Part shown: in pieces, positions 1 to 64,000 of the stretch
Position numbering within the stretch: position 1 is the first letter of the stretch
Layout of the letters: each line of letters opens with the position of its first letter
DNA from: Nitrospira sp. ND1
Lineage (GTDB): Bacteria; Nitrospirota; Nitrospiria; Nitrospirales; Nitrospiraceae
Direction: 5' to 3'
Length of the DNA stretch: 64,000 nt
Assembly: GCF_900170025.1 (NCBI RefSeq)
Contig: NZ_FWEX01000006.1
Coordinates: 2,695,236-2,759,235, forward strand
The notes under the pieces: model-generated
The model's input: only the letters and a program-made list of their open reading frames with translations
Told to the model about the DNA's origin: nothing
The model's database searches: none
Position numbers and translations under genes: made by a program

Positions 1-321
1 GTCACGATTGCCGGCGACGCCGGAGGAAACCACCCGCGCCTGATCCCATCGGCGCAGCCGTAGGCTCCTGTGCCTGTTCCTGTGCGACTTGTTTGGATTG
101 GCCGAACGCCCTCGGTAGGAGGATTGGCGGGGCTCTGTTCCCCTCCGTTCCACCAGGGCCAGCGAAGGCGATTCTTGCACCGGTTCCGGCTAGTTGTGAC
201 GAAGCTGGACGAACTCCATGTCCGCAAGCCTACGGGAGGGCCCGGATGTTTTCCCGCAGTTGCGTGTGGGGAGGCACGGCAGGAGGATCCGGTCTGGCTC
301 CGTTCAGCCGAGCGGAAAGCG
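1..321. other. Left-edge stretch without a supported gene
   Basis: No reading frame here looks like a protein: open frames on both strands have the Arg/Pro/Ser-rich composition of antisense translation in GC-rich DNA. The stretch lies downstream of the leftward dsbA-like gene. I see no convincing intrinsic terminator, only a weak 4-bp stem just past the stop codon. Confidence 0.4.
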
Positions 322-1083
322 CTACTTCACGCGCGTGTGTGCGACCAATTCCTGGAGCGTTTTGAGATCCACGGCGCCCGGCACGAGATCGTTGCCGACG
401 ATGAACGCCGGTGTGCCGCTGATGCCGAGGGTTTTTGCCAGGATACGGTTGCGCTCGATGGTCGATTGCCACTCTGGCCTGCTCAAGTCCCGATCGAGCC
501 GCGTCACATCCAATCCGGTATCTTGCGCAATGTGGAAGAGTTGCTCTTTGGTGAGATCGTCTTTCGTCGCCAGCAGGGCCTCATGAAATGCCCGGTGTTT
601 GCCCTGCAGGTTTGAGGCGAGTGCCGCCTTGGCCGCCAATTCTGATGTCTCTCCAAGGATCGGAAAGTCTTTGTACACAACACGCACTCGGGCGTCGCTC
701 TGTTGCAGTTGGGTCAGGGCCGGGGCCGCGCGCTTGCAATACCCGCAGCGATAGTCAAAGAACTCGACCACGGTCACGTCGCCGGCTGGATTCCCGCTTA
801 CCGGGGAGTCCGGATCGTTGAGCAGCTCCTGCTGATGTACTGCGAGGGCAGCCCTCTGCCGTTGCTGCTCCTCCGCTGCCCGCTTGTTCTCCAGTGACTG
901 CAACGATTGTTCGATGACTTCCGGATGGCTCCGAATATACTGCTCGATCATCTGTTCCAGAACTTGCCTGCTGACTGGTTCGCCGGTCGGTTCAGCCGAC
1001 CAGGCGACGAGGGGCAGGTGCTGGTTGGAAGCGGTGAGTGCGAAGAGGAGGGAAAGGAGAAGGCGATCGGTGCCCGGGTTCAT
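322..1083 (-). CDS. DsbA-family thiol-disulfide oxidoreductase, exported
   Basis: A 253-aa periplasmic thioredoxin-fold protein. It opens with a cleavable signal peptide (hydrophobic LLLSLLFALTA, cleavage probably near AWSAEP). An N-terminal helical region (about 30-90) resembles the oligomerisation segment of ScsC/Com1-type DsbA proteins. The catalytic CGYC motif follows in FFDYRCGYCKRAAP, and the cis-Pro segment is SGTPAFIVG near residue 225. Proteins of this type oxidise or isomerise disulfides of exported proteins; the context here does not identify the substrate. The ATG at 1083 is preceded on the minus strand by a good GGAGG. The gene is monocistronic as far as can be seen. Confidence 0.88.
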   Translation of the reverse strand: MNPGTDRLLLSLLFALTASNQHLPLVAWSAEPTGEPVSRQVLEQMIEQYIRSHPEVIEQSLQSLENKRAAEEQQRQRAALAVHQQELLNDPDSPVSGNPAGDVTVVEFFDYRCGYCKRAAPALTQLQQSDARVRVVYKDFPILGETSELAAKAALASNLQGKHRAFHEALLATKDDLTKEQLFHIAQDTGLDVTRLDRDLSRPEWQSTIERNRILAKTLGISGTPAFIVGNDLVPGAVDLKTLQELVAHTRVK

Positions 1084-1233
1084 TCGGCCTCCGTTTCAGA
1101 TGAGGGTGAAGGTGCTTTGTACGATGAGAGAATGTGCGGCATTATACAAGAATCTTCTAGCTGAGGAACCGAGGCAGGGCGGGGGATACTTGAGGGGCAT
1201 TTCACGTTGAGAGGCCGCAGGGGCTGTATCCGG

Positions 1234-1527
1234 TCAGTTGGCCGGGTCGACCGGCAATTTGGTGATCTTGATCAACCGGTTCTCCTCATCCAGTTCGAAG
1301 CTCACGTGTTCGCCGATGCTGAGGCCTTGCAGAAGACGACGGTTGATGACCGGGAGGACCTGTGATTCCCCGGATGGCATTCGGATGGTGAGGGTCAGGG
1401 TGTCCTGATCGATCGAAAGAATCGTGCCGCCCAGTAGGGCGACCTCCGTCGTCGGAGCGGCGGCGAAACCGGAAACGACCGGAGAACTGAGAAGCAGCAT
1501 GAGTATGGCCAGGATGTGCAGGCCCAT
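1234..1527 (-). CDS. Small secreted protein of unknown function
   Basis: A 97-aa protein with a clear signal peptide (ILAILMLLLSSPVVSGFAAA). The mature part is a predicted all-beta domain of about 75 residues with alternating hydrophobic residues (GGTILSIDQDTLTLTIRMPSG, then VSFELDEENRLIKITKL). This pattern resembles small OB- or SH3-like barrels, but I do not recognise a named family. It is leftward and 150 bp upstream of the dsbA-like gene, so the two could share a transcript. The Shine-Dalgarno sequence is weak. The coding call rests on the signal peptide and frame quality. Confidence 0.65.
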   Translation of the reverse strand: MGLHILAILMLLLSSPVVSGFAAAPTTEVALLGGTILSIDQDTLTLTIRMPSGESQVLPVINRRLLQGLSIGEHVSFELDEENRLIKITKLPVDPAN

Positions 1528-1675
1528 GCCCTATGATAGCCGATGCCAATGCCTGTTCGGAACTAGCACTCTTCCCTGGCGTGCATGGACAGAAGACCTA
1601 GCCCACATTATTCATGAGCGATTCTACTGCAACCGTCGATCCGCTGCTGTGACGAGCCTTCGGTCGGCGGGCTTG

Positions 1676-1849
1676 CCCGGACTATTCATGCATCCCTGCT
1701 CCGGCGTCCGATCCTCTCGCCCGGCGGGATTATTCTCGTTCGGCCTCCTCGTCGGACTACCAGTGCGCCTGCGTCGGCCTTACGGGCGAGAAACCCCGGT
1801 GGGCTTCAGTCTCAAATGCCTCGCGACGGCATTCATGAATAATCCCGGC
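1676..1849. repeat. MITE-like ~174-bp dispersed repeat, copy A
   Basis: This non-coding element matches 50342-50514 over its whole length. Its ends are inverted: the left end begins CCCGGACTATTCATG and the right end is ATTCATGAATAATCCCGG. The inner part shares long blocks with the other copy, for example CTCGTTCGGCCT, GCCTGCGTCGGCCT and GCCTCGCGACGGCATT. No transposase is present, so it would have to be mobilised in trans. It sits between the small secreted gene and ackA. Confidence 0.75.
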
Positions 1850-1884
1850 TAGGACGCCGGTGAGGGATACTGAGGATTTTACGG

Positions 1885-1913
1885 TTGCGCTGATTCCCTA
1901 GCCGCACTATCTT
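1885..1913 (+). promoter_or_regulatory. Candidate sigma-70-type promoter for ackA-xfp
   Basis: TTGCGC (1885-1890) and TATCTT (1908-1913) are separated by 17 bp and lie 24 bp upstream of the ackA start codon, leaving a short leader with an AGAAAGG ribosome-binding site. This is a pattern match only. Confidence 0.3.
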
Positions 1914-1936
1914 GAAGCGTAGAAGAAAGGCCAGGG

Positions 1937-3148
1937 ATGTCTGAAAGCGGAAACGGATCACCTGCAGTCCTCACCCTCAACGCTGGATCGTCGAGCGTAA
2001 AGTGGGCCTTGTTCCGCATGGATTCGCTTCCGGTCCGCACGGCGACCGGAAAGATCGAACGGATCGGACTTCGGGATGGGATCGTCACCGTTACGGATGT
2101 TGCCACAGGGCACAACGAGCGGCGAATCGAGCAGGTGCCGGATCATGCGGCCTCGGTGCGGTTGCTCATCGACCAGCTCGCCTACAGCGGGAAGGGATTG
2201 TCCGTTCAGGCCATCGGTCATCGAGTCGTGCACGGAGGCAGCCGTTACGCAGACCCGCAGGTGGTCTCCGCTGAGGTCATGGAGGAGTTGCGGCGGCTGA
2301 GTCCCTACGATCCGGAACATCTTCCGGCCGAAATTACGTTCATCGAAGCATTCGGCACCGAATATCCGCAAGTGCCGCAGGTGGCCTGCTTTGATACCGG
2401 GTTCCATCAACATCTGCCGCCGGTGGCGCGTCTCCTGGCCATCCCCCGTCGCTATGAAACGCTGGGCATCAGACGGTACGGGTTTCATGGCCTGTCCTAC
2501 GCTTACCTGATGGAGGAATTGGAACGGGTGGCCGGCCGTGACGCCGCGCGCGGTAAGGTGATTCTCGCCCATCTTGGAAATGGGGCCAGTCTGGCAGCGG
2601 TGCGGGACGGCGTCAGTATCGATACGAGCATGGGCTTTACTCCGGCTTCCGGCCTGCCGATGAGCACCAGGTCCGGCGATCTGGACCCGGGCCTGGTGTC
2701 CTATCTGGCGAGGACCGAAGGCATGACGACGGAACAGTTTCACCACATGGTCAATGCGCAATCCGGTTTGCTGGGCCTGTCGGAGATCAGCCCGGACCTT
2801 CGCGATCTGTTGGCGCAGGAGGGCCGCGATGCCCGCGCCGCTGAGGCGGTGGCCCTGTTCTGCTACCAGGGGAAGAAGTGGATCGGTGCCTATGCGGCCG
2901 CGCTGGGCGGGCTGGAACAGTTGGTCTTCAGTGGCGGGATCGGTGAACATGCGGCGGTCGTGCGGGCGCGTATGTGCGAGGGCCTGGAGTTTCTCGGCAT
3001 CCATCTGGATCGGGAGCAGAACGAGGCCAATGTCGCCGTGATTTCCAGCCCGGAGAGTCGCGTGACCGTGCGGGTGATCCGCACCGACGAAGAAAGTCAG
3101 ATTGCTCAATCGGTCTGCCGGTTGCTGGCATTGAACGAAGTCCGTTGA
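1937..3148 (+). CDS. ackA: Acetate kinase
   Basis: A 403-aa cytoplasmic enzyme interconverting acetyl phosphate + ADP and acetate + ATP. All family signatures are present: the N-terminal phosphate loop LTLNAGSSSVKWALF, GHRVVHGG, FDTGFH, RYGFHGLSYAYL, LAHLGNGASLAAV, the MSTRSGDLDPG segment, and the C-terminal FSGGIGEH. Length is typical. The ATG follows AGAAAGG. The next gene is a phosphoketolase that makes acetyl phosphate, so this kinase most likely runs in the ATP-forming direction as the second step of that pathway. Confidence 0.97.
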   Translation: MSESGNGSPAVLTLNAGSSSVKWALFRMDSLPVRTATGKIERIGLRDGIVTVTDVATGHNERRIEQVPDHAASVRLLIDQLAYSGKGLSVQAIGHRVVHGGSRYADPQVVSAEVMEELRRLSPYDPEHLPAEITFIEAFGTEYPQVPQVACFDTGFHQHLPPVARLLAIPRRYETLGIRRYGFHGLSYAYLMEELERVAGRDAARGKVILAHLGNGASLAAVRDGVSIDTSMGFTPASGLPMSTRSGDLDPGLVSYLARTEGMTTEQFHHMVNAQSGLLGLSEISPDLRDLLAQEGRDARAAEAVALFCYQGKKWIGAYAAALGGLEQLVFSGGIGEHAAVVRARMCEGLEFLGIHLDREQNEANVAVISSPESRVTVRVIRTDEESQIAQSVCRLLALNEVR

Positions 3149-3221
3149 CGATGCAGGACGGTCGCCCGCCCCGGTTGTGGGCGCGATGTCACGGACAATC
3201 GACACCTGAGAAAGGGAACCC

Positions 3222-5597
3222 ATGAATCAGACGACGCAGGCGAATCAGTCGCTGAGCCCCGAGATGGCACAACGGATCCATGCCTACTGGCGAGCGGCAA
3301 ACTATCTCTCGGTCGGGCAGATTTATTTGTTCGACAATCCGCTGCTGAAGCAGCCGTTGAAACGGGAGCATGTCAAGCCGCGCCTGCTCGGCCATTGGGG
3401 GACGACGCCGGGGTTGAATTTTATCTATGCCCATCTCAATCGCATCATCAAAGCCCATGATCTCCCGGTGCTGTACATCGCAGGTCCCGGACACGGCGGC
3501 CCCGGCCTGGTTGCCAACGTGTACCTCGAAGGAACCTACAGCGAGGTCTATCCGAACATCTCGCAGGACGAAGCAGGCTTACAGCGCCTGTTCAAACAGT
3601 TTTCTTTCCCCGGAGGTATCCCGAGCCATGTCGCGCCGGAAACGCCCGGTTCTATCCACGAGGGCGGTGAACTGGGCTATTCCCTGGCCCATGCCTATGG
3701 GGCGGCCTTCGACCACCCCGAATTGCTGGTGGCTTGTGTGATCGGGGACGGAGAAGCAGAAACCGGTCCGCTCGCGGGGAGTTGGCATGGGAACAAGTTT
3801 TTGAATCCCGTGCGGGACGGGGCGGTGCTGCCGATTCTGCATTTGAACGGGTACAAGATCGCCGGCCCGACCGTGCTGGCACGTATGCCGCCGGACGAGC
3901 TTGAATCTCTGCTGGTCGGGTATGGTCATCAGCCGTTTTTCGTCGAAGGTGATGATCCTGCGACGATGCATCAGCTGATGGCGTCCACGCTGGACGAAAT
4001 TGTCACGACGATCCGGGGCATTCAGCAGGAGGCCCGGTCCAAGGGATTTACCGGCCGTCCGCGCTGGCCCATGATCGTCTTGCGTACCCCGAAGGGCTGG
4101 ACCGGGCCGAAGGAAGTGGACGGCAAACCGACGGAGGGCACGTTCCGTTCCCATCAGGTGCCGATGGGCGAGATGGACAAGCCCGGGCATGTCGAGTTGC
4201 TGGAAGCATGGCTGAAGAGTTATCGGCCGGAGGAGTTGTTCGATGAAGCGGGGAAGTTGATGCCGGAGCTGGCCGAACTGGCGCCGACCGGGGAGCGGCG
4301 CATGGGCGCCATTGCCTGCGCGAACGGGGGCGGCCTTCTCCGCGATCTTCAAATGCCCGATTTCCGACAGTACGCGGTGCCGGTGGTGAAGCCCGGCGTC
4401 GAGGATGCCGAAGCGACCCGGGTGCAGGGACTGTTTCTGCGCGATATCCTCAAGATGAACCCGCATAACTTCCGGCTGTTCGGGCCGGATGAGACGGCCT
4501 CAAACCGTTGGGGTGGGGTGTTCGAAGTGACCGATCGCTGCTCGACCGAGCAAATCCTCCCGACCGACGAACATGTGGCGCACGACGGGCGTGTCATGGA
4601 AATCTTGAGCGAGCACCTGTGCCAGGGTTGGCTTGAAGGGTACCTGCTGACGGGACGGCATGGGTTTCTGAATTGTTATGAAGCGTTCATTCACATCGTC
4701 GATTCCATGTTCAATCAGCACGCGAAGTGGCTCAAGACCTCGCGCGAGATTCCCTGGCGGCGGCCGATCGCCTCGCTCAATTATCTGCTGACGTCGCACG
4801 TGTGGCGCCAGGACCACAATGGTTTCAGTCATCAGGATCCCGGCTTCATCGATCATGTGGTGAATAAGAATGCGCAGGTAATCCGTGTCTATCTGCCGCC
4901 CGATGCGAACACGCTCCTGTCGGTCACGGACCATTGTTTGCGCAGCCGCGACTATGTGAACGTGGTGGTGGCGGGAAAACAGCCGGCTCCGCAATGGCTG
5001 GATATGGACGCCGCCGTGCTGCACTGCACCGCCGGGATCGGGATTTGGGAATGGGCGAGCAACGACCGCGGCAGCGAGCCCGACGTCGTGATGGCCTGTT
5101 GCGGCGATGTGCCGACCATGGAGACGCTGGCCGCGGTGGAAATTCTGCGCATCGCCCAGCCCAATTTGAAGGTGCGCGTGGTCAATGTGGTCGATCTCAT
5201 GAAGCTGCAGCCTGTGAGCGAACATCCGCACGGGATGTCCGACAAGGAATTCGATGCGTTGTTTACGACCGACAAACCGATCATCTTTGCTTTCCACGGG
5301 TATCCGTGGCTGATCCACCGGCTCACCTACCGCCGGACCAACCATGACAACCTGCACGTGCGTGGTTACAAAGAGGAAGGCACGACGACCACGCCGTTCG
5401 ACATGGTCGTGTTGAACGATCTGGACCGGTTCCACCTGGTGTCCGATGTGGTGGACCGCGTGCCGCAGCTCGGGGCGCGTGCTGCCTATCTCAAACAGGA
5501 GATGCGCGACAAACGCATGCAGCACAAGCAGTACATCGAGGCCTATGGAACCGATATGCCGGAGATCAGAAACTGGAAGTGGAGCGGGAAGCGGTAA
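3222..5597 (+). CDS. xfp: Xylulose-5-phosphate/fructose-6-phosphate phosphoketolase
   Basis: A 791-aa thiamine-diphosphate enzyme that cleaves xylulose 5-phosphate (and often fructose 6-phosphate) with phosphate to acetyl phosphate plus glyceraldehyde 3-phosphate (or erythrose 4-phosphate). Visible hallmarks are [20 protein letters not shown] near the N-terminus, the ThDP-binding [15 protein letters not shown], and a full-length C-terminal domain ending RNWKWSGKR. It starts 73 bp after ackA on the same strand and ends 3 bp before the HAD gene, so the three form one operon. Dual substrate use is common in the family and cannot be settled from sequence. Confidence 0.96.
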
Positions 5598-5600
5598 GCC

Positions 5601-6284
5601 ATGTCTTTTCCTACGATGGTCGTGCTGTTCGATGTCGACAATACGCTGCTGGACAACGATCGGATCACGGCCGACCTCACGCAGTATTTGGACCGGGAAG
5701 TCGGCCCGGCGCACGAGCGGGAATATTGGCGCATCTTCGACGACTTGCGTGAAGAGTTGGGGTATGCGGACTATCTCGGTGCATTGCAGCGGTATCGCCT
5801 GGCCTATCCGCACGACTCGCACCTCCTGGCGGTGTCGCATTTTCTGGTGAATTATCCGTTTGCCGACCGGCTGTTTCCGCAGGCGTTGGACGTCGTGCGG
5901 CACGCCAGGCAATGGGGCCGAACGGTGATCCTCACCGACGGCGACGCGGTCTTTCAGCCGCGCAAGATCGAACAATCGGGCATCCTGTCCGTCGTCGAAG
6001 AACAGGTGCTCGTCTATGTGCATAAGGAACAGGAGCTGGAGGACGTCAGGCAGCGTTACCCTGCCGACCACTATGTGCTGATCGACGACAAGTTACGCAT
6101 CCTGAGCGCGGTGAAAGCCCAGTGGGGGGCGCGTGTCACCACGGTGTTTCCGCGTCAGGGGCACTATGCCAATGATCCTGATGCGCTACGGACATTTCCG
6201 TCGCCCGATCTCAGCATCGACTGCATCGGCGATCTGTTGACGATCGATCAGTCGCGACTCTTCCCCGCCGCAGGCCATCGGTGA
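5601..6284 (+). CDS. HAD-superfamily hydrolase in the phosphoketolase operon
   Basis: A 227-aa haloacid-dehalogenase-fold protein. Motif I is LFDVDNTLLDND (nucleophile Asp in DxDNT), motif II is ILTDGD, and the C-terminal acidic motif is YVLIDDK. A helical cap lies between motifs I and II (about residues 20-95). Only 3 bp separate it from xfp, so translation is probably coupled. A phosphatase acting on a sugar phosphate or a damaged metabolite of the pathway is plausible but unproven. Confidence 0.85.
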   Translation: MSFPTMVVLFDVDNTLLDNDRITADLTQYLDREVGPAHEREYWRIFDDLREELGYADYLGALQRYRLAYPHDSHLLAVSHFLVNYPFADRLFPQALDVVRHARQWGRTVILTDGDAVFQPRKIEQSGILSVVEEQVLVYVHKEQELEDVRQRYPADHYVLIDDKLRILSAVKAQWGARVTTVFPRQGHYANDPDALRTFPSPDLSIDCIGDLLTIDQSRLFPAAGHR

Positions 6285-6366
6285 TGCCGGCGCGTGGCGG
6301 CAGGATTGACAATGCCAGGGGCTGGTCGTAGCCTACAGACTCTACCTCCAACAGGGCAGGTCATCG

Positions 6367-7428
6367 ATGACGCCCAAGAAACCTGACACATCGATCTGGT
6401 CCACTTCCCTCGATCGTCGCCAGCTGTTGAAAGGGCTCGGCGTGGCGGGATCGGTCATGGCGCTTGGCGGGCCCGGTCGCTTGGCTGAGCTACTGGCCGC
6501 AGACACTCCGTCCTCGGGTACCTCGACGGGCGATATCCCCCGCCGCGCGTTGGGCAAAACCGGCGTGCAGGTGTCGGCGCTCTGTTTCGGCGGAGCCCAT
6601 TGGGGCCGACTCAAGGACGAATCAGAGGCCTTCCGCATCATCCACGAGGCCATCGACGCAGGCGTCAATTTTCTCGACAACGCTTGGGAGTATCACGGCG
6701 GGCGATCGGAAGAACTCATGGGCAAGGCGTTGCAGGGAAAGCGGCAACAGGTTGTGCTCATGACCAAGGTCTGCTCGCACGGTCGCGATAAGAAGGTGGC
6801 CCTGCAGCAACTTGACGAGTCATTGCGCCGGTTGAAGACCGACTATCTGGATCTCTGGCAGATTCACGAAGTCGTCTACGAAGACGATCCCGATCTGCAC
6901 TTCGCGCCGAACGGGGCCACTGAGGCTTTGCTCGAAGCCAAACAGCAGGGGAAGGTGCGATTCATCGGCTTCACCGGCCACAAACATCCGCAGATCCATC
7001 TCAAAATGTTGGGACACGACTTTCCGTTCGATGCCTGCCAGATGCCGCTGAATGTCTTCGACGGCACATATCGGAGTTTTGAGCGGGAGGTGCTGCCGAT
7101 TCTGAACCAACGCGGGATCGCCGCCCTCGGCATGAAGAGCCTGAGCGGGAACGCGGAGCCGATCAAACAAGGGATCGTGACACCGGAGGAAGCGATCCGG
7201 TATGTGTTGAGCCTGCCGATTGCTTCGCTCGTCAGCGGTATCGATTCGCCGCAAGTTCTCAAGCAGAACCTCGACATCGCGCGCCGCTTTACGCCTATGA
7301 CCGTCGCCGAGATGGATGGCCTGCGCACCAGAGTCGCGCAGTACGCCATGGATGGCCGATACGAACTCTTCAAATCCACCAATCGCTACGACGGGGGGAT
7401 CGGCCGCGCCCAGCACGGCTTGTCGTAG
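6367..7428 (+). CDS. Aldo/keto reductase with Tat signal
   Basis: A 353-aa protein with a twin-arginine signal (DRRQLLKGLGVAG, Arg17-Arg18) followed by an AKR barrel. The catalytic tetrad is visible: Asp in FLDNAWEYHGG, Tyr in the same segment, Lys in VLMTKVCSHG and His in LWQIHEV. Tat export suggests a folded, cofactor-loaded periplasmic enzyme, which is unusual for an NADPH-dependent family but seen in some AKR groups. It is 82 bp after the HAD gene and may have its own promoter. The substrate cannot be inferred. Confidence 0.88.
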   Translation: MTPKKPDTSIWSTSLDRRQLLKGLGVAGSVMALGGPGRLAELLAADTPSSGTSTGDIPRRALGKTGVQVSALCFGGAHWGRLKDESEAFRIIHEAIDAGVNFLDNAWEYHGGRSEELMGKALQGKRQQVVLMTKVCSHGRDKKVALQQLDESLRRLKTDYLDLWQIHEVVYEDDPDLHFAPNGATEALLEAKQQGKVRFIGFTGHKHPQIHLKMLGHDFPFDACQMPLNVFDGTYRSFEREVLPILNQRGIAALGMKSLSGNAEPIKQGIVTPEEAIRYVLSLPIASLVSGIDSPQVLKQNLDIARRFTPMTVAEMDGLRTRVAQYAMDGRYELFKSTNRYDGGIGRAQHGLS

Positions 7429-7440
7429 CTCGTCTCTCGT

Positions 7441-7466
7441 CGTCCGCGAGGTATCTCCCGCGGACG
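7441..7466 (+). terminator. Hairpin after the aldo/keto reductase gene
   Basis: An 8-bp perfect stem CGTCCGCG / CGCGGACG with a 10-nt loop starts 12 bp after the stop codon. It lacks a clear T-tract (CCCCTCCTCCTGTT follows), so it is a weak terminator candidate or just a stable hairpin. Confidence 0.35.
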
Positions 7467-7573
7467 CCCCTCCTCCTGTTACATCCAACCAACTATTGCG
7501 TCTGCTTCGCGCTGCTTCTGAGAAATTCGAAATCAGCGCGTGTCAAACGGGCGCTGCGAATAACTGCGTAGTC

Positions 7574-7615
7574 ACGTGTATCTGATTCGCTAGGACACGT
7601 ATCGGTTTTGATACG
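7574..7615. promoter_or_regulatory. Palindrome cluster upstream of the peroxidase operon
   Basis: ACGTGT (7574-7579) is mirrored by ACACGT (7595-7600), and CGTATC (7598-7603) is mirrored by GATACG (7610-7615) across GGTTTT. The cluster is about 260 bp upstream of the peroxidase start in a 443-bp gene-free stretch (7429-7871). It could be an operator or upstream activator site; otherwise I see nothing in this stretch. Confidence 0.3.
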
Positions 7616-7871
7616 GTCGAGTCGTGACACACATCCGAACAACCATTGTGTCCTGGCACCGAACCCAAGACGGCGATATCCGATCGCATGACGTTCGACG
7701 ACGAAAAGGCGCGTCGATTATTGGTCACGAAATGCAACCAATTCACCCGATGCTCATGCGCGCTGACTCTTGACCATGACTGGCAAGGATCCTGCTAGTG
7801 CGACGGGCAAGTGATTGTCAGTTGTTATTCTAAGGTGGAACAGCAGTGCTGCCTGGAGAAGGAGGAAAGAT

Positions 7872-9947
7872 ATGGCATCGCGAACGACCATCAGCGTGGG
7901 TGTACTCCTGGGAGCGGTGCTACTCGCTGTGACCGGCCTGCGTTTGGAGCGCGCGCCCGCAGCTGCCCTGACGCGGGTTGTGCCTACGGTGCATGAGGAG
8001 GAACTGCCGCCTACCGCGATGGAGATTCTTGATCTCGCGAGGCAAATGGATTTTGCAGAGGTCCGCAAACAGTTGCCCCAGGTTCAACCGACTGACAGGC
8101 AACTTGCGGACCTCCTGAAGCCCGGGCAACGACAGACAGCGATCGCGCTCGGCAAGGCACTATTCTGGGATCGCCAACTGGGTTCCGACGGTCAGGCCTG
8201 TGCGAGTTGTCATTTTCATGCGGGTTCCGATACCCGCGCGCGAGGACAATTAAACGGGGGAGGCGGTAATGGCTCGAAGCCTGGATCGCTGGACCCGACG
8301 AGAAGCGGCGGCCTTGGTGGACCTGGCTATGTGCTCAAGGCGGGGGATTTTCCGTTCCATGTCGTGAAAGATCCGACGCGGACGGATTCGGAGCTCCTCT
8401 TCGATACGAACGACGTGGTTGGATCACAGGGAACGGCGTGCCTGAACGTAGGCCACCCGCGCGCGACAACCGGGCGGAACGCCCCGACGGTGATCAATGC
8501 CGTCTTTCAGTTTCGATCCTTTTGGGATGGCCGCGCCAACAATCATTTCAACGGGGTCAATCCATTCGGCCGGCGCGAGCACACCGATCCGAATGCAGAC
8601 CCCGAGTCGAATCCGGACGGAACGGTCCGGCCACGGCATCAGCTGATGCGGGTCTCCACCGAAAAGAACGGGAAAACAGGCCCACCCACTGTCACGTTGC
8701 GGACGGTGTCGTTGGATCTGCCCTCTGCGGCGCTGGCGTCCCAGGCCGTTGGCCCCCCTGTGAACTCCGTTGAGATGAGTTGCCAGAGCTGGCCGGAGTT
8801 GGGGCGCAAGATGATCTCGCGGATCCCGCGGCCGCTCTACGCACAACATGTGGACCGGCGTGACAGCGTACTCGGTGAGTTTCGTCATCCGACGGACGGG
8901 CTCAGAGTCAATTACCGCGAGTTGATTCAACGCGTGTTTCGTGATCACTGGTGGCGTGATCCCCGTGATCCGAAGGCGCTCAAATCGGGCGAGTTCTCCT
9001 TGATTGAAAATAATTTTTCGATGTTCTTCGGGATTGCGGTCATGCTCTACGAGGCCACATTGATCTCGGATCAAAGCCCCTTCGACAAGCACATCGCCGC
9101 TCTCAAGAACAAACCCGGCGGCAAGCCGCTCGAGGGGTTGGCCGCGTTCGGGTTCTCGGTCTTCATGGATCGCGGCAAGTGCGTGGATTGCCATCGTGGT
9201 CCTGAGCTCACGGCGTCAGGACTCGAGTCCTTCAAGGCCGATCGAGAGCATCGCGAGCAGGTCGAATTAATGCGGGTGCACGAGACGCAGCAGGGTGAGA
9301 CGGCCATGTACGACAGCGGGTTCTACAACCTCGGCGTGCGTCCGACGGCAGAGGATCTCGGCATTGGCTTCAGTGATCCCTTCGGTCATCCGCTGTCGTT
9401 CACCAAGCAATATCTGCCGCACCTCAAGACCGGGCAAGGGACCGTGGATGTGTTCACCGTCGATCCCTGCGGGTTTTCGATTCAGCCGTGTGAGCCGATC
9501 GAACGTCCCGACCTCGTGCGAGCGGCCGTCGACGGGTCGTTTAAAACGCCGAGCCTTCGCAACGTCGAATTGACGGGGCCGTATATGCACACCGGTGGAA
9601 TGAGCACGTTGAGGCAGGTCGTGGAATTCTATGATCGGGGTGGCGATTTTCTGAACGCGGAGCAGGCGCCGGAGATCGAACCGCTGTGGCTCAACGAAGC
9701 GGACAAGAATGCCTTGGTTGCGTTTCTGAAGAGTTTGACCGATGAGCGGGTACGGTGCGAACAGGCGCCGTTCGACCATCCTTCGTTGACGATTTCCGAC
9801 GGCTACAGCCGAAACAGCGATGGGACGTACCGGGAGATGACGCGGGAATTGCCCGCGGTCGGGAAGGGTGGACGGACGAAACTCGGGTGCTTGAAGTCCT
9901 TTGAAGAAGAGTTGCAGCTCAGCGCCGGAAAAGGAGGGAAATCCTAA
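7872..9947 (+). CDS. Di-heme cytochrome c peroxidase/MauG-family protein, large
   Basis: A 691-aa exported protein, starting at the ATG preceded by AAGGAGG rather than at an upstream in-frame ATG at 7815 with no ribosome-binding site. After a signal anchor (TTISVGVLLGAVLLAV) it has two c-type heme motifs, CASCHF near residue 110 and CVDCHRGPE near residue 440, plus the family C-terminal segment GPYMHTGGMSTLRQVVEFY. It is about twice the length of classical bacterial CCP (about 330 aa), with a long insertion between the hemes, so it may be a MauG-like oxidase rather than a simple peroxidase. Its TAA overlaps the ATG of the multicopper oxidase gene (TAATG), implying coupled translation. Confidence 0.9.
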   Translation: MASRTTISVGVLLGAVLLAVTGLRLERAPAAALTRVVPTVHEEELPPTAMEILDLARQMDFAEVRKQLPQVQPTDRQLADLLKPGQRQTAIALGKALFWDRQLGSDGQACASCHFHAGSDTRARGQLNGGGGNGSKPGSLDPTRSGGLGGPGYVLKAGDFPFHVVKDPTRTDSELLFDTNDVVGSQGTACLNVGHPRATTGRNAPTVINAVFQFRSFWDGRANNHFNGVNPFGRREHTDPNADPESNPDGTVRPRHQLMRVSTEKNGKTGPPTVTLRTVSLDLPSAALASQAVGPPVNSVEMSCQSWPELGRKMISRIPRPLYAQHVDRRDSVLGEFRHPTDGLRVNYRELIQRVFRDHWWRDPRDPKALKSGEFSLIENNFSMFFGIAVMLYEATLISDQSPFDKHIAALKNKPGGKPLEGLAAFGFSVFMDRGKCVDCHRGPELTASGLESFKADREHREQVELMRVHETQQGETAMYDSGFYNLGVRPTAEDLGIGFSDPFGHPLSFTKQYLPHLKTGQGTVDVFTVDPCGFSIQPCEPIERPDLVRAAVDGSFKTPSLRNVELTGPYMHTGGMSTLRQVVEFYDRGGDFLNAEQAPEIEPLWLNEADKNALVAFLKSLTDERVRCEQAPFDHPSLTISDGYSRNSDGTYREMTRELPAVGKGGRTKLGCLKSFEEELQLSAGKGGKS

Positions 9948-11806
9948 TGGCACTCTCGCGACGTGATTTGATGAAGTGGAGCGTGCTGACGGCCGCCGGG
10001 TTGTGGGTGCCGGGAGCAGGCGGCCGTGCCTGGAGCCATCCGAGTTCCAGCTGCCCGATTTCGGATGAAGCCAGGGAGATTGCAGATCGGATTCTGGGCG
10101 ATTTTAAGAGTCCCTGCACTAGACCCTTTGCAGTTCCGATGCCGGTTCCGCCCGTTCAGGAGCCGGTGGCAATCTTGAATCCCAGCCCGGCCAAAGATCC
10201 GAGTTCCGATCCTCGGGAGGGCCGAACGCTCTCGCACCAGCAATTCGAAGCCCTTTTTCAAGACCCTCAGCGACCGGTGACCATGTATGAGGTTCGCCAG
10301 CAGGAGTTTCTCCATTCCTTCCATCCGGACCTCCCGTTGCAACCGGTCTGGGGTTTCAACGGTCATTCGCCGGGTCCTGCCTACCACGCACGCTACGGCC
10401 GGCCGGTCATCCTGCGGAATTGGAATCTGCTTCCGGAAGTGTCGGACAAGGCCCCCAAAGACCCCGCAAAGGCGAAGGCGCATGAGTTCGGCTGCCATTT
10501 CGTCTCGACCCATCTGCACAACGGCCACACCGCACCCGAGAGCGACGGGAATCCGCGCAACTTTTGGAAGAACAGGTCGTTCTACGACCAGTGTTACGCG
10601 AACCAGTATGCGGGCTACGATCTGGACCCGCGTGTCCGCGACGGCTTCTCTGCCGCGGGCGATCCCAGCGAGGCGTTAGGGACCCTGTGGTATCACGACC
10701 ATATGCACGATGCGACGGCGGCCAATGTGTATAAGGGCCTCACGGGTATGTTCCTCCTATTCGACGAACTGGATTCCGGCAACGAACTTGACCCGAGTCC
10801 TATGGCGCTACGGTTGCCGAGTGGGGAATATGATGTGCCAATTCTGCTGACGGACAAAGTGTTCGATCCGGCCGACGGCCTGCTCTACCTCGACACCACC
10901 AATACGGCCGGCGTCGTAGGCGACAAGGTGTTGGTGAACGGCGTGATTCAGCCCTATTTCCAGGTTGCCAGGCGCAAATATCGGTTCCGGTTCCTCAACG
11001 CCGGTCCCTCACGGTTTTACCAGCTCTTTCTCAGTCACGGCATGACCTTCACGCAGATTTCCAATGACGGGAATTTGTTGGAGCGTCCGGTCGAACGGCA
11101 GACGCCGACACGCTTGGGGGCGGCCGAACGGATCGATGTCATCATCGATTTTTCCAAAGCTAAGATGGGCGACCAGATTTGTCTTGAGAATCGATTGCGC
11201 CACATCAATGGGGCGAAGCCGGCTGATGTCGAAAGCAATGGCGTACCGTTGCTGCGCTTCGACGTGGTGCGCGATGCTCCAGACCCCAGCCGTGTGCCCG
11301 AGGTGTTGCGCAAACGGCCGGATGTGTCGCACGAAGTGCTGCGTTGCCAGGGCAAGCGGGAGTTCATCTTTAATCGCGGGAATAGCATGTGGACGGTCAA
11401 CGGGCGTCCCTACAAGGACGGGCAAGTGGTCGCACATGTGCAGCGCAACTCTGCCGAAATCTGGACCTTCAAGAACGGCGGAGGCGGGTGGGATCATCCG
11501 ATCCATGTTCACCACAACGAGTTTCTGTTGCTGAAACGAAACGGGCTGCCCGTGGCGGATATCGAAGCGGGGCGGAAAGATGTCGTGCGGTTGGATCCGG
11601 GGGGCGAGGTCGAATTGCTGATGCGGTTCCGTGATTTTGTAGGGCAGTACCCCATCCACTGCCATAACGTCTTGCATGAAGACCATGCCATGATGGCCAT
11701 GTTCGAGATACAGGACAAAAACGACTTGCCCTGTCCGGATAAAGATGGGCCGACGGAAGATGGCGAACGTCCGGGCTGCCACCACGGGAATGGACATGGG
11801 CACTGA
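9947..11806 (+). CDS. Tat-exported multicopper oxidase
   Basis: A 619-aa periplasmic multicopper oxidase with twin-arginine signal SRRDLMKWSVLTAAG. The four copper-ligand clusters are visible: HLHNGH, WYHDHMHD, HPIHVHHNEF and HCHNVLHEDHAMM (type 1 Cys-His pair and trinuclear-site histidines). The far C-terminus is His-rich (GCHHGNGHGH), possibly copper binding. Spacing between cupredoxin domains is consistent with a three-domain CotA/CueO-like enzyme. Overlap with the upstream di-heme gene suggests the two proteins work together, for example in oxidising a metal, a phenolic or a polymer in the periplasm; this is inference. Confidence 0.93.
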   Translation: MALSRRDLMKWSVLTAAGLWVPGAGGRAWSHPSSSCPISDEAREIADRILGDFKSPCTRPFAVPMPVPPVQEPVAILNPSPAKDPSSDPREGRTLSHQQFEALFQDPQRPVTMYEVRQQEFLHSFHPDLPLQPVWGFNGHSPGPAYHARYGRPVILRNWNLLPEVSDKAPKDPAKAKAHEFGCHFVSTHLHNGHTAPESDGNPRNFWKNRSFYDQCYANQYAGYDLDPRVRDGFSAAGDPSEALGTLWYHDHMHDATAANVYKGLTGMFLLFDELDSGNELDPSPMALRLPSGEYDVPILLTDKVFDPADGLLYLDTTNTAGVVGDKVLVNGVIQPYFQVARRKYRFRFLNAGPSRFYQLFLSHGMTFTQISNDGNLLERPVERQTPTRLGAAERIDVIIDFSKAKMGDQICLENRLRHINGAKPADVESNGVPLLRFDVVRDAPDPSRVPEVLRKRPDVSHEVLRCQGKREFIFNRGNSMWTVNGRPYKDGQVVAHVQRNSAEIWTFKNGGGGWDHPIHVHHNEFLLLKRNGLPVADIEAGRKDVVRLDPGGEVELLMRFRDFVGQYPIHCHNVLHEDHAMMAMFEIQDKNDLPCPDKDGPTEDGERPGCHHGNGHGH

Positions 11807-11820
11807 CAGGGACACTCTGT

Positions 11821-13101
11821 TTATCGGCTGCGGTGCCCCCCGCCACTGTGGGAGTATCCGCTGCCAGGTCCAGGGTATTTGCCGGAAGGGCGTGAGCTCA
11901 CCGATGGACTCTGTTGCGGGATCGAAGGCGCGGTATGAATGTTCGAAGGGCTGGGGCGCCAGAAATGGGACGGGTGCAACTGGTAGGGCTGCGGCTGCGG
12001 TGCAGACCGGTGCATCACCGGTGGAATGGAGCGCGGTGTGGGAATGGTCACGATGTCTCCCACTTTGGCTGGTAGGCCCTGCTGGTTGAGCAACGGTGGC
12101 GCGTGACGACTCTGCATCGATGGTGATGGCACGAGCAACGAGCGGCGCAGCGTGGGATTGAAGGCGTGAGCCGGGGCCGGTACGAGCGCGCCGTTTTGCG
12201 CCGCAATGGTCTGTTGTGCCTGCGCGAGGTGGCGATGCCGGGGAGAGAGGCGCTGTGCCTGGAGTAGTAAGCCGTTGATCCCAGGTCCTGCGATCCAGGG
12301 ATAGGAATAGAAGCCGAGTGTTGGGTATGCCCAGCTGGTCCAGGCCTGTGAGACAAGGGCATTGGCCTGCAGGTCGTTCAGCATGTCGTCACGTTGGCGG
12401 CTGAGTTGCTGGACTTCCTCCGCCGATGGGGCGGCGGCGAGGGCGCGGTTGGTGGCATCGAGCTGTTCCTGTAGTCGGTCGGTTTCGGCCCGGAGGACCG
12501 TGAGTTCCAACATGGCGCTGTCGTTTTCCCGCAAGGCCGCAATGGCCTGTGCGACTTCATGCGGGTCGATCTCTGCCGTCAACTCAGCGCGGATCACGAT
12601 ACTCTCGTTCTCGACCCTGGTCGTGATGGTTTCCTCCAACACCGTGACGATGCCTGCCGTGTAACTCCGGATGTCATCACGTGTGAGGTTCATGTCGCGC
12701 ACTTCCGTGACACGTTCCAGATACGTGGCCACCTGTTCGAGCGCGTCTCTCTTGGCGGCTTCGACCGCCAGACGCGCGCCATCCGTGCGGGTGTCGTGAT
12801 CGCCCAAGCGATATTCGCCGCTGGCTGTGACGATGCGGGAATCGGCGGAGCGCGTCGGTGATTCGGCAACGGCGCGAGGCGGAGCAGAGGAAGCGGCTGG
12901 AGGCCTGTCGAGCTCCTGTGATGTCAGCCTGTTTCGATATTGTTCGGGGACGGACTCGAGTTGGTTCGTAAAGGTTTGAACACCGGCCTCGTCGGTGTAG
13001 GTATAAATCGAGGCCCGGCTGTCTGGTGCGGTAATGACGTGGGTGGAGACCCCGAGAAGAAAGAGAACCGACAGTGTCAGCCCACTGTGGGAGAGAGACA
13101 T
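11821..13101 (-). CDS. DUF4124-containing exported coiled-coil protein
   Basis: A 426-aa protein when started at the ATG at 13101, which has GGGGGA upstream and opens directly into a signal peptide (LTLSVLFLLGVS). A longer in-frame extension to 13389 lacks plausible sequence. A DUF4124 module follows (ASIYTYTDEAGVQTFTN), then a helical region with LPP-like repeats (residues about 130-230, ending in a coiled coil with LQEQLDATNRALAAA), and a Pro/Ser/Gly-rich tail. It converges tail to tail with the multicopper oxidase gene, 14 bp apart. The function is unknown; DUF4124 proteins are envelope-associated. Confidence 0.75.
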   Translation of the reverse strand: MSLSHSGLTLSVLFLLGVSTHVITAPDSRASIYTYTDEAGVQTFTNQLESVPEQYRNRLTSQELDRPPAASSAPPRAVAESPTRSADSRIVTASGEYRLGDHDTRTDGARLAVEAAKRDALEQVATYLERVTEVRDMNLTRDDIRSYTAGIVTVLEETITTRVENESIVIRAELTAEIDPHEVAQAIAALRENDSAMLELTVLRAETDRLQEQLDATNRALAAAPSAEEVQQLSRQRDDMLNDLQANALVSQAWTSWAYPTLGFYSYPWIAGPGINGLLLQAQRLSPRHRHLAQAQQTIAAQNGALVPAPAHAFNPTLRRSLLVPSPSMQSRHAPPLLNQQGLPAKVGDIVTIPTPRSIPPVMHRSAPQPQPYQLHPSHFWRPSPSNIHTAPSIPQQSPSVSSRPSGKYPGPGSGYSHSGGGHRSR

Positions 13102-13354
13102 GGTGATCCCCCGTCTAGTTACGAATTCAGGATAACACAGCATCAGATCGGGATTCCGCAAGGAGGGGCTTTGATAAGTTGGCGGCAGAAGGGGAGGGTT
13201 TTGTCGTCTCCCATAGGCTCGACATATCGGCGAGGCATGGCCTGTCTCTTTTGCCGGGTAGAAAAGATCGGGCCTGAAGATTGGATGATTTCCCACGAGG
13301 AAACGGGTATTCTTCGACAACTTTTTATCCATCACACAGCGTGAATCCCTCTCT

Positions 13355-16300
13355 ATGAGCCAGGCGCCTCTCATCATTGCCACCCTCATCGACCGGTTCG
13401 ACCAGAATCGCGAGTCCTACAAGAGCCAGAGCTACAACGAAACCCAAGTGCGTCGAGAATTTCTCGACCCATTGTTCGAAGCGCTGGGCTGGGATGTCGC
13501 CAACAAGCAGGGTCATGCCGAGGCCTACAAAGATGTCATCCATGAAGATGCCATCAAGATCGGCGGCAACACCAAAGCGCCCGACTACTGCTTCCGCATC
13601 GGCGGCGCGCGTAAGTTTTTCCTGGAAGCTAAAAAACCGGCCGTGAATGTCAAAGAGGAAATTCCTCCGGCCTATCAGATCAGGCGCTACGCCTGGTCGG
13701 CCAAACTGCCGCTCTCGATCCTGACCGATTTCGAAGAATTCGCCGTCTACGATTGCCGCACACGCCCCAATCCGTCCGACAAGCCCAGTGCGGGACGCAT
13801 TCTGTACCTTACCTATCGGGACTACCTGACCAAGTGGGATGCGATCGCTTCAATCTTCAGTAAGGAGGCCGTCCTTAAAGGCTCCTTCGACAAATATGCC
13901 GTCACTGATCGCAAACGGGGCACTGCCACCGTCGATGCCGAGTTTCTGAAGGAGATCGAGACCTGGCGGGAGGCGCTCGCCAAGAACCTCGCGCTCCGCA
14001 ATCCGACGCTCTCCGTGTACGAGCTGAATTTTTCGGTGCAGCGCACCATCGATCGGCTCATCTTCCTCCGTATCGCCGAAGACCGAGGCATCGAACCCTA
14101 TGCCCAACTCCAGGCTTTGCTCAACGGCCAGGACATCTACGGACGGCTACGCTACCTCTATGAGCAGGCCGACGATCGGTACAACTCCGGCCTCTTTCAC
14201 TTCCAGTCCGAGAAAGGCCGGGCCGAAGCGCCAGACAAGCTGACTCCCAGCCTGAAGATCGACGACAAAACCCTCAAAGACATCATCGGGCGGCTCTACT
14301 ATCCCAACAGTCCCTATGAATTCTCCGTGTTCCCCACCGAAATCCTGGGCCAGGTCTATGAGCAGTTTCTAGGGAAGGTCATTCGTCTCACGTCCGGGCA
14401 TCAGGCCAAGATCGAAGAGAAGCCCGAGGTCAAGAAGGCCGGCGGCGTCTACTACACGCCCGCGTACATTGTCGACTACATCGTGAAGCAGACGGTCGGA
14501 GTGTTGTGCGACGGCAAGACGCCCAAGCAGATCGCCAAACTCACCGTCCTCGATCCGGCCTGCGGTTCGGGATCGTTCCTGCTCGGTGCCTATCGGTTTC
14601 TGCTCAATTATCACCGTGATTGGTATGTGAAAGACGGCCCGGAGAAGCACCGCAAAGAACTCTTTCAGGCGTCCAGCGGTGAGTGGCGGCTGACCACGCA
14701 GGAAAAGAAGCGGATTCTCCTGAACAACATCTACGGCGTGGACATCGACAGTCAGGCCGTGGAAGTGACGAAACTCAGTTTGTCGCTGAAGGTGTTGGAA
14801 GGTGAAAGCGACGAGACACTGAAACGGCAGCTATCCTTCGTCCACGATCGTGCGTTGCCGGACCTGGGGCAGAACATCAAGTGCGGCAACAGCCTCATCG
14901 GGCCGGATTATTTCGCGGGCCAGCTCATGCCGGACGATGAAGAAATGCGGCGCGTGAATCCGTTCGACTGGAAAGCCGAGTTTTCATCGATCATGAAGGT
15001 CGGCGGATTCGATGCCGTGATTGGGAATCCGCCGTATGTGCGTGTTGGCAATATTGACAAACTTCTACTCCCCTACCTTTACAAGAAGTACGAAGTTGCG
15101 CACCGATTTGATATCTACATTGTCTTTGTTCTGAAGGCCTATGAACTGCTGTCTGCCAAGGGCCGGCTAGGATTTATTTTGCCAAATAAGTTTTTCACTG
15201 CGGATTATGGGAAAAGTCTCCGGGCATTTCTCGCCTCCCGAAAAGCTCTTGAGACTGTGGTTGACTTTGGGGATTCTCAGGTGTTTGCAGGTGCTTCAAC
15301 CTATACGTGTCTCCTATTCCTTGGGCGAGAATCACATGGCTCTGTTAGGTATTTGACTGCCCAAGCTGGCTCCCTTGCTTCAGAAAATGGAGAGGTCGGA
15401 GGCGTTGTAGTTGATCAAGCAAAACTCGGTGAAGATTCCTGGTCATTCTTAACTTCGTCCTCATCAAAGCTTTTAGAAAGGTTCAAGGCGTTTCCTTCGC
15501 TTGATGAGTTGTGTGAGATCGAGAGGGGGCTAGAAACCGGATGTGATGAGGTTTTCTTCCTGCAAGTCTCTTCCTGCGATGAAGCCAAGGACTGCTTGCT
15601 CGTAACATCGAAGGCAACCACTCGACCATTCAGTATCGAAAAGGCAATGGTTCGCGCATTGGTAAAAGGCTCAGCAGACATACGACGATACATTATTGAG
15701 GATGAAGGGCGAGCGCTGGTTTTCCCTTATAGTTGGAAGGAAGAGAGGCCTGTACTTATTGAGCCCGCATCGTTTGCAAAAGGTTTCCCCCTTGCCTGGA
15801 AGTACTTGAATGAAAATTCAACCCGCTTGAAGGGAAGAGGGAAAAGTGAGTGGTATGCGTTCAGGAGGCGGAACTACGACCTTCGTGACGGTGTGGCGCG
15901 CATATTCGTTCCGTCCATAGGAAGGCGCCTGTCAGCGGCACTTGATTCGAAAGGACATTTTCATTTTGTGGGAAGCGGTGGTGGAGGAGGCGGTTCTTAC
16001 GGGCTCGTTGCCAAATCGCACACGGGCTATTCACTCCTCTACATTCTTGGAGCTCTCAACAGCAAACTAGGGGATTGGTTCGCGAAGGTGGCAAACTCAC
16101 GATTTGGAGGCGGATATTACTCCTTTAACCGTCAGTACATTGAGCCTATTCCGATTCGGCCTATAGATTTTAAGGACTCGAACGACAAAGCTTCACATGA
16201 TTATCTAGTCGCGCTCGTCCAGCGCATGCTGGAACTTCATCAGCGCCTCTACGACGCCAAGACACCTACGGACAAGGGCCGGCTGCAGCGTCAGATCGAC

Positions 16301-17215
16301 GCGGCGGATCAGGAGATCGACCGGCTAGTCTATGACCTCTACGGCTTAACGGAAGAAGAGATCAAGATCGTGGAATCGGCCTCGGTTGCATCTTCATCCA
16401 AAGTGCAGGAGAATGACGGCCATGAATCAGAAGTCGAACCAACCGATCGACCTGGTACAGGCCGAGGAGCGTCTGCAACAGTGGCGGGCGCAGCACAATA
16501 CTCCGGCGAAAGTGGCGGGGGCTCACCGGAAAGTCCTGCTGGAGCGGGTGAGCCAATCCATGGCGTTCGAGAACCAGCCGGTCAGTACGGAGCGCCTCAA
16601 GACCCTGATGGGGATTCCGAACGCCAAAGCGAGTTAGGCTCGACGCGTCATTTCGATACAGCCGAAGGCCGCCTCTCCTATTCGGAACTCTCCGAACGTC
16701 TTGCCGTGCCGCTCGTTGCGATCTACGACGAAATTCTGCAAACCAAGCCCGATCAGATCGTCATCTCGCCGGAATGGCTGTGTGTGCGTCATCAACGGCT
16801 GGCTAGTCATTTGTTTCCGGATTGGGCCGGGCGCTTCCGGGATGTGAATGTGCAAGTCGGCGTTCATACGCCGCCGCCGTTCTATGAAGTCCCGATCCAC
16901 ATGCGGCAGTTCTGTGACGATCTGGCCGAACGGTTGCGCCATGAGCCGGGGGCAACGCTTGGTGGATGCGCAGGGCTCCTGGCCTGGGCCGACTGGCGCT
17001 TCCAGTGGATTCACCCCTTCAAGGATTTCAATGGCCGCATCGGCCGCGTGTTGCTCGCCGCACTACTCTACAAGCTCGCCCTGCCTCACGTCGAAACCGC
17101 TCCCTCAGACCCGCACGCGCGGAGGCAGTACTTGGATGCTCTTCGGGCCGCAGACACACAGGCGTTCGATCAACTGGAGACCTTGTGGCTGCGACGCCTT
17201 GAGGGTGCTTTGTGA
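13355..17215 (+). CDS. Type IIG-like RM enzyme read in frame into a C-terminal Fic domain
   Basis: A 1286-codon open frame. Residues 76-93 carry a PD-(D/E)xK nuclease site (Pro76-Asp77, then Glu91-Ala-Lys93). Asp400 begins the SAM-binding DPACGSG, and Asn558 begins NPPY of an N6-adenine methyltransferase, followed by a target-recognition region (about 570-950). The family normally ends shortly after YGLTEEEIKIVES, here near residue 1008. The frame stays open through a Gly/Pro/Ser/Glu-rich stretch (about 1010-1095) into a Fic domain with HPFKDFNGRIGR at 1220, where catalytic His is intact but Phe replaces the usual Gly before NGR. The low-complexity junction coincides with the small antitoxin-like ORF in another frame. 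I see no good separate start codon for the Fic part. It may be a true fusion, a read-through after loss of a stop, or a Fic protein produced by frameshifting. Confidence 0.8.
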   Translation: MSQAPLIIATLIDRFDQNRESYKSQSYNETQVRREFLDPLFEALGWDVANKQGHAEAYKDVIHEDAIKIGGNTKAPDYCFRIGGARKFFLEAKKPAVNVKEEIPPAYQIRRYAWSAKLPLSILTDFEEFAVYDCRTRPNPSDKPSAGRILYLTYRDYLTKWDAIASIFSKEAVLKGSFDKYAVTDRKRGTATVDAEFLKEIETWREALAKNLALRNPTLSVYELNFSVQRTIDRLIFLRIAEDRGIEPYAQLQALLNGQDIYGRLRYLYEQADDRYNSGLFHFQSEKGRAEAPDKLTPSLKIDDKTLKDIIGRLYYPNSPYEFSVFPTEILGQVYEQFLGKVIRLTSGHQAKIEEKPEVKKAGGVYYTPAYIVDYIVKQTVGVLCDGKTPKQIAKLTVLDPACGSGSFLLGAYRFLLNYHRDWYVKDGPEKHRKELFQASSGEWRLTTQEKKRILLNNIYGVDIDSQAVEVTKLSLSLKVLEGESDETLKRQLSFVHDRALPDLGQNIKCGNSLIGPDYFAGQLMPDDEEMRRVNPFDWKAEFSSIMKVGGFDAVIGNPPYVRVGNIDKLLLPYLYKKYEVAHRFDIYIVFVLKAYELLSAKGRLGFILPNKFFTADYGKSLRAFLASRKALETVVDFGDSQVFAGASTYTCLLFLGRESHGSVRYLTAQAGSLASENGEVGGVVVDQAKLGEDSWSFLTSSSSKLLERFKAFPSLDELCEIERGLETGCDEVFFLQVSSCDEAKDCLLVTSKATTRPFSIEKAMVRALVKGSADIRRYIIEDEGRALVFPYSWKEERPVLIEPASFAKGFPLAWKYLNENSTRLKGRGKSEWYAFRRRNYDLRDGVARIFVPSIGRRLSAALDSKGHFHFVGSGGGGGGSYGLVAKSHTGYSLLYILGALNSKLGDWFAKVANSRFGGGYYSFNRQYIEPIPIRPIDFKDSNDKASHDYLVALVQRMLELHQRLYDAKTPTDKGRLQRQIDAADQEIDRLVYDLYGLTEEEIKIVESASVASSSKVQENDGHESEVEPTDRPGTGRGASATVAGAAQYSGESGGGSPESPAGAGEPIHGVREPAGQYGAPQDPDGDSERQSELGSTRHFDTAEGRLSYSELSERLAVPLVAIYDEILQTKPDQIVISPEWLCVRHQRLASHLFPDWAGRFRDVNVQVGVHTPPPFYEVPIHMRQFCDDLAERLRHEPGATLGGCAGLLAWADWRFQWIHPFKDFNGRIGRVLLAALLYKLALPHVETAPSDPHARRQYLDALRAADTQAFDQLETLWLRRLEGAL
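16422..16637 (+). CDS. Putative Fic antitoxin nested in the RM-Fic junction
   Basis: A 71-aa ORF in the +1 frame relative to the RM-Fic frame. The ATG at 16422 sits 10 nt after GGAGA; an ATG at 16413 is too close to it. The product is helical and charged (AEERLQQWRAQ, HRKVLLERV). At residues 46-51 it contains SMAFEN, matching the (S/T)xxxE(G/N) inhibitory motif of Fic regulators such as VbhA (class I) or N-terminal class II helices. Its TAG overlaps the start of the Fic-homologous region. Composition looks like real protein, whereas the overlapping RM-Fic frame looks like out-of-frame translation. It would block the Fic ATP site. A -1 frameshift near its stop would yield a single class II-like Fic protein. 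Confidence 0.65.
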   Translation: MNQKSNQPIDLVQAEERLQQWRAQHNTPAKVAGAHRKVLLERVSQSMAFENQPVSTERLKTLMGIPNAKAS

Positions 17216-17360
17216 GGTCATAACCTGCCTTCTCAGCAGCCCGGAACCAGGATTGTTGTGAAGGTGCGGAGCATACCCAGTGCCATCCCCCTCGCTTGCG
17301 TAGTTCTTCCTTAATTTGCTCTCGCGATCTGTCCATGACCATTCGCATCGCAGTGGCCAC
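17190..17360 (-). pseudogene. Possible gene remnant opposite the Fic 3' end
   Basis: A minus-strand frame from an ATG at 17360 reads a plausible N-terminus (DRSREQIKEELRKRGG, then FRAAEKAGYDLTKH), helical and charged. It continues only into sequence antisense to the Fic domain. It could be the 5' piece of an interrupted gene. I cannot name a family and confidence is low. Confidence 0.2.
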
Positions 17361-17430
17361 GTGGCTCGCTCCGTCCTATCTCCCTATTTCCTGGCGGACA
17401 TTCCAAAACGCGATATGCTGGCAGCAGCCT

Positions 17431-18099
17431 ATGTTGCTCGTCAGACGAATCGCTTCCATTCTGTTTGGATTCGTTCCCCTCGTACTCATCGCGGTGGGGG
17501 TGGCATCGGTCCTATGGGAAGTGCAGGCTCATGATCCGTCGATGTTCTCGGTTCAGGGTGAGAAGCACCTTGCCCACGCATTCATGTTCGCTGGTGCGGG
17601 CTGCATCGGACTGTTCGGCTGCCATCGACTGTGGCGGGCTAATGGGAGCTGGAGGTGGGTTCTCGTGCCAGCGGCGGTGATGATCTTTGCTGTGGTCTTT
17701 CCAAATATGGAACGCTGGCCACATGGAACACCGGTGGAGCGGGCGTCGTTCAGCGCGCTGCAAAGGTTGAGCGCGTTCGCCGGTTCAGCGACTCAACTCG
17801 CCCGGGAACAGGGAGAATTTGTCTGTGACAGATCCGCAACGCTCTCCGCCTCGTCTCTGTTTGCTCGACAAGGTCAGGCGCTTTCCTATGTGATCCACTG
17901 TGTGCCCGATGCGACCGGGCCGACACTCGGTACGCCTCCCGAACGACCCGGCACCCTCGTCTTTGCCGTCAGCCCGGATCGGACACAGGCCTGGTTCACG
18001 GCCACGGTGTTGACTCACAGCACCGGCCGGCAGGCATCCTGGTTGACGCGCCAAGGCCAGCCTTTCGTCATTGCCGCACAGTTACAATCCAAATCCTAG
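17431..18099 (+). CDS. Membrane-anchored protein of unknown function
   Basis: A 222-aa protein from the ATG at 17431. Three hydrophobic segments occupy the N-terminal 100 residues (FGFVPLVLIAVGVASVLW, FMFAGAGCIGLFGC, WVLVPAAVMIFAVVF). The remaining 120 residues are soluble, with a beta-rich tail (FAVSPDRTQAWFTATVLT). The upstream in-frame extension to 17296 has no membrane-protein character and no ribosome-binding site. I do not recognise a family. It lies 331 bp before the convergent beta-barrel gene's 3' end. Confidence 0.6.
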   Translation: MLLVRRIASILFGFVPLVLIAVGVASVLWEVQAHDPSMFSVQGEKHLAHAFMFAGAGCIGLFGCHRLWRANGSWRWVLVPAAVMIFAVVFPNMERWPHGTPVERASFSALQRLSAFAGSATQLAREQGEFVCDRSATLSASSLFARQGQALSYVIHCVPDATGPTLGTPPERPGTLVFAVSPDRTQAWFTATVLTHSTGRQASWLTRQGQPFVIAAQLQSKS

Positions 18100-18235
18100 C
18101 CCTACGTATGTGGCTGGTTTGCCTTCGTTGAACCAAAGTCTCGGTGCTCCGCTCTTCGCTCCGGTGAAGGCTGTCGCAGGAATACTGGTGAAAGCGATGT
18201 GAGAGCTGCGGCGGAGGCTGAGGCTTCCGCACCGC

Positions 18236-19042
18236 TTAGAATCGAACGCCTAGTGAGACTAGGGCGAAGTTGTACCAACCGAAGGCATACAAGTCGTTAT
18301 CCACTCCGCCTTCGAACACACGGTACCCTGCGGACATGAACCAGTGGTCGGTGAGATCGTACCGGACCTTCACTGCCGCGTCGATGGCGCGACCCTGCGT
18401 GCTGACGAGACCGTCGAAGTCCAGGAGCGCCGTCCAGCGCGGGGCGATGTCGAATTCCAGGCTGCTGCTGAGCAGGGGCACGAATCCCACATTGCTGTCT
18501 GAGGCCAGCACGCCCTGCTGGCGGAGTTCCACCCGCGCATCGCGAATAAAGGCGGTGGCACCGATACGCCAACGCCAGCGTTCCGTTTCGTGGACCAGGT
18601 ATCGATAGGTGAGGCGGTAGGAGTCGAACTTGTACTCGGAGTCTATCGGGCTACCGGGGGTAAAGGTGCTGCCTGCGAAGCGAACCGGCTGTCCAAACGC
18701 TCCGGTCCCGGAAAATCCGAGCGGGGCGTACACGAAGCGGAGTGAATGCCGATGCGTCATGTTCCAGGTCAACTCGACGCGGCGCTGGGCTTCCGGACCA
18801 TGGCCTTGGATATCGGTCAGCGCGAACCTCGTCCCTGCGCTGCTGTCGGGAATCTGAATCTGATTACGCGACTGCCAGACCGCCCCGGTTTCGAACTCCA
18901 GGGAGAAGGGCAACTCAGGAGGCGCGGCTTCTGCGACAGGGGACAGCGTGCTGAACATCGTGGTTATGACACAGAATAGGACGAGGATCGATGCCCGGTC
19001 GGCAGAGCGTCTGTTCAAGCAGTGCGGGAAGTCATTCGTCAT
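18236..19042 (-). CDS. Outer-membrane beta-barrel protein
   Basis: A 268-aa protein from the ATG at 19042. It has a signal peptide (SILVLFCVITTMFSTLSPVAEAA), a series of alternating amphipathic strands (for example HSLRFVYAPLGFSG, YRLTYRYLVHETERW, WFMSAGYRVFEGG) and a terminal Phe in LVSLGVRF, the usual outer-membrane insertion signal. No enzyme motif is seen. Its start overlaps the stop of the GNAT gene by 11 bp, so the two are probably translationally coupled. The start could also be at 19078. Confidence 0.75.
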   Translation of the reverse strand: MTNDFPHCLNRRSADRASILVLFCVITTMFSTLSPVAEAAPPELPFSLEFETGAVWQSRNQIQIPDSSAGTRFALTDIQGHGPEAQRRVELTWNMTHRHSLRFVYAPLGFSGTGAFGQPVRFAGSTFTPGSPIDSEYKFDSYRLTYRYLVHETERWRWRIGATAFIRDARVELRQQGVLASDSNVGFVPLLSSSLEFDIAPRWTALLDFDGLVSTQGRAIDAAVKVRYDLTDHWFMSAGYRVFEGGVDNDLYAFGWYNFALVSLGVRF

Positions 19043-19616
19043 TACGTACGACTGCTTCCCGTGAGTGTGCGCTGTCATTCAGAAACTCCTCCCTTAATAT
19101 TCCATAAATCTCCACATCCACAAATCGGCCGAAGCGGATGTAATGCTCGCGCATGCGGCCTTCGTAGGTCATCCCGATTTTTCGTAAGACACGCCCAGAG
19201 GCCGGGTTGTTGTGAAAGTGCGGGGCATAGATGCGGTGGAGCGACAGGCGTGTGAAGCCATAGTCGATCACGGCACGAACCGCTTCGGTGCAGTAGCCCC
19301 GGTTCCAGTAGTCGGTGCCGAGCCAGTAACTCAGGCGTGCAAGCTGGTGCTCGCTGGCGATGTCCATCCCGATCGAACCGATGAGTTGTTCCTCTTCAGC
19401 GAGGACAATGGCAATCGTGATGGCGGTGCCTGCGGCGAACTGCTCCTGTTGTTGAGCGATCAATTGTGCGGCGGCTTCGACCTCAAAGGGGTGAGGGAGC
19501 AACGTGCCTGCGGCGACTTCTTTTGCCCCTGCCAGGCGCTGCACGGTATCGGCATCGGAGGGCTGGAATTGCCGGAGAATCAGCCGTTCAGTATGGAGTG
19601 TCGGACAGGCATCCAT
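19032..19616 (-). CDS. GNAT acetyltransferase, RimJ/RimL type
   Basis: A 194-aa cytoplasmic N-acetyltransferase. The start segment TERLILRQFQPSDADT is the standard RimJ/RimL opening. Acetyl-CoA-binding strands follow (IGSIGMDIASEHQLARLSYW, then YWNRGYCTEAVRAVIDYGF), and the end SGRVLRKIGMTYEGRMREHY is typical. Substrates in this family are protein N-termini or small amines; none is indicated here. The ATG at 19616 is preferred over one four codons upstream because the family begins close to TERL. Confidence 0.88.
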   Translation of the reverse strand: MDACPTLHTERLILRQFQPSDADTVQRLAGAKEVAAGTLLPHPFEVEAAAQLIAQQQEQFAAGTAITIAIVLAEEEQLIGSIGMDIASEHQLARLSYWLGTDYWNRGYCTEAVRAVIDYGFTRLSLHRIYAPHFHNNPASGRVLRKIGMTYEGRMREHYIRFGRFVDVEIYGILREEFLNDSAHSREAVVRNDE

Positions 19617-19813
19617 CACGGTGATCACAACATAGTATTCCGCCTAAAACAACTGCCGCGTCCGGCATCGACCTTGATGCACGTCATCGGAGCCTGTCCA
19701 TTGACAGTGTTTCTTCATCCCGCCAGAATCCCGCTCGTCGAAACAGGACAGAGAAGTGCTTTGATCTTGCTTCCGGAATATCGACAGGTCGCAACGGAGA
19801 GGGGCAGATGATC

Positions 19814-20302
19814 ATGGCGGCGTTTAATCCACTCACTGCGCTACGCTCTCCGCGGGAGACGTTGGATGGGTACATCATCCTCCCGCGCTTAATCGACAAG
19901 GTGCGCGCACAGGCACGAGGCGAGCTTCCGGCAGCGTACCAGAGGAATCTGCTGCATCGCGGGGGCACGCTTGACGGGCGCTTCCTTGCTTTTACCGGGC
20001 TGGAAGGGGAGGCCTTGCGGGCGGTCATTCTCTCCTGCGAGACGGATGAGCCGGTGGCGCAATGGGTTGCCCAACATGCGACACGACATTCCGCCGACGA
20101 GAAACAGCGGTGGGCCGCCGAGGTTGAGGGCTATCGGCCGACTGGCCGTGTCCTTCTTTACCTGCAATCGACCGTGCCTGAACTGGCCGCCCAAATCGAT
20201 TGTGCCCTCGTGAGCCTGCTCGATCTCATCGATATGAATGAAGGCCGGCTTGCTGTCCCCGCACGGGGTGGCTCTGCAGATGTTGAGGAAAGAAGCGCCT
20301 GA
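19814..20302 (+). CDS. DUF5069-family protein
   Basis: A 162-aa protein whose N-terminus matches DUF5069 (LRSPRETLDGYIILPRLIDK, then ARGELPAAYQRNLLHR). GGAGAGGGG lies 9 nt before the ATG at 19814, which is better spaced than the ATG at 19808. The family is small, cytoplasmic and without assigned biochemical function. The gene is followed after 58 bp by a flavin-fold oxidase gene on the same strand. Confidence 0.75.
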   Translation: MAAFNPLTALRSPRETLDGYIILPRLIDKVRAQARGELPAAYQRNLLHRGGTLDGRFLAFTGLEGEALRAVILSCETDEPVAQWVAQHATRHSADEKQRWAAEVEGYRPTGRVLLYLQSTVPELAAQIDCALVSLLDLIDMNEGRLAVPARGGSADVEERSA

Positions 20303-20360
20303 GTGGTACGCCCCTCTGGGCGATGATTTCGGTCCCGAACAGATGAGAGGGGAAATTGCG

Positions 20361-20915
20361 GTGGCTCAACGATACAAGGAACTTTCAAAGACTCATATCG
20401 AATTCATCACCACACAGAAGTTGTTCTTTGTCGGAACGGCCACGGCGGAGAGCCGGGTAAATGTGTCGCCGAAAGGCATGGACTCGTTTCGGGTGCTCGG
20501 CCCCGCTCGCGTGGCATGGCTCAACGTCACCGGGAGCGGTAACGAATCCTCGGCCCATGTGCAGCATGACCCGCGTATGACGATCATGTTCTGCGCCTTC
20601 GAGGGCCAGCCGCTGGTCCTGCGCCTCTATGGCAGGGCGAAGGTGGTGCACAGGGGCGACTCCGAATGGCAGGAGTTTTTTGGTCTGTTCCCGCCGTTGC
20701 CCGGTGCCCGTCAGATTTTCGACGTGACTCTCGACCTCGTGCAAACGTCCTGCGGCATGGCAGTGCCCTATTTGTCGTACCTCGGCGACCGGGAGTCGCT
20801 GAGCGCCTGGGCTGAGAAGAAAGGCGACGAAGGGTTGAGGCGGTACCGGGAAGAAAAGAATCAGCTGAGTCTGGACGGTATTCCCACTCACATTGTCGAC
20901 AAAGAAGGGCACTGA
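20361..20915 (+). CDS. Pyridoxamine 5'-phosphate oxidase-family protein
   Basis: A 184-aa split-barrel FMN-binding-fold protein. I chose the GTG at 20361 because GAGGGGA lies 8 nt upstream and the product then begins VAQRYKELSKTHIEFI, close to the family pattern; an ATG at 20343 is the alternative. Segments FFVGTATAESRVNVSPKGMD and VAWLNVTGSGNESSAH match the FMN-binding strands, and RIMIMFCAFEG-like strands follow. These proteins reduce or bind flavin or heme-type cofactors. It probably forms an operon with the DUF5069 gene. Confidence 0.82.
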   Translation: MAQRYKELSKTHIEFITTQKLFFVGTATAESRVNVSPKGMDSFRVLGPARVAWLNVTGSGNESSAHVQHDPRMTIMFCAFEGQPLVLRLYGRAKVVHRGDSEWQEFFGLFPPLPGARQIFDVTLDLVQTSCGMAVPYLSYLGDRESLSAWAEKKGDEGLRRYREEKNQLSLDGIPTHIVDKEGH

Positions 20916-21039
20916 TCCCTTCTCGATCAGCATCATACGCATCCGCCCGGAACGCAGTCCCGCACACTTTTCCTCCGTTTCTTGACGCATTTCCGATTCA
21001 CGAGTAGGGTTTCGTTGGCCTTCTACTTAAGTGGAAACA

Positions 21040-21246
21040 ATGGACGTGGCGCAGGTCTTGATCGCGATCGTCGGGCTGGGAGCGGCTGTGACGACGTATT
21101 GCCTGATGCGATTTCCCCACATGCGCCGTGAGCGGTTCAGGCACTACGGGGCGTTTTCTATTGCGGTGTCGGTTCTCGGTGCACTGGCGGTCTTGCTGTT
21201 CTGCCTGGCCCTGCTCATCCTGCAGAATGCCTGGCGAGTCGGGTGA
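21040..21246 (+). CDS. Small two-helix membrane protein
   Basis: A 68-aa ORF with two strong transmembrane helices (VLIAIVGLGAAVTTYCLM and AVSVLGALAVLLFCLALLIL) separated by a basic loop (RFPHMRRERFRHYG), which predicts both termini on the periplasmic side. A GTG three codons upstream is an alternative start; the Shine-Dalgarno sequence is poor. The function is unknown. The 298 bp that follow (21247-21544) show nothing I can name. Confidence 0.45.
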   Translation: MDVAQVLIAIVGLGAAVTTYCLMRFPHMRRERFRHYGAFSIAVSVLGALAVLLFCLALLILQNAWRVG

Positions 21247-21544
21247 CGCGAGGGACAATTCATGCCTCTCATTCTCGGAACGATCGCAAATCGGCCTGTT
21301 CCAAAGTGAAGCATTGTCGCAGCGGCGCGACAGTTTCGTGCGCAAGATCATGAAAATCCCACCATGCGAGCAACTCTTCGCCGGCCGAGGTTGATCTGGC
21401 CGGGTCGGTCTGCTACGAATACTAGAGTGCGGCATCTGGCAGGAAGCTCATCGTTTTTCCCCAACTGAGCGTCCTTTCCTCACGTCGAGCCCATCAGCGG
21501 GTTCGAGTCGTTCCATTACAATCGACCGTTCCCCGCGCGGCTGT

Positions 21545-24500
21545 GTGAGACGCGTGGCGGACTATTTTTTGCGGGACGTTGAAACCACTATGGGCCTTGT
21601 CAGAACCGGTCATTCCCTTCAGCTGCTGCCACGGCGTGAAGCTGAGGCACAGGCGGATTGCCTTGAGTTCCCCAGGTTGTCCTTCAAGCCGCCCCCTCAC
21701 CCGGTCTCCATAGACCGGGTCGACTGGGTCTTTGCCGGGTTGCTCGCACTGTCCGTGGCGATCCTGTGCCTGCTGATCGCGCGATCCATGCCCTCGTTCC
21801 TGTTCCAGTCGATGGATTTCTGGTTCGAGGCCGACACGCTGCGCGAAATCTCGAACATGAGCCGGGTGCACGACGACCACTATCGGACGTCCGTGCATCC
21901 GTTGTTTTCGTTGATCACCTTCATCCCTGTCTATATTGCGAAGCATGCGTTGACCACCAGCCCGCTTCGAGCGGTGTTGCTCATCACCGGCGTGGTGGGC
22001 GGCTTGTGGGCCGGGACGTTGTACCTGCTGTTCCGCTTGCTTGGTTGTCGCAGACTGGATGCCTCGGTCTTCACGCTGCTCGGCCTGTGTAGCGCCTCGG
22101 CCCTGTTCTGGCTTCCGGTGCCCAACTCCTATTCCTGGGGATCGCTCTCGATCATGCTGGCCCTCGTGCTGCTGTTGTTCGCCGAGCAACGGACGTTCGG
22201 AGCTACGGCCTATGTGATCGCGAGTGCACTGACGCTCAGCTTTACCGTGACGAACTGGATGGCGGGTCTGCTGGTAACGCTGGTTCGATGGCCCTGGAAG
22301 CAGGCGGTGCAACTCTCCGTCAATGCGTTGTGTGTGGTGGTTTTGCTCTGGGGCGTGCAGAAGCTCATCTTTCCCACGGCCGAATTTTTTATCGGCCATC
22401 GCGAAGAGGCGGAGTTCATCAATCATCCCCAATCCGGGGGTGCCGCCAACGTCCTGTCGTCCCTGGTCTTCCACACGGTGGTTGCCCCGGATGTCCGGTT
22501 CATGAAAGACGATGCGTACACCCAGGCCAAGTCCGATTCGTTTCGCCTGTCCGAACGTCTGTCGTTTCAATTTTCCCGCCCGGGATCGGCCGGTCCGCTG
22601 GGGCTACTGGCCGTCGGACTCTGGTCGGCGTTGCTGTTGAATGGATTGTGGCGGCTGGTCACCCTCGATCACCATCTTCGGTTCCGCCTCGTCCTGGCCA
22701 GCCTGCTGGGGTTTGAGACTCTGCTGCACCTCCTCTATGGAGAAGAAACCTTCGTCTACAGTCTGAATTTTCTTCCGCTTCTCCTCGCCGTTGCCGCCTT
22801 GGGGGCCATCAGTCCCGGCCGTCGGGTCGTCGTGTCCCTGGCCGCGTTGCTCGCGCTCTGTGCCGGGCTGAACAACTGGCATCAGTTTCAGGAGGCCACG
22901 CGTTCGGCGACGCAGTTCACGCCGCAGCGTGAGCTCATGACGACGATGATGCAGCAGGATCCGGATCGACCCTGGCCCCGCTCGGTGGGGCATGTGCCGC
23001 TGGCGCTGCCTGGAACTCCCGAGGGCGGCACGGCCTATCACGAGCCGGGCGGGGATTTCAGTCCGCATGTTCCGAGCTTCGGCGTCTCAATCTGGCTCTG
23101 CGATGCCAACGGGCTTCCGGTCGTCACCAGCCAGACGGTACCGCTCAGCGATATCCAGCAGCGGTTCGCACCCTCTACGCATCCGAACATTCCGGCCATT
23201 GTCACGAAGACACCCTACTATCAGGCGACCTGGTCGCGTCTGGATGCCACGCATTGGGAACTGCGGTTCAAAAATTACACGAACCATGCTCCCGCGATTC
23301 TCATTCGCAGCGTGGGCCCGGCCGGCGGGCCCGTGACCGCGTTGGACTGGGACGGGGAGGAGATCGGGATCAACCATCGTTGGGCGGTGAAGGCGACGCC
23401 TGCTCCCGGCGCGATTACCTTGGGGGATGAGAATACGCCCGATTGGATGACCGCGCAGTCATCGGTCAAGTCCTGGAGCGGCGCGTCCGGCTGGGGGTAC
23501 GCGCGCATGAAGTTTGCGTCGGCCTCAACGAGGAAGGACGATGAAGTTCGTGTGGTGCTTGCCGATTTGCAGCCGCCCGTCGAAATCCAGACGCACTACA
23601 CACATCCCTCGAAGCGGGCTCGTCTCGCGCTACCCGAGCCACGTCTGCAGGCCTCCATGGATGCGCAAATCACGCATCTCATGATGAGTCTCGTCGACGA
23701 TGAAACCCGCCCCGGCGATCCCACGTTTTACTACCGTGCCTGGCATCGACAGGGTTCATACATTACGGCGGCGCTGGCGCGGGCCGGCGATCCTCATGTC
23801 AGCCGGGTCCTTTCACAATTTCTGGCCTCGCATGATTTTGCCGGTGGCTCCGGCCCCGAAGCCGATGCCCCCGGGCTGGCCATCTGGGCGTTGGTCGAGT
23901 CGGCTGCGTATATCGCCGATCCAGTCCACGATCAGTGGCTCTGGCCGCATATCCTCCGGAAAGCCCAACGGATCGAAGGCATGTTGACGGCCCGGGCGCC
24001 GCTTGTGGAACCCTATTGGATTCCCTCGCCCCACGACTTCAATCACAGTCGGCAGACCAGGACGGCGCTGTTGGCCCAACCGGCGCGTGACGGCCTGATC
24101 GTCGGCCGCGTCGGAGAGGACTGGCCGTTGCTCTATGTGAATGCCGTCAGTTATCGCGGGTTGCTCGCTGCCGCTGACTTCGCCGAACGACTGGGGAAAC
24201 GTCAACAGGCGGCTCGTTGGCGACAGCATGCCCGCGGGTTGGAGGCGAGTTGGCAGCGCCAGTTTCCCACCGGGTCGCCGGACAGCGTCACGTACCCCGT
24301 CAGTTTGCGTGCATTGGCCGGGTCTGCCACCCGCCGCACCCAGTTGGGACAACCGATGACGACGTATCGTCCCCCTGCGGTGTCCCCGACGGCGGCAACC
24401 CAACTGACTCAGGCACATCGGGCATTGCGGCTTGGCCGACCGGAAGCAGTCTGGGCGACGCTTCATCAGCTCTGGAGTCACCAGGCCTCGCCGGGCCTGT

Positions 24501-24883
24501 ATACCTGGGACGCGCTGCGGCCGACGCAGGATGAAGTGGCGGATGGCTGGCAATATGCGCGGGGCTGGCACAATGAAACCGCCGTCTCGCCGGACTATGA
24601 AACGGCGGCGTTGCTGCTTTTATTGCAACAGGACATGCTGGCCTATCTCGATGAGGCGGCGGCGGAGCCCACGGTGGTGCTGGGCGCCGGTATTACCCAG
24701 GCTTGGCTTCCACAACCGATGGCGGTGTCCAACCTCGCCCTTCCCGGCGGCTCCATTACGTGGCAATGGGACGGGCAGAAGATGCGGGTGACGCTACGCG
24801 GGCCTGTGCGAAAAATTCAGTTGGGTTCGGCGTTTCCGCCCGGCACCGAGCTCGCCGTCGTGCAGAAGCCGCTGCGCCCTTGA
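21545..24883 (+). CDS. Large polytopic membrane protein with C-terminal alpha/alpha-toroid-like domain
   Basis: 1112 aa. After about 55 residues there are about ten transmembrane helices (residues 60-470), with an Asp-containing first loop (SMDFWFEADTLREISN) and VHPLFSLITF, a layout resembling GT-C glycosyltransferases or O-antigen-type transporters. Residues about 490-700 are a soluble beta-rich region. Residues about 720-1110 look like a six-hairpin glycosidase-like domain with repeated Trp/His-rich helix pairs (FYYRAWHRQGSYITAAL, WIPSPHDFNHSRQTR, YARGWHNETAVSPDYETAALLL). This suggests an envelope polysaccharide-modifying protein, but I cannot assign a family. The GTG at 21545 and an ATG at 21590 are both possible starts. 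Confidence 0.7.
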   Translation: MRRVADYFLRDVETTMGLVRTGHSLQLLPRREAEAQADCLEFPRLSFKPPPHPVSIDRVDWVFAGLLALSVAILCLLIARSMPSFLFQSMDFWFEADTLREISNMSRVHDDHYRTSVHPLFSLITFIPVYIAKHALTTSPLRAVLLITGVVGGLWAGTLYLLFRLLGCRRLDASVFTLLGLCSASALFWLPVPNSYSWGSLSIMLALVLLLFAEQRTFGATAYVIASALTLSFTVTNWMAGLLVTLVRWPWKQAVQLSVNALCVVVLLWGVQKLIFPTAEFFIGHREEAEFINHPQSGGAANVLSSLVFHTVVAPDVRFMKDDAYTQAKSDSFRLSERLSFQFSRPGSAGPLGLLAVGLWSALLLNGLWRLVTLDHHLRFRLVLASLLGFETLLHLLYGEETFVYSLNFLPLLLAVAALGAISPGRRVVVSLAALLALCAGLNNWHQFQEATRSATQFTPQRELMTTMMQQDPDRPWPRSVGHVPLALPGTPEGGTAYHEPGGDFSPHVPSFGVSIWLCDANGLPVVTSQTVPLSDIQQRFAPSTHPNIPAIVTKTPYYQATWSRLDATHWELRFKNYTNHAPAILIRSVGPAGGPVTALDWDGEEIGINHRWAVKATPAPGAITLGDENTPDWMTAQSSVKSWSGASGWGYARMKFASASTRKDDEVRVVLADLQPPVEIQTHYTHPSKRARLALPEPRLQASMDAQITHLMMSLVDDETRPGDPTFYYRAWHRQGSYITAALARAGDPHVSRVLSQFLASHDFAGGSGPEADAPGLAIWALVESAAYIADPVHDQWLWPHILRKAQRIEGMLTARAPLVEPYWIPSPHDFNHSRQTRTALLAQPARDGLIVGRVGEDWPLLYVNAVSYRGLLAAADFAERLGKRQQAARWRQHARGLEASWQRQFPTGSPDSVTYPVSLRALAGSATRRTQLGQPMTTYRPPAVSPTAATQLTQAHRALRLGRPEAVWATLHQLWSHQASPGLYTWDALRPTQDEVADGWQYARGWHNETAVSPDYETAALLLLLQQDMLAYLDEAAAEPTVVLGAGITQAWLPQPMAVSNLALPGGSITWQWDGQKMRVTLRGPVRKIQLGSAFPPGTELAVVQKPLRP

Positions 24884-24925
24884 GTCGGCTGTCGGCCATC
24901 GGCCATTCACTTGAGTCTTCTGCGT

Positions 24926-26698
24926 TCAGAATCCCCGTCCACCACCGCCGCCGAATCCGCCGCCTGACGATCCGCCCCCTCCGAACCCAGACCCGCCGGA
25001 ACTACGTGGGGCCGATGTCATGGTGGTACCGGTGCGCGTGGCCATATCGCCCATGCGGCTGGTGAAGCCGCGGGTGTTGAACTGCGCCATCTCGGTTCCC
25101 TGGTACCAGGCCGGCGGGGTCATCACGATCGACTCGAAGGCCCCTGCCCAATTTTTCTCCACCCCGAGCGCCATCGCGTAGGGGAGAAATTTCTCGAACA
25201 GTTCCGGAGTCTTGATGACTCGATCGAAACGGTCGACTTCCACGCGGGTCAGAAATTCTTCGAATCCCAAGACGCCCTCAAGGGCCCTGCTGCCTTGCAG
25301 GGTGCGGGCCGGCATGATGCGTCCGAACCCGACCACAATCAGGCCAGACAGAGCGCCGGCCCCGAGGAATGTCAGCGGCGCCATGCCCCATCGGTCGGCG
25401 AGTGCGGAGAGGGCGAAGGTCAAGAGCATCCCCAACACGATCCCGCCGATCAGATACCCCTGCTTCACCCGATCGGGCCGCTGCGTATAGTACTTCCGCT
25501 TTTGGAGCGACTCAAAGATCGCGTCCTGAATGGGGGGGAGGGATCTGTAGAAGCGATTTTCGAGCGAGCTCAGCGAGACGTCATCGGTGGTGCTGTCTTT
25601 GAACAGGGCTTCCAGCAGGAGCCGCTCGTAGATTGGTAGGGTCGTCCACTCCTGGGAGGGCTTGGTGCGATGAAATCGATAGTCGGTACTCGACCAGAGG
25701 CCGAACAAGTGCTCGGCCTTCTGTTCGGCAATTCGAAGGTATCCTCGCACGGCGAGATCGACCACGGTGGCGGTGAGATCGCGAGTATCGGGACTATCGT
25801 CCACGAGCGTGCCGGCTTCGGCCGGGGTCAGTCGATCCGGTGGTTCGTAGAGTACTGTGATGGGCCGGAGTCGCGGGTCTCTGCCTCGCGTGGCCCACAG
25901 CCGATACATCACGATGAAGACGAGTAGGGGAATCCCCAATGCCCAGTTGCTCACGAGGAACGTGTGTGTCTGATCCAACGCGGTCGGAGCGGCGACGATG
26001 CCCTTGTCCCAGCCGACGACGGCGGTGAGGCCCTCGCGAATACCGAGGGCGCGTGTCATGGTCATCTCCACGCCGGCTCCGACGATCTCAACCGTCGCCG
26101 CGGCCTCGCGCGCGCCATAGGCTCCCGTGAAGGCTTGGGCACGGATGCCTGTGGTATGCGGCGGGAGAATGATCCGCACGGAAGCCTGCTCGATGGGCAC
26201 ATCCCATTCGTCGCCGGTGACGTTCCAATAGAGTTCGTCGTGATCCTCGAAAAATTTCAGCCCGTTTCTCACGCGATACTTCAAGACGAACGTGCGGGTC
26301 GCATCGGTCGCGCCGGGAATCCAGATCTTCAAATTCCGGTAGTGCCGCTCCCGGCTGCTTTCGAATGTGAGGGGAGTGCCCTGTTCGTCCGTGACGGTGA
26401 CTCGATCCAGCAGGAGGCTGTAATTGAAGCCTTGCGGGGTTCGATATTCGACGGGAATCAGCCGCTCGATTCCGTTCCATGCCCCTTCGAAGCGGGGGCT
26501 GACGGTCTCGGTGACCAGCAGGTCGCCGCCGGACAGGACTTGAAGCTCAACGTCGAACCGGCTGAGCACGAACGAACGGGCTGCCGCAGGGAGGAGTTGG
26601 CTGAAGGTGAGGAAGCAGAGCAGGGGGACGATGAGCAGGCGCGGCGCAAGCCTTGGACTTCGCCCGGCGCTCACATGTGGACCGGCGGGTCGGCCCAC
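24926..26698 (-). CDS. DUF2207 membrane protein
   Basis: About 590 aa. It begins with a signal or TM segment (LLIVPLLCFLTFSQLLPAAA) followed by the extracytoplasmic DUF2207 beta domain (LLVTETVSPRFEGAWNGIER, WIPGATDATRTFVLKYRV). A TM helix (WALGIPLLVFIVMYRLW) precedes a cytoplasmic region, then two more helices, and a Gly/Ser/Phe-rich tail (GGGFGGGG). The open frame extends to 26944 but that part is antisense-like and overlaps lemA. I prefer the GTG at 26698, one base after the lemA stop; the GTG at 26674 is an alternative. It pairs with LemA, a very common arrangement of unknown but envelope-linked function. Confidence 0.85.
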   Translation of the reverse strand: MGRPAGPHVSAGRSPRLAPRLLIVPLLCFLTFSQLLPAAARSFVLSRFDVELQVLSGGDLLVTETVSPRFEGAWNGIERLIPVEYRTPQGFNYSLLLDRVTVTDEQGTPLTFESSRERHYRNLKIWIPGATDATRTFVLKYRVRNGLKFFEDHDELYWNVTGDEWDVPIEQASVRIILPPHTTGIRAQAFTGAYGAREAAATVEIVGAGVEMTMTRALGIREGLTAVVGWDKGIVAAPTALDQTHTFLVSNWALGIPLLVFIVMYRLWATRGRDPRLRPITVLYEPPDRLTPAEAGTLVDDSPDTRDLTATVVDLAVRGYLRIAEQKAEHLFGLWSSTDYRFHRTKPSQEWTTLPIYERLLLEALFKDSTTDDVSLSSLENRFYRSLPPIQDAIFESLQKRKYYTQRPDRVKQGYLIGGIVLGMLLTFALSALADRWGMAPLTFLGAGALSGLIVVGFGRIMPARTLQGSRALEGVLGFEEFLTRVEVDRFDRVIKTPELFEKFLPYAMALGVEKNWAGAFESIVMTPPAWYQGTEMAQFNTRGFTSRMGDMATRTGTTMTSAPRSSGGSGFGGGGSSGGGFGGGGGRGF

Positions 26699-26699
26699 G

Positions 26700-27248
26700 T
26701 TAAAACTGCACCTTGGGTGGCTCGCGCTGGGTGGTGTCCGTGAGTTCGAAGAACTGGCGGCCGACGAAATTGAACCAGCCGGCAATGAGGTTGGTGGGGA
26801 TCTCCTGGGTCTTCGCATTGTAGTCGCGGACCACGGCGTTGTAGTAGCGCCTGGCGTTCTGCACGGCGTCTTCGATCTGATTGAGGCTGCCCTGGAGTTG
26901 ATTGAAGGCCTCCACCGCCCGCAATTGCGGGTAGGCTTCGGCAAGCGCGAACAGCGATTTCAGGGATTGAGTGAGTTGAGTTTCTGCGGTGCCTTTCGCC
27001 TCCGGCCCCTGAGCCGACATGGCTTTCGCCCGGGCGTTGATCACAGCTTCCAGCGCTCCCTTTTCGTGAGCGGCATAGGCCTTGACGGTCTCCACGAGGT
27101 TGGGGATCAGATCGTACCGGCGCTTGAGCTGCACGTCGATATCGGCCCAGGCGCTGTCGCAAGCGGCACGGAGACGGACGAGCGAGTTATACATGCCGAT
27201 GACGATCATCACGAGCAGCACCAGCGCGACGACGACGATCCAGCCCAT
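26700..27248 (-). CDS. lemA: LemA family protein
   Basis: A 182-aa protein with an N-terminal membrane anchor (IVVVALVLLVMIVIGMYNSL) followed by the four-helix LemA domain, including the hallmark RLRAACDSAWADIDVQLKRR, YDLIPNLVETVKAYAAHEKG and YNAVVRDYNAKTQEIPTNL. The bulk is predicted outside the cytoplasm. It is immediately upstream of the DUF2207 gene on the same strand (1-bp gap), so the two make one operon. Confidence 0.95.
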   Translation of the reverse strand: MGWIVVVALVLLVMIVIGMYNSLVRLRAACDSAWADIDVQLKRRYDLIPNLVETVKAYAAHEKGALEAVINARAKAMSAQGPEAKGTAETQLTQSLKSLFALAEAYPQLRAVEAFNQLQGSLNQIEDAVQNARRYYNAVVRDYNAKTQEIPTNLIAGWFNFVGRQFFELTDTTQREPPKVQF

Positions 27249-27517
27249 CGGTGTCTCCTTGCGGATTTGGGTGAAGGTACGTATGAAGCTTGGTCGATGA
27301 TAGCCTGCCCCTCGAAATCTGTAAAGCCGACGCGGGTTCCTTGCCTAGCCACAGACCGAGGCGCCCGGGGTTCCTGCGCTATAGGTAGGTCTGCGGGCTC
27401 GGTCGGCCGCGCGTGACTTTCTCCAGAACCCCGGGTATCCTCCCCGCGGCATGAACTGCTTCGGGGCAATGGTCTTCGATCCATTAGCCGGGATGTGGGC
27501 GATTCAAGGAGGTATGT

Positions 27518-27847
27518 ATGCTGCGTCGTGGGGAACGAGTCGGGCCGGGTAGGATTGTGCTGCTCCTCTGTTTACTGGGCGGGTCTTTCGGCACGCTCCC
27601 TGCCGTGTTGGCTGAGGAGACGGCAGTGGAACTCAATAGTCCGGAGGTCCTACGGCAGGTTCTCGAACAGCAGAGGGGCAAACGGGTGAAGATCAAGCTG
27701 CTCTCCGGGCAGGATCTCGATGGGAAGGTGGCCAGGGTTGGAACGCAGGCGGTGGTGCTCAGTGAGCTGGGCGGAATGGAATTCTTCGATGCCACTCTGC
27801 GGCTCGACCAAGTGGCCGCTGTGGTCGTGAAGACCCGGTCGAAATAG
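27518..27847 (+). CDS. Small secreted protein with LSm/SH3-like beta domain
   Basis: A 109-aa protein with a textbook AAGGAGG ribosome-binding site and a signal peptide (IVLLLCLLGGSFGTLPAVLA). The mature domain has a five-strand pattern (KRVKIKLLSGQDLDGKVARV, then QAVVLSEL, ATLRLDQVAAVVVKT) with GxxLxGxV spacing reminiscent of LSm or SH3-like barrels. I know no named family for it. It is monocistronic and 112 bp upstream of the sigma-54 regulator, on the same strand. Confidence 0.7.
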   Translation: MLRRGERVGPGRIVLLLCLLGGSFGTLPAVLAEETAVELNSPEVLRQVLEQQRGKRVKIKLLSGQDLDGKVARVGTQAVVLSELGGMEFFDATLRLDQVAAVVVKTRSK

Positions 27848-27958
27848 CGCCCTGCTACCTGCTTCCGGTTTTCCGACAGCCGGGGAATCGGGCTTCACCA
27901 GGTGAGGCCTCCATTCTCCAGTTGCGTCCGGACATCCAGACTCTCCATACTATTCCCC

Positions 27959-30559
27959 ATGCGAGACACCCTTCCGACCGAACTCGAAACGAGTGCCGGC
28001 GATCCGCGCAAGGCCCTCCTGCAGGTTGCCGAGGCGATTTCTCTGCACAGGGATCTCCCGGCCCTGTTTCGAGATCTCGCACAACGGCTGCCCGCTGTCG
28101 CCCCGTTCGATTTCATCGGCCTGGTGCTGCACGATCCGGCGAAGCAGGTCATGAAGGTGCATGTGCTTGAAACGGTTGAGGCGCGGGGGGTAACGAACCG
28201 GCTGGACGGCATGGAAATCCCGATGGAGGAGTCCGCCAGCGGCTGGGTCTGGTCGCATCAGCAGCCGTTGATGATCCCGTCGCTGGCCGATGAAACGCGG
28301 TACAAGCCCGGGCTCGGCGCGCTCCGGAGCATCGGCGTGCAATCGCTCTGTTTCTGCCCCCTCACCACGGCGATGCGGCGTCTCGGCGCGATCGGATTCG
28401 GCAGTCTGAGAACCTCCGCGTTCGGTGACGCCGATGTGGAGTTTCTCAACCAGGTCGCCAAACTGGTCGCCGTCGCCGTGGACAATGTGCTGCATCACCA
28501 GGCCTTGAGCGACGAGCGCGATCGGCTGCAACTGCTGCTGGACGTGACAGAATCGATCGCCTCCCATCGTGACCTCACCCGACTGCTTGAGGACTTGGCC
28601 GGACGATTGCCCCAACTCGTGCCGTTCGATTTCATCAACGCGGTGCTCCATGATCCCGCGACAGACAAGATGCGCTTGTGGCTGCTGGTGACCTCGGAGC
28701 CCTCGACCCTTCGCCCCGGGCTCGAGACTCCCATCGAGGAATCGCCCGGCGGCTTGGTGTGGAAAACCCAGCAACCGCTGACGGTTCATGACGTTGCGCA
28801 GGAAGATCGCTTTCCCGGATTGATGACGCTGTTTCGCGAGAACGGGGTACGGGCGTTTTGTGTCGTGCCGCTCACGACGGCGCATCGCCGGTTGGGCGCC
28901 ATGGGGTTCGGCAGTCTCCAGCCGCGGGTCTATGAGAAACGTGAGATCGCCCTCATGCAGCAGGTGGCCAAGCAGGTGGCGGTGGCCCTGGACAATGCGC
29001 TCAACGGCGAGACGGCCTTGACTTATCAGGGGCAGTTGACGCGGGAACGCGATCGCCAGCGCCTGTTGCTCGAGGTCAATAATGCGGTGGTCTCTCACCT
29101 GGACCTGGATCAACTGTTTCCAGCGGTCAGCGCCTGTCTGCGTCGGGTGATTCAACACGATGGTTCCAGCCTGCTCCTCTGCAATGACGAGACAGGGCAA
29201 TGGCGCATCCACGTTCTGGATTTCGACCGAAACGAAAGCTTCATCGAAGAAGGACGGATCGAAGAGAGCCCACGCTCTCCCTCGTGCCAGGCGATCACGA
29301 CCGGCCAGGCGGCCGTGTTCGGTGAAGACGAGCTCAGGGAGATGGCAGAGTCTTCACCCATCGCACAGGAGCTCCTGGACTTTGGCGCCAAGTCGTTCTG
29401 CTCCTTACCGCTCCTGTCGCACAATCGCACCCTCGGAGCCTTGAACGTCTGTCGGCGCGGTGAGGGAGGCTTCAGCCAGGAGGACGTGCAGCTCCTGGCC
29501 CAAGTCGCGCAGCAAGTTGCGATTGCGGTGGAGAACGCGCTCGCGTTCCGGGAGATTGCCGCGCTCAAGGATAAGCTCGCCAAAGAAAAGGTCTATCTCG
29601 AGGAAGAAATTCAGACGGCGTACAACTTCGAGGAGATCGTCGGGGACAGTCGCGCCCTGAAGCAGGTGCTCAAACAGGTTCAGACCGTCGCGACCACCGA
29701 TTCCACCGTGCTGATACTCGGTGAAACGGGCAGCGGGAAGGAGTTGATCGCGAGGGCCTTGCACAATCTCAGCGATCGAAGGGAACGGACCTTCGTGAAA
29801 CTCAATTGTGCCGCGATTCCTACCGGGCTGCTGGAGAGCGAGCTGTTCGGGCACGAAAAGGGAGCCTTTACCGGGGCCATCGCGACGAAGATCGGGCGGT
29901 TCGAGTTGGCCGACGGCGGGACCATTTTCCTGGATGAAGTGGGGGAGATACCGTTGGAACTCCAGGTCAAGTTGCTGCGGGTGTTGCAGGAGCAGGAGTT
30001 CGAGCGGTTGGGCAGCACCAGAACCATTCGTGTCAACGTCCGGGTGATCGCCGCGACGAATCGGGATCTTGGCCAGATGGTGGAGGAGCAGAAGTTTCGC
30101 AGCGATCTCTACTATCGGCTGAAAGTGTTCCCGATGACCGTGCCGCCGTTGCGCGAACGGGCGGAGGATGTGCCCTTGCTGGTTCGCCATTTCGTCCAGA
30201 AGTTCGCCGCACGCATGAAGCGGCGGATCGAAACCGTTCCGGCTGAGGCCATGAAAGCGCTCCAGGCCTATTCCTGGCCCGGCAATGTGCGGGAGCTGGA
30301 AAATTACATCGAACGGGCGGTGATCCTGTCCTCCGGCTCGGAGCTGTTCGTCTCCACCGCTGAACTGAAACGCGCTGCCCCGGTGGGGAACGGATCAGCC
30401 ACGACGCTGGAGGACGCCGAGCGCGAGCACATTCTCAAGGCGCTGAGAGAGACGAACTGGGTCATCGGCGGCGACGCCGGGGCTGCGGCCCGCTTGGGGA
30501 TGAAGCGAACCACCCTCCAGTCCAAAATGCAGAAGCTCGGTATCACGCGCCCACGGTAG
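27959..30559 (+). CDS. Sigma-54-dependent transcriptional activator with three GAF domains
   Basis: An 866-aa FhlA/NorR-type enhancer-binding protein. Three tandem GAF sensory domains occupy about residues 15-175, 190-345 and 365-525. A coiled linker precedes the AAA+ domain with Walker A GETGSGKE near 587, the sigma-54-contacting GAFTGA near 637, Walker B TIFLDEVGE, and Arg fingers. A Fis-type helix-turn-helix ends the protein (AAARLGMKRTTLQSKMQKLG). The ATG at 27959 is chosen since residues from an upstream in-frame ATG are not protein-like. Its likely targets are next door: two units preceded by the same palindrome and by GG-N10-GC promoters. GAF ligands in relatives include formate and nitric oxide; the ligand here is unknown. 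Confidence 0.94.
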   Translation: MRDTLPTELETSAGDPRKALLQVAEAISLHRDLPALFRDLAQRLPAVAPFDFIGLVLHDPAKQVMKVHVLETVEARGVTNRLDGMEIPMEESASGWVWSHQQPLMIPSLADETRYKPGLGALRSIGVQSLCFCPLTTAMRRLGAIGFGSLRTSAFGDADVEFLNQVAKLVAVAVDNVLHHQALSDERDRLQLLLDVTESIASHRDLTRLLEDLAGRLPQLVPFDFINAVLHDPATDKMRLWLLVTSEPSTLRPGLETPIEESPGGLVWKTQQPLTVHDVAQEDRFPGLMTLFRENGVRAFCVVPLTTAHRRLGAMGFGSLQPRVYEKREIALMQQVAKQVAVALDNALNGETALTYQGQLTRERDRQRLLLEVNNAVVSHLDLDQLFPAVSACLRRVIQHDGSSLLLCNDETGQWRIHVLDFDRNESFIEEGRIEESPRSPSCQAITTGQAAVFGEDELREMAESSPIAQELLDFGAKSFCSLPLLSHNRTLGALNVCRRGEGGFSQEDVQLLAQVAQQVAIAVENALAFREIAALKDKLAKEKVYLEEEIQTAYNFEEIVGDSRALKQVLKQVQTVATTDSTVLILGETGSGKELIARALHNLSDRRERTFVKLNCAAIPTGLLESELFGHEKGAFTGAIATKIGRFELADGGTIFLDEVGEIPLELQVKLLRVLQEQEFERLGSTRTIRVNVRVIAATNRDLGQMVEEQKFRSDLYYRLKVFPMTVPPLRERAEDVPLLVRHFVQKFAARMKRRIETVPAEAMKALQAYSWPGNVRELENYIERAVILSSGSELFVSTAELKRAAPVGNGSATTLEDAEREHILKALRETNWVIGGDAGAAARLGMKRTTLQSKMQKLGITRPR

Positions 30560-30576
30560 CGCCGATCTTTCGACAG

Positions 30577-30594
30577 CTGCCGACATCTCGGCAG
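30577..30594. promoter_or_regulatory. 18-bp palindrome, candidate upstream activator site 1
   Basis: CTGCCGACATCTCGGCAG is a perfect 7-bp inverted repeat with a 4-bp centre, starting 18 bp after the activator gene's stop codon. The same length and arm sequence recurs at 33164-33181. Its centre lies about 118 bp upstream of the GG of a sigma-54 promoter candidate, a normal enhancer distance. It could alternatively act as the hairpin of a terminator, but no T-run follows. Confidence 0.55.
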
Positions 30595-30701
30595 TCACTC
30601 CTTCGGCACCGCATTCTCATTGTCTTCGACACCGTCGCTCCTCACTGCGTAACTCCCCGTCCTGCAAGCAGTCTCTCTGCAAGTCACGAGTTCCACATCG
30701 C

Positions 30702-30717
30702 TGGAACGGTCCATGCT
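30702..30717 (+). promoter_or_regulatory. Candidate sigma-54 promoter 1
   Basis: TGGAACGGTCCATGCT fits the sigma-54 pattern TGGCAC-N5-TTGC(A/T) with exact GG-N10-GC spacing (GG 30703-30704, GC 30715-30716). It is about 64 bp upstream of the CxxC mini-protein start codon. The rest of the 221-bp gap (30560-30780) contains only palindrome 1. Confidence 0.5.
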
Positions 30718-30780
30718 TTCTCCGACTGATATCCGAGCATGACCGCAGTCTTCATTTCAATGCGATGAGAGGAGCGTCCC

Positions 30781-31071
30781 ATGTCATCCATAAAGAACCG
30801 ACGGTTCGTCTCCATGGCTACTGCTGCAACGTCGAGTCGGGCGAACTGCCGCCACGGACAGGCCGATCGAGTCGCGGGACCGGTTCGCACCGTGGTCGAC
30901 GACAGTGGATCACTGGCAATCACCGCTTGGACTTGCGCCGCTTGCGGCAACCTCATTGAGGAACTTCATCTCCTCTCGCGGGATGGGACGGCTCGGCCCT
31001 ATCCAATTCGCCATGCCGTTGTTCCCCGGGTCCAAACCAGGCGGCTTGCTGCCTTGCCGGTCTGGAGGTAA
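30781..31071 (+). CDS. Small CxxC protein, first gene of sigma-54 unit 1
   Basis: A 96-aa ORF with GAGAGGAG ahead of the ATG. The C-terminal half contains ITAWTCAACGNLIEELHLLS, a single CxxC knuckle with a following acidic/hydrophobic helix, a style seen in other mini-proteins of this genome such as the zinc-ribbon protein at 59793-60038. The N-terminal half is basic and low in information, so the true start may be the internal Met at codon 12. Function is unknown; a metal- or redox-responsive role is suggested only by the cysteines and the regulatory context. Confidence 0.5.
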   Translation: MSSIKNRRFVSMATAATSSRANCRHGQADRVAGPVRTVVDDSGSLAITAWTCAACGNLIEELHLLSRDGTARPYPIRHAVVPRVQTRRLAALPVWR

Positions 31072-31132
31072 GCCGCGGGTATGGTCATAACGAGAAGCAC
31101 GGTTGTCGAGAGAGGGAGATTGGGGTGACGTG

Positions 31133-32089
31133 ATGGAATCCTTAACGAACATGTTGGCTCAGCACGGAGCACTCGTCTTGTTCGCCGTTGTGTTTGCCGA
31201 GCAAGTCGGACTGCCCTTCCCGGCGCTGCCGCTCCTGGTGGCGGGAGGGGTGTTGGTCGGCACCGGCCATCTGGCCTGGAGCAGTGCGCTCGGCGCGGCG
31301 ATCCTCGCCACGCTGATGGCGGACGCGATCTGGTATCTGGCGGGACAATGGCGCGGACGTCCCGTCCTCAGTCTGCTCTGCCGGATCGCGTTGGAACCGG
31401 ATGCCTGCGTCCGGCGCACGGAGGACTTTTTTCTGCGTCACGGACCGAAGTCGTTGATCGTGGCGAAATTCATTCCCGGGTTGAGTACGATCGCCCCTCC
31501 GCTCGCCGGCATCGTCGGGCTGAGTGTGCCCCTGTTCCTGCTCTATGACACCCTTGGTGCGTTGTTATGGGCGGGATCTGGATTGGAGTTTGGCTATGCG
31601 TTCAGCGGTCAGATCGAGCAGGCCTTCGCCTATTCGGAGCAGGTGATGCCTGCCTTGCTGCTCACAATGGTGTTTCTGCTGGCCGGCTTCGTATCCCTTA
31701 AAGCCTGGCATCGGCACCGGCAGCTTCGCCTGGTGCCGCGCATGACGGTGGCAGAGCTCGCGGAGAAGCTGACGGCGGCTGAACCGCCGGTGCTGATCGA
31801 TGTCCGACCGCGCGCGAGGGCGGAGGCGGAACCGGGCATTCCCACGGCGGTGCTGATGTCGTTGGATGAATTGGCCCGGCGTTATCAGGAATTCCCGCGC
31901 CATCGCGACGTGGTCGTCTACTGCGGGTGTCCGGCGGATGTGGCCAGCGCTCAAGGTGCGCTCCTTTTACAGAAGAAGGGGTTCACTCGCGTGTGGCCGC
32001 TGGCCGGTGGCATCGAGGCCTGGCGGGCAACTGTGACTCAGAACGCAGTTACGGAGAGGGCTCTTGAACGCCAGACTGTTGCAGCCTGA
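31133..32089 (+). CDS. DedA-family membrane protein fused to a rhodanese domain
   Basis: A 318-aa fusion. Residues 1-205 are a DedA (SNARE-associated) transporter-like module with five or six TM segments, the entry motif AEQVGLPFPALPLLVAGG and the conserved KFIPGLSTIAPPLAG. Residues about 215-310 form a rhodanese domain (PVLIDVRPRARAEAEPGIPTA) with active-site loop YCGCPAD on the predicted cytoplasmic side. DedA proteins move lipids or protons across the inner membrane; rhodaneses carry persulfide. The ATG at 31133 is used, as the ten codons before it have no ribosome-binding site. It is second in sigma-54 unit 1. Confidence 0.9.
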   Translation: MESLTNMLAQHGALVLFAVVFAEQVGLPFPALPLLVAGGVLVGTGHLAWSSALGAAILATLMADAIWYLAGQWRGRPVLSLLCRIALEPDACVRRTEDFFLRHGPKSLIVAKFIPGLSTIAPPLAGIVGLSVPLFLLYDTLGALLWAGSGLEFGYAFSGQIEQAFAYSEQVMPALLLTMVFLLAGFVSLKAWHRHRQLRLVPRMTVAELAEKLTAAEPPVLIDVRPRARAEAEPGIPTAVLMSLDELARRYQEFPRHRDVVVYCGCPADVASAQGALLLQKKGFTRVWPLAGGIEAWRATVTQNAVTERALERQTVAA

Positions 32090-32131
32090 CCGGTGGAATG
32101 ACAGGCTGACAACAGGTTCAGGGAGGTGAAG

Positions 32132-33118
32132 ATGGAATTGAAAATACCGACCCCGGAACAGGCCTATTGGGGACTGCGCGCGATGAAAACCGTGGCCCTG
32201 GCCGACGGCACGCTCGACGATTCCGAACGGCAGGTGATGGAAGCGGTCCAGCGGGTGTTCGGCACGCATCATCAGACGGAAGAACTGGAACCGATTACTC
32301 CGGAAGAGTTGGCCGCGGCGCTTCCCGATCCGCAAATCAGACGTCAGTTGGTCAACGGGCTGGTCGTGATGTCGCTGATCGATCGTGAGGTCAGTCCTCG
32401 GGAGGCCGAACTGGTCGAACGATTTGCTGCGGCCCTCCAGGTCACGGCGCCCGAGGTCACGAATCTTCGTCATGTCGTCAAGCGAGAGTTGTTTCATTTG
32501 CGTCTCGACCTAGCCCGGCGCTTCTGGCTCAGGGAAAAGGTGGCCGAGATTTGGAAGCAGGAAGGACTGCGGGGGCTCGCAAAATTCGCTGCCGGCATGA
32601 TCGGCAAGTATGAAGATGCGACCGTCGCAGCTCGTTACCAGGCCTTGGAGCAGTATCCGGCCGGGTCGTTGGGGAGGAGTTACTGGGAATATTGCCGGAA
32701 GAACGGCTTCGCGTTCCCGGGAGAGAAAGGGGGCGCGCCCGAATCCATTCTGTTTCACGATTGTGCCCACATCTTGTCCGGCTACGGCACGGCGCCCGAG
32801 GAGGAAGTTCAAGTGGCCTGCTTCAGTGCAGGCTTTCAACGGCGTGATCCGTTCCTCTTCGTGTTTTTTGTGTTGCTCCAGTTTCACGTCGGTATCCGTA
32901 TGACGCCGATTACTGCGGCCAGAACCGGGTTCTTCGATCCGGAGAGGGCCTTGATCGCCATGCGTCGCGGCGCGGCGATGAATGTGGATCTCAACCATGG
33001 CTGGGACTATTGGCCGGTGATGGGTGAACAGGTTGAGGAGCTACGGCGTCGATACAACATTCTGCCTATCGAGGCGTTCCGCACGAGGGCTGAGAGTGAA
33101 TCGGAGCAGGTACGCTGA
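32132..33118 (+). CDS. TerB-like domain joined to a Coq4-like domain
   Basis: 328 aa from the ATG at 32132 (GGGAGGTG upstream). Residues about 5-130 resemble the helical TerB/tellurite-resistance domain (TVALADGTLDDSERQVMEAV and SLIDREVSPREAELVERFA). Residues about 165-320 resemble Coq4: YPAGSLGRSYWEYC and FHDCAHILSGYGTAPEEE, where HDCAH plus 11 residues plus Glu reproduces the HDxxHx(11)E metal motif. Coq4 acts in ubiquinone biosynthesis as a decarboxylase/hydroxylase. A quinone-related stress role is a guess. It is the last gene of sigma-54 unit 1. Confidence 0.72.
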   Translation: MELKIPTPEQAYWGLRAMKTVALADGTLDDSERQVMEAVQRVFGTHHQTEELEPITPEELAAALPDPQIRRQLVNGLVVMSLIDREVSPREAELVERFAAALQVTAPEVTNLRHVVKRELFHLRLDLARRFWLREKVAEIWKQEGLRGLAKFAAGMIGKYEDATVAARYQALEQYPAGSLGRSYWEYCRKNGFAFPGEKGGAPESILFHDCAHILSGYGTAPEEEVQVACFSAGFQRRDPFLFVFFVLLQFHVGIRMTPITAARTGFFDPERALIAMRRGAAMNVDLNHGWDYWPVMGEQVEELRRRYNILPIEAFRTRAESESEQVR

Positions 33119-33163
33119 CATCAGACGACCCCTCAGTCTGCAAGTTTGTGAGTCGGTTGGACG

Positions 33164-33181
33164 CTGCCGTTATTTCGGCAG
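33164..33181. promoter_or_regulatory. 18-bp palindrome, candidate upstream activator site 2
   Basis: CTGCCGTTATTTCGGCAG has a perfect 6-bp inverted repeat. It matches site 1 (30577-30594) at 14 of 18 positions, including both arms and the central spacing. It is followed at once by a smaller hairpin TGCC-GAAT-GGCA (33183-33194). Its centre is about 135 bp upstream of the GG of sigma-54 promoter candidate 2. Confidence 0.55.
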
Positions 33182-33305
33182 ATGCCGAATGGCAGGCAGG
33201 CGGACTTCGTCATCCACCTCAGCCATGAACGAAGCACGGGCGGACGGGAGAATATTTTCCCCATTCGAATGCGCACTTAGATTGGAATGCGTCCGATGGC
33301 GAGAC

Positions 33306-33321
33306 AGGAACAGTCGTTGCT
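33306..33321 (+). promoter_or_regulatory. Candidate sigma-54 promoter 2
   Basis: AGGAACAGTCGTTGCT gives GG-N10-GC spacing (GG 33307-33308, GC 33319-33320) with a full TTGCT -12 element. It lies about 80 bp upstream of the RND adaptor gene. Nothing else is recognisable in the 281-bp gap 33119-33399. Confidence 0.5.
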
Positions 33322-33399
33322 ATTTGCAGAGGAACAAATTCTTGTGATGGAACGGGAGAGTCTCATGTCCATCTGCAACCTGCCGGGAGGGCAACTGTC

Positions 33400-34524
33400 A
33401 TGAATCGTCGAAGTTGGATCGGGTCTTCGTTGCTGCTCCTGACCGTGGCGGCGGCCGGTGTGGGCCTGGCTGCGTGGAAGTACGGCAGCATCCAAGCGAA
33501 TGCGGCGGCCTCGGCGAACCAGCCCGAACCGATGGAATCGGTGTCGGTCTCTGTCGCCAGGGATGTCGAGCATCATCAGACGGCCACTTCTATCGGCACC
33601 GTGCTGGCGTTGCGCTCGATCACGCTGCGAAACGAACTGGCCGGCACCGTCAGCCAGGTCAAGTTTGTGCCCGGCCAGACGGTCGAGGCCGGGGCCGTGC
33701 TCGTGGCGCTCGATGTGTCGGTGGAAGAAGCGGACTTGCGGGCCCAACAGGCCCAGGCGGTTCTGGCGAAGACCGTGCTGGATCGTCGGCGGGCGTTGAC
33801 CCAAGACCAAGCCGCGGCTCAGGAGGAAGTCGATCGGGCCCGCGCAGACCTCGATGTCGCGCATGCCCAGATGGCGCGCACGAAGGCCTTGATCGCCCGC
33901 AAGACGATCCGTGCCCCGTTCCGCGCCCGTGCGGGATTGGCCGATGTGCATCCCGGGCAATATCTCAACGAAGGCACGCAACTGACGACGTTGCAGGGCA
34001 TCGATGAGGCGGTCCATGTGGACTTTGCGGTTCCGCAGCACGTCGCGCTCGGATTGCGGCAAGGGGCGACCGTCGAGGTCTTCACCGGTGACTCCTCCCC
34101 GGTGGCCGCCAGGATTGTGGCGATCGATGCCCGCATCGACCCCGCCACGCGCAACACCATGGTACGTGCCAGGGTCGAGCATTCCGCCAACATGCCGGCT
34201 CCCGGAGCGGCCGTGCGGATCAGGGTGCCGGTGGGATTGGCGCGCAAGGCTGTGGCGGTTCCGGTGAATGCGTTGAAAAAGGGTCCGGGTGGCGATCAGG
34301 TATTTGTCATCGAGCCGGACCGCGAGAATAAACAGCGTGCGCATGTGCGCCAGGTCGAAAGCGGGACGATGCTCGGTGACGACATCGTCATCTATAGCGG
34401 TCTGAACGCCGGCGAGCGGGTGGCCGCGTCTGGGGCGTTCAAGTTGCGTGACGGCGTGCTCGTCGTCGCCGCCGGCGAGCCGGCGCGTACACCGGAACCG
34501 GAACACCTTCTCAGCCAACAGTAA
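33400..34524 (+). CDS. RND efflux periplasmic adaptor subunit (system 1)
   Basis: A 374-aa membrane-fusion protein with an N-terminal signal anchor (SLLLLTVAAAGVGLAAW). The order is classic: beta-barrel/lipoyl halves (LRNELAGTVSQVKFVPGQTV and TIRAPFRARAGLADVHPGQY) flanking a short alpha-hairpin with QAQAVLAKTVLDRRRA, then barrel and membrane-proximal domains. It bridges the inner-membrane permease encoded 17 bp downstream and the outer-membrane factor further on. First gene of sigma-54 unit 2. Confidence 0.93.
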   Translation: MNRRSWIGSSLLLLTVAAAGVGLAAWKYGSIQANAAASANQPEPMESVSVSVARDVEHHQTATSIGTVLALRSITLRNELAGTVSQVKFVPGQTVEAGAVLVALDVSVEEADLRAQQAQAVLAKTVLDRRRALTQDQAAAQEEVDRARADLDVAHAQMARTKALIARKTIRAPFRARAGLADVHPGQYLNEGTQLTTLQGIDEAVHVDFAVPQHVALGLRQGATVEVFTGDSSPVAARIVAIDARIDPATRNTMVRARVEHSANMPAPGAAVRIRVPVGLARKAVAVPVNALKKGPGGDQVFVIEPDRENKQRAHVRQVESGTMLGDDIVIYSGLNAGERVAASGAFKLRDGVLVVAAGEPARTPEPEHLLSQQ

Positions 34525-34541
34525 GTCAGGGGAGCAGGCCC

Positions 34542-37500
34542 ATGCGTTCATTTACCGACATCTTCATCAAGCACCCCGTGCTGGCCGTGGTCGTGAACCT
34601 CGTGATCGTCCTCGTGGGCTGGCGGGCGCTGACGACGCTGCCGGTGCAACAGTATCCGAAGATCGAGAGCTCCTCGATCATCATCACGACGGTCTATTAT
34701 GGAGCCGCGGCAGAGACGGTGCGGGGATTCCTCACCACGCCGATCGAGCGAGTCGTGTCGGCGATCAGCGGGGTGGATTATCTCGAATCCACGAGTCGCG
34801 CCGGCGTCAGCACCGTGACGGTGCATTTGAAGCTGAACCACAACAGCACGGCGGCACTCGCTGAAGTGACGGCGCGGTTGCAACAGGTCCGGTCGGAGCT
34901 GCCGGCTGAGGCGGAACCTCCGGCGGTGGAAGTGCAGCGTGCCGACCGCCCCTATGCGTCGTTTTATCTCAGTTTCACGTCTCCGGAGCGGACCGTGCCG
35001 GCGCTGACGGATTGGCTGTTGCGAACCCTGCAGCCGCAACTGGCCACCTTGACCGGGGTGCAGCGGGTCACCATTGAAGGTGGACGGCAGATCGCCATGC
35101 GCGTGTGGATCGATCCCGATCGTCTCGCGGCCTACAACCTCTCTCCCGGCGATGTGCAGGCCGCGTTGCGGCGCAACAATTACCTGGCCGCCGTCGGCCG
35201 GACCAAGGGCAACCTTGTGCAGGTCAATCTGCTCGCCAATACGGACCTGCGTTCCGTGAACGAGTTTCAGGAACTCATCGTGGCGGACCGTGGCGGCGCC
35301 ATCGTGCGGCTCCGGGATGTGGCGCGAGTGGAAAACGGCGCTGAAGAAGCGGAGATGGTGGCGAAGTACAACCGCCTGGAGGGGGTGTACCTCGGGGTCT
35401 GGCCGCTGGTCGGCTCCAACGAGATTGAAGTGGCACACCGGTTGCGGGAAGAAATGGATCGTATCCGGCCGACCCTGCCGAAAGATATCGACATGCAGTT
35501 GGTCTGGGACGGCACCATGTTCATGGAAAGCGCCTTGACGGAGATTACCAAGACGCTGGGCGAAACGATTCTGATCGTGGCCACGGTGGTTTTCCTGTTC
35601 ATGGGATCGATCAGGACCGCACTGGTCCCGCTGGTCGCCATGCCGGTGTCGCTGATCGGGGCCGCCATCTTCATGTATGCGTTTGGCTTCAGCCTGAATC
35701 TGTTGACGATTCTGGCGATCGTGTTGTCGGTGGGATTGGTGGTGGACGATGCGATCGTTGTCGTGGAGAACGTCGAACGGCATGTGCGCGAAGGAAAGTC
35801 GCGGATTCAAGCGGCGTTGATCGGCTCGCGCGAATTGGTCGGGCCCATCATCGCCATGACCATTACCCTGGCCGCAGTTTATGCTCCGATCGGTTTTCAG
35901 GGAGGTCTGACCGGCTCGCTGTTTCTGGAGTTTGCCATCACCCTGGCCGCCGCAGTCGTGCTGTCCGGCGTCGTGGCGATCACGCTCTCGCCGGTCATGA
36001 GCTCGCGGTTTGTCCACCCGGAGGGGAAGGAGGGCAAGTTGACCCGTCTGGTCAATCGCGGGTTCGATGTGACCCGGGCGTTCTACGGGCGGTTGCTCGA
36101 CGGTGCGTTGGAGATGCGCTGGGCGATCGTTGCGGCATCGCTGCTGATCATGGTGGCGGCCGTTCCGCTGTATCTCTTTTCACGGCAGGAATTGGCGCCT
36201 GTGGAGGATCAAAGTCATATCAGTCTTTTTTTGGAGGCCTCGCCGGACTCGACGGTCGCCGCCACCAACAGTGACTCGCTGAAAGTGGTCGAAGCGATCC
36301 GGGCGTTTCCGGAAGCCCGCTTCATGTGGTCGTTGACCTCGTCGTGGGGCGGCTTCGGCGGCCTGGTGGCCAAGGACTGGCGGGAACGGACGCGCTCGAC
36401 CGAGTTGATGTACGGCGAAGTCTTCGGAGCCGTGTCGCAGATCCCCGGTCTGCGGGTGTTCCCGCGCCTTGATCCGCCATTGCCGACGCCCGGGCAATAT
36501 GATGTGGAACTGCTCCTGGCGAGTGAAGTGCCTGCCGAGCAGCTGTTGGAAATGACCGCCGCGGTCCTGGGTGCCGGTTGGCAGAGCGGCAAGTTCCTGT
36601 ATGTCGACACCGACCTGAAGATTGATTTGCCTGAAGCGCGGGTCGTGCTCGATCGCGAGCGACTCGCCGACCTGGGCTTCGATCTGGCCGGGGTCGGTCA
36701 GGAACTGGGGACGCTGCTCGGCGGGGCCTATGTGAATCGGTTCAATTTTTACGACCGCAGTTACAAGGTCATTCCTCAAATCGGCGACAAGGATCGCGCG
36801 ACGTTGGACCCGCTGCTCGATCTCAAGATCAAGACACCAAGCGGCCAGCTGGTGCCGGTCTCGACGTTTACGCATATTGAGACGAGTACTGCGCCGCGGA
36901 CGCTGAACCGTTTCCAACAACGTAATGCGGTGCGGATCTTCGGCGGGGTGAAGCCCGGGGTGACGAAGGAGGAAGGGCTGCGTGTTCTGGAAACTGCGGC
37001 GGCCTCGGCCGTCGGTCCACGGGTGGCGCTCGATTTTGCGGGAGAATCGCGCCAGATCCGCCACGAAGGTTCGGCCTTGACGGTGACACTGGGCTTTGCG
37101 GTGGTGCTGATTTACCTCGTGCTCGCGGCTCAGTTCAAAAGTTTTCGGGACCCGCTGATCGTCCTGCTGGGCTCCGTGCCGCTGGCGATCTCAGGCGCGC
37201 TGGTGTTCAGTTTCCTCGACCTGACGACGATCAACATCTATTCGCAGGTCGGGTTGATTACACTGGTGGGGCTGATTGCGAAGAACGGCATTTTGATCGT
37301 GGAGTTCGCGAATACTCTGCAGGAACGAGGGCTGTCGAAGACGGCCGCCCTGCGCGAAGCATCCCTGACGCGATTGCGCCCGGTCCTGATGACCTCGGCC
37401 GCCACGGTCTTCGGGCACCTCCCGCTGGTGCTCGTTTCGGGACCCGGCGCCGCGGCCCGCAACAGCATCGGCATGGTGTTGGTCACGGGGATGACGGTCG

Positions 37501-37625
37501 GAACACTCTTCACGCTGTTCGTCGTGCCGGTGTTTTACTCGCTGATCGCGGCCCGACATCAGCCGGCGCTAGAACTGGACGCGGCCGAAGAGGGTGAGTT
37601 GCAGTTGGCGGCGGCAAAGGGATGA
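34542..37625 (+). CDS. RND multidrug efflux permease (system 1)
   Basis: A 1027-aa HAE1-type resistance-nodulation-division transporter with twelve TM helices and two large periplasmic loops. The N-terminus FIKHPVLAVVVNLVIVLVGW and the TM4 proton-relay segment GLVVDDAIVVVENVERH with two Asp are diagnostic; the C-terminal repeat GLIAKNGILIVEFAN is also present. It exports hydrophobic compounds in exchange for protons. Its sequence is clearly different from permease 2 at 54053-57232. It lies within an eight-gene co-directional run. Confidence 0.96.
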   Translation: MRSFTDIFIKHPVLAVVVNLVIVLVGWRALTTLPVQQYPKIESSSIIITTVYYGAAAETVRGFLTTPIERVVSAISGVDYLESTSRAGVSTVTVHLKLNHNSTAALAEVTARLQQVRSELPAEAEPPAVEVQRADRPYASFYLSFTSPERTVPALTDWLLRTLQPQLATLTGVQRVTIEGGRQIAMRVWIDPDRLAAYNLSPGDVQAALRRNNYLAAVGRTKGNLVQVNLLANTDLRSVNEFQELIVADRGGAIVRLRDVARVENGAEEAEMVAKYNRLEGVYLGVWPLVGSNEIEVAHRLREEMDRIRPTLPKDIDMQLVWDGTMFMESALTEITKTLGETILIVATVVFLFMGSIRTALVPLVAMPVSLIGAAIFMYAFGFSLNLLTILAIVLSVGLVVDDAIVVVENVERHVREGKSRIQAALIGSRELVGPIIAMTITLAAVYAPIGFQGGLTGSLFLEFAITLAAAVVLSGVVAITLSPVMSSRFVHPEGKEGKLTRLVNRGFDVTRAFYGRLLDGALEMRWAIVAASLLIMVAAVPLYLFSRQELAPVEDQSHISLFLEASPDSTVAATNSDSLKVVEAIRAFPEARFMWSLTSSWGGFGGLVAKDWRERTRSTELMYGEVFGAVSQIPGLRVFPRLDPPLPTPGQYDVELLLASEVPAEQLLEMTAAVLGAGWQSGKFLYVDTDLKIDLPEARVVLDRERLADLGFDLAGVGQELGTLLGGAYVNRFNFYDRSYKVIPQIGDKDRATLDPLLDLKIKTPSGQLVPVSTFTHIETSTAPRTLNRFQQRNAVRIFGGVKPGVTKEEGLRVLETAAASAVGPRVALDFAGESRQIRHEGSALTVTLGFAVVLIYLVLAAQFKSFRDPLIVLLGSVPLAISGALVFSFLDLTTINIYSQVGLITLVGLIAKNGILIVEFANTLQERGLSKTAALREASLTRLRPVLMTSAATVFGHLPLVLVSGPGAAARNSIGMVLVTGMTVGTLFTLFVVPVFYSLIAARHQPALELDAAEEGELQLAAAKG

Positions 37626-37666
37626 ACTGATCCCGGCTCGTTGAGCGCAACAGGAGGACATGCACG

Positions 37667-37978
37667 ATGCTGAAGATTACGTCCGAGCAGACTTCCGATT
37701 CCGCGCGTCTGACCTTGGAAGGGAGTCTGAGCGGACCCTGGGTGACTGAACTCGAACGGGTGTGGCAGCAGGTCAAACAATCCGGCACGTTTGCCCCCGT
37801 GGTGGAACTGACAGGAATCACGTTCATTGCCGAGGAGGGCAGGGCTCTGCTGACCAGCATGTGGCGGGAGGGTGCTGTCCTGGTCGCGAACGGGTGCTGC
37901 ACCAGACATATCGTGCAAGAAATCACCGGGGCGGGAGGCGGCCAGGCTGCCTCATCCGTCCGCTGTGAGACGACATAG
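37667..37978 (+). CDS. STAS-domain-like protein
   Basis: 103 aa. The sequence ARLTLEGSLSGPWVTELERVW and VVELTGITFIAEEGRALLTS follows the beta-alpha layout of STAS/anti-sigma-antagonist domains, but the usual phosphorylatable Ser after the core strand (DxSGV) is replaced by FIAEEG, so partner switching by phosphorylation is unlikely. It sits between pump permease and outer-membrane factor genes (12 bp before the latter), suggesting a role tied to the pump. GGAGG lies upstream of the ATG. Confidence 0.72.
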   Translation: MLKITSEQTSDSARLTLEGSLSGPWVTELERVWQQVKQSGTFAPVVELTGITFIAEEGRALLTSMWREGAVLVANGCCTRHIVQEITGAGGGQAASSVRCETT

Positions 37979-37990
37979 GACGATCATCGC

Positions 37991-39436
37991 ATGCGCATTG
38001 TAGCTCTCTTCCTAAGCTCTGTTCTCCTAGGCGCCTGTGCCATCGGGCCGGACTACTCCCGTCCCGACCTTGCTGTGCCGGACCGGTTCCGCATGGCGGC
38101 GACCCAGCAGGAAACCGAGTCGTTTGCCAACCTGCCCTGGTGGGATCTGTTGCAGGATGAAGAACTGCGGCGTCTTATTCGAGTGGCGCTGGCTGAGAAT
38201 AAAGATCTGAAACGGGCGGTTGCGTCGGTCGAAGATTTTCAGGCCCGCATGTTGATCGCAAAAATGGATTTCGCGCCGAAGGCCGATCTCACGTCCAACG
38301 CGCCCTTGTTCGGCCGCAAGGCAAACTTTCTGTTTCCGGGCTTTCCCAATCCGTTCAACTACTATCTCCAGGGGAATCTCTCCTGGGAGATCGATATCTG
38401 GGGCCGCATTCGTCGATCGAATGAAGCGGCAAGGGGAGATCTCCTGTCGCGGGAGGAGGCTCGCCGCGCGGTTGTCTTGCAACTGGTGAGCGGCGTGGCG
38501 GAGGCCTACTTCGACATGCTGCAGTTCGACATGCAGTTGGCCGTCGCGCAGCGAACGCTGAAATCCTGGGACGAATCGGTCAGGATTGCCGAGGCCCGGC
38601 TGCGGGAGGGCATGATCTCCAAAATCGATGCGGACCAGTTCGCGGCGGAACGCGCCAACGCCGCAGCACGGGCGGCAGAGTTGAGCCGGCAAATGGTGCA
38701 GAAAGAAAACCAGCTCAGTGTGTTGCTGGGGCGTGTGCCGGGTCAGATTCCGAGAGGACGTTCCCTCACCGACCAGGTGATGCCGCCGGAGGTGCCGGCC
38801 GGCCTTCCTTCGGAATTGCTGCAGCGCCGCCCGGATCTCGTGCAGGCAGAACAGGAATTGGCTGCGGCCACGGCGCGAATCGGTGTGGCGAAGGCGGACC
38901 GGTTTCCGAAACTCAGCATCACGGGAATTCTCGGTGTCGCCAGCCCGCAGTTGTCCCGCTTGGTGGCGAATGAGACGGCGTTCGGTACCGCAGGTCCCGG
39001 GCTTGCCGGTCCCTTGCTGAATGCTCAGATCCTCGGTTTTCAGCAGGACGCGGCTGAAGCGCAGAGCCGTGAAGCGCTGGCACGGTATGAGCAGGCGTTG
39101 CTGGTGGCGTTTCGTGAAGTGGAGGATTCGCTGGTTGCCGTGCGAACGGTGCGGGAGCAGCGGAATGCGCAGGTTGAGCAGGTGGACGCGTTGCGTTCGG
39201 CTCTGCGTCTGGCCAATCTGCGGTATAAAGGAGGACTCGCGAACTATCTCGACGTCCTCGTGGCGCAACGCAATCTGTTCGAGGCGGAACTGGCGTTAAC
39301 CAGCACCCACCGGTTACAGCTGGTGTCGGTCGTGCAATTGTATAAAGCGCTGGGGGGCGGATGGTCGCCGCTCGATACGGCCCAGCAACAGCCGGGCCAA
39401 GCTCCGGCAGAACCCGGAAAGGCGGGGCGCGGCTGA
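37991..39436 (+). CDS. RND outer-membrane factor, NodT type (system 1)
   Basis: A 481-aa TolC-like channel lipoprotein. The signal ends in a lipobox (VLLGAC), followed by the NodT start IGPDYSRPDLAVPDRFR and two OEP repeats with long helices. The block APLFGRKANFLFPGFPNPF is almost identical to that of the second outer-membrane factor at 57225-58661, and similarity is high along the whole length. It completes a tripartite pump with the adaptor and permease upstream. Confidence 0.94.
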   Translation: MRIVALFLSSVLLGACAIGPDYSRPDLAVPDRFRMAATQQETESFANLPWWDLLQDEELRRLIRVALAENKDLKRAVASVEDFQARMLIAKMDFAPKADLTSNAPLFGRKANFLFPGFPNPFNYYLQGNLSWEIDIWGRIRRSNEAARGDLLSREEARRAVVLQLVSGVAEAYFDMLQFDMQLAVAQRTLKSWDESVRIAEARLREGMISKIDADQFAAERANAAARAAELSRQMVQKENQLSVLLGRVPGQIPRGRSLTDQVMPPEVPAGLPSELLQRRPDLVQAEQELAAATARIGVAKADRFPKLSITGILGVASPQLSRLVANETAFGTAGPGLAGPLLNAQILGFQQDAAEAQSREALARYEQALLVAFREVEDSLVAVRTVREQRNAQVEQVDALRSALRLANLRYKGGLANYLDVLVAQRNLFEAELALTSTHRLQLVSVVQLYKALGGGWSPLDTAQQQPGQAPAEPGKAGRG

Positions 39437-39481
39437 CCCACGGATCCGGGGGAAAGAGGGCGATATGACGGGAGCCGGGGC

Positions 39482-40039
39482 ATGAGCCAGGAGGACAGTC
39501 AGGCAGGCCCTCTCGCGCAATTCCTCGCCGAAGACCATCGACGGCTCGACGCATTGTTGCAGTCGGCGGCGGCCCAACCGGCCCAGGTCAATCGCGAGGT
39601 CTACGATCAATTTCGTGCCGGACTGCTCCGGCACATCGGCTTGGAGGAGAAGATTCTGTTCCCTGCCGTCCAACGGTGGCGAGGCGGCACACCGCTTCCG
39701 ATCGCTGCCAAGCTACGTCTCGATCACGGCGCGCTGGCCACGTTGCTCATGCCTACTCCCACCCCAGCGATCCTGGCGACCATCCGGCGCCTGCTCACGG
39801 ACCACAATGTGTTGGAAGAGGGACCGGGCGGTGTCTACGATCTCTGCGATCAGCTGGCAGGCTTTGAAGCCGAGTCACTGCTGAAGGATCTGCGCGCCGC
39901 TCCGCCGGTTGCCGTGATGCCCCATTCCGACAGCCCTGCGGTGATGACCACGCTACGCCGCACATTGGAGCGGGCCGGTTATCGCATGGAGGCGGACATG
40001 GGTAGAGATGTGCCGGTGACTCCGGCCGGGGAACCCTGA
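39482..40039 (+). CDS. Hemerythrin-domain protein
   Basis: A 185-aa helical-bundle protein. Metal-ligand candidates are His in AEDHRRLDALLQ, His and Glu in LLRHIGLEEKILFPA, His in LRLDHGALATLL and His in LTDHNVLEEGPGGVYDLCD, matching the H...HxxxE...H...HxxxxD/E arrangement for a diiron site. Such proteins bind oxygen or nitric oxide, or act in iron-sulfur repair. Its position between a pump and an NnrS-like gene favours a nitrosative or oxidative stress role. A Ser/Val-rich 50-residue tail (SPAVMTTLRRTLERAGY) has a short conserved-looking element. Confidence 0.88.
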   Translation: MSQEDSQAGPLAQFLAEDHRRLDALLQSAAAQPAQVNREVYDQFRAGLLRHIGLEEKILFPAVQRWRGGTPLPIAAKLRLDHGALATLLMPTPTPAILATIRRLLTDHNVLEEGPGGVYDLCDQLAGFEAESLLKDLRAAPPVAVMPHSDSPAVMTTLRRTLERAGYRMEADMGRDVPVTPAGEP

Positions 40040-40057
40040 CGGAAAGTGTACGCGTCT

Positions 40058-41158
40058 ATGGTTGTCCGACATCCTCAACGTCTTCCGCTCCTGGCTTTGG
40101 GGATGCTCGCGTTGCTCACCGGACTCTGGGCGGGGCTTGCGCGGCTCGGGTGGGATGTGCCGCTTCCGCGACCTGGATTTTCCTCCTTGCATGGGCCGCT
40201 CATGGTGTCCGGCTTTCTGGGTACGCTGATCAGCTTGGAGCGTGCGGTGGCTCTGGGCCGGCCCTGGGCCTATGCCACGCCGCTGCTGACCGGACTCGGC
40301 GGTGTGAGCTTGATCGTCGGGGCCCCGCTTCTTGCGGCGCAATGGTTGATGCTTGCCGGCAGCCTCGGGCTGGTTGCGATTTTTGCGGCGATCATTCGCC
40401 GACACCCGGCGCTGTACACGTTCACCATGGGGGGCGGATCGCTAGTCTGGGCGTTGGGCAATCTGCTCTGGTGTCTCGGGTGGCCCGTCTTTCTGGTCGT
40501 GTTCTGGTGGGCGGCGTTTCTCGTGGTGACCATCGCCGGTGAGCGCCTGGAACTGGCCCGGCTGCAGCAAGTGACCGGAGCCGCGCAGGCGACGCTTCTG
40601 CTGTTGCTCGGCATTCTGCTCACGGGGCTGTTGCTGCTGGGCTGGTCGTTTGACGGGGGCGTTCGTCTGTTCGGGTTGGGGCTGGCCGGTCTAGCCCTGT
40701 GGTTGGGGCGGCATGACATTGCCAGGCGAACCGTCAAGCAAGCAGGGCTGACGCGGTTTATTGCGATCTGTCTGCTCACCGGGTATGTCTGGCTCGGCAT
40801 CAGCGGGTTGTCTGCCATGTGGTTCGGCGGTGTTCCCGTAGGTCCGCAGTACGACGCCACGCTGCATGCCTTTTTTCTCGGGTTTGTCTTCGCGATGATC
40901 TTCGCCCATGCGCCGATTATTTTCCCGGCAGTACTCGGCGCACGGATGACCTATCGGCCGCTGTTCTATGCGCATGTGGTCCTGTTGCAAGTCACTCTGG
41001 CCGTGCGTCTCATCGGTGATGCGGCAGGGTGGAGCGCCGGTCGTCAGGTCGGCGGCCTGCTCAATGCTGTGACGCTGCTCCTGTTTCTCGTCAACACAGT
41101 GTCGGCGCTACAGAGTCCCCCGGAGCGAGCAGGGACAGCGCAAGGCCGGGGGGCGTGA
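40058..41158 (+). CDS. NnrS-like polytopic membrane protein
   Basis: About 366 aa and ten or eleven TM helices. Histidines sit at helix ends or inside helices in motifs typical of the NnrS group: LHGPLMVSGFLGTLISLERA, TLHAFFLGFVFAMIFAHAP and IIFPAVLGARM. NnrS is a heme- and copper-containing membrane protein that eases nitrosative stress; this relative is shorter, so the assignment is to the superfamily only. ATG 40058 is preferred over GTG 40046 on ribosome-binding-site spacing. Neighbouring hemerythrin and MIP18 genes fit the same theme. Confidence 0.7.
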   Translation: MVVRHPQRLPLLALGMLALLTGLWAGLARLGWDVPLPRPGFSSLHGPLMVSGFLGTLISLERAVALGRPWAYATPLLTGLGGVSLIVGAPLLAAQWLMLAGSLGLVAIFAAIIRRHPALYTFTMGGGSLVWALGNLLWCLGWPVFLVVFWWAAFLVVTIAGERLELARLQQVTGAAQATLLLLLGILLTGLLLLGWSFDGGVRLFGLGLAGLALWLGRHDIARRTVKQAGLTRFIAICLLTGYVWLGISGLSAMWFGGVPVGPQYDATLHAFFLGFVFAMIFAHAPIIFPAVLGARMTYRPLFYAHVVLLQVTLAVRLIGDAAGWSAGRQVGGLLNAVTLLLFLVNTVSALQSPPERAGTAQGRGA

Positions 41159-41206
41159 TGTGTGCGAACTGCAGACGGCGGCTTCGCCGGTGAAAGGACC
41201 AGTTGA

Positions 41207-41530
41207 ATGACGACGGAGCATCACGGTGCAGCGTCCGATCCACGAGTGCTAGAGGCCCTGCGGCAGGTGGTTGATCCCGAGTTAGGTATCAACATCGTGG
41301 ATCTCGGATTGGTATACGGCAGCGAGGTGCGGGACGGTCAGGTTCATGTGGCCATGACGATGACGACGCCCGCCTGCCCGATGGAAGAGCTGTTGATGGA
41401 GATGGTGCATGCGGCGATTCTGCGTGAGTTGCCGGAGGCGCGTTCAGTGGAAGTGGATCTCGTGTGGGAGCCCGCCTGGAAGCCGGAGATGATGAGTCCG
41501 TCTGCCAAGGTGCAGTTGGGCCGGACGTGA
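41207..41530 (+). CDS. MIP18-family (DUF59) metal-sulfur cluster assembly factor
   Basis: A 107-aa protein matching PaaD/SufT-type DUF59: LRQVVDPELGINIVDLGLVY, then VAMTMTTPACPMEELL with the conserved Cys, and a C-terminal VDLVWEPAWKPEMMS. These proteins assist iron-sulfur cluster assembly or transfer. Here it follows the hemerythrin and NnrS-like genes, consistent with repair of clusters damaged by NO or oxidants. It is co-directional with a 48-bp gap. Confidence 0.93.
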   Translation: MTTEHHGAASDPRVLEALRQVVDPELGINIVDLGLVYGSEVRDGQVHVAMTMTTPACPMEELLMEMVHAAILRELPEARSVEVDLVWEPAWKPEMMSPSAKVQLGRT

Positions 41531-41590
41531 AGATGAGCGAGTGGACGCGAAAGACTGTTTAAGTTTGCTTGGCTGAGAGGCACCCGGACC

Positions 41591-42844
41591 GTGAGTGAGG
41601 AGCAATCCAGGCAGGTGCGCGAGTTGGTGGAGTCGGTGTATCGATCGGACTCCCGCCAGGTGCTCGCCACCTTGATTCGTCTGCTCGGGGACTTCGATAC
41701 GGCGGAAGAGGCCCTGCACGATGCCTTTGCCGTTGCTGTGGAGCAGTGGGCACGGGAGGGGGTGCCGGCCAATCCAAGGGCTTGGCTCGTCTCGACCGGC
41801 CGCTTCAAGGCCATCGACGGGATGCGACGGCGCGCCCGCTTCGACGCATCCCTGACGGAACTCGCGAGACACCTGGACCTCAGCACGAGCGATCCCGAAG
41901 GCTGGAACGACGAGGCGGTCGAGGACGACCGGCTGCGACTGATCTTCACCTGCTGCCATCCGGCCTTATCGCCCGAGACGCAGGTTGCGATGACGTTGCG
42001 CGAAGTCTGCGGCCTCACGACCGATGAGATCGCGCGCGCATTTCTCAGCAAGCCTGCCACCATCGCGCAACGCATCGTGCGGGCCAAAGGCAAGATCCGT
42101 GACGCCCGCATTCCCTACGAGGTGCCGTCGGCGACCGATTTGCCTGACCGGCTGGATGCGGTGTTGCGGGTCGTGTACCTCGTCTTTAATGAGGGCTACA
42201 GCGCTTCGTCGGGGGACTCACTCACGCGGCACGATCTGTCCGGGGAGGCGATTCGCCTGGGGCGCCTGTTGATCGGGTTACTGCCGGAGCCCGAAGCCCT
42301 GGGCCTCCTGGCGGTGATGTTGCTGCACGACTCGCGTCGCGGGGCGCGCACCTCGCCGACCGGCGATCTGGTTCTCCTGGAGCAGCAGGACCGCTCGTTG
42401 TGGAGCCGGGCGCAGATTGTCGAAGGAACGGCCTTGGTAGAGCGGGCGCTCGCATCGCGTCAGGTCGGTCCCTATACCATTCAGGCCGCGATTGCGGCCG
42501 TGCATGCCGAGGCCCCCGATGCCGCATCGACCGACTGGGCACAGATCGTCGGTCTCTACGATTTGCTGGTACAGGCTGAGTCGTCAGCCGTGGTCGAGCT
42601 GAACCGGGCGGTGGCTGTGGCGATGCGCGACGGCCCGGAGGTGGGGCTGGTCTTGGTCGATGCGATTCTCTCCCGCGGTGAACTCGTGAACTATCACCTG
42701 GCGCATGCAGCCCGCGCCGACCTCTGCCGGCGACTGGGGCGAACCGCAGAAGCCTGCGCCTCGTACGAGAAGGCTTTGAGTCTCACGCAGCAGGAACCGG
42801 AACGGAGATTTCTGAAGGGACGCTTGAGTGAGTTGGCCGACTGA
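41591..42844 (+). CDS. ECF42-type RNA polymerase sigma factor with C-terminal extension
   Basis: 417 aa from a GTG start. Region 2 is LLGDFDTAEEALHDAFAVAV with PRAWLVSTGRFKAIDGMRR; region 4 is TCCHPALSPETQVAMTLRE and GLTTDEIARAFLSKPATIAQ. A long helical C-terminal extension (about 200 residues, LNRAVAVAMRDGPEVGLVLV and a TPR-like end) is typical of ECF42 (DUF6596). ECF42 factors are generally encoded beside DGPF/YciI proteins, and three such genes lie 4-9 kb downstream. No anti-sigma factor is adjacent; the extension is thought to regulate activity. Confidence 0.92.
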   Translation: MSEEQSRQVRELVESVYRSDSRQVLATLIRLLGDFDTAEEALHDAFAVAVEQWAREGVPANPRAWLVSTGRFKAIDGMRRRARFDASLTELARHLDLSTSDPEGWNDEAVEDDRLRLIFTCCHPALSPETQVAMTLREVCGLTTDEIARAFLSKPATIAQRIVRAKGKIRDARIPYEVPSATDLPDRLDAVLRVVYLVFNEGYSASSGDSLTRHDLSGEAIRLGRLLIGLLPEPEALGLLAVMLLHDSRRGARTSPTGDLVLLEQQDRSLWSRAQIVEGTALVERALASRQVGPYTIQAAIAAVHAEAPDAASTDWAQIVGLYDLLVQAESSAVVELNRAVAVAMRDGPEVGLVLVDAILSRGELVNYHLAHAARADLCRRLGRTAEACASYEKALSLTQQEPERRFLKGRLSELAD

Positions 42845-43091
42845 GCAAGGCGCTTCCTCGCACGACGTGTGAATTGCCGTGTTATGCCAGTGGATGTCGA
42901 GTGTGCCACAGGCGGCCGACGATGCCTTGGAGGCGGATTGGTTCGCAATCGAGACGTTGACGTCACCCGACGTAGCCATGAGTTCTGATGTCGCGCGCGT
43001 CGCGTCGATGGCCGCGAAGGTCCAGACCGAAAGTCGATAACGTGGCGAAGTCATCGGACAGGTTGACCCAGGCTTCGCCAGCCGGATGGGC

Positions 43092-43499
43092 TTATTTGCT
43101 GTCTATGGATGTCCGACCGTCAAAATGGTGGTCGGCATCGGCATCCGCTTCCTGCTTGGTTCGGTGGACGGTGCCGACCTTGTGCTCCGGTGGACTATAA
43201 AGACTATACAGCTTGAGGTCGGCGCTTTCTGACGTATTGATGACATTATGTCTGGTTCCGGACGGGATGACGACGGCGAACCCGTCGCGCACGGCGTGGT
43301 CCTGCCCATCCAGTATGACTGTTCCGTCCCCTGCTTCAAACCGGAGGAATTGATCGAGTTCATGGACTTCTTCGCCGATCTCCTCTCCCGGTTTCAAGCT
43401 CATCAGCACTAACTGACTATTCTTGGCCGTGAACAGGACTTGCCGGTAGAGTGAATTCTTCAGGGTCGCCTCTTCGATGTCCGTGACATACCCCTTCAT
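43092..43499 (-). CDS. Cupin-domain protein
   Basis: A 135-aa single-domain cupin. Motif 1 is GEEIGEEVHELDQFLRFEAG and motif 2 is GFAVVIPSGTRHNVINT, with His/Glu metal ligands in place. The ATG at 43499 follows GGTGG. The C-terminus is acidic/His-rich (EADADADHHFDG). Function unassigned. The 247 bp between this gene and the sigma-factor gene contain no supported ORF. Confidence 0.85.
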   Translation of the reverse strand: MKGYVTDIEEATLKNSLYRQVLFTAKNSQLVLMSLKPGEEIGEEVHELDQFLRFEAGDGTVILDGQDHAVRDGFAVVIPSGTRHNVINTSESADLKLYSLYSPPEHKVGTVHRTKQEADADADHHFDGRTSIDSK

Positions 43500-43574
43500 G
43501 TTGACCACCTTTCGTTAAAGCCTCTGTGGCAGTGGGGACGAGATAGGGTACAGGTCGCTGGCTTGTCTATAACC

Positions 43575-44382
43575 TCAGCATATGGTGCGCACAAGACCGC
43601 CTTCGGCGCGGATGCAGGATCCGTTGATGACCGAAGCACGCGCACTGCACACGAAGGCGACGATGTCTCCGATTTCCCGTGGGTCGATGAGGCGACCGAT
43701 GAGTGACGTCGGACGGTTCTCCGCAATGAATCGACATTCAGCCTCCGCCTGAGTAAGGCCAGGAAAGACATCCTGGATGAATTTTTCAACGCCATCCGTG
43801 CGCGTGGGGCCGGGCAGGACTGAATTCACCGTGACCTTCGTGCCTCTGGTGAGCTCAGCAAGAGAGCGGGCGATTCCCAATTGCATCGTCTTGGTGGCGC
43901 TGTAGTGAGCCATCTCCGGCGCGGGGGAAATCCCCGATTCGCTCGAAATGAATACAATCCTCCCATGGCCGCGTTCCAGCATCCCCTTGAGATACTGTCG
44001 AGCCAGGGAGATACTGTCGAGCCAGGCGCACGCCGCTCATGATGTTGATCTCGAACATCTTCTGCCAGGCTCCATCCGTTTCATCAAAAAACCCGATTGC
44101 TTCGTAGATGCCCAGATTGTTCACCAGGATATCGACCTGTGGCCAAGTCGAGAGGGTTGTGGCGCATCCCCCGGCGGTGCCGTTATCAGCCGCCAGGCCG
44201 ACCAGGTCAGCGCTGGACAAGTCCCGGCGGAGTTCTGTCAATGCTTTCTCGACGTTGGATTGCGTGCGGCCGTTGACGATGACTCGCGCCCCCTCGATGG
44301 CCAGGGAACGGGCGATTTCAAGCCCGATGCCTCCGGTTGAAGCGGTCACGAGAGCGGTCAGACCATTCAAGTTCAAGTTCAT
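43575..44382 (-). pseudogene. Short-chain dehydrogenase/reductase, frameshifted
   Basis: The N-terminal two thirds reads from ATG 44382: NADP-binding LVTASTGGIGLEIARSLA, then VDILVNNLGIYEA and [11 protein letters not shown]. The frame is then lost and resumes one frame over as [18 protein letters not shown] with catalytic Ser, YSATK (Tyr-x-x-x-Lys) and a normal end [17 protein letters not shown]. The switch is exactly at a perfect 19-bp tandem duplication (43989-44026). Removing one copy restores [13 protein letters not shown], a proper SDR junction. So the gene was an intact SDR until a recent duplication, unless this is an assembly error. Confidence 0.85.
43989..44026. repeat. Perfect 19-bp tandem duplication
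   Basis: GAGATACTGTCGAGCCAGG occurs twice head to tail (43989-44007 and 44008-44026) without mismatches. Because 19 is not a multiple of three, it shifts the SDR reading frame. Confidence 0.95.
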
Positions 44383-44482
44383 GCAGGCAGCTTCCTCACC
44401 GCGAGGGGTTGTAATCTCAGCCCTGGCATAGGACCCGGGTTTGCAGAAACGTTCCGATCGCCACCGGTTGCCGTCCCGTTCA

Positions 44483-44848
44483 TCAGGATTTTCGTCGATG
44501 GATAATGATGGAATTCCCATCTGGATCGGAGACGATCGCCATGTGGCAAACGGGCGTCTCCAACGGTTCAAGTCGGAATGGGCATCCGTTTTCTTTGAGC
44601 CGCGCGATGGCGGCAGCGAAATCCTTCACTTCGAGACCGACCGATCCGCCGCCCGGGGACGGTTTCCAATCCGGTGCGCCGTTCCCGATCCCGAGCGTGT
44701 TCGACCCGATATCGTATTCGACGAACCCCTTGTCTCCCTCTCCGAAAAACCGCGATTCTTTGAGCCCCAGCACGCCCTCATAGAACCGGCGCGCCCGCTG
44801 AAGGTCTGTGACGGGATAACAGGTAAATGCGATGTCGGTGACGTTCAT
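44483..44848 (-). CDS. VOC-family (glyoxalase-fold) protein
   Basis: 121 aa, one VOC module pair. The start DIAFTCYPVTDLQRARRFYE and the end CHMAIVSDPDGNSIIIHRRK are classical; metal-ligand candidates are the His and Glu positions of that fold. AAAGGAG lies 8 nt upstream of the ATG. Its activity could be lyase, dioxygenase or resistance protein; none is indicated. It is 100 bp upstream of the broken SDR gene on the same strand. Confidence 0.9.
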   Translation of the reverse strand: MNVTDIAFTCYPVTDLQRARRFYEGVLGLKESRFFGEGDKGFVEYDIGSNTLGIGNGAPDWKPSPGGGSVGLEVKDFAAAIARLKENGCPFRLEPLETPVCHMAIVSDPDGNSIIIHRRKS

Positions 44849-44955
44849 GCGGCTCCTTTCTTCGATTGACCGGCGCCGAGCCTATGCTGCGCTAGCAAAA
44901 AATCACGGCTCGGTAAGTTTTTCACCAAGGTGATTGTTGAGTGTGTCCGGGTAGA

Positions 44956-45819
44956 CTATTTCTGAAATTCGTCGAAGAATCTTTCGTCTACGTCAAATGA
45001 ATGTTTCGGCACAACTCCCAGTTCAAGTTTTTCAAACATCTCAAGAAGGGTTTCGCCGTCTACAAGTTCGATTGGGGGGACACCGTCTCGTCTAGCTTCT
45101 TTCTTGGCTTCAAGTGTAAATGTTCCGGTCGTGATGATAATGCCCTTATCCGCCCGGCCCATCATGGCTCCTCTAAAGTCGCGGACTTGTGATGGGGTAA
45201 CTGCGCCTTTGTAGCGTTTACACTGAAATAGAACAGTGAAGCTGACGAAGGGGTTCACTTGAAGTGTGCCGATTCCATCGATCCCACCATCACCGGACCG
45301 ACCGGTGATCGACACGTGTTGAAAGCCGGATTCCCTAAGAAGTCTCTGGCTGAGTCGTTCAAATCCATCGGGTGGGAGAGCTCGGACAAGTTCAAGGATG
45401 CGGATGCGATGTGGAATCAGTTCCTCTTCTTCTGGTGCGGGTTGATCCGGAAGGTCCTTGGCGAGTGTTGTTTCCCCTCCGGTCTTGGCTCTCGTTTTTT
45501 GAACGGTTTTGAAGACGTGCAAGGGATCAACTGTGGGTAGGGCGATCGTTCTTCCGAGTTCGGTAAGGCTCCAAATGCCCCTTCTCGATGAGTCGAGATA
45601 TCCGGCCCACACTAAGTACTGTCGTGCCCAGTGTACTTGGTTGCGAATTCGCGATTGGCCATTTTTGTTCACGACTAGCTGTTCTTGCTCTGAAATGCCT
45701 GCAAGTTCAATTGAGCGGTCTACAATTTCGCCCGGTGTCCCGGCGGCACCGGATTCCCGCAGAGTCGAAAGGATGGGGAGAAAGAAACGAACGAACTCTG
45801 GCCCTTTCGCTATTTTCAT
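44956..45819 (-). CDS. Mrr-type restriction endonuclease
   Basis: 287 aa. An N-terminal winged-helix Mrr_N-like region (FFLPILSTLRESGAAGTPGE, then ARQYLVWAGYLDSSRRGIWSL) precedes the Mrr catalytic domain: DGFERLSQRLLRESGF, GRSGDGGIDGIG with the active Asp, and VLFQCKRYKG with Gln-x-Lys. Mrr nucleases cut modified DNA, typically methylated adenine or cytosine. ATG 45819 is preferred over GTG 45831. The gene is richer in A+T than its neighbours and stands alone, which suggests transfer. Confidence 0.92.
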   Translation of the reverse strand: MKIAKGPEFVRFFLPILSTLRESGAAGTPGEIVDRSIELAGISEQEQLVVNKNGQSRIRNQVHWARQYLVWAGYLDSSRRGIWSLTELGRTIALPTVDPLHVFKTVQKTRAKTGGETTLAKDLPDQPAPEEEELIPHRIRILELVRALPPDGFERLSQRLLRESGFQHVSITGRSGDGGIDGIGTLQVNPFVSFTVLFQCKRYKGAVTPSQVRDFRGAMMGRADKGIIITTGTFTLEAKKEARRDGVPPIELVDGETLLEMFEKLELGVVPKHSFDVDERFFDEFQK

Positions 45820-46036
45820 GAACCCTCGCACCGTTCATTTACAAGGTGGTGAGTTACCCAAGAAGTCTTTATCCAATGACCCATTGATTGGGCAGGCATA
45901 TCTATTCAGGCCTCGCTTAGCGTCGGATCTTACTCCCTTCCCCTAAGTTTTCAAACGGCACAATTTGCTGAAATCATGACGCTTTAGCCGTCTGTGCCGA
46001 TCCTCCACACTGCCGCTGGACTCCTGGTGATTACTC

Positions 46037-46198
46037 ATGTCGATTTCGGCCTTCCCCGACGACTATTTTATATGACGCGCTAGTTAATCCGGAATCGGAG
46101 GGGGAGTGATTGCCGCAGGAAAGAGGTCGATGTCGATTTTCTCCGGCTTTGACGACTATCTTCTAACCGCAGGAATTAATCATTCGGAAGGAGAAACT
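46037..46198. repeat. Imperfect direct repeat upstream of a VOC gene
   Basis: Two ~65-bp segments starting ATGTCGATTT (46037 and 46130) share GACGACTAT(T/C)TT and a TTAAT(C)...CGGA(A) end, 93 bp apart. The second copy ends at the Shine-Dalgarno of the next gene. It may be a duplicated leader or remnant. The 380-bp gap 45820-46199 has no supported ORF. Confidence 0.4.
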
Positions 46199-46199
46199 C

Positions 46200-46613
46200 A
46201 TGCCGACAAGGACCAAGAAGCGGGCGGCGAAGAAGCCACAGGCGGCGGCCAGTATCGTCTGGTTTGAGGTGCCCGCCGACGATCTCGACCGGGCGAAGAA
46301 ATTTTATGGCTCGTTGTTCGGCTGGACCTTCGCGAAGATTCCGGCGGCCATTTCCGACTACTGGCACATCGATACCGGCGGAAAAGATGCGACGCCCGAC
46401 GGCGGTTTGATGCCACGTATGTATCCGGAGCAATCCATCACCAACTATGTGGGCGTGCCGTCGGTGACGATGGCGATGAAAAAGGTCGAGAAACTCGGAG
46501 GGGCGATCTGCAAGGCCAAGACGGCGGTGCCCGGCATGGGGTATTTCGCCATCTGTCAGGACACGGAGAGCAATACCTTTGCCCTATGGGAGATGAACGA
46601 GCGCGCCAAGTGA
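46200..46613 (+). CDS. VOC-family protein
   Basis: 137 aa with GGAAGGAG before the ATG. A short Lys/Arg/Ala-rich lead (TRTKKRAAKKPQAA) precedes the VOC fold: IVWFEVPADDLDRAKKFYGS, FGWTFAKIP, and the closing GMGYFAICQDTESNTFALWE. The pattern matches glyoxalase/bleomycin-resistance-like proteins common in ECF42 neighbourhoods. The basic N-terminal lead is unusual. Confidence 0.88.
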   Translation: MPTRTKKRAAKKPQAAASIVWFEVPADDLDRAKKFYGSLFGWTFAKIPAAISDYWHIDTGGKDATPDGGLMPRMYPEQSITNYVGVPSVTMAMKKVEKLGGAICKAKTAVPGMGYFAICQDTESNTFALWEMNERAK

Positions 46614-46647
46614 GAATGCCGCAGAAGGCATGGAGAAGGGAGTGGTC

Positions 46648-47004
46648 ATGAAATATCTCTGCCTGGTGTATGTCGAAGAAAAGACGTTGAATGCCATGTC
46701 CCGGGATGAGCGGGTCGCGTTGTCGGACGAATCCATGGCGTATTGTGATGAGTTGCAAAAAAACGGTCAACTTCTTGGGGCGTCACCCCTCCATCCGGTA
46801 GAAGCCGCGACGACGGTGCGGGTGCGGGCCGGGAAAGTCTCCACGACCGACGGGCCCTTTGCCGAAACGAAGGAACAGTTGGGCGGGTATCTGTTGATCG
46901 ATGTCCGGGACCTCAACGACGCCGTACGGATCGCCTCGAAGTTTCCCGCAGCTCAGTACGGCAGTATCGAAGTGCGGCCGATTAAAGAGGGCGGTTGTGC
47001 CTGA
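46648..47004 (+). CDS. YciI/DGPF-domain protein 1
   Basis: A 118-aa ferredoxin-like-fold protein, from the ATG at 46648 with AAGGGAG upstream. YLCLVYVEEKTLN, the signature TDGPFAETKEQLGGYLLID (DGPF) and AAQYGSIEVRPI are diagnostic of the YCII-related family. Such proteins are usual companions of ECF42 sigma factors and are probably part of a stress regulon. It is 34 bp after the VOC gene. Confidence 0.93.
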   Translation: MKYLCLVYVEEKTLNAMSRDERVALSDESMAYCDELQKNGQLLGASPLHPVEAATTVRVRAGKVSTTDGPFAETKEQLGGYLLIDVRDLNDAVRIASKFPAAQYGSIEVRPIKEGGCA

Positions 47005-47054
47005 CTGTTCGGTCGACGAGGCAACGGATTGAGGGGCTTTCATGGAGGCACGGC

Positions 47055-47414
47055 ATGAAATTCATCTTGTTGGTTCATCACGACGAAACGGCATTCGAGA
47101 AGATGAGCGAGAAGACAAAGAAGGGCCTACTGGCGGAGTCGATTGGGCTCTGCCATCAATTGGATGCGAAGGGGGAGTACGTGCATGCCTCTCCGGTTCA
47201 CCCGGCTGAGACGGCGGCGATCGTTCGGGTTCGAGAAGGCAGGCCCATTGTGACCGACGGGCCCTTCATCGAAACACGGGAACAGATGGCGGGCTATTTT
47301 CTCATTGAGGCGAAGGATCGTGATGAAGCGGTGGCCATTGCAGGGCGAGTGCCGGGCGCACGCATTGGGACGGTTGAGGTGCGACAAGTGAGGGAAATCA
47401 CTGGATTGCCGTGA
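47055..47414 (+). CDS. YciI/DGPF-domain protein 2
   Basis: 119 aa, from the ATG at 47055 after GGAGGCACGGC. FILLVHHDETAFEKM, TDGPFIETREQMAGYFLIE and GARIGTVEVRQV match the DGPF family. It is a paralogue of the preceding gene, 50 bp apart, and the two are probably co-transcribed. Confidence 0.93.
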   Translation: MKFILLVHHDETAFEKMSEKTKKGLLAESIGLCHQLDAKGEYVHASPVHPAETAAIVRVREGRPIVTDGPFIETREQMAGYFLIEAKDRDEAVAIAGRVPGARIGTVEVRQVREITGLP

Positions 47415-47425
47415 ACAAGGTGCTG

Positions 47426-47505
47426 AGAGCTAATGGCCTATGGCGCATAGCATATAGCTCGAACAAGCAGCATCGCGGCATTATTGGCTATACGCCATAA
47501 GCTCT
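47426..47505. repeat. Imperfect inverted repeat between YciI 2 and the Asp-box gene
   Basis: The left arm (47426-47451) reads AGAGCT, seven extra bases, then TATGGCGCATAGC; the right arm (47486-47505) is the reverse complement of AGAGCTTATGGCGTATAGCC. It could form a hairpin in the 132-bp gap and act as a terminator or attenuator, but no T-run is present. Confidence 0.5.
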
Positions 47506-47546
47506 TGTGTGGCGCGAGAGATAAGCGCCTATGAAAGGAGTCGGAT

Positions 47547-48728
47547 ATGAGCCGGGTACGGGTACTTGTCGGGACGAAGAAGGGTGCGTTCATTCTCACA
47601 TCGGATGGCACGCGGAAACAGTGGGATGTGCAGGGGCCCCACTTCGGCGGCTGGGAAATGTACCATCTGAAAGCGTCGCCTGCCGATCCGGATCGGTTGT
47701 ATGCCTCGCAGACCAGCAGCTGGTTTGGGCAGGTGATTCAACGTTCGGACGATGGCGGCAAGACCTGGAACCCGCCGGGTACCAAACCGGAAGATTTGAT
47801 GGGGACGGACGGAATGCCCAACGGCGCAAGTAACATGTTCGTCTATGACGCGTCGGCGGAAACGGGCAAACCGTTGACCACCCACCAGCATTATGATGGC
47901 ACGCAGAAGCCGTGGGCATTCAAACGCATCTGGCACCTAGAACCCTCGCTGACCGATCCGGACACGGTCTATGCCGGCGCGGAGGACGCCGCGATCTTCA
48001 AATCGTCGGATGGGGGAAAGACCTGGAATGAGCTGCCGGGGCTGCGTAGTGCGAAGGGCCATCTCTGGCAGCCCGGCGCCGGGGGGATGTGCCTGCACAC
48101 CATTCTGTTGGATCAGAGCCAGCCCGATCGCATGTACATCGCCATCTCTGCGGCGGGCGCATTCCGCACCGACGATGGTGGCAAGACCTGGAAGCCGATT
48201 AACCGCGGTCTCAAGTCGCAATATGAGCTGCCGGATCCGGATGCCGAAGTCGGCCACTGTGTGCATCGCATTGCCATGCATCCGTCACGTCCGAACGTGC
48301 TGTTCATGCAGAAGCATTGGGACGTCCTTCGCAGCGACGATGCCGGCGACTCGTGGCACGAGGTTAGCGGCAACCTGCCGAGCGATTTCGGGTTTCCGAT
48401 CGCGGTGCATGCCCATGAGCCGAATACGGTGTATGTGGTGCCGATCAAGAGCGATTCAGAACATTATCCGCCGGAGGGGAAACTCCGGGTGTATCGCAGC
48501 AAGACTGGCGGCAATGAATGGGAGGCACTCACAAAGGGTCTGCCGCAGCAGGATTGTTATGTGAACATTCTGCGCGACGCGATGGCGGTGGATCAGCTTG
48601 AGCCCTGCGGCCTCTATTTCGGGACGACCGGCGGGCAGGTCTATGCGTCCCGCGACGGGGGTGACAGTTGGACGGCGATTGTGCGGGATTTGCCGGGAGT
48701 GTTGTCCGTAGAGGTCCAGGCGCTCTAA
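47547..48728 (+). CDS. Asp-box (sialidase-like) beta-propeller protein
   Basis: 393 aa, AAAGGAG before the ATG, no signal peptide. At least six blades carry Asp-boxes: [58 protein letters not shown] and [11 protein letters not shown]. The fold matches BNR/exo-alpha-sialidase, but the catalytic Arg triad and Asp/Tyr are not evident, so a structural or binding propeller is as likely as an enzyme. It is followed after 240 bp by a MoaD-like gene, a pairing worth noting. Confidence 0.85.
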
Positions 48729-48731
48729 CGT

Positions 48732-48848
48732 CTGCTGAAAATGGCCGCCAGCGGCGTTCTCAGTCGCGACTCTCACTGCGACGTACCCCGAGGGTACGCC
48801 TCATTCGCGTCGCTCCCTGCGGCCTTGCTGGACGACCATTTTGAGCAG
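48732..48848. repeat. Structured ~118-bp dispersed repeat, copy a
   Basis: It opens CTGCTGAAAATGGCCGCCAG and ends with the inverted form (CTGGACGACCATTTTGAGCAG). The centre holds a perfect hairpin CGTACCC (48782-48788), loop CGA, GGGTACG (48792-48798). It matches copy b at 49271-49388 in the same orientation, starting 3 bp after the propeller stop codon. Confidence 0.8.
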
Positions 48849-48968
48849 CGTTATGGAGAGAGAAGCCAGGTACGGCTGTTAAACAGCCCTGTGACTGCCA
48901 CGACGGTTGAGAGTTGAGAGGGGATTGACGGCTCGCTTCGCCTACGAGCGATGTACGAGGGAGGATAC

Positions 48969-49265
48969 ATGGTTCGTGTCGTATTACCCGCACATTTGCG
49001 GACGTTGGCGCGTGTGACGGGGGAAGTGTCGCTGGATGTGGCAAGTCCGGTAACGCAGCGGGCGGTGCTCGATGCGCTTGAGGCGCGGTACCCCATGTTG
49101 CGGGGAACCATTCGCGACCATGTCACGCACAAGCGGCGGCCGTTCATTCGGTTCTTTGCCTGCGAGCAGGATCTGTCGCACGAGTCGGCTGATGTCCCCC
49201 TCCCGGACACAGTGGCATCTGGGACCGAGCCGTTATTGATCGTAGGGGCGATGGCGGGCGGGTAA
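48969..49265 (+). CDS. MoaD/ThiS-like ubiquitin-fold protein
   Basis: A 98-aa protein from the ATG at 48969 (GAGGGAGG immediately upstream; ATG 48951 is out of position for it). [20 protein letters not shown] and [19 protein letters not shown] are the beta-grasp opening, and the chain ends in Gly-Gly (VGAMAGG), the C-terminus used by MoaD/ThiS for adenylation and thiocarboxylation. No E1-like MoeB/ThiF gene is adjacent. It lies exactly between the two copies of the ~118-bp structured repeat. Confidence 0.88.
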
Positions 49266-49270
49266 GCGGG

Positions 49271-49388
49271 CTGTTGAAAATAGCCGCCAGCGGCGTTCTC
49301 ACCTCGGAACCGTCCTCAACGTAGCCCCGAGGCTACGCCTCCGGCGCTTCCATCGGCTGCGGCCTTGCTGGACGACTATTTTGAACAG
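49271..49388. repeat. Structured ~118-bp dispersed repeat, copy b
   Basis: CTGTTGAAAATAGCCGCCAG at the left and the inverted form (CTGGACGACTATTTTGAACAG) at the right. The central hairpin is CGTAGCC (49320-49326), loop CCGA, GGCTACG (49331-49337). Compared with copy a, the stem bases changed on both sides together, keeping pairing. It starts 6 bp after the MoaD-like stop. Confidence 0.8.
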
Positions 49389-49459
49389 CCTGCACCAACC
49401 GTTATAAGGGTAATTCTGGTACCGATGATCCGTTATCAGCTGGTAAGGAGTGAACTGTC

Positions 49460-49945
49460 ATGCAAAAGATAGCGCCATGTTTGTGGTTCGACGATCAGGC
49501 CGAAGAGGCGGCGAAGTTTTATGTGGCGACGTTCAAAAAGGCGAAGCTCGGTCCCATCACCTACTATGGAGAGGCCGGTGCGACGGTCTCGGGAAGACCG
49601 AAGGGTTCGGTGATGACCGTGGCATTCGAAATCGATGGGCAGGAGTTTCTGGCCTTGAACGGCGGTCCCATCTTTCAATTTACTGAAGCGGTTTCGTTGA
49701 TGGTGAAGTGCGAGACGCAAGAAGAGATCGATCACATGTGGGAGGCCCTGTCCCGAGGCGGAGAAGAGGGGCAATGCGGGTGGCTCAAAGACAAGTACGG
49801 CCTCTCGTGGCAGATCGTGGTGCCGCAGTGGGATGAGATGTTGCGGGATAAGGATGCCGCGAGGTCAGAGCGGGTCATGGCGGCGATTCTCAGTATGACC
49901 AAGCCGGATCTGCAGCGCGTTCAACAGGCCCATGAGGGCCGATGA
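49460..49945 (+). CDS. PhnB-like VOC protein
   Basis: 161 aa. QKIAPCLWFDDQAEEAAKFY and the domain core (VAFEIDGQEFLALNGGPIF, CGWLKDKYGLSWQIVVP) match the PhnB/3-demethylubiquinone-methyltransferase-like VOC group. Many members are encoded next to ECF sigma factors; a catalytic role is not established. A TAAGGAG element precedes the ATG. It is co-directional with the DoxX gene 27 bp on. Confidence 0.92.
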   Translation: MQKIAPCLWFDDQAEEAAKFYVATFKKAKLGPITYYGEAGATVSGRPKGSVMTVAFEIDGQEFLALNGGPIFQFTEAVSLMVKCETQEEIDHMWEALSRGGEEGQCGWLKDKYGLSWQIVVPQWDEMLRDKDAARSERVMAAILSMTKPDLQRVQQAHEGR

Positions 49946-49972
49946 CGGCAAGCAGGCCAAGGAGGCGCAATC

Positions 49973-50341
49973 ATGGGTTGGCACCTGATCTGGGGTGGAC
50001 GGGTCATTTCTGGTCTGCTTGCTTGTCTGCTGGCGATGAGCGCAGCGATGAAGTTGGTCGGTGGCCGGGAGGTGATCGAAGGCTTTGCCCGGATGGGACT
50101 TCCCGAGTCTCTGCGCGTCCCTCTTGGGGTGCTGGAATTGGTCTGTGTCTTGGTCTATGTTTTTCCGGCCACATCCGTCATGGGCGCCATTCTCCTGACC
50201 GGCTATGTCGGCGGTACGATCGTGACCCATCTGCGAATCGGTGAGCCGGTGGTGTTTCAGATTGCGCTGGGTCTCTTGGTCTGGTTGGGACTGTACTTGC
50301 GCGAGTCTCGACTGAAATCGTTGCTCCCATTGAGAACCTAG
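49973..50341 (+). CDS. DoxX-like membrane protein
   Basis: 122 aa with four TM helices (VISGLLACLLAMSAAMKLVG, VPLGVLELVCVLVYVFPA, MGAILLTGYVGGTIVTHL, QIALGLLVWLGLYL). The motif LLAMSAAMKLVGGREVIEGF resembles the DoxX-like family, which is redox-associated. GGAGG precedes the ATG. Its stop codon abuts repeat copy B. Confidence 0.88.
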   Translation: MGWHLIWGGRVISGLLACLLAMSAAMKLVGGREVIEGFARMGLPESLRVPLGVLELVCVLVYVFPATSVMGAILLTGYVGGTIVTHLRIGEPVVFQIALGLLVWLGLYLRESRLKSLLPLRT

Positions 50342-50514
50342 TCCGGATTATTCATGAATACCTGCTCCGTCGTCCGATCCTGTCGCCCGGCGAGACTGTT
50401 CTCGTTCGGCCTGCTCGACGGACTGTAGGTACGCCTGCGTCGGCCTCATGTGCGAGAAGCCTCGGCGGGTTTCCGCCTCGAACGCCTCGCGACGGCATTT
50501 ATAAATAATCCGGG
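50342..50514. repeat. MITE-like ~174-bp dispersed repeat, copy B
   Basis: It starts right at the DoxX stop codon with TCCGGATTATTCATGAAT and ends ATTTATAAATAATCCGG, a terminal inverted repeat of about 17 bp that matches the ends of copy A (1676-1849). Internal blocks are shared with copy A, in the same orientation. No coding sequence lies within. Confidence 0.75.
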
Positions 50515-50622
50515 CTCGTGCCCTGTCGATTTTCGCCTGTGAGGGCGACTAATGGGTAGATGGCGGCCGGTGCGGGAACGAGGCCGTCGCACAACCATTT
50601 CACCAGGGAAGGAGCGCGTCCC

Positions 50623-51051
50623 ATGCGATTTATTGTATTCGTCAAAGCTACCAAAAATTCAGAGGCGGGTGTGATGCCGAGCCAGGAGTTGCTGGCCGCC
50701 ATGATGAAATATAACGAGGAGCTGGTACAGGCCGGAGTGATGCTTGGAGGGGAGGGGCTTCACCCGAGTTCGAAGGGCGTCCGCGTGAAGTTTTCGGGTA
50801 GCAAGCGAATTGTCACCGACGGACCGTTCGTTGAGACGAACGAGATCGTCGCCGGCTATTGGTTATGGCAATGCAAATCCAAAGAAGAGGCCATCGAGTG
50901 GGTCAAACGCTGTCCCAGTCCGATGCCAGGCGAAGAATCTGAAATCGAGATTCGTCCCTTGTTCGAGGCCGACGATTTTGGAGCCGAGTTGACTCCTGAG
51001 CTTAGAGAGCGGGAAGAGCAGCTACGGGCGCAAGCAGCCGGCAAGAAGTAG
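50623..51051 (+). CDS. YciI/DGPF-domain protein 3
   Basis: 142 aa, from the ATG at 50623 with GGAAGGAG upstream. RFIVFVKATKNSEAGVMPSQ, then TDGPFVETNEIVAGYWLWQ and a C-terminal extension (FEADDFGAELTPELREREEQ) are diagnostic of the longer YCII/PhzA-like type used by ECF42 systems. Several residues differ from paralogues 1 and 2, so it is the most divergent of the three. Confidence 0.93.
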   Translation: MRFIVFVKATKNSEAGVMPSQELLAAMMKYNEELVQAGVMLGGEGLHPSSKGVRVKFSGSKRIVTDGPFVETNEIVAGYWLWQCKSKEEAIEWVKRCPSPMPGEESEIEIRPLFEADDFGAELTPELREREEQLRAQAAGKK

Positions 51052-51058
51052 GACAGTC

Positions 51059-51145
51059 ATGGGGGTCTTTTGCAGCATGGATAAGATGGTCGACAAGGAT
51101 TTCGAGGATGGCCTGGCCTCCCTCAAGGCGTTGGCCGGGAAATAA
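51059..51145 (+). CDS. Very short ORF after YciI 3
   Basis: 28 codons starting with ATG and ending TAA, beginning 7 bp after the preceding stop. The product (KMVDKDFEDGLASLKALAG in the middle) has a helical, protein-like composition but no known domain. It may be the tail of a former gene or a small peptide. Confidence 0.2.
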   Translation: MGVFCSMDKMVDKDFEDGLASLKALAGK

Positions 51146-51245
51146 CAGTGCCAGGGGTCTTGTCAGACTTGATCTGATCGTATGACGCGAGCATAGTTCT
51201 AGAAGAAGATACTCAACACATCTCAGTCAGACTCAGGAGGCCATT

Positions 51246-51845
51246 ATGCGATACATCACGGTGACACTGGTTGCGCTTGCGTTGGTCATGACAGCCTCGT
51301 TTGGTGAGGCCAAAGAAAAGAAGCATGACAAACAAATGGACCCGCAGGCGATGATGGAACTCTGGCAGAAGCTGGCCCAACCCGGTGAGCCGCACAAGGC
51401 GTTTGCCGGCTTAGCCGGCACCTGGACGACGACGACGAAGGAATGGATGGAACCCGGGAAACCTCCTACGGAAGCGAGTGGGACGGCTGACATGAAGATG
51501 CTCTTGGGCGGACGTTTTCTCTATCAGGAGTTCAACAGCCAGATGATGGGGCAGCCGTTTTCCGGAATCGGGATCGATGCCTATGACAACGTGCGCAAAA
51601 AATATGTGACCGCCTGGATGGACACCATGGGGACCGGCATCTTCATCATGGAAGGAACGGCGAGTGCAGACGGGAAGACGATCACGCTGAAGGGGTCGCA
51701 TCCCGAACCGGGCGGCGGGCAGATGCACCATCGCGCAGTTTGGAAGTTAGTGGACAGCAATACGCAGACGTTCGAGATGTATGGAAACCACGGGCACGGC
51801 AAGGAAGCGAAGATGATGGAGATCACTTATACCAGGAAGCCGTAA
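51246..51845 (+). CDS. DUF1579-family secreted protein
   Basis: 199 aa with a signal peptide (ITVTLVALALVMTASFGEA) and AGGAGG before the ATG. The domain AFAGLAGTWTTTTKEWMEPG, MKMLLGGRFLYQEFNSQMMG and a closing EITYTRKP matches DUF1579, a lipocalin-like beta-barrel family. It is widely found near ECF sigma factors and DoxX/VOC proteins. Ligand unknown. Confidence 0.9.
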   Translation: MRYITVTLVALALVMTASFGEAKEKKHDKQMDPQAMMELWQKLAQPGEPHKAFAGLAGTWTTTTKEWMEPGKPPTEASGTADMKMLLGGRFLYQEFNSQMMGQPFSGIGIDAYDNVRKKYVTAWMDTMGTGIFIMEGTASADGKTITLKGSHPEPGGGQMHHRAVWKLVDSNTQTFEMYGNHGHGKEAKMMEITYTRKP

Positions 51846-51976
51846 GGTGCACTCTCCTAAACCCTGTGACGTGAGAGCATCGAGCGGCGTGGACAGTGTG
51901 AAGGCATGAACACTGTGCCCTGGGCATAGCCGCATCAGTGGCCGGTGAGTCATCCATTCTTCGAAGGGAGGCCGTT

Positions 51977-52411
51977 ATGCAACGGACGATCGGATTCCTC
52001 GCGATGGCACTCATTCTGACAAGCCTGAGCGGCTGCAGTTATCTCTTTTACCCACGAGCCGGCGACTACGCCACGCAGGCGAAGGGGGCGAACGGTGTCG
52101 AGACCATGATGAACCTCTCCAGCATGATGGAGGCGACCGCGTCCAAGGCCAAGGGTGGGAAGGGTGTCGATACGGCCTTCGACGATCTCCACAATCAGTT
52201 CCATGCCTTGAGTGATTCGTTCTGCGGTGTGACGGATGCACAAAGCAAAACACCGGCCTATGCGTTGGCGGTGACGCATAAGAAAGAACTTAGTGCGATT
52301 TTCAAACGGCTGTGGAAGTTCAAAGATGATCAGCCTCAGCGAGACCAACACCTTGAGTTGTTGGCCACTGAGTTGAAAGAACTCCGTGAGACGTTGCGGA
52401 CGATCAAGTAG
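51977..52411 (+). CDS. Lipoprotein of unknown function
   Basis: 144 aa from the ATG at 51977, with GAAGGGAGG upstream. The signal ends in a lipobox LSGC, so lipidation at that Cys is expected. The mature part is helical (EATASKAKGGKGVDTAFDDL, LEVLATELKELRETLRTI-like end). I do not recognise the family. Confidence 0.7.
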   Translation: MQRTIGFLAMALILTSLSGCSYLFYPRAGDYATQAKGANGVETMMNLSSMMEATASKAKGGKGVDTAFDDLHNQFHALSDSFCGVTDAQSKTPAYALAVTHKKELSAIFKRLWKFKDDQPQRDQHLELLATELKELRETLRTIK

Positions 52412-52859
52412 GGCCAGTCGTAGAGGATGATGGCAGCATGGTCTGCCGGGCGGAGGCTAGTTGAATCACCTTTGATACGTGCTGCGCGCTCTGGCATGGT
52501 CAAGTGAGGAAGATGTTGGAATTTACCTAGCCTAGGACGTCAGAGTTAAGCATCTTCAGTCAGGGAACATGAGTGGGAAGAGGGTGGCGAATCCAGGCGT
52601 GGGAGACTGGGATCTCGCGCCCCCTTCCCATGATGGCGTCCCCACCGAACCACGTGTCGTCTCCCCGCTCGGCGCAACCTTCAAGTCTCGTGCAGTCCAT
52701 TCTTGAACTAAGGGAAGAGCACTGTGCCCTGATTGCTTACGAGTGTCTGCCACGCAGATGCGCGCCGAGGCTCCGTTGCTTACGCAGGAGCCAACCAGTA
52801 AGATAGGCTTCCAGTAATATCCCATGAACTGCGTAATCAGATTTTATCAGGGAGCGAGC
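52412..52859. other. 448-bp intergenic stretch upstream of RND system 2
   Basis: No supported ORF. A possible promoter for the pump operon is TTGCTT (52776-52781) and TAAGAT (52799-52804), spaced 17 bp and 56 bp from the adaptor start. No CTGCCG-type palindrome like those of system 1 is present, so this pump is probably not under the same activator. Confidence 0.3.
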
Positions 52860-54056
52860 ATGGCCAGGCGATCACGATTTTCAACTGTAGCCCCGATGAT
52901 ATACGGGTGCCTGGCGTTGGCGCTGCTCTCAAGCTGTAAGCAGGAAGTCGGTTCTTCCCAGGCCCCTCCGGTTCCAGAGGTCGGCATTGTCGTGGCGACG
53001 GCGCAGGACGTGCCCGATGAGCCGGAGTTCATCGGACAGTCGGAGTCATCGCGGCCGGTAGAAATCAGATCGCAGGTGACAGGGATTCTCAAAGAATGGT
53101 TCTTTAAGGAAGGCCGTGACGTCAAGAAAGGCGACCGCCTCTATCAGATCGACCCGGTGCCCTTTCATGCCGCAATGTTGAGCGCGAAGGCGAAAGTCGC
53201 TCAGGCAGAGGCGCGACTGGTGCAGGCCAAGCAGAATCTAGCCCGGGTGAAGCCCTTGTTGGCCGAGCAGGCCGTGAGTACAAAAGATGTCGATGATGCG
53301 GTGGCCGAGGAGATGGCGGCGAAAGCGAACCTCGAAGGCGCCAAGGCGGAACTGGTCAAAGCCAAGTTCGATCTCGACAACACGCTGATCGTGGCGCCCA
53401 TCAGCGGCATGATCGAGCGGACGCGTGTATATGAAGGACGACTTGTGTCGGCCCAGACCGATCTCCTGACGATCATTCAGCAGGTCGATCCCATGTATGT
53501 GATCGTCAGCGCACCGGAAAGTTTTTTATTGAAGCGGCAGCGCGACAGTACGGCCAAACGGATTCAGCACCCCGGCGTCTATCAATTGCGCGGCGTCCTG
53601 ACCTTTGCAGACGGGACCACGTACGGGCAGGAGGGGGTGTTGGACCTCTTGGATGTCGGACTCAAAACCGATACGGGATCGCGGCAGGCCCGGGTAGTCT
53701 TTCCCAATCATGATCGCGTGCTGCTGCCCGGGCAGTTCGTGCGGGTTCGCTTCAAGGGGACGGTCAAGACCGGCGCGATTCTGGTGCCGCAGCGTGCTGT
53801 GCAGCAAGGCGCCAAGGGGTCCATCGTGTTTGTCGTCGGGAATGAGGACAAGGTTGAGATGCGGGAGGTTCAGGCGACCAGCTGGCAAGGCAACCAATGG
53901 ATTGTCGAGCAAGGGTTGCATGTCGGGGACCGCATCATCGTGGAAGGTCTGCATAAGATTGCGCCCGGCGCGCCGGTGAAGCCTGTGCCGCTTCCTGCTC
54001 CTGCCGCGACGACCGTTCCGACTGCCGCCAAGCCGCAGCCGGAGCGCGCCTCGTGA
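52860..54056 (+). CDS. RND efflux periplasmic adaptor lipoprotein (system 2)
   Basis: 398 aa, from the ATG at 52860. A lipobox (ALLSSCKQ) predicts a lipoprotein. Domains: lipoyl halves (PVEIRSQVTGILKEWFFKEG and LIVAPISGMIERTRVYEG), an alpha-hairpin with LVQAKQNLARVKPLLAEQAV, and barrel strands. It resembles the AcrA/MexE-type adaptors. Its TGA overlaps the permease start (GTGA), indicating translational coupling. Confidence 0.95.
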   Translation: MARRSRFSTVAPMIYGCLALALLSSCKQEVGSSQAPPVPEVGIVVATAQDVPDEPEFIGQSESSRPVEIRSQVTGILKEWFFKEGRDVKKGDRLYQIDPVPFHAAMLSAKAKVAQAEARLVQAKQNLARVKPLLAEQAVSTKDVDDAVAEEMAAKANLEGAKAELVKAKFDLDNTLIVAPISGMIERTRVYEGRLVSAQTDLLTIIQQVDPMYVIVSAPESFLLKRQRDSTAKRIQHPGVYQLRGVLTFADGTTYGQEGVLDLLDVGLKTDTGSRQARVVFPNHDRVLLPGQFVRVRFKGTVKTGAILVPQRAVQQGAKGSIVFVVGNEDKVEMREVQATSWQGNQWIVEQGLHVGDRIIVEGLHKIAPGAPVKPVPLPAPAATTVPTAAKPQPERAS

Positions 54057-57000
54057 TCTCCCATTTTTTTATCGACCGTCCGATCTTTGCGTCGGTTCTG
54101 TCCATCGTGATCATGGTGGTCGGCCTGGTAGCGCTGAAGGCGCTGCCGGTCGCTCAATTTCCTGAAATCACCCCTCCCGTCGTCCAGATCGAGGCCGATT
54201 ACCCGGGTGCCAACGCGGAGATCGTGGCCGACTCCGTGGCGCGTCCCATTGAGGTTCAGCTTCCGGGCATCGATAATCTGCTGTACTACGACTCCACCAG
54301 CACCAACGACGGGCACATGTCGATCAAGCTGACGTTTGAGATCGGCACTGACGTGGACATCGCCCAAGTGCAAACGCAGAATCGGGTGAAACTCGCGGAA
54401 CCGCAGCTGCCGCCTGAGGTCGTGCGCCAGGGGATCAGCATCAATAAGGTTTCTCCCGATTTACTGGCAGTGGTGGCGCTAAGCTCCATCGATCCGACGC
54501 ATGACACGGTGTATTTGTCGAACTATGCGATTCTCCGTGTGCTCGACAATGTGAAACGGTTGCGCGGAGTGGGCAATGCGGTGGTGTTCGGCTCCCAGAA
54601 CTATTCGATGCGGCTGATTCTGGATCCCATCCGGATGGCCCAGCTCAGCTTGACGCCGACGGACATCGCCAACGTTGTGCGTGAGCAGAACCGGGATTTT
54701 CCGGCCGGAACGATCGGCCGTGAGCCGGCGTTGAAGGGCACCGAGCTCACCATTCCCGTCATCACGCAGGGCCGATTGACGGAGGTGAAGGAGTTCGAGG
54801 AGCTGATCGTCCGTGCCATGCCGAATGGATCGATGATCCACCTCAAGGACGTAGCCCGCGTTGAACTGGGTGCACAATCCTATACGCTGGAAGGGCGTTG
54901 GAACGGCAAACCGAACGTGTTTTTGCTGACGTTCCTGTCGCCCGGTGCCAATGCGCTCGAAACGGTGAAGCGGGTTCGGGCTGAACTGGCCGAGGTGTCT
55001 AAGAGTTTTCCCACGGGCGTGTCCTACGATATTCCTTACGACACGACACGCTTCATCGATGTCTCCATCAAAGAAGTGGTGAAGACGCTGGCTGAAGCGA
55101 TGGTGCTCGTCATTCTGGTGGTCTATCTCTTCCTCCAGAGTTGGCGCGCGACCTTGATTCCCGGCGTGGCGGTGCCGGTCTCCCTCGTCGGCACCTTTGC
55201 CGGGATGCAGGCCTTGGGTTTCTCGATCAATACCTTGACCCTGTTCGGCATGGTGCTGGCGATCGGTATCGTGGTGGATGATGCGATTGTCGTCGTGGAA
55301 AATTGCGAACGGCACATGACGCAGGGGCGGCTTTCTGCGAAGAATGCCGCCAAGCGGGCGATGGAAGAGGTGACGGGGCCGGTCATTGCGATTGTGTTGG
55401 TGTTGTGCGCGGTGTTTGTGCCGGTCGGATTCTTGGGTGGCATTACCGGCGAGTTGTATAAGCAGTTCGCGATTACGATTTCGATCGCAGTCATTATCTC
55501 CGGGTTTGTCGCGTTGACCCTCAGTCCCGCGCTCTGTGCTCTCGTTCTGAAGCCCGGTGAGGAGCAGCACCATGGAATTTTTGGCCTCTTCAATCGATTC
55601 TTTTCGTGGATGCAGTTGCGGTATATCTCGACGGTCGGCCTTGCGCTGACTCGACGTGTCTTGTCGGTGGCGGTGTTCGCAGTCCTGTTGATCGGTGTGT
55701 TCATGTTGTTCAGGGTCATTCCGAGCAGTTTCCTGCCGGAGGAAGACCAGGGCTACTTCATCACCATCGTGCAGCTGCCCGATGGCGCCTCCAAGCAGCG
55801 GACGGATGCAGTACTGAGCAAGATCGAGAGCTATTTCCTGGCCAGCCCGGTCATCCATTCAACCGATGCCCTGTCCGGTCAGAACTTCGTCTTCAATACG
55901 CGGGGGCCGAATGCCGCCACGATGTTCGTGCCGTTGAAACATTGGGACGAGCGCACGGCTCCGCAGCACCATGTGAAATCTATTATCGGCGCGGCCTACG
56001 GAGAATTTGCCAAGATTCCCGAGGCGCTCATTCTGGCGTTCAATGCGCCTTCTATTCGAGGGCTCGGCGCTACGGGTGGGTTTACTCTTCAGCTTCAGGA
56101 TCCGAGCAGCGGGGATTTCAATAAGTTCTCCGCCGCCGCCCAGGAGTTCGTCGGCAAGGCACGGCAGAATCCGGCAATCGGCGCGATCGGCACGAGCTTT
56201 CGCGTCAGTGCGCCGCGCATTCTTGCGACGGTGAATCGCGAGCGGGCGAAGGCGCTGGGTGTGCCGATCTCAGAAGTGTTCGATACGATGCAGGCGTATT
56301 TCGGTAATTTCTACATCAACGACTTCATCAAGTTCGGTCGCGTCTTCCGGGTGCAGACCGAGGCCGATGCGCAGTATCGATCCACGCCGGAGGATATTTC
56401 GAAGATTTATGTACGGGCGAGTGGCCCTCAGGGTACCACCATGATTCCATTGGACACCGTGGTGAGCACGGAGTTCACGAGCGGTCCCGATCCTGTGACG
56501 CACTTCAATGGCTACAATACCGCGCTGGTGTTGGGGGCGGCAGCCCCTGGATTCAGTTCAGGCCAGGTGCTGGATGCGCTCGAACAAGTGGCGAAAGAGG
56601 TGCTGGTTCCGCAGGGATACGGGATCGATTGGAGCGGCATTTCCTATCAGGAGCGTATGGTCGGCAGTCAGTCGCTCTATGCATTCGCATTCGGGTTGCT
56701 GATGGTGTTCCTGGTGCTGGCTGCCCAGTATGAAAGCTGGGTGGTGCCGTTTGCGGTGATTCTGGCGGTGCCGATCGGTCTCTTCGGCGCGCTCAGCGCC
56801 GTTTGGCTCAAGGGCATGACCAACGATATCTACTTCCAGATCGGACTCGTGACACTGATCGGACTCTCGGCGAAAAACGCGATTCTCATCGTGGAATTTG
56901 CGAACAAACGGTTCGAGGAAGGCCATCCGTTGCTGGAAGCGACGATCGAGGCGGCGAAGCTCCGGTTTCGTCCGATTGTCATGACGTCGATGGCATTCAT

Positions 57001-57232
57001 TCTCGGCGTGGTACCTCTGGTCATTGCCACGGGCGCCGGCGCTGCCAGCCGAAACTCCATCGGCACCGGGGTGTTCGGCGGGATGCTGGCCGCCACCTTT
57101 CTGGCTATCTTTTTCGTGCCGTTATTCTTTGTGCTGATCCGCTCGTTGAGTCGCCGCTTGAAAAAGCCGACTCCTCCGGCACAGGATGCACCGGACGATC
57201 CCGAAAAGGAGCGCGACTATCAACATGCGTAG
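54053..57232 (+). CDS. RND multidrug efflux permease (system 2)
   Basis: 1059 aa, GTG start overlapping the adaptor stop. HAE1-type pump with FIDRPIFASVLSIVIMVVGL at the N-terminus, the proton-relay GIVVDDAIVVVENCERHMT, and the C-terminal GLSAKNAILIVEFANKRF. Residues 30-330 and 560-870 are the periplasmic porter/docking loops. It looks like the MexF/BpeF group rather than permease 1. The outer-membrane factor overlaps its end by 8 bp. Confidence 0.97.
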   Translation: MISHFFIDRPIFASVLSIVIMVVGLVALKALPVAQFPEITPPVVQIEADYPGANAEIVADSVARPIEVQLPGIDNLLYYDSTSTNDGHMSIKLTFEIGTDVDIAQVQTQNRVKLAEPQLPPEVVRQGISINKVSPDLLAVVALSSIDPTHDTVYLSNYAILRVLDNVKRLRGVGNAVVFGSQNYSMRLILDPIRMAQLSLTPTDIANVVREQNRDFPAGTIGREPALKGTELTIPVITQGRLTEVKEFEELIVRAMPNGSMIHLKDVARVELGAQSYTLEGRWNGKPNVFLLTFLSPGANALETVKRVRAELAEVSKSFPTGVSYDIPYDTTRFIDVSIKEVVKTLAEAMVLVILVVYLFLQSWRATLIPGVAVPVSLVGTFAGMQALGFSINTLTLFGMVLAIGIVVDDAIVVVENCERHMTQGRLSAKNAAKRAMEEVTGPVIAIVLVLCAVFVPVGFLGGITGELYKQFAITISIAVIISGFVALTLSPALCALVLKPGEEQHHGIFGLFNRFFSWMQLRYISTVGLALTRRVLSVAVFAVLLIGVFMLFRVIPSSFLPEEDQGYFITIVQLPDGASKQRTDAVLSKIESYFLASPVIHSTDALSGQNFVFNTRGPNAATMFVPLKHWDERTAPQHHVKSIIGAAYGEFAKIPEALILAFNAPSIRGLGATGGFTLQLQDPSSGDFNKFSAAAQEFVGKARQNPAIGAIGTSFRVSAPRILATVNRERAKALGVPISEVFDTMQAYFGNFYINDFIKFGRVFRVQTEADAQYRSTPEDISKIYVRASGPQGTTMIPLDTVVSTEFTSGPDPVTHFNGYNTALVLGAAAPGFSSGQVLDALEQVAKEVLVPQGYGIDWSGISYQERMVGSQSLYAFAFGLLMVFLVLAAQYESWVVPFAVILAVPIGLFGALSAVWLKGMTNDIYFQIGLVTLIGLSAKNAILIVEFANKRFEEGHPLLEATIEAAKLRFRPIVMTSMAFILGVVPLVIATGAGAASRNSIGTGVFGGMLAATFLAIFFVPLFFVLIRSLSRRLKKPTPPAQDAPDDPEKERDYQHA

Positions 57233-58661
57233 ACTGGCCCTGGTTCTTTCCTCGATCCTTCTGACGGCTTGTGCTGTTGGCCCAGACTTCACCAAACCTG
57301 ACGCGACGACTCCGGATGCCTTCCGCATGGCGGAGGCGGGTGGGAATGCTGCATCAATCGCGAATACACCCTGGTGGGAGCTGCTCAAGGATCAAGAGCT
57401 CCAAAAGCTGATTCGTACGGCACTGGAAGAAAATAAGGACCTCCAGCGCGCGGCGGCGGCGGTGGAGGAGTTCCAAGCCCGCCTGTTTATCGCTAAAACA
57501 GATTTTGCCCCGCAGATGAATGTCACGTCGAATGCGCCGCTGTTCGGTCGGAAGACCAATTTCTTGTTTCCCGGCTTCCCCAATCCCTTCAACTACTACC
57601 TCCAGGGAAATTTGTCCTGGGAGATCGACATCTGGGGACGTATTCGTCGATCCAATGAGGCCGCGCGTGGCGATCTGTTGTCACGGGAGGAGAGTCGGCG
57701 CGCGATTGTGTTGCAGTTGGTGAGTGGTGTCGCGGAGGCCTACTTTGAGCTGTTGCAGTTCGATATGCAACTCGACATTGCGCGGCGTACCCTCAAGTCC
57801 TGGGAGGAGTCCGTCAGGATCGCTCAGGCGCGATTGCGGCAGGGAATGATTTCCAAGCTCGATGCCGATCAATTCGAGGCCGAACGGGCTAATGCTGCGG
57901 CTAAGGCGGCGGAGTTCGAACGTCAGAAGGTACAGAAGGAAAATCAACTCAGTGTGCTGCTGGGACGGAATCCAGGCCGGATTGCCCGCGGGCATTCCTT
58001 GACGGAGCAAGTGATGCCGCCGGACGTGCCCCCCGGCCTTCCTTCTGAATTGTTGCAGCGGCGTCCTGACATTCTGCAGGCGGAGCAGGATCTTGCCGCC
58101 GCCACGGCTCGCATCGGGATGGCGAAAGCTGATCGCTTTCCGAAGCTCAGTATCACCGGCATCCTGGGTGTGGCGAGTCCGCATTTGTCCCGTTTAGTGG
58201 CCAATGAAACCGCGTTCGGTGTCGCGGGGCCAGGCTTCGCCGGACCATTGTTGAATGCTCAGATCCTCGGTTTCCAACAGAAAGCTGCCGAGGCGCAAGC
58301 GCGACAAGCCGTGGCTCAATATGAGCAGTCGGTGTTGGTCGCGTTCAAGGAGGTGGAGGATTCGCTGGTCGCAGTCAGCACGGTTCGTGAACAGCGCACG
58401 GCACAATTGCAGCAGGTCGACGCGTTGCGGTCTGCGCTGAGTCTTGCCAATCTTCGTTACAAGGGTGGCCTGGCAAATTACCTGGATGTGTTGATTGCGC
58501 AGCGCAATCTTTTTGAGGCTGAGTTGGCGCTGATGGGAACCCATCGGCTACATCTCGTCTCCATTGTGCAATTATATAAGGCGCTTGGCGGTGGCTGGAC
58601 CCCGGAAGGGCAGCCGCCGGTTCAGGCTCTGCCGGTGGTCTCTACACAGGAAACGCGATAG
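57225..58661 (+). CDS. RND outer-membrane factor, NodT type (system 2)
   Basis: 478 aa from the ATG at 57225 (AAAAGGAG upstream). Lipobox ILLTAC, NodT opening VGPDFTKPDATTPDAFRMAE, then TolC-like repeats. The block NYYLQGNLSWEIDIWGRIRR and the following RSNEAARGDLLSREE are identical or nearly so to the factor at 37991-39436, with similarity continuing to the end. It closes a three-gene coupled operon. Confidence 0.95.
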   Translation: MRRLALVLSSILLTACAVGPDFTKPDATTPDAFRMAEAGGNAASIANTPWWELLKDQELQKLIRTALEENKDLQRAAAAVEEFQARLFIAKTDFAPQMNVTSNAPLFGRKTNFLFPGFPNPFNYYLQGNLSWEIDIWGRIRRSNEAARGDLLSREESRRAIVLQLVSGVAEAYFELLQFDMQLDIARRTLKSWEESVRIAQARLRQGMISKLDADQFEAERANAAAKAAEFERQKVQKENQLSVLLGRNPGRIARGHSLTEQVMPPDVPPGLPSELLQRRPDILQAEQDLAAATARIGMAKADRFPKLSITGILGVASPHLSRLVANETAFGVAGPGFAGPLLNAQILGFQQKAAEAQARQAVAQYEQSVLVAFKEVEDSLVAVSTVREQRTAQLQQVDALRSALSLANLRYKGGLANYLDVLIAQRNLFEAELALMGTHRLHLVSIVQLYKALGGGWTPEGQPPVQALPVVSTQETR

Positions 58662-58830
58662 TGACGTTGCCTCTTGAGGCGTAGGTCTAGTCTGTTGCTA
58701 TGCCCTGATACTTGTTCGCTCGCCCGCTTTCTCGTCGATCTCCCATAAGCTAAGCCGCATCCCCTTCACCTCGCTTCAACCTGAGCGCTCCCGGATTTTT
58801 CGGGTTGTGCTTCCGTTGCCTGAAAGACAT

Positions 58831-59202
58831 TCACGTTCGACGATCGGCTGCCGATGTCAGGGTGAGGATCATGGCGAGGCTTCCACCTAAGGAGGCCATG
58901 AGCAGGATGGTGAGGCCGCTGTGTATCCATGCTGAGCTGGTTTGGAGTCCCAGTACGATATTCGTAAGGTTGAAGGTCCAGAGGGTTGCCGCCACCCATG
59001 CCAAGTGTTCCGCTCGGTTGGCGGAGAGGCGAGTGCCCACCAGGGTGAAGCCGAGCACTCCTGACAACAGATTACAGAGATATGCGGTTGAAGAATTGTT
59101 CTCAAGGGTTATCCCGGCTGCAGCCATGCACAGCCCCGCGGAAAATGTCAGCCCGTAAACGATCGCGGCATCGCGTACCACAGTTTTGGCGGTGGAGGTC
59201 AC
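58831..59202 (-). CDS. Small four-TM membrane protein
   Basis: 123 aa from the GTG at 59202, chosen because GGGGAGG lies 5-6 nt upstream; the open frame runs on to 59415 but there lacks membrane or domain character. Four hydrophobic helices (AAIVYGLTFSAGLCMAAAG, LCNLLSGVLGFTLVG, WVAATLWTFNLTNIVLGL, SGLTILLMASLGGSLAMILT). Family unknown. The 169 bp to the left (58662-58830) contain nothing I recognise. Confidence 0.6.
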   Translation of the reverse strand: MTSTAKTVVRDAAIVYGLTFSAGLCMAAAGITLENNSSTAYLCNLLSGVLGFTLVGTRLSANRAEHLAWVAATLWTFNLTNIVLGLQTSSAWIHSGLTILLMASLGGSLAMILTLTSAADRRT

Positions 59203-59478
59203 TGCAGCCTCCCCTGTTGATGATCGTCTCCTGGCCGACTGACTTCTAATTGCTTCATGATCAAAAAGAGAAGAGTTTGAGAGATGCCGGTAGAACGAGT
59301 GCTCGGTAGTGACGCACATTTCATGCTCTCGACTGGGCGACGTTTCACCTGTGCCTCCTTTTGAATCTCGGCGGAACGTGCAATCGGAAACGAATGCAGA
59401 GGAGGAACAGACCAACAGTAACCGGTCTCCTGTTCCTTGCGGGTGCGAGGTTGAATGACGGGGCGAGCCGACATGCTG

Positions 59479-59655
59479 TCATAGCCTTTTTTTCTGGGTC
59501 GAACTGAGAGGCGAGGGAGAAGAAAGTGATTTTCGGTTGCGCAGCCAACGGCTCAAACGTCGAGACATCGCATACACCAGGTTATCAATTGCGAGTACGA
59601 CCGCGCCGATTAGGAACAGCCCCAGAATGAGAGCGAGCTCTACATCAATGGACAT
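59479..59655 (-). CDS. 58-aa single-TM protein with basic tail
   Basis: A short ORF starting at ATG 59655 with GGTGG upstream. One TM helix (LALILGLFLIGAVVLAI) is followed by an amphipathic basic segment (SRRLSRWLRNRK) and a Ser/Pro tail. It is too short for homology-based naming. Composition and ribosome-binding site support coding. It resembles single-helix regulators or hydrophobic subunits in general shape only. Confidence 0.5.
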   Translation of the reverse strand: MSIDVELALILGLFLIGAVVLAIDNLVYAMSRRLSRWLRNRKSLSSPSPLSSTQKKRL

Positions 59656-59792
59656 TGTTTATTCCACCGGTCTAGACATGAGTGAGTAGCGAAGAGGGAT
59701 GCTCGTTATCTGCATACATTTCACTGCAAGACAATCGTGACCAGGATGCCTCCGGCCGTGATTTCCCTGACATCCTGGTCTTTGCATTGAGA

Positions 59793-60038
59793 CTAGGCAG
59801 CCAGCTGTGCCATGCCTCCTGATCCGAAGTGGGCATGCTCACTGTTTGGGATCGTGGGAGCGGATTTGGAGGAGTGCAGTGCGGCGCCCTGAGTCTGTCG
59901 GTTGTGCTCCAACACCTTCTCGGCCACATTTCCGCAGTTCATGCATCGTTTGGCTTGGAGCCACATGGGCCCCGACGAGTCCTCCATATCCAGCAGGAAA
60001 TCTTCAACCATGCATCCGTTGCAGCGAGAACACGTCAT
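59793..60038 (-). CDS. Small zinc-ribbon protein
   Basis: 81 aa from the ATG at 60038 (AAGGAGG upstream). Two Cys pairs, CSRCNGC (MTCSRCNGCMVEDFLLDMED) and CMNCGN, form a treble-clef or ribbon of the type seen in short nitrite-oxidiser proteins. Length and layout fit a DNA/RNA- or protein-binding regulator. The C-terminal 35 residues are low complexity. It is oppositely oriented to the 60-kb region's only other ORFs' shadows and stands alone. Confidence 0.75.
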   Translation of the reverse strand: MTCSRCNGCMVEDFLLDMEDSSGPMWLQAKRCMNCGNVAEKVLEHNRQTQGAALHSSKSAPTIPNSEHAHFGSGGMAQLAA

Positions 60039-60273
60039 AGTGGCCTCCTTCATTGTTCAGTGCCTATGTGTAAGCGTAGAACCGGATGGTCATCTCCGAC
60101 AGACCTGAATGAAGTACCTCCTTGGTGGTACCGCCAGGTGGGATGTTTTTACTGGTGGCCAAATATTGATAGGTGCATCGAGTCTTCGCTCGCCGGGAGG
60201 CGCGGAGATGGAAGCCACTCGGCATCATGCCCACCTTTTTCAAGAGAACTATTCCTGCCGTCTGTACGTGGGG

Positions 60274-60636
60274 CTATTCCGCGGCTGTAATCGTGAGTTC
60301 CTGGTGTGAGTCTTGAAATTCCAGTTCGAGGGGGAGGTGTTCTTCGAGGAAACCATTCAATCGAGCCCGTTCATCAGCATCCATCATGAGGAGTTCCACT
60401 CCGAATCGGTTTCCTTGTGCCCAGGTGACTCTCGCCAAACCTACCGAAACCGGTCGGCGATCTTCAGGAACCTGCAGTTTGAGCGCAAGGTAGTCTCCGT
60501 CGATGAGGCTGTGTGAGGTTGGGTGCGGCGCCCCGACGAGACCGGAATCGATGATCCGCCCTTTTTCTGCGCAGCCCATGGCCGCAGCAGAAAGGATGCA
60601 GTGAACGACGAATCTTCGATGCGATGAACGTGTCAT
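60274..60636 (-). CDS. PilZ-like domain protein
   Basis: 120 aa from the ATG at 60636. The order SSHRRFVVHCILSAAAMG, then GRIIDSGLVGAPHPT, LKLQVPEDRRPVSVGLARVTW and FGVELLMMDADERARLNGFL follows the PilZ beta-barrel. The c-di-GMP-binding signatures are degenerate: the RxxxR element is not exact and the D/NxSxxG motif reads DSGLVG without the Ser position, so binding is doubtful. Confidence 0.65.
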   Translation of the reverse strand: MTRSSHRRFVVHCILSAAAMGCAEKGRIIDSGLVGAPHPTSHSLIDGDYLALKLQVPEDRRPVSVGLARVTWAQGNRFGVELLMMDADERARLNGFLEEHLPLELEFQDSHQELTITAAE

Positions 60637-60973
60637 GCGAACCTCCCGCGTGTGGCGAACGAGCACGACGAAACCCCGGTGATGAACCTATCTCGGCTAT
60701 GACGGATCAGATAGTCTGCGAAGAGGGTACTTCTAACGAGGGGCACGTCAGGGGCGCGGAGCCTTAAGGATCTGTGGCGAGCGTCCTAGGGTTGAGGAAA
60801 ATAGGCCATTGAAGAGTACGAATTAACGGGCAGTAGGTGTGTCTGTGGAGGTGAGCATCGAAGTGCTTGGTGGGGATTGTTGTTCGGTCAGGTAGCGTTC
60901 TAAGGCTGTGTCGTCCTGCTTTTCAAGGCGTCGTGTCGCGGGAGGTTGGTAGATTTGGTGAATACAACAGGGC
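60637..60973. other. 337-bp gap between PilZ-like and DUF2235 genes
   Basis: Contains no confident gene. A minus-strand frame at 60823-60981 from a TTG overlapping the DUF2235 stop codon would give 52 residues (LEKQDDTALERYLTEQ in the middle) that look somewhat protein-like. I list it as a possibility only. No terminator or promoter is obvious. Confidence 0.25.
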
Positions 60974-62170
60974 TCATTCAAAATGTAAGACGCTTTTCAA
61001 TCCCTCGTTTTTCGGTCGATAATGGGGCGTGTGGATGAGGCGTGTATGGACGGAGCTGTCCAGCACTTCGGTATTCGTTCCCGTCTGCATGACTGGTCGA
61101 TAGAATCGTGAATGAAACCACTTCCGGATCCTTCCAAAACACTCGCTAAACGAATCGTGAATCGGACTTAGCGCATTTGGCTGCAGCGGAACCAAACGGG
61201 TTTCAATAGCCAATCCCTTTTCCATTGAGTGCCGCTGTAGCCAGGCCAAGGCGACATCTGCCAAGTCCCGTTCCGGGTAGGCCCCGCCGAGATCACCGTG
61301 TGCCCCTGCGAACCAGCGTTGTTCAATGGTCTGCCCCGGGCAGGCCGGTGAGGTCCACAGTGTCGCGTTGTGATCTGCGCGGTGTTCGTCGATGGCGAGT
61401 GCATGATAGGCCTGTTTTACGATCGAACTCAGTTCTGTATCGTGAAAATTATAGCGGTGGTCGTTGAGCCATTTGAGGGCGTTGGTCGGAATTCCAAGTG
61501 GGCCGACGGTTTCCCACAACCCGAGTAGCGTGATCGGAACTTCCAGTGTTCCTCGCCGTCTCGCGGAAGTAGGCATTCCTGCAAGGATATCGCCGTGACC
61601 CTTACGATAGAGGCGATAGGCATCGTCGAGGGCCTGGTGGGAGGGCTCAATAATCATCTCATGTAGGCATTGTCGAAGAGCAGTGGATGTTGTAGTCGAA
61701 GGTGACGGATGGGAGACGACCTCACGCACGTGCTTGACAAGATCGGTATGTAGAAGCCCGGCGGGAATGAGGCCGGCGGTGGTGAGCAGGCCGACGAGAG
61801 AACGTGCGGTATACGCACCTCGACTGAAGCCATAGACAAACAGCTCATCACCGGGCTCGTAGGTGGCGGCGAGGTAGGCGTAAGCGTGAAGGATGGTCTG
61901 ATCCACTCCATACCCAAATGAGCCAGGCCGGAACCGATAAAACCAGGGAATGTCGGCACCGGAGTCATACCATTTCTGTTGCGCACGTCCGTCCTCCGTC
62001 CGCGGGAGGATTGAATGGTAGAGCCGCAGTACATTCGTGGCCGGAGATAGATGACGGTGGGAGTTATGTAGGGTTTGTGTGTTGGGAGTGCACGATGAGG
62101 GCAACTGCCTGCCAGGGTCTGGAGGTAAATCCCACATGCCATCGAAGCACAGAATCAATCGTTTGGACAC
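60974..62170 (-). CDS. DUF2235 alpha/beta-hydrolase
   Basis: 398 aa from the GTG at 62170 (AGGAGAAAG 9-10 nt upstream; ATG 62194 has no ribosome-binding site). SKRLILCFDGMWDLPPDPG opens the domain; the nucleophile elbow is FVYGFSRGAYTARSLVGLL, GxSxG form (GFSRG). DUF2235 proteins include T6SS-delivered lipases and uncharacterised hydrolases. No VgrG or T6SS gene is adjacent, so a stand-alone hydrolase is more likely. The catalytic Asp and His are probably in AHGDLGGAYPERDLADVALA. Confidence 0.88.
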   Translation of the reverse strand: MSKRLILCFDGMWDLPPDPGRQLPSSCTPNTQTLHNSHRHLSPATNVLRLYHSILPRTEDGRAQQKWYDSGADIPWFYRFRPGSFGYGVDQTILHAYAYLAATYEPGDELFVYGFSRGAYTARSLVGLLTTAGLIPAGLLHTDLVKHVREVVSHPSPSTTTSTALRQCLHEMIIEPSHQALDDAYRLYRKGHGDILAGMPTSARRRGTLEVPITLLGLWETVGPLGIPTNALKWLNDHRYNFHDTELSSIVKQAYHALAIDEHRADHNATLWTSPACPGQTIEQRWFAGAHGDLGGAYPERDLADVALAWLQRHSMEKGLAIETRLVPLQPNALSPIHDSFSECFGRIRKWFHSRFYRPVMQTGTNTEVLDSSVHTRLIHTPHYRPKNEGLKSVLHFE

Positions 62171-62420
62171 GCGACTTCTTTCTCCTAGGCGCACGAGAAG
62201 CGGTTAGAGCTGTTCTTGTGATCCGCTTGCTTCGATAGGAAGAGAGCAGGCCCAAGCAGCGCTGTAGCCGCATTGCTCGCCCATGGGAGAGCAAACTTAA
62301 TGCCATTATTGTTGGTGCCGGGGTGAGTTGGAATTGTGTCGATGCAGGTGATCGATAGCCATGTGAACAACTCAATCACTGCCTTTTCAGGCTGAATCCT
62401 GAGGAAAGAGAGGAAATAAG

Positions 62421-62469
62421 GGTCTATCTCACGATAGACCTGTATCAAATGGGATACGGATTCGTATCC
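62421..62469. promoter_or_regulatory. Two adjacent hairpins between lipoprotein and DUF2235 genes
   Basis: GGTCTATC-TCAC-GATAGACC (62421-62440) and GGATACG-GATT-CGTATCC (62452-62469) are perfect inverted repeats 11 bp apart, in the 390-bp gap 62171-62560. They could be tandem terminator hairpins for the lipoprotein gene or operators for the DUF2235 gene. Otherwise the gap has no supported ORF. Confidence 0.5.
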
Positions 62470-62560
62470 GAAAGCATACGTGCATATGTGACATGTGTGC
62501 GTGAGTCGCGAGTCGAGGTGGAGTCGAGGCTGTGGCTCGAAGCAGATATGTCAGGAGAGT

Positions 62561-63136
62561 TTACCGGTGAGTAGCCTTGATGACAAACTCGCGATCTTGT
62601 TCAATCTGAGTGGCCAATTGGTGCAGGGCTTGGGCGGTGGCCTCGGCGATCGGCTCTTGATCCGATGCGGTAACCCATCTCACTGAGGAGCCAAGGGCTT
62701 CACCTTCGGCTGCGTATGTCTTGAGGGGCGCTTCTCCGGAAAAGGCAAGGTCGGATTCCAAATGGACCCGGTAGAGGTAGCGGTCAGGCGCGCGAAGCAT
62801 GAGCCAGGCTTTCACAACCAGGCGCATGTCACCGGCTTCTGTTCCGATAGATGTGAAGGTCTGGCGCTGAGTGAAATATTCGACAATCGTTTGTTGTAAG
62901 TCTTTCGACGGCCATTCGAGGAGGGGAATACCTGGCATGTGATCCGCCCCTTCTATGGCGAGAAACGGTACCTCAAGCTGCACCGTCGCGGGGATCGGGG
63001 CCGCAGCCCTGTCGCTCGATGGTGAGGTGACGTGAATATGATGCACACACCCGGCCCCGACCAGATAGGTGCCAAGCAACATGATTGTGAGTCGGTACTT
63101 GAGACCCCGTGTGGGGCGACGCATTCTGAACTCCAT
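62561..63136 (-). CDS. Lipoprotein of unknown function (paired)
   Basis: 191 aa; the signal ends in a lipobox LVGAGC. The mature part has an LPS-assembly-like or LptE-like feel (PATVQLEVPFLAIEGADHMP, then LVVKAWLMLRAPDRYLYRVH) but I cannot assign it. ATG 63136 is used; ATG 63124 is possible. It begins 2 bp after the upstream lipoprotein's stop, so the two form an operon. Confidence 0.75.
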   Translation of the reverse strand: MEFRMRRPTRGLKYRLTIMLLGTYLVGAGCVHHIHVTSPSSDRAAAPIPATVQLEVPFLAIEGADHMPGIPLLEWPSKDLQQTIVEYFTQRQTFTSIGTEAGDMRLVVKAWLMLRAPDRYLYRVHLESDLAFSGEAPLKTYAAEGEALGSSVRWVTASDQEPIAEATAQALHQLATQIEQDREFVIKATHR

Positions 63137-63138
63137 GG

Positions 63139-63624
63139 TTAGTGGGAGGAAGGGGGCGGGGTGAGGATGTCTAAGTCACGAATGGCTCGCGCCGCCTGCT
63201 CCCGATAGGTCCGCTCTGTCGTGCCGGTGTAGGTATCAATGACACGTTGGTAGGTTGCTCGGGATTGCGCATATTGCTTCTTGATCGAGAGATATTGTCC
63301 CAAGGCCAGCCAGTTCTGGGCGGCCGTCTCATTAGCGGTGCGAAGGTCGGTCCATTCGCGATCGACCTGGTTGGTTCCTGGACGATTGACACGCCGAGAG
63401 ATGATGTCGCCTAACTGGGATGAGAGGTGTTCGATCGCTTCATTCTCCCGGACGGCCGCTGCCACGCGATCATGTGTCAAGTGATCGTAGAAGGCTTCGA
63501 CATGATCCTTAACGGTGTCGGCCCGTTTCTCGTGGATGTCGTGGGAGCAGTGCGCGAGGGTGAGGCAGGCCGTGAGCAATACCAGCCCGTGCCACATCGA
63601 AGCTGTACGTGAGCGAATCGCCAT
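63139..63624 (-). CDS. Helical lipoprotein of unknown function
   Basis: 161 aa; the lipobox LTLAHC ends the signal. The mature protein is helical, with a TPR-like half (NWLALGQYLSIKKQYAQSRA, TYREQAARAIRDLDIL). Upstream of the ATG is GGAGG. It is the first gene of a two-gene lipoprotein operon with 62561-63136. Confidence 0.75.
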   Translation of the reverse strand: MAIRSRTASMWHGLVLLTACLTLAHCSHDIHEKRADTVKDHVEAFYDHLTHDRVAAAVRENEAIEHLSSQLGDIISRRVNRPGTNQVDREWTDLRTANETAAQNWLALGQYLSIKKQYAQSRATYQRVIDTYTGTTERTYREQAARAIRDLDILTPPPSSH

Positions 63625-63726
63625 CGTCGCCTCCTCGGTAAATCGGACGTTTGAGGTCCGATGTTTTTCGTCTCGTGTCGCGATCCTACCGTAGCTGGGC
63701 GTGGAAAGGCGAGCCTAGGGACGGCG

Positions 63727-64000
63727 CTAGGAGGGGGCCTTGAAGAACAGCACAGAGAGCGGGGGCAGCGTCATGGCCAACGAGTGCGTTCGATCATGGG
63801 CTGGAATGGGCTCAGCCGAGAGGCCGCCGAGATTTCCAAGGCCGGTGCCGCCATACATGGACGCGTCGCTGTTCAACAGTTCTTTCCAATAGCCGCCTTG
63901 TGGGACACCGACGCGATACTGCAGCCGTGGGACTGGCGTAAAATTACAGACGACGGCGATGTGTTGCTGTGGTGTCCGGCCGTGTCGCAAGAGACTGATG
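63727..64000 (-). CDS. glgB: 1,4-alpha-glucan branching enzyme, C-terminal part
   Basis: The last 90 residues of GlgB, running in from beyond the right edge. HIAVVCNFTPVPRLQYRVGV, GYWKELLNSDASMYGGTGLG and LPPLSVLFFKAP are the characteristic C-terminal beta-domain. The enzyme makes alpha-1,6 branches in glycogen. The 102-bp gap to the lipoprotein operon probably holds that operon's promoter. Confidence 0.94.
   Translation of the reverse strand, partial: ISLLRHGRTPQQHIAVVCNFTPVPRLQYRVGVPQGGYWKELLNSDASMYGGTGLGNLGGLSAEPIPAHDRTHSLAMTLPPLSVLFFKAPS

Follow-up and report, generated by a model that had tools for sequence, protein, structure and literature searches.

A one-component, FhlA-like sigma-54 activator (EBP) of Nitrospira sp. 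ND1 very probably controls directly two sigma-54 promoters located just downstream of its own gene. In this genome, the predicted regulon would consist of promoter P2, ahead of an RND efflux unit, and promoter P1, ahead of a unit encoding a DedA/rhodanese and a TerB-like protein, all within the stretch of 64,000 nucleotides analysed here (the window). A preliminary description of this DNA had already read the region as a sigma-54 regulon, an interpretation that is supported by the conserved sites, their fixed spacing and their co-occurrence with the activator. The mechanism is known from other systems; what is new is the regulon itself, the two-dyad enhancer and the covariation of one activator residue with one base pair. 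One of the about 28 sigma-54 activators of the genome now has a paired enhancer, two promoters and targets defined well enough for direct testing.

Activator and proposed mechanism

The activator gene ends with a TAG stop codon at 30557-30559, directly upstream of the sites and of the two units, as was first described, and Pfam domains confirm the reading of its product as a triple-GAF activator (order GAF-GAF-GAF-Sigma54_activat-HTH_8). The AAA+ domain (PF00158, 6e-74) carries a Walker A motif GETGSGKE at residue 587 and GAFTGA at residue 634, the C-terminus holds a Fis-type helix-turn-helix (PF02954, 2.7e-8) with the recognition helix RTTLQSK, which includes Q853 (codon 30518-30520), and a single rpoN copy is present in the same genome (PF04552, 1.7e-56). 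Since the protein scores below the curated cut-offs of both the FhlA equivalog NF011958 (628 bits against 830) and the NorR equivalog NF003451 (388 bits against 476), we name it FhlA-like only. A search for solved structures with the helix-turn-helix sequence returned weak matches only, including ZraR and FleQ (E about 0.7).

In EBPs such as NorR, GAF domains restrain the AAA+ domain, clustered enhancers assemble the ring and the GAFTGA loop remodels the sigma-54 polymerase (PMC2941729); the corresponding parts are all found here, namely GAFTGA, rpoN, clustered sites and -24/-12 elements. We propose that dimers of the Fis-type domain would bind the two TGCCG-N6-CGGCA dyads set at an 18-bp pitch, with the trailing half-site probably assisting, and that signal perception by the GAF domains would let the AAA+ domains assemble an active ring. 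The spacer DNA would then form a loop of about 107 bp, and the polymerase at the -24/-12 element would be remodelled by the GAFTGA loop, with a tripartite efflux pump from P2 and membrane-linked proteins from P1 as the output. A candidate site for autoregulation of the activator (27862-27879, two mismatches) was rejected, as it has neither a dyad partner nor a promoter in a pair scan of the whole window.

Table 1. Genes, enhancers and promoters of the proposed regulon (window coordinates)
Feature	Position	Strand	Basis
FhlA-like sigma-54 activator (EBP), 865 aa	27962..30559	+	Pfam domains, motif positions, closest NCBIfam equivalog FhlA (below cut-off)
UAS1, dyads CGCCGATCTTTCGACA (30560-30575) and TGCCGACATCTCGGCA (30578-30593), 18-bp pitch	30560..30593	+	kept in 15/18 near relatives
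UAS1 trailing half-site TTCGGCA	30602-30608	+	sequence
Sigma-54 promoter P1 TGGAACGGTCCATGCT, 108 bp past second dyad	30702..30717	+	spacing conserved
orf96, CxxC protein (96 aa), first ORF of unit 1	30781..31071	+	synteny, closest relatives only
DedA/VTT membrane protein fused to rhodanese domain (unit 1)	31133..32089	+	Pfam
TerB-like N-terminal domain protein (unit 1)	32132..33118	+	Pfam
UAS2, dyads TGCCGTTATTTCGGCA (33165-33180) and TGCCGAATGGCAGGCA (33183-33198), 18-bp pitch	33165..33198	+	column identity
UAS2 trailing half-site TTCGTCA (TTCGGCA in many relatives)	33206-33212	+	sequence
ACTTAG box, conserved, between UAS2 and P2	33275..33280	+	UAS2-region conservation
Sigma-54 promoter P2 AGGAACAGTCGTTGCT, 107 bp past second dyad	33306..33321	+	spacing and column conservation
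RND periplasmic adaptor, MFP (unit 2)	33400..34524	+	TIGR01730 above cut-off
RND efflux permease, AcrB/HAE1 type (unit 2)	34542..37625	+	PF00873
Small protein, STAS-like by eye only (unit 2)	37667..37978	+	synteny
Outer membrane factor (OMF), NodT/OprM type (unit 2)	37991..39436	+	OEP; TIGR01845 above cut-off

Paired enhancers and their promoters

Both 18-bp palindromes of the preliminary description, CTGCCGACATCTCGGCAG (30577-30594) and CTGCCGTTATTTCGGCAG (33164-33181), were found in place and are the only perfect CTGCCG-N6-CGGCAG sites of the 64-kb window; their sequences match at 15 of 18 positions, with three differences, and not at 14. Although real, each palindrome is only half of a site, the true unit consisting of two TGCCG-N6-CGGCA dyads with a pitch of 18 bp, followed by a trailing half-site (TTCGGCA or TTCGTCA) that lies about 14-15 bp beyond the second dyad in UAS1 and UAS2 alike. 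The imperfect dyad precedes the palindrome in UAS1 (CGCCGATCTTTCGACA) and comes after it in UAS2 (TGCCGAATGGCAGGCA). The GG-N10-GC element reported after each palindrome is present in both cases, whereas the reported difference in distance (118 and 135 bp; 107 and 124 bases from palindrome end to promoter 16-mer) vanishes, because both promoters stand 107-108 bp from the second dyad. A scan of the region for sigma-70 promoters found none.

At the scale of the genome (4.45 Mb), the single palindrome is a poor marker: the suggested search for CTGCCG-N6-CGGCAG gave seven matches against three for the reversed pattern, and 67 against 77 in the control when one mismatch was allowed. None of the other five perfect palindromes has a second dyad beside it or a sigma-54 element, and four of them fall inside long open frames. 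As the single-palindrome search did not discriminate, the dyad pair with its promoter was adopted as the search unit. With at most one mismatch, the pair occurs at the UAS1 and UAS2 loci and nowhere else in the genome, so that the regulon is local, as had been claimed. Two pairs with two mismatches (contig coordinates C5:56726 and C6:1389780) were dismissed as additional targets, their number being the control rate.

Conservation among relatives

Conservation of the palindromes in relatives had been put forward as a test, and we applied it by searching activator-linked loci for a dyad pair with a sigma-54 element, with reversed sequence (about 0.5 Mb per scan) as the control. In the near group of 18 Nitrospira genomes, UAS2 precedes the pump in all 18 and UAS1 is found in 15, each followed by a sigma-54 promoter; these 33 UAS lie nearly always 106-110 bp from the promoter, measured from the second dyad, and the reversed control (568 kb) gave a single match. 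In the wider family set, the pair and promoter occur at nearly every orthologue locus, with no match in the reversed control (467 kb), and a few orthologues had no detectable dyad pair adjoining the activator gene among the family loci scanned. At 61 of 70 loci, the second dyad and the promoter are separated by 105-111 bp; the dyads have a pitch of 18 at 45 loci and of 19 at 25. In the UAS2 region of the 18 genomes, identity to the window is 97% and 86% for the two dyads and 81% for the promoter, against 55% for the spacer. That two palindromes and two promoter-like strings arose by chance in GC-rich DNA might be argued from the genome counts above, where single palindromes are barely enriched (7 perfect sites against 3 reversed), but conservation, pairing and fixed spacing speak against it, and the relatives refute it to the point that its probability is negligible.

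Palindromes alone are also a generic feature of repressors, and the sites could thus be operators of a repressor or of another non-sigma-54 regulator, the GG-N10-GC strings being coincidental. No computed result favours this reading, which we hold to be very improbable given that a conserved -24/-12 element follows at a constant distance throughout the family, that the promoter columns are conserved and that the sites covary with the EBP helix, as presented below.

Activation by a sigma-54 EBP, which we prefer, also agrees with gene content. The RND pump is present in 22 of 29 congeners, all 22 of which encode the activator; five congeners lack both, one (G017) has the activator only and one (G024) has a fragment at a contig end. 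The probability of this association, C(7,5)/C(29,5), is about 2e-4 by hand arithmetic that ignores phylogeny. The genes between activator and pump differ among relatives, while the pump and UAS2 are constant. In one lineage that has diverged further, the dyad pair stands in front of cupin and short-chain dehydrogenase genes (annotated by eye) that precede the pump or lie apart from it.

In five relatives (G004, G009, G017, G021 and G022), this type of dyad pair with its promoter also stands at another RND operon. Its orthologue in the window, a second RND pump at 52824-58661, was considered as a target and rejected, since its upstream region has neither a dyad pair nor a sigma-54 element, as in most other genomes. 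The distribution of this second enhancer represents regulatory rewiring and offers a clean example of it.

Covariation of the recognition helix with the half-sites

Covariation was scored with the third base of the half-site left free and only loci with a clear pair counted. Gln853 goes with CGGCA-type (TGCCG) half-sites in 61 of 61 cases, and His (seven) or Ile (two) at this position goes with the CGTCA/CGACA types (TGTCG/TGACG) in 9 of 9. The His sequences fall into one group or two, since a tree test does not reject a single His clade (AU p = 0.82), and the His/Ile covariation represents one to three independent events at most; the Fisher p of 1.5e-11 is therefore not taken as proof. Outside the orthologues, paralogues with Thr, Ser or Leu adjoin TCGTCA/TGACGA or TGTCG sites, and two exceptions to the rule were found: L347, with Gln and mixed half-sites, and L357, which has Gln in an RSTLQHR helix next to TGTCG..CGACA, where no promoter was found.

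Residue 853 corresponds in the alignment to Arg89 of Fis. This arginine makes a backbone contact or turns into the major groove close to where Arg85 contacts a guanine (PMC4784862). In the half-site (TGCcg), Q853 would recognise base pair 3. The chances are about even that residue 853 (RTTL-X-S) acts on its own as a natural switch of specificity in FhlA-type EBPs, Gln selecting C:G at base pair 3 of the half-site and His, Ile, Leu, Thr or Ser going with A/T, the EBP and its enhancers having changed together. If so, the protein could serve to predict the enhancer sequence, and hence which genes belong to the regulon, throughout the FhlA-type family. The covariation provides in any case a testable rule by which a single residue of these regulators is tied to a single base pair, and we consider it the best new evidence that the adjacent activator is the probable binder.

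The last point bears on the idea that the dyads are real sigma-54 enhancers bound by one or several paralogues and not by the adjacent activator. The genome encodes 28 EBPs, a paralogue of the L145 group has related TGCC half-sites beside its own gene, and some diverged Q-type paralogues (L346, L348) adjoin TGCCG pairs. However, the adjacent EBP is the only one seen to co-occur with the pump, the operator varies in step with its helix residue, and the sites of the L145 group have another sequence and another pitch (about 33 bp), which makes binding by a paralogue in its place unlikely. Some cross-talk of other EBPs with the sites of the adjacent activator is possible, because of the number of EBPs and of the group with related TGCC half-sites.

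Comparison with known systems

The closest known counterpart is FhlA of E. coli, a GAF-AAA+-Fis EBP with 44% identity over 659 aligned residues, a near-identical recognition helix (KRTTLxS) and clustered TG-N-CG-type half-sites upstream of its sigma-54 promoters (fdhF/hyc enhancers). The published FhlA site is TG(A/T)C..G(A/T)CA (PMC7658346), unlike the TGCC..GGCA sites of Nitrospira, and FhlA has Leu at the position equivalent to Q853. Upstream of fdhF and hyc, the sequences TCGTCA, TGACGA and TGTCG are found. FhlA controls formate hydrogenlyase and not efflux genes as here, and the Nitrospira activator has an additional N-terminal GAF domain beyond the part aligned with FhlA.

NorR differs by its half-site and its single GAF domain, and its target is the NO flavorubredoxin. 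It is nevertheless similar as a GAF-controlled EBP in which a cluster of adjacent enhancer sites (three at norVW) nucleates the oligomer (PMC2941729). In Desulfovibrio vulgaris, EBP genes likewise stand beside sigma-54 targets with conserved palindromes, whereas the portions of that study drawn on here mention no efflux or RND targets and no covariation between residue and operator (PMC4641369). Within the genus, sigma-54 regulators were described near the nxr operons, also beside their presumed targets; these targets are different, and the relevant portions of the two reports give no binding sites (PMC7522533, PMC6606698). A literature search, with subscription journals mostly outside its reach, found no report of this regulon, nor any of RND efflux under the control of sigma-54 in Nitrospira.

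Target units and possible signal

In unit 2, adaptor, permease and OMF stand together in one operon and form a tripartite RND efflux system; the best NCBIfam match of the permease is NF033617, below its cut-off, and the small STAS-like protein has no Pfam or NCBIfam match. A hemerythrin gene (39482-40039) begins about 45 bp past the OMF gene, and a gene for Fe-S assembly is found further along. In unit 1, the TerB-like protein shows weak, sub-threshold similarity to Coq4 beyond its N-terminal domain (Pfam). The first frame, orf96, has no match in Pfam or NCBIfam, and comparison with three relatives shows 11-16 synonymous codon changes against 18-31 non-synonymous ones, so that its coding status is unproven.

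Given the RND efflux, the DedA protein and detoxification-type neighbours, the regulon most likely responds to a toxic or membrane-active compound. The same circuit might alternatively sense nitrosative or oxidative stress and not a toxic organic compound. We keep NO or redox stress in view because of the position of the hemerythrin gene, to which the Fe-S assembly gene may be added, and GAF-type EBPs do include the NO sensor NorR (PMC2941729); yet the hemerythrin gene was not found beside the pump in several relatives and the NorR model scores below its cut-off, so that such a signal appears rather improbable.

A toxic compound thus remains our preferred signal for the pump. Nitrospira are bacteria that perform nitrification, and the pump may help to decide how nitrifiers tolerate toxic compounds in wastewater plants. 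In five relatives, the first GAF domain of the activator is absent and the second has diverged, the remainder of the protein being 84-87% identical and the operators the same, which looks like a change of sensor with the regulon retained.

Activator variants and predicted enhancers in related Nitrospira

Five genomes (G007, G003, G005, G011 and G013) encode variants of the activator, an enhancer-binding protein (EBP), (L064-L068) that lack GAF1 and have a diverged GAF2, with 84-87% identity over GAF3-AAA-HTH. Their operators are the same despite the altered N-terminal GAF domains, and it looks like the sensor was changed and the regulon kept. At L166 (G009:C69), two divergent sigma-54 promoters enclose a dyad pair, the nearer dyad lying 107 bp from the promoter on both sides; a single predicted enhancer apparently serves both directions.

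The second RND operon of the window has no UAS of this kind, and its orthologue is preceded by a UAS and a sigma-54 promoter in G004, G009, G017, G021 and G022. The genes following the P2 efflux operon, the first of which (hemerythrin-domain) is separated from the OMF gene by about 45 bp, include one for a multi-pass protein without Pfam match and are possibly transcribed by read-through from P2.

Features in the window and a paralogous EBP locus
Feature	Position	Remarks
ACTTAG box	33275-33280	between UAS2 and the sigma-54 promoter; nearly invariant among relatives
Genes of a hemerythrin-domain protein, a multi-pass protein and FeS_assembly_P (Fe-S assembly), in that order	39482-41530	
Second complete RND efflux operon	52824-58661	no UAS
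L145, another EBP	G000:C6:2915352-2926852	recognition helix RSTLQHR; orthologues L162-L164, L238-L247

Paralogous EBPs

L145 and its orthologues have a conserved predicted enhancer of their own immediately downstream of the EBP gene. It combines dyads of the types TGCCC-N6-GGGCA and TGCC(A/G)ATATCTCGGCA, spaced by about 33 bp, and is followed by TGGCAC/T-type sigma-54 promoters. A further GAF EBP paralogue (L069 and L228-L237; helix RTTLTSK) is found genus-wide, with a small protein gene directly 3' in several genomes and, in G016 and G027, TCGTCA/TGACGA repeats upstream of a sigma-54 promoter.

The ACTTAG box is not an obvious IHF site. A similar ACTTAG/ACTTAA string precedes promoters of paralogous EBP targets.
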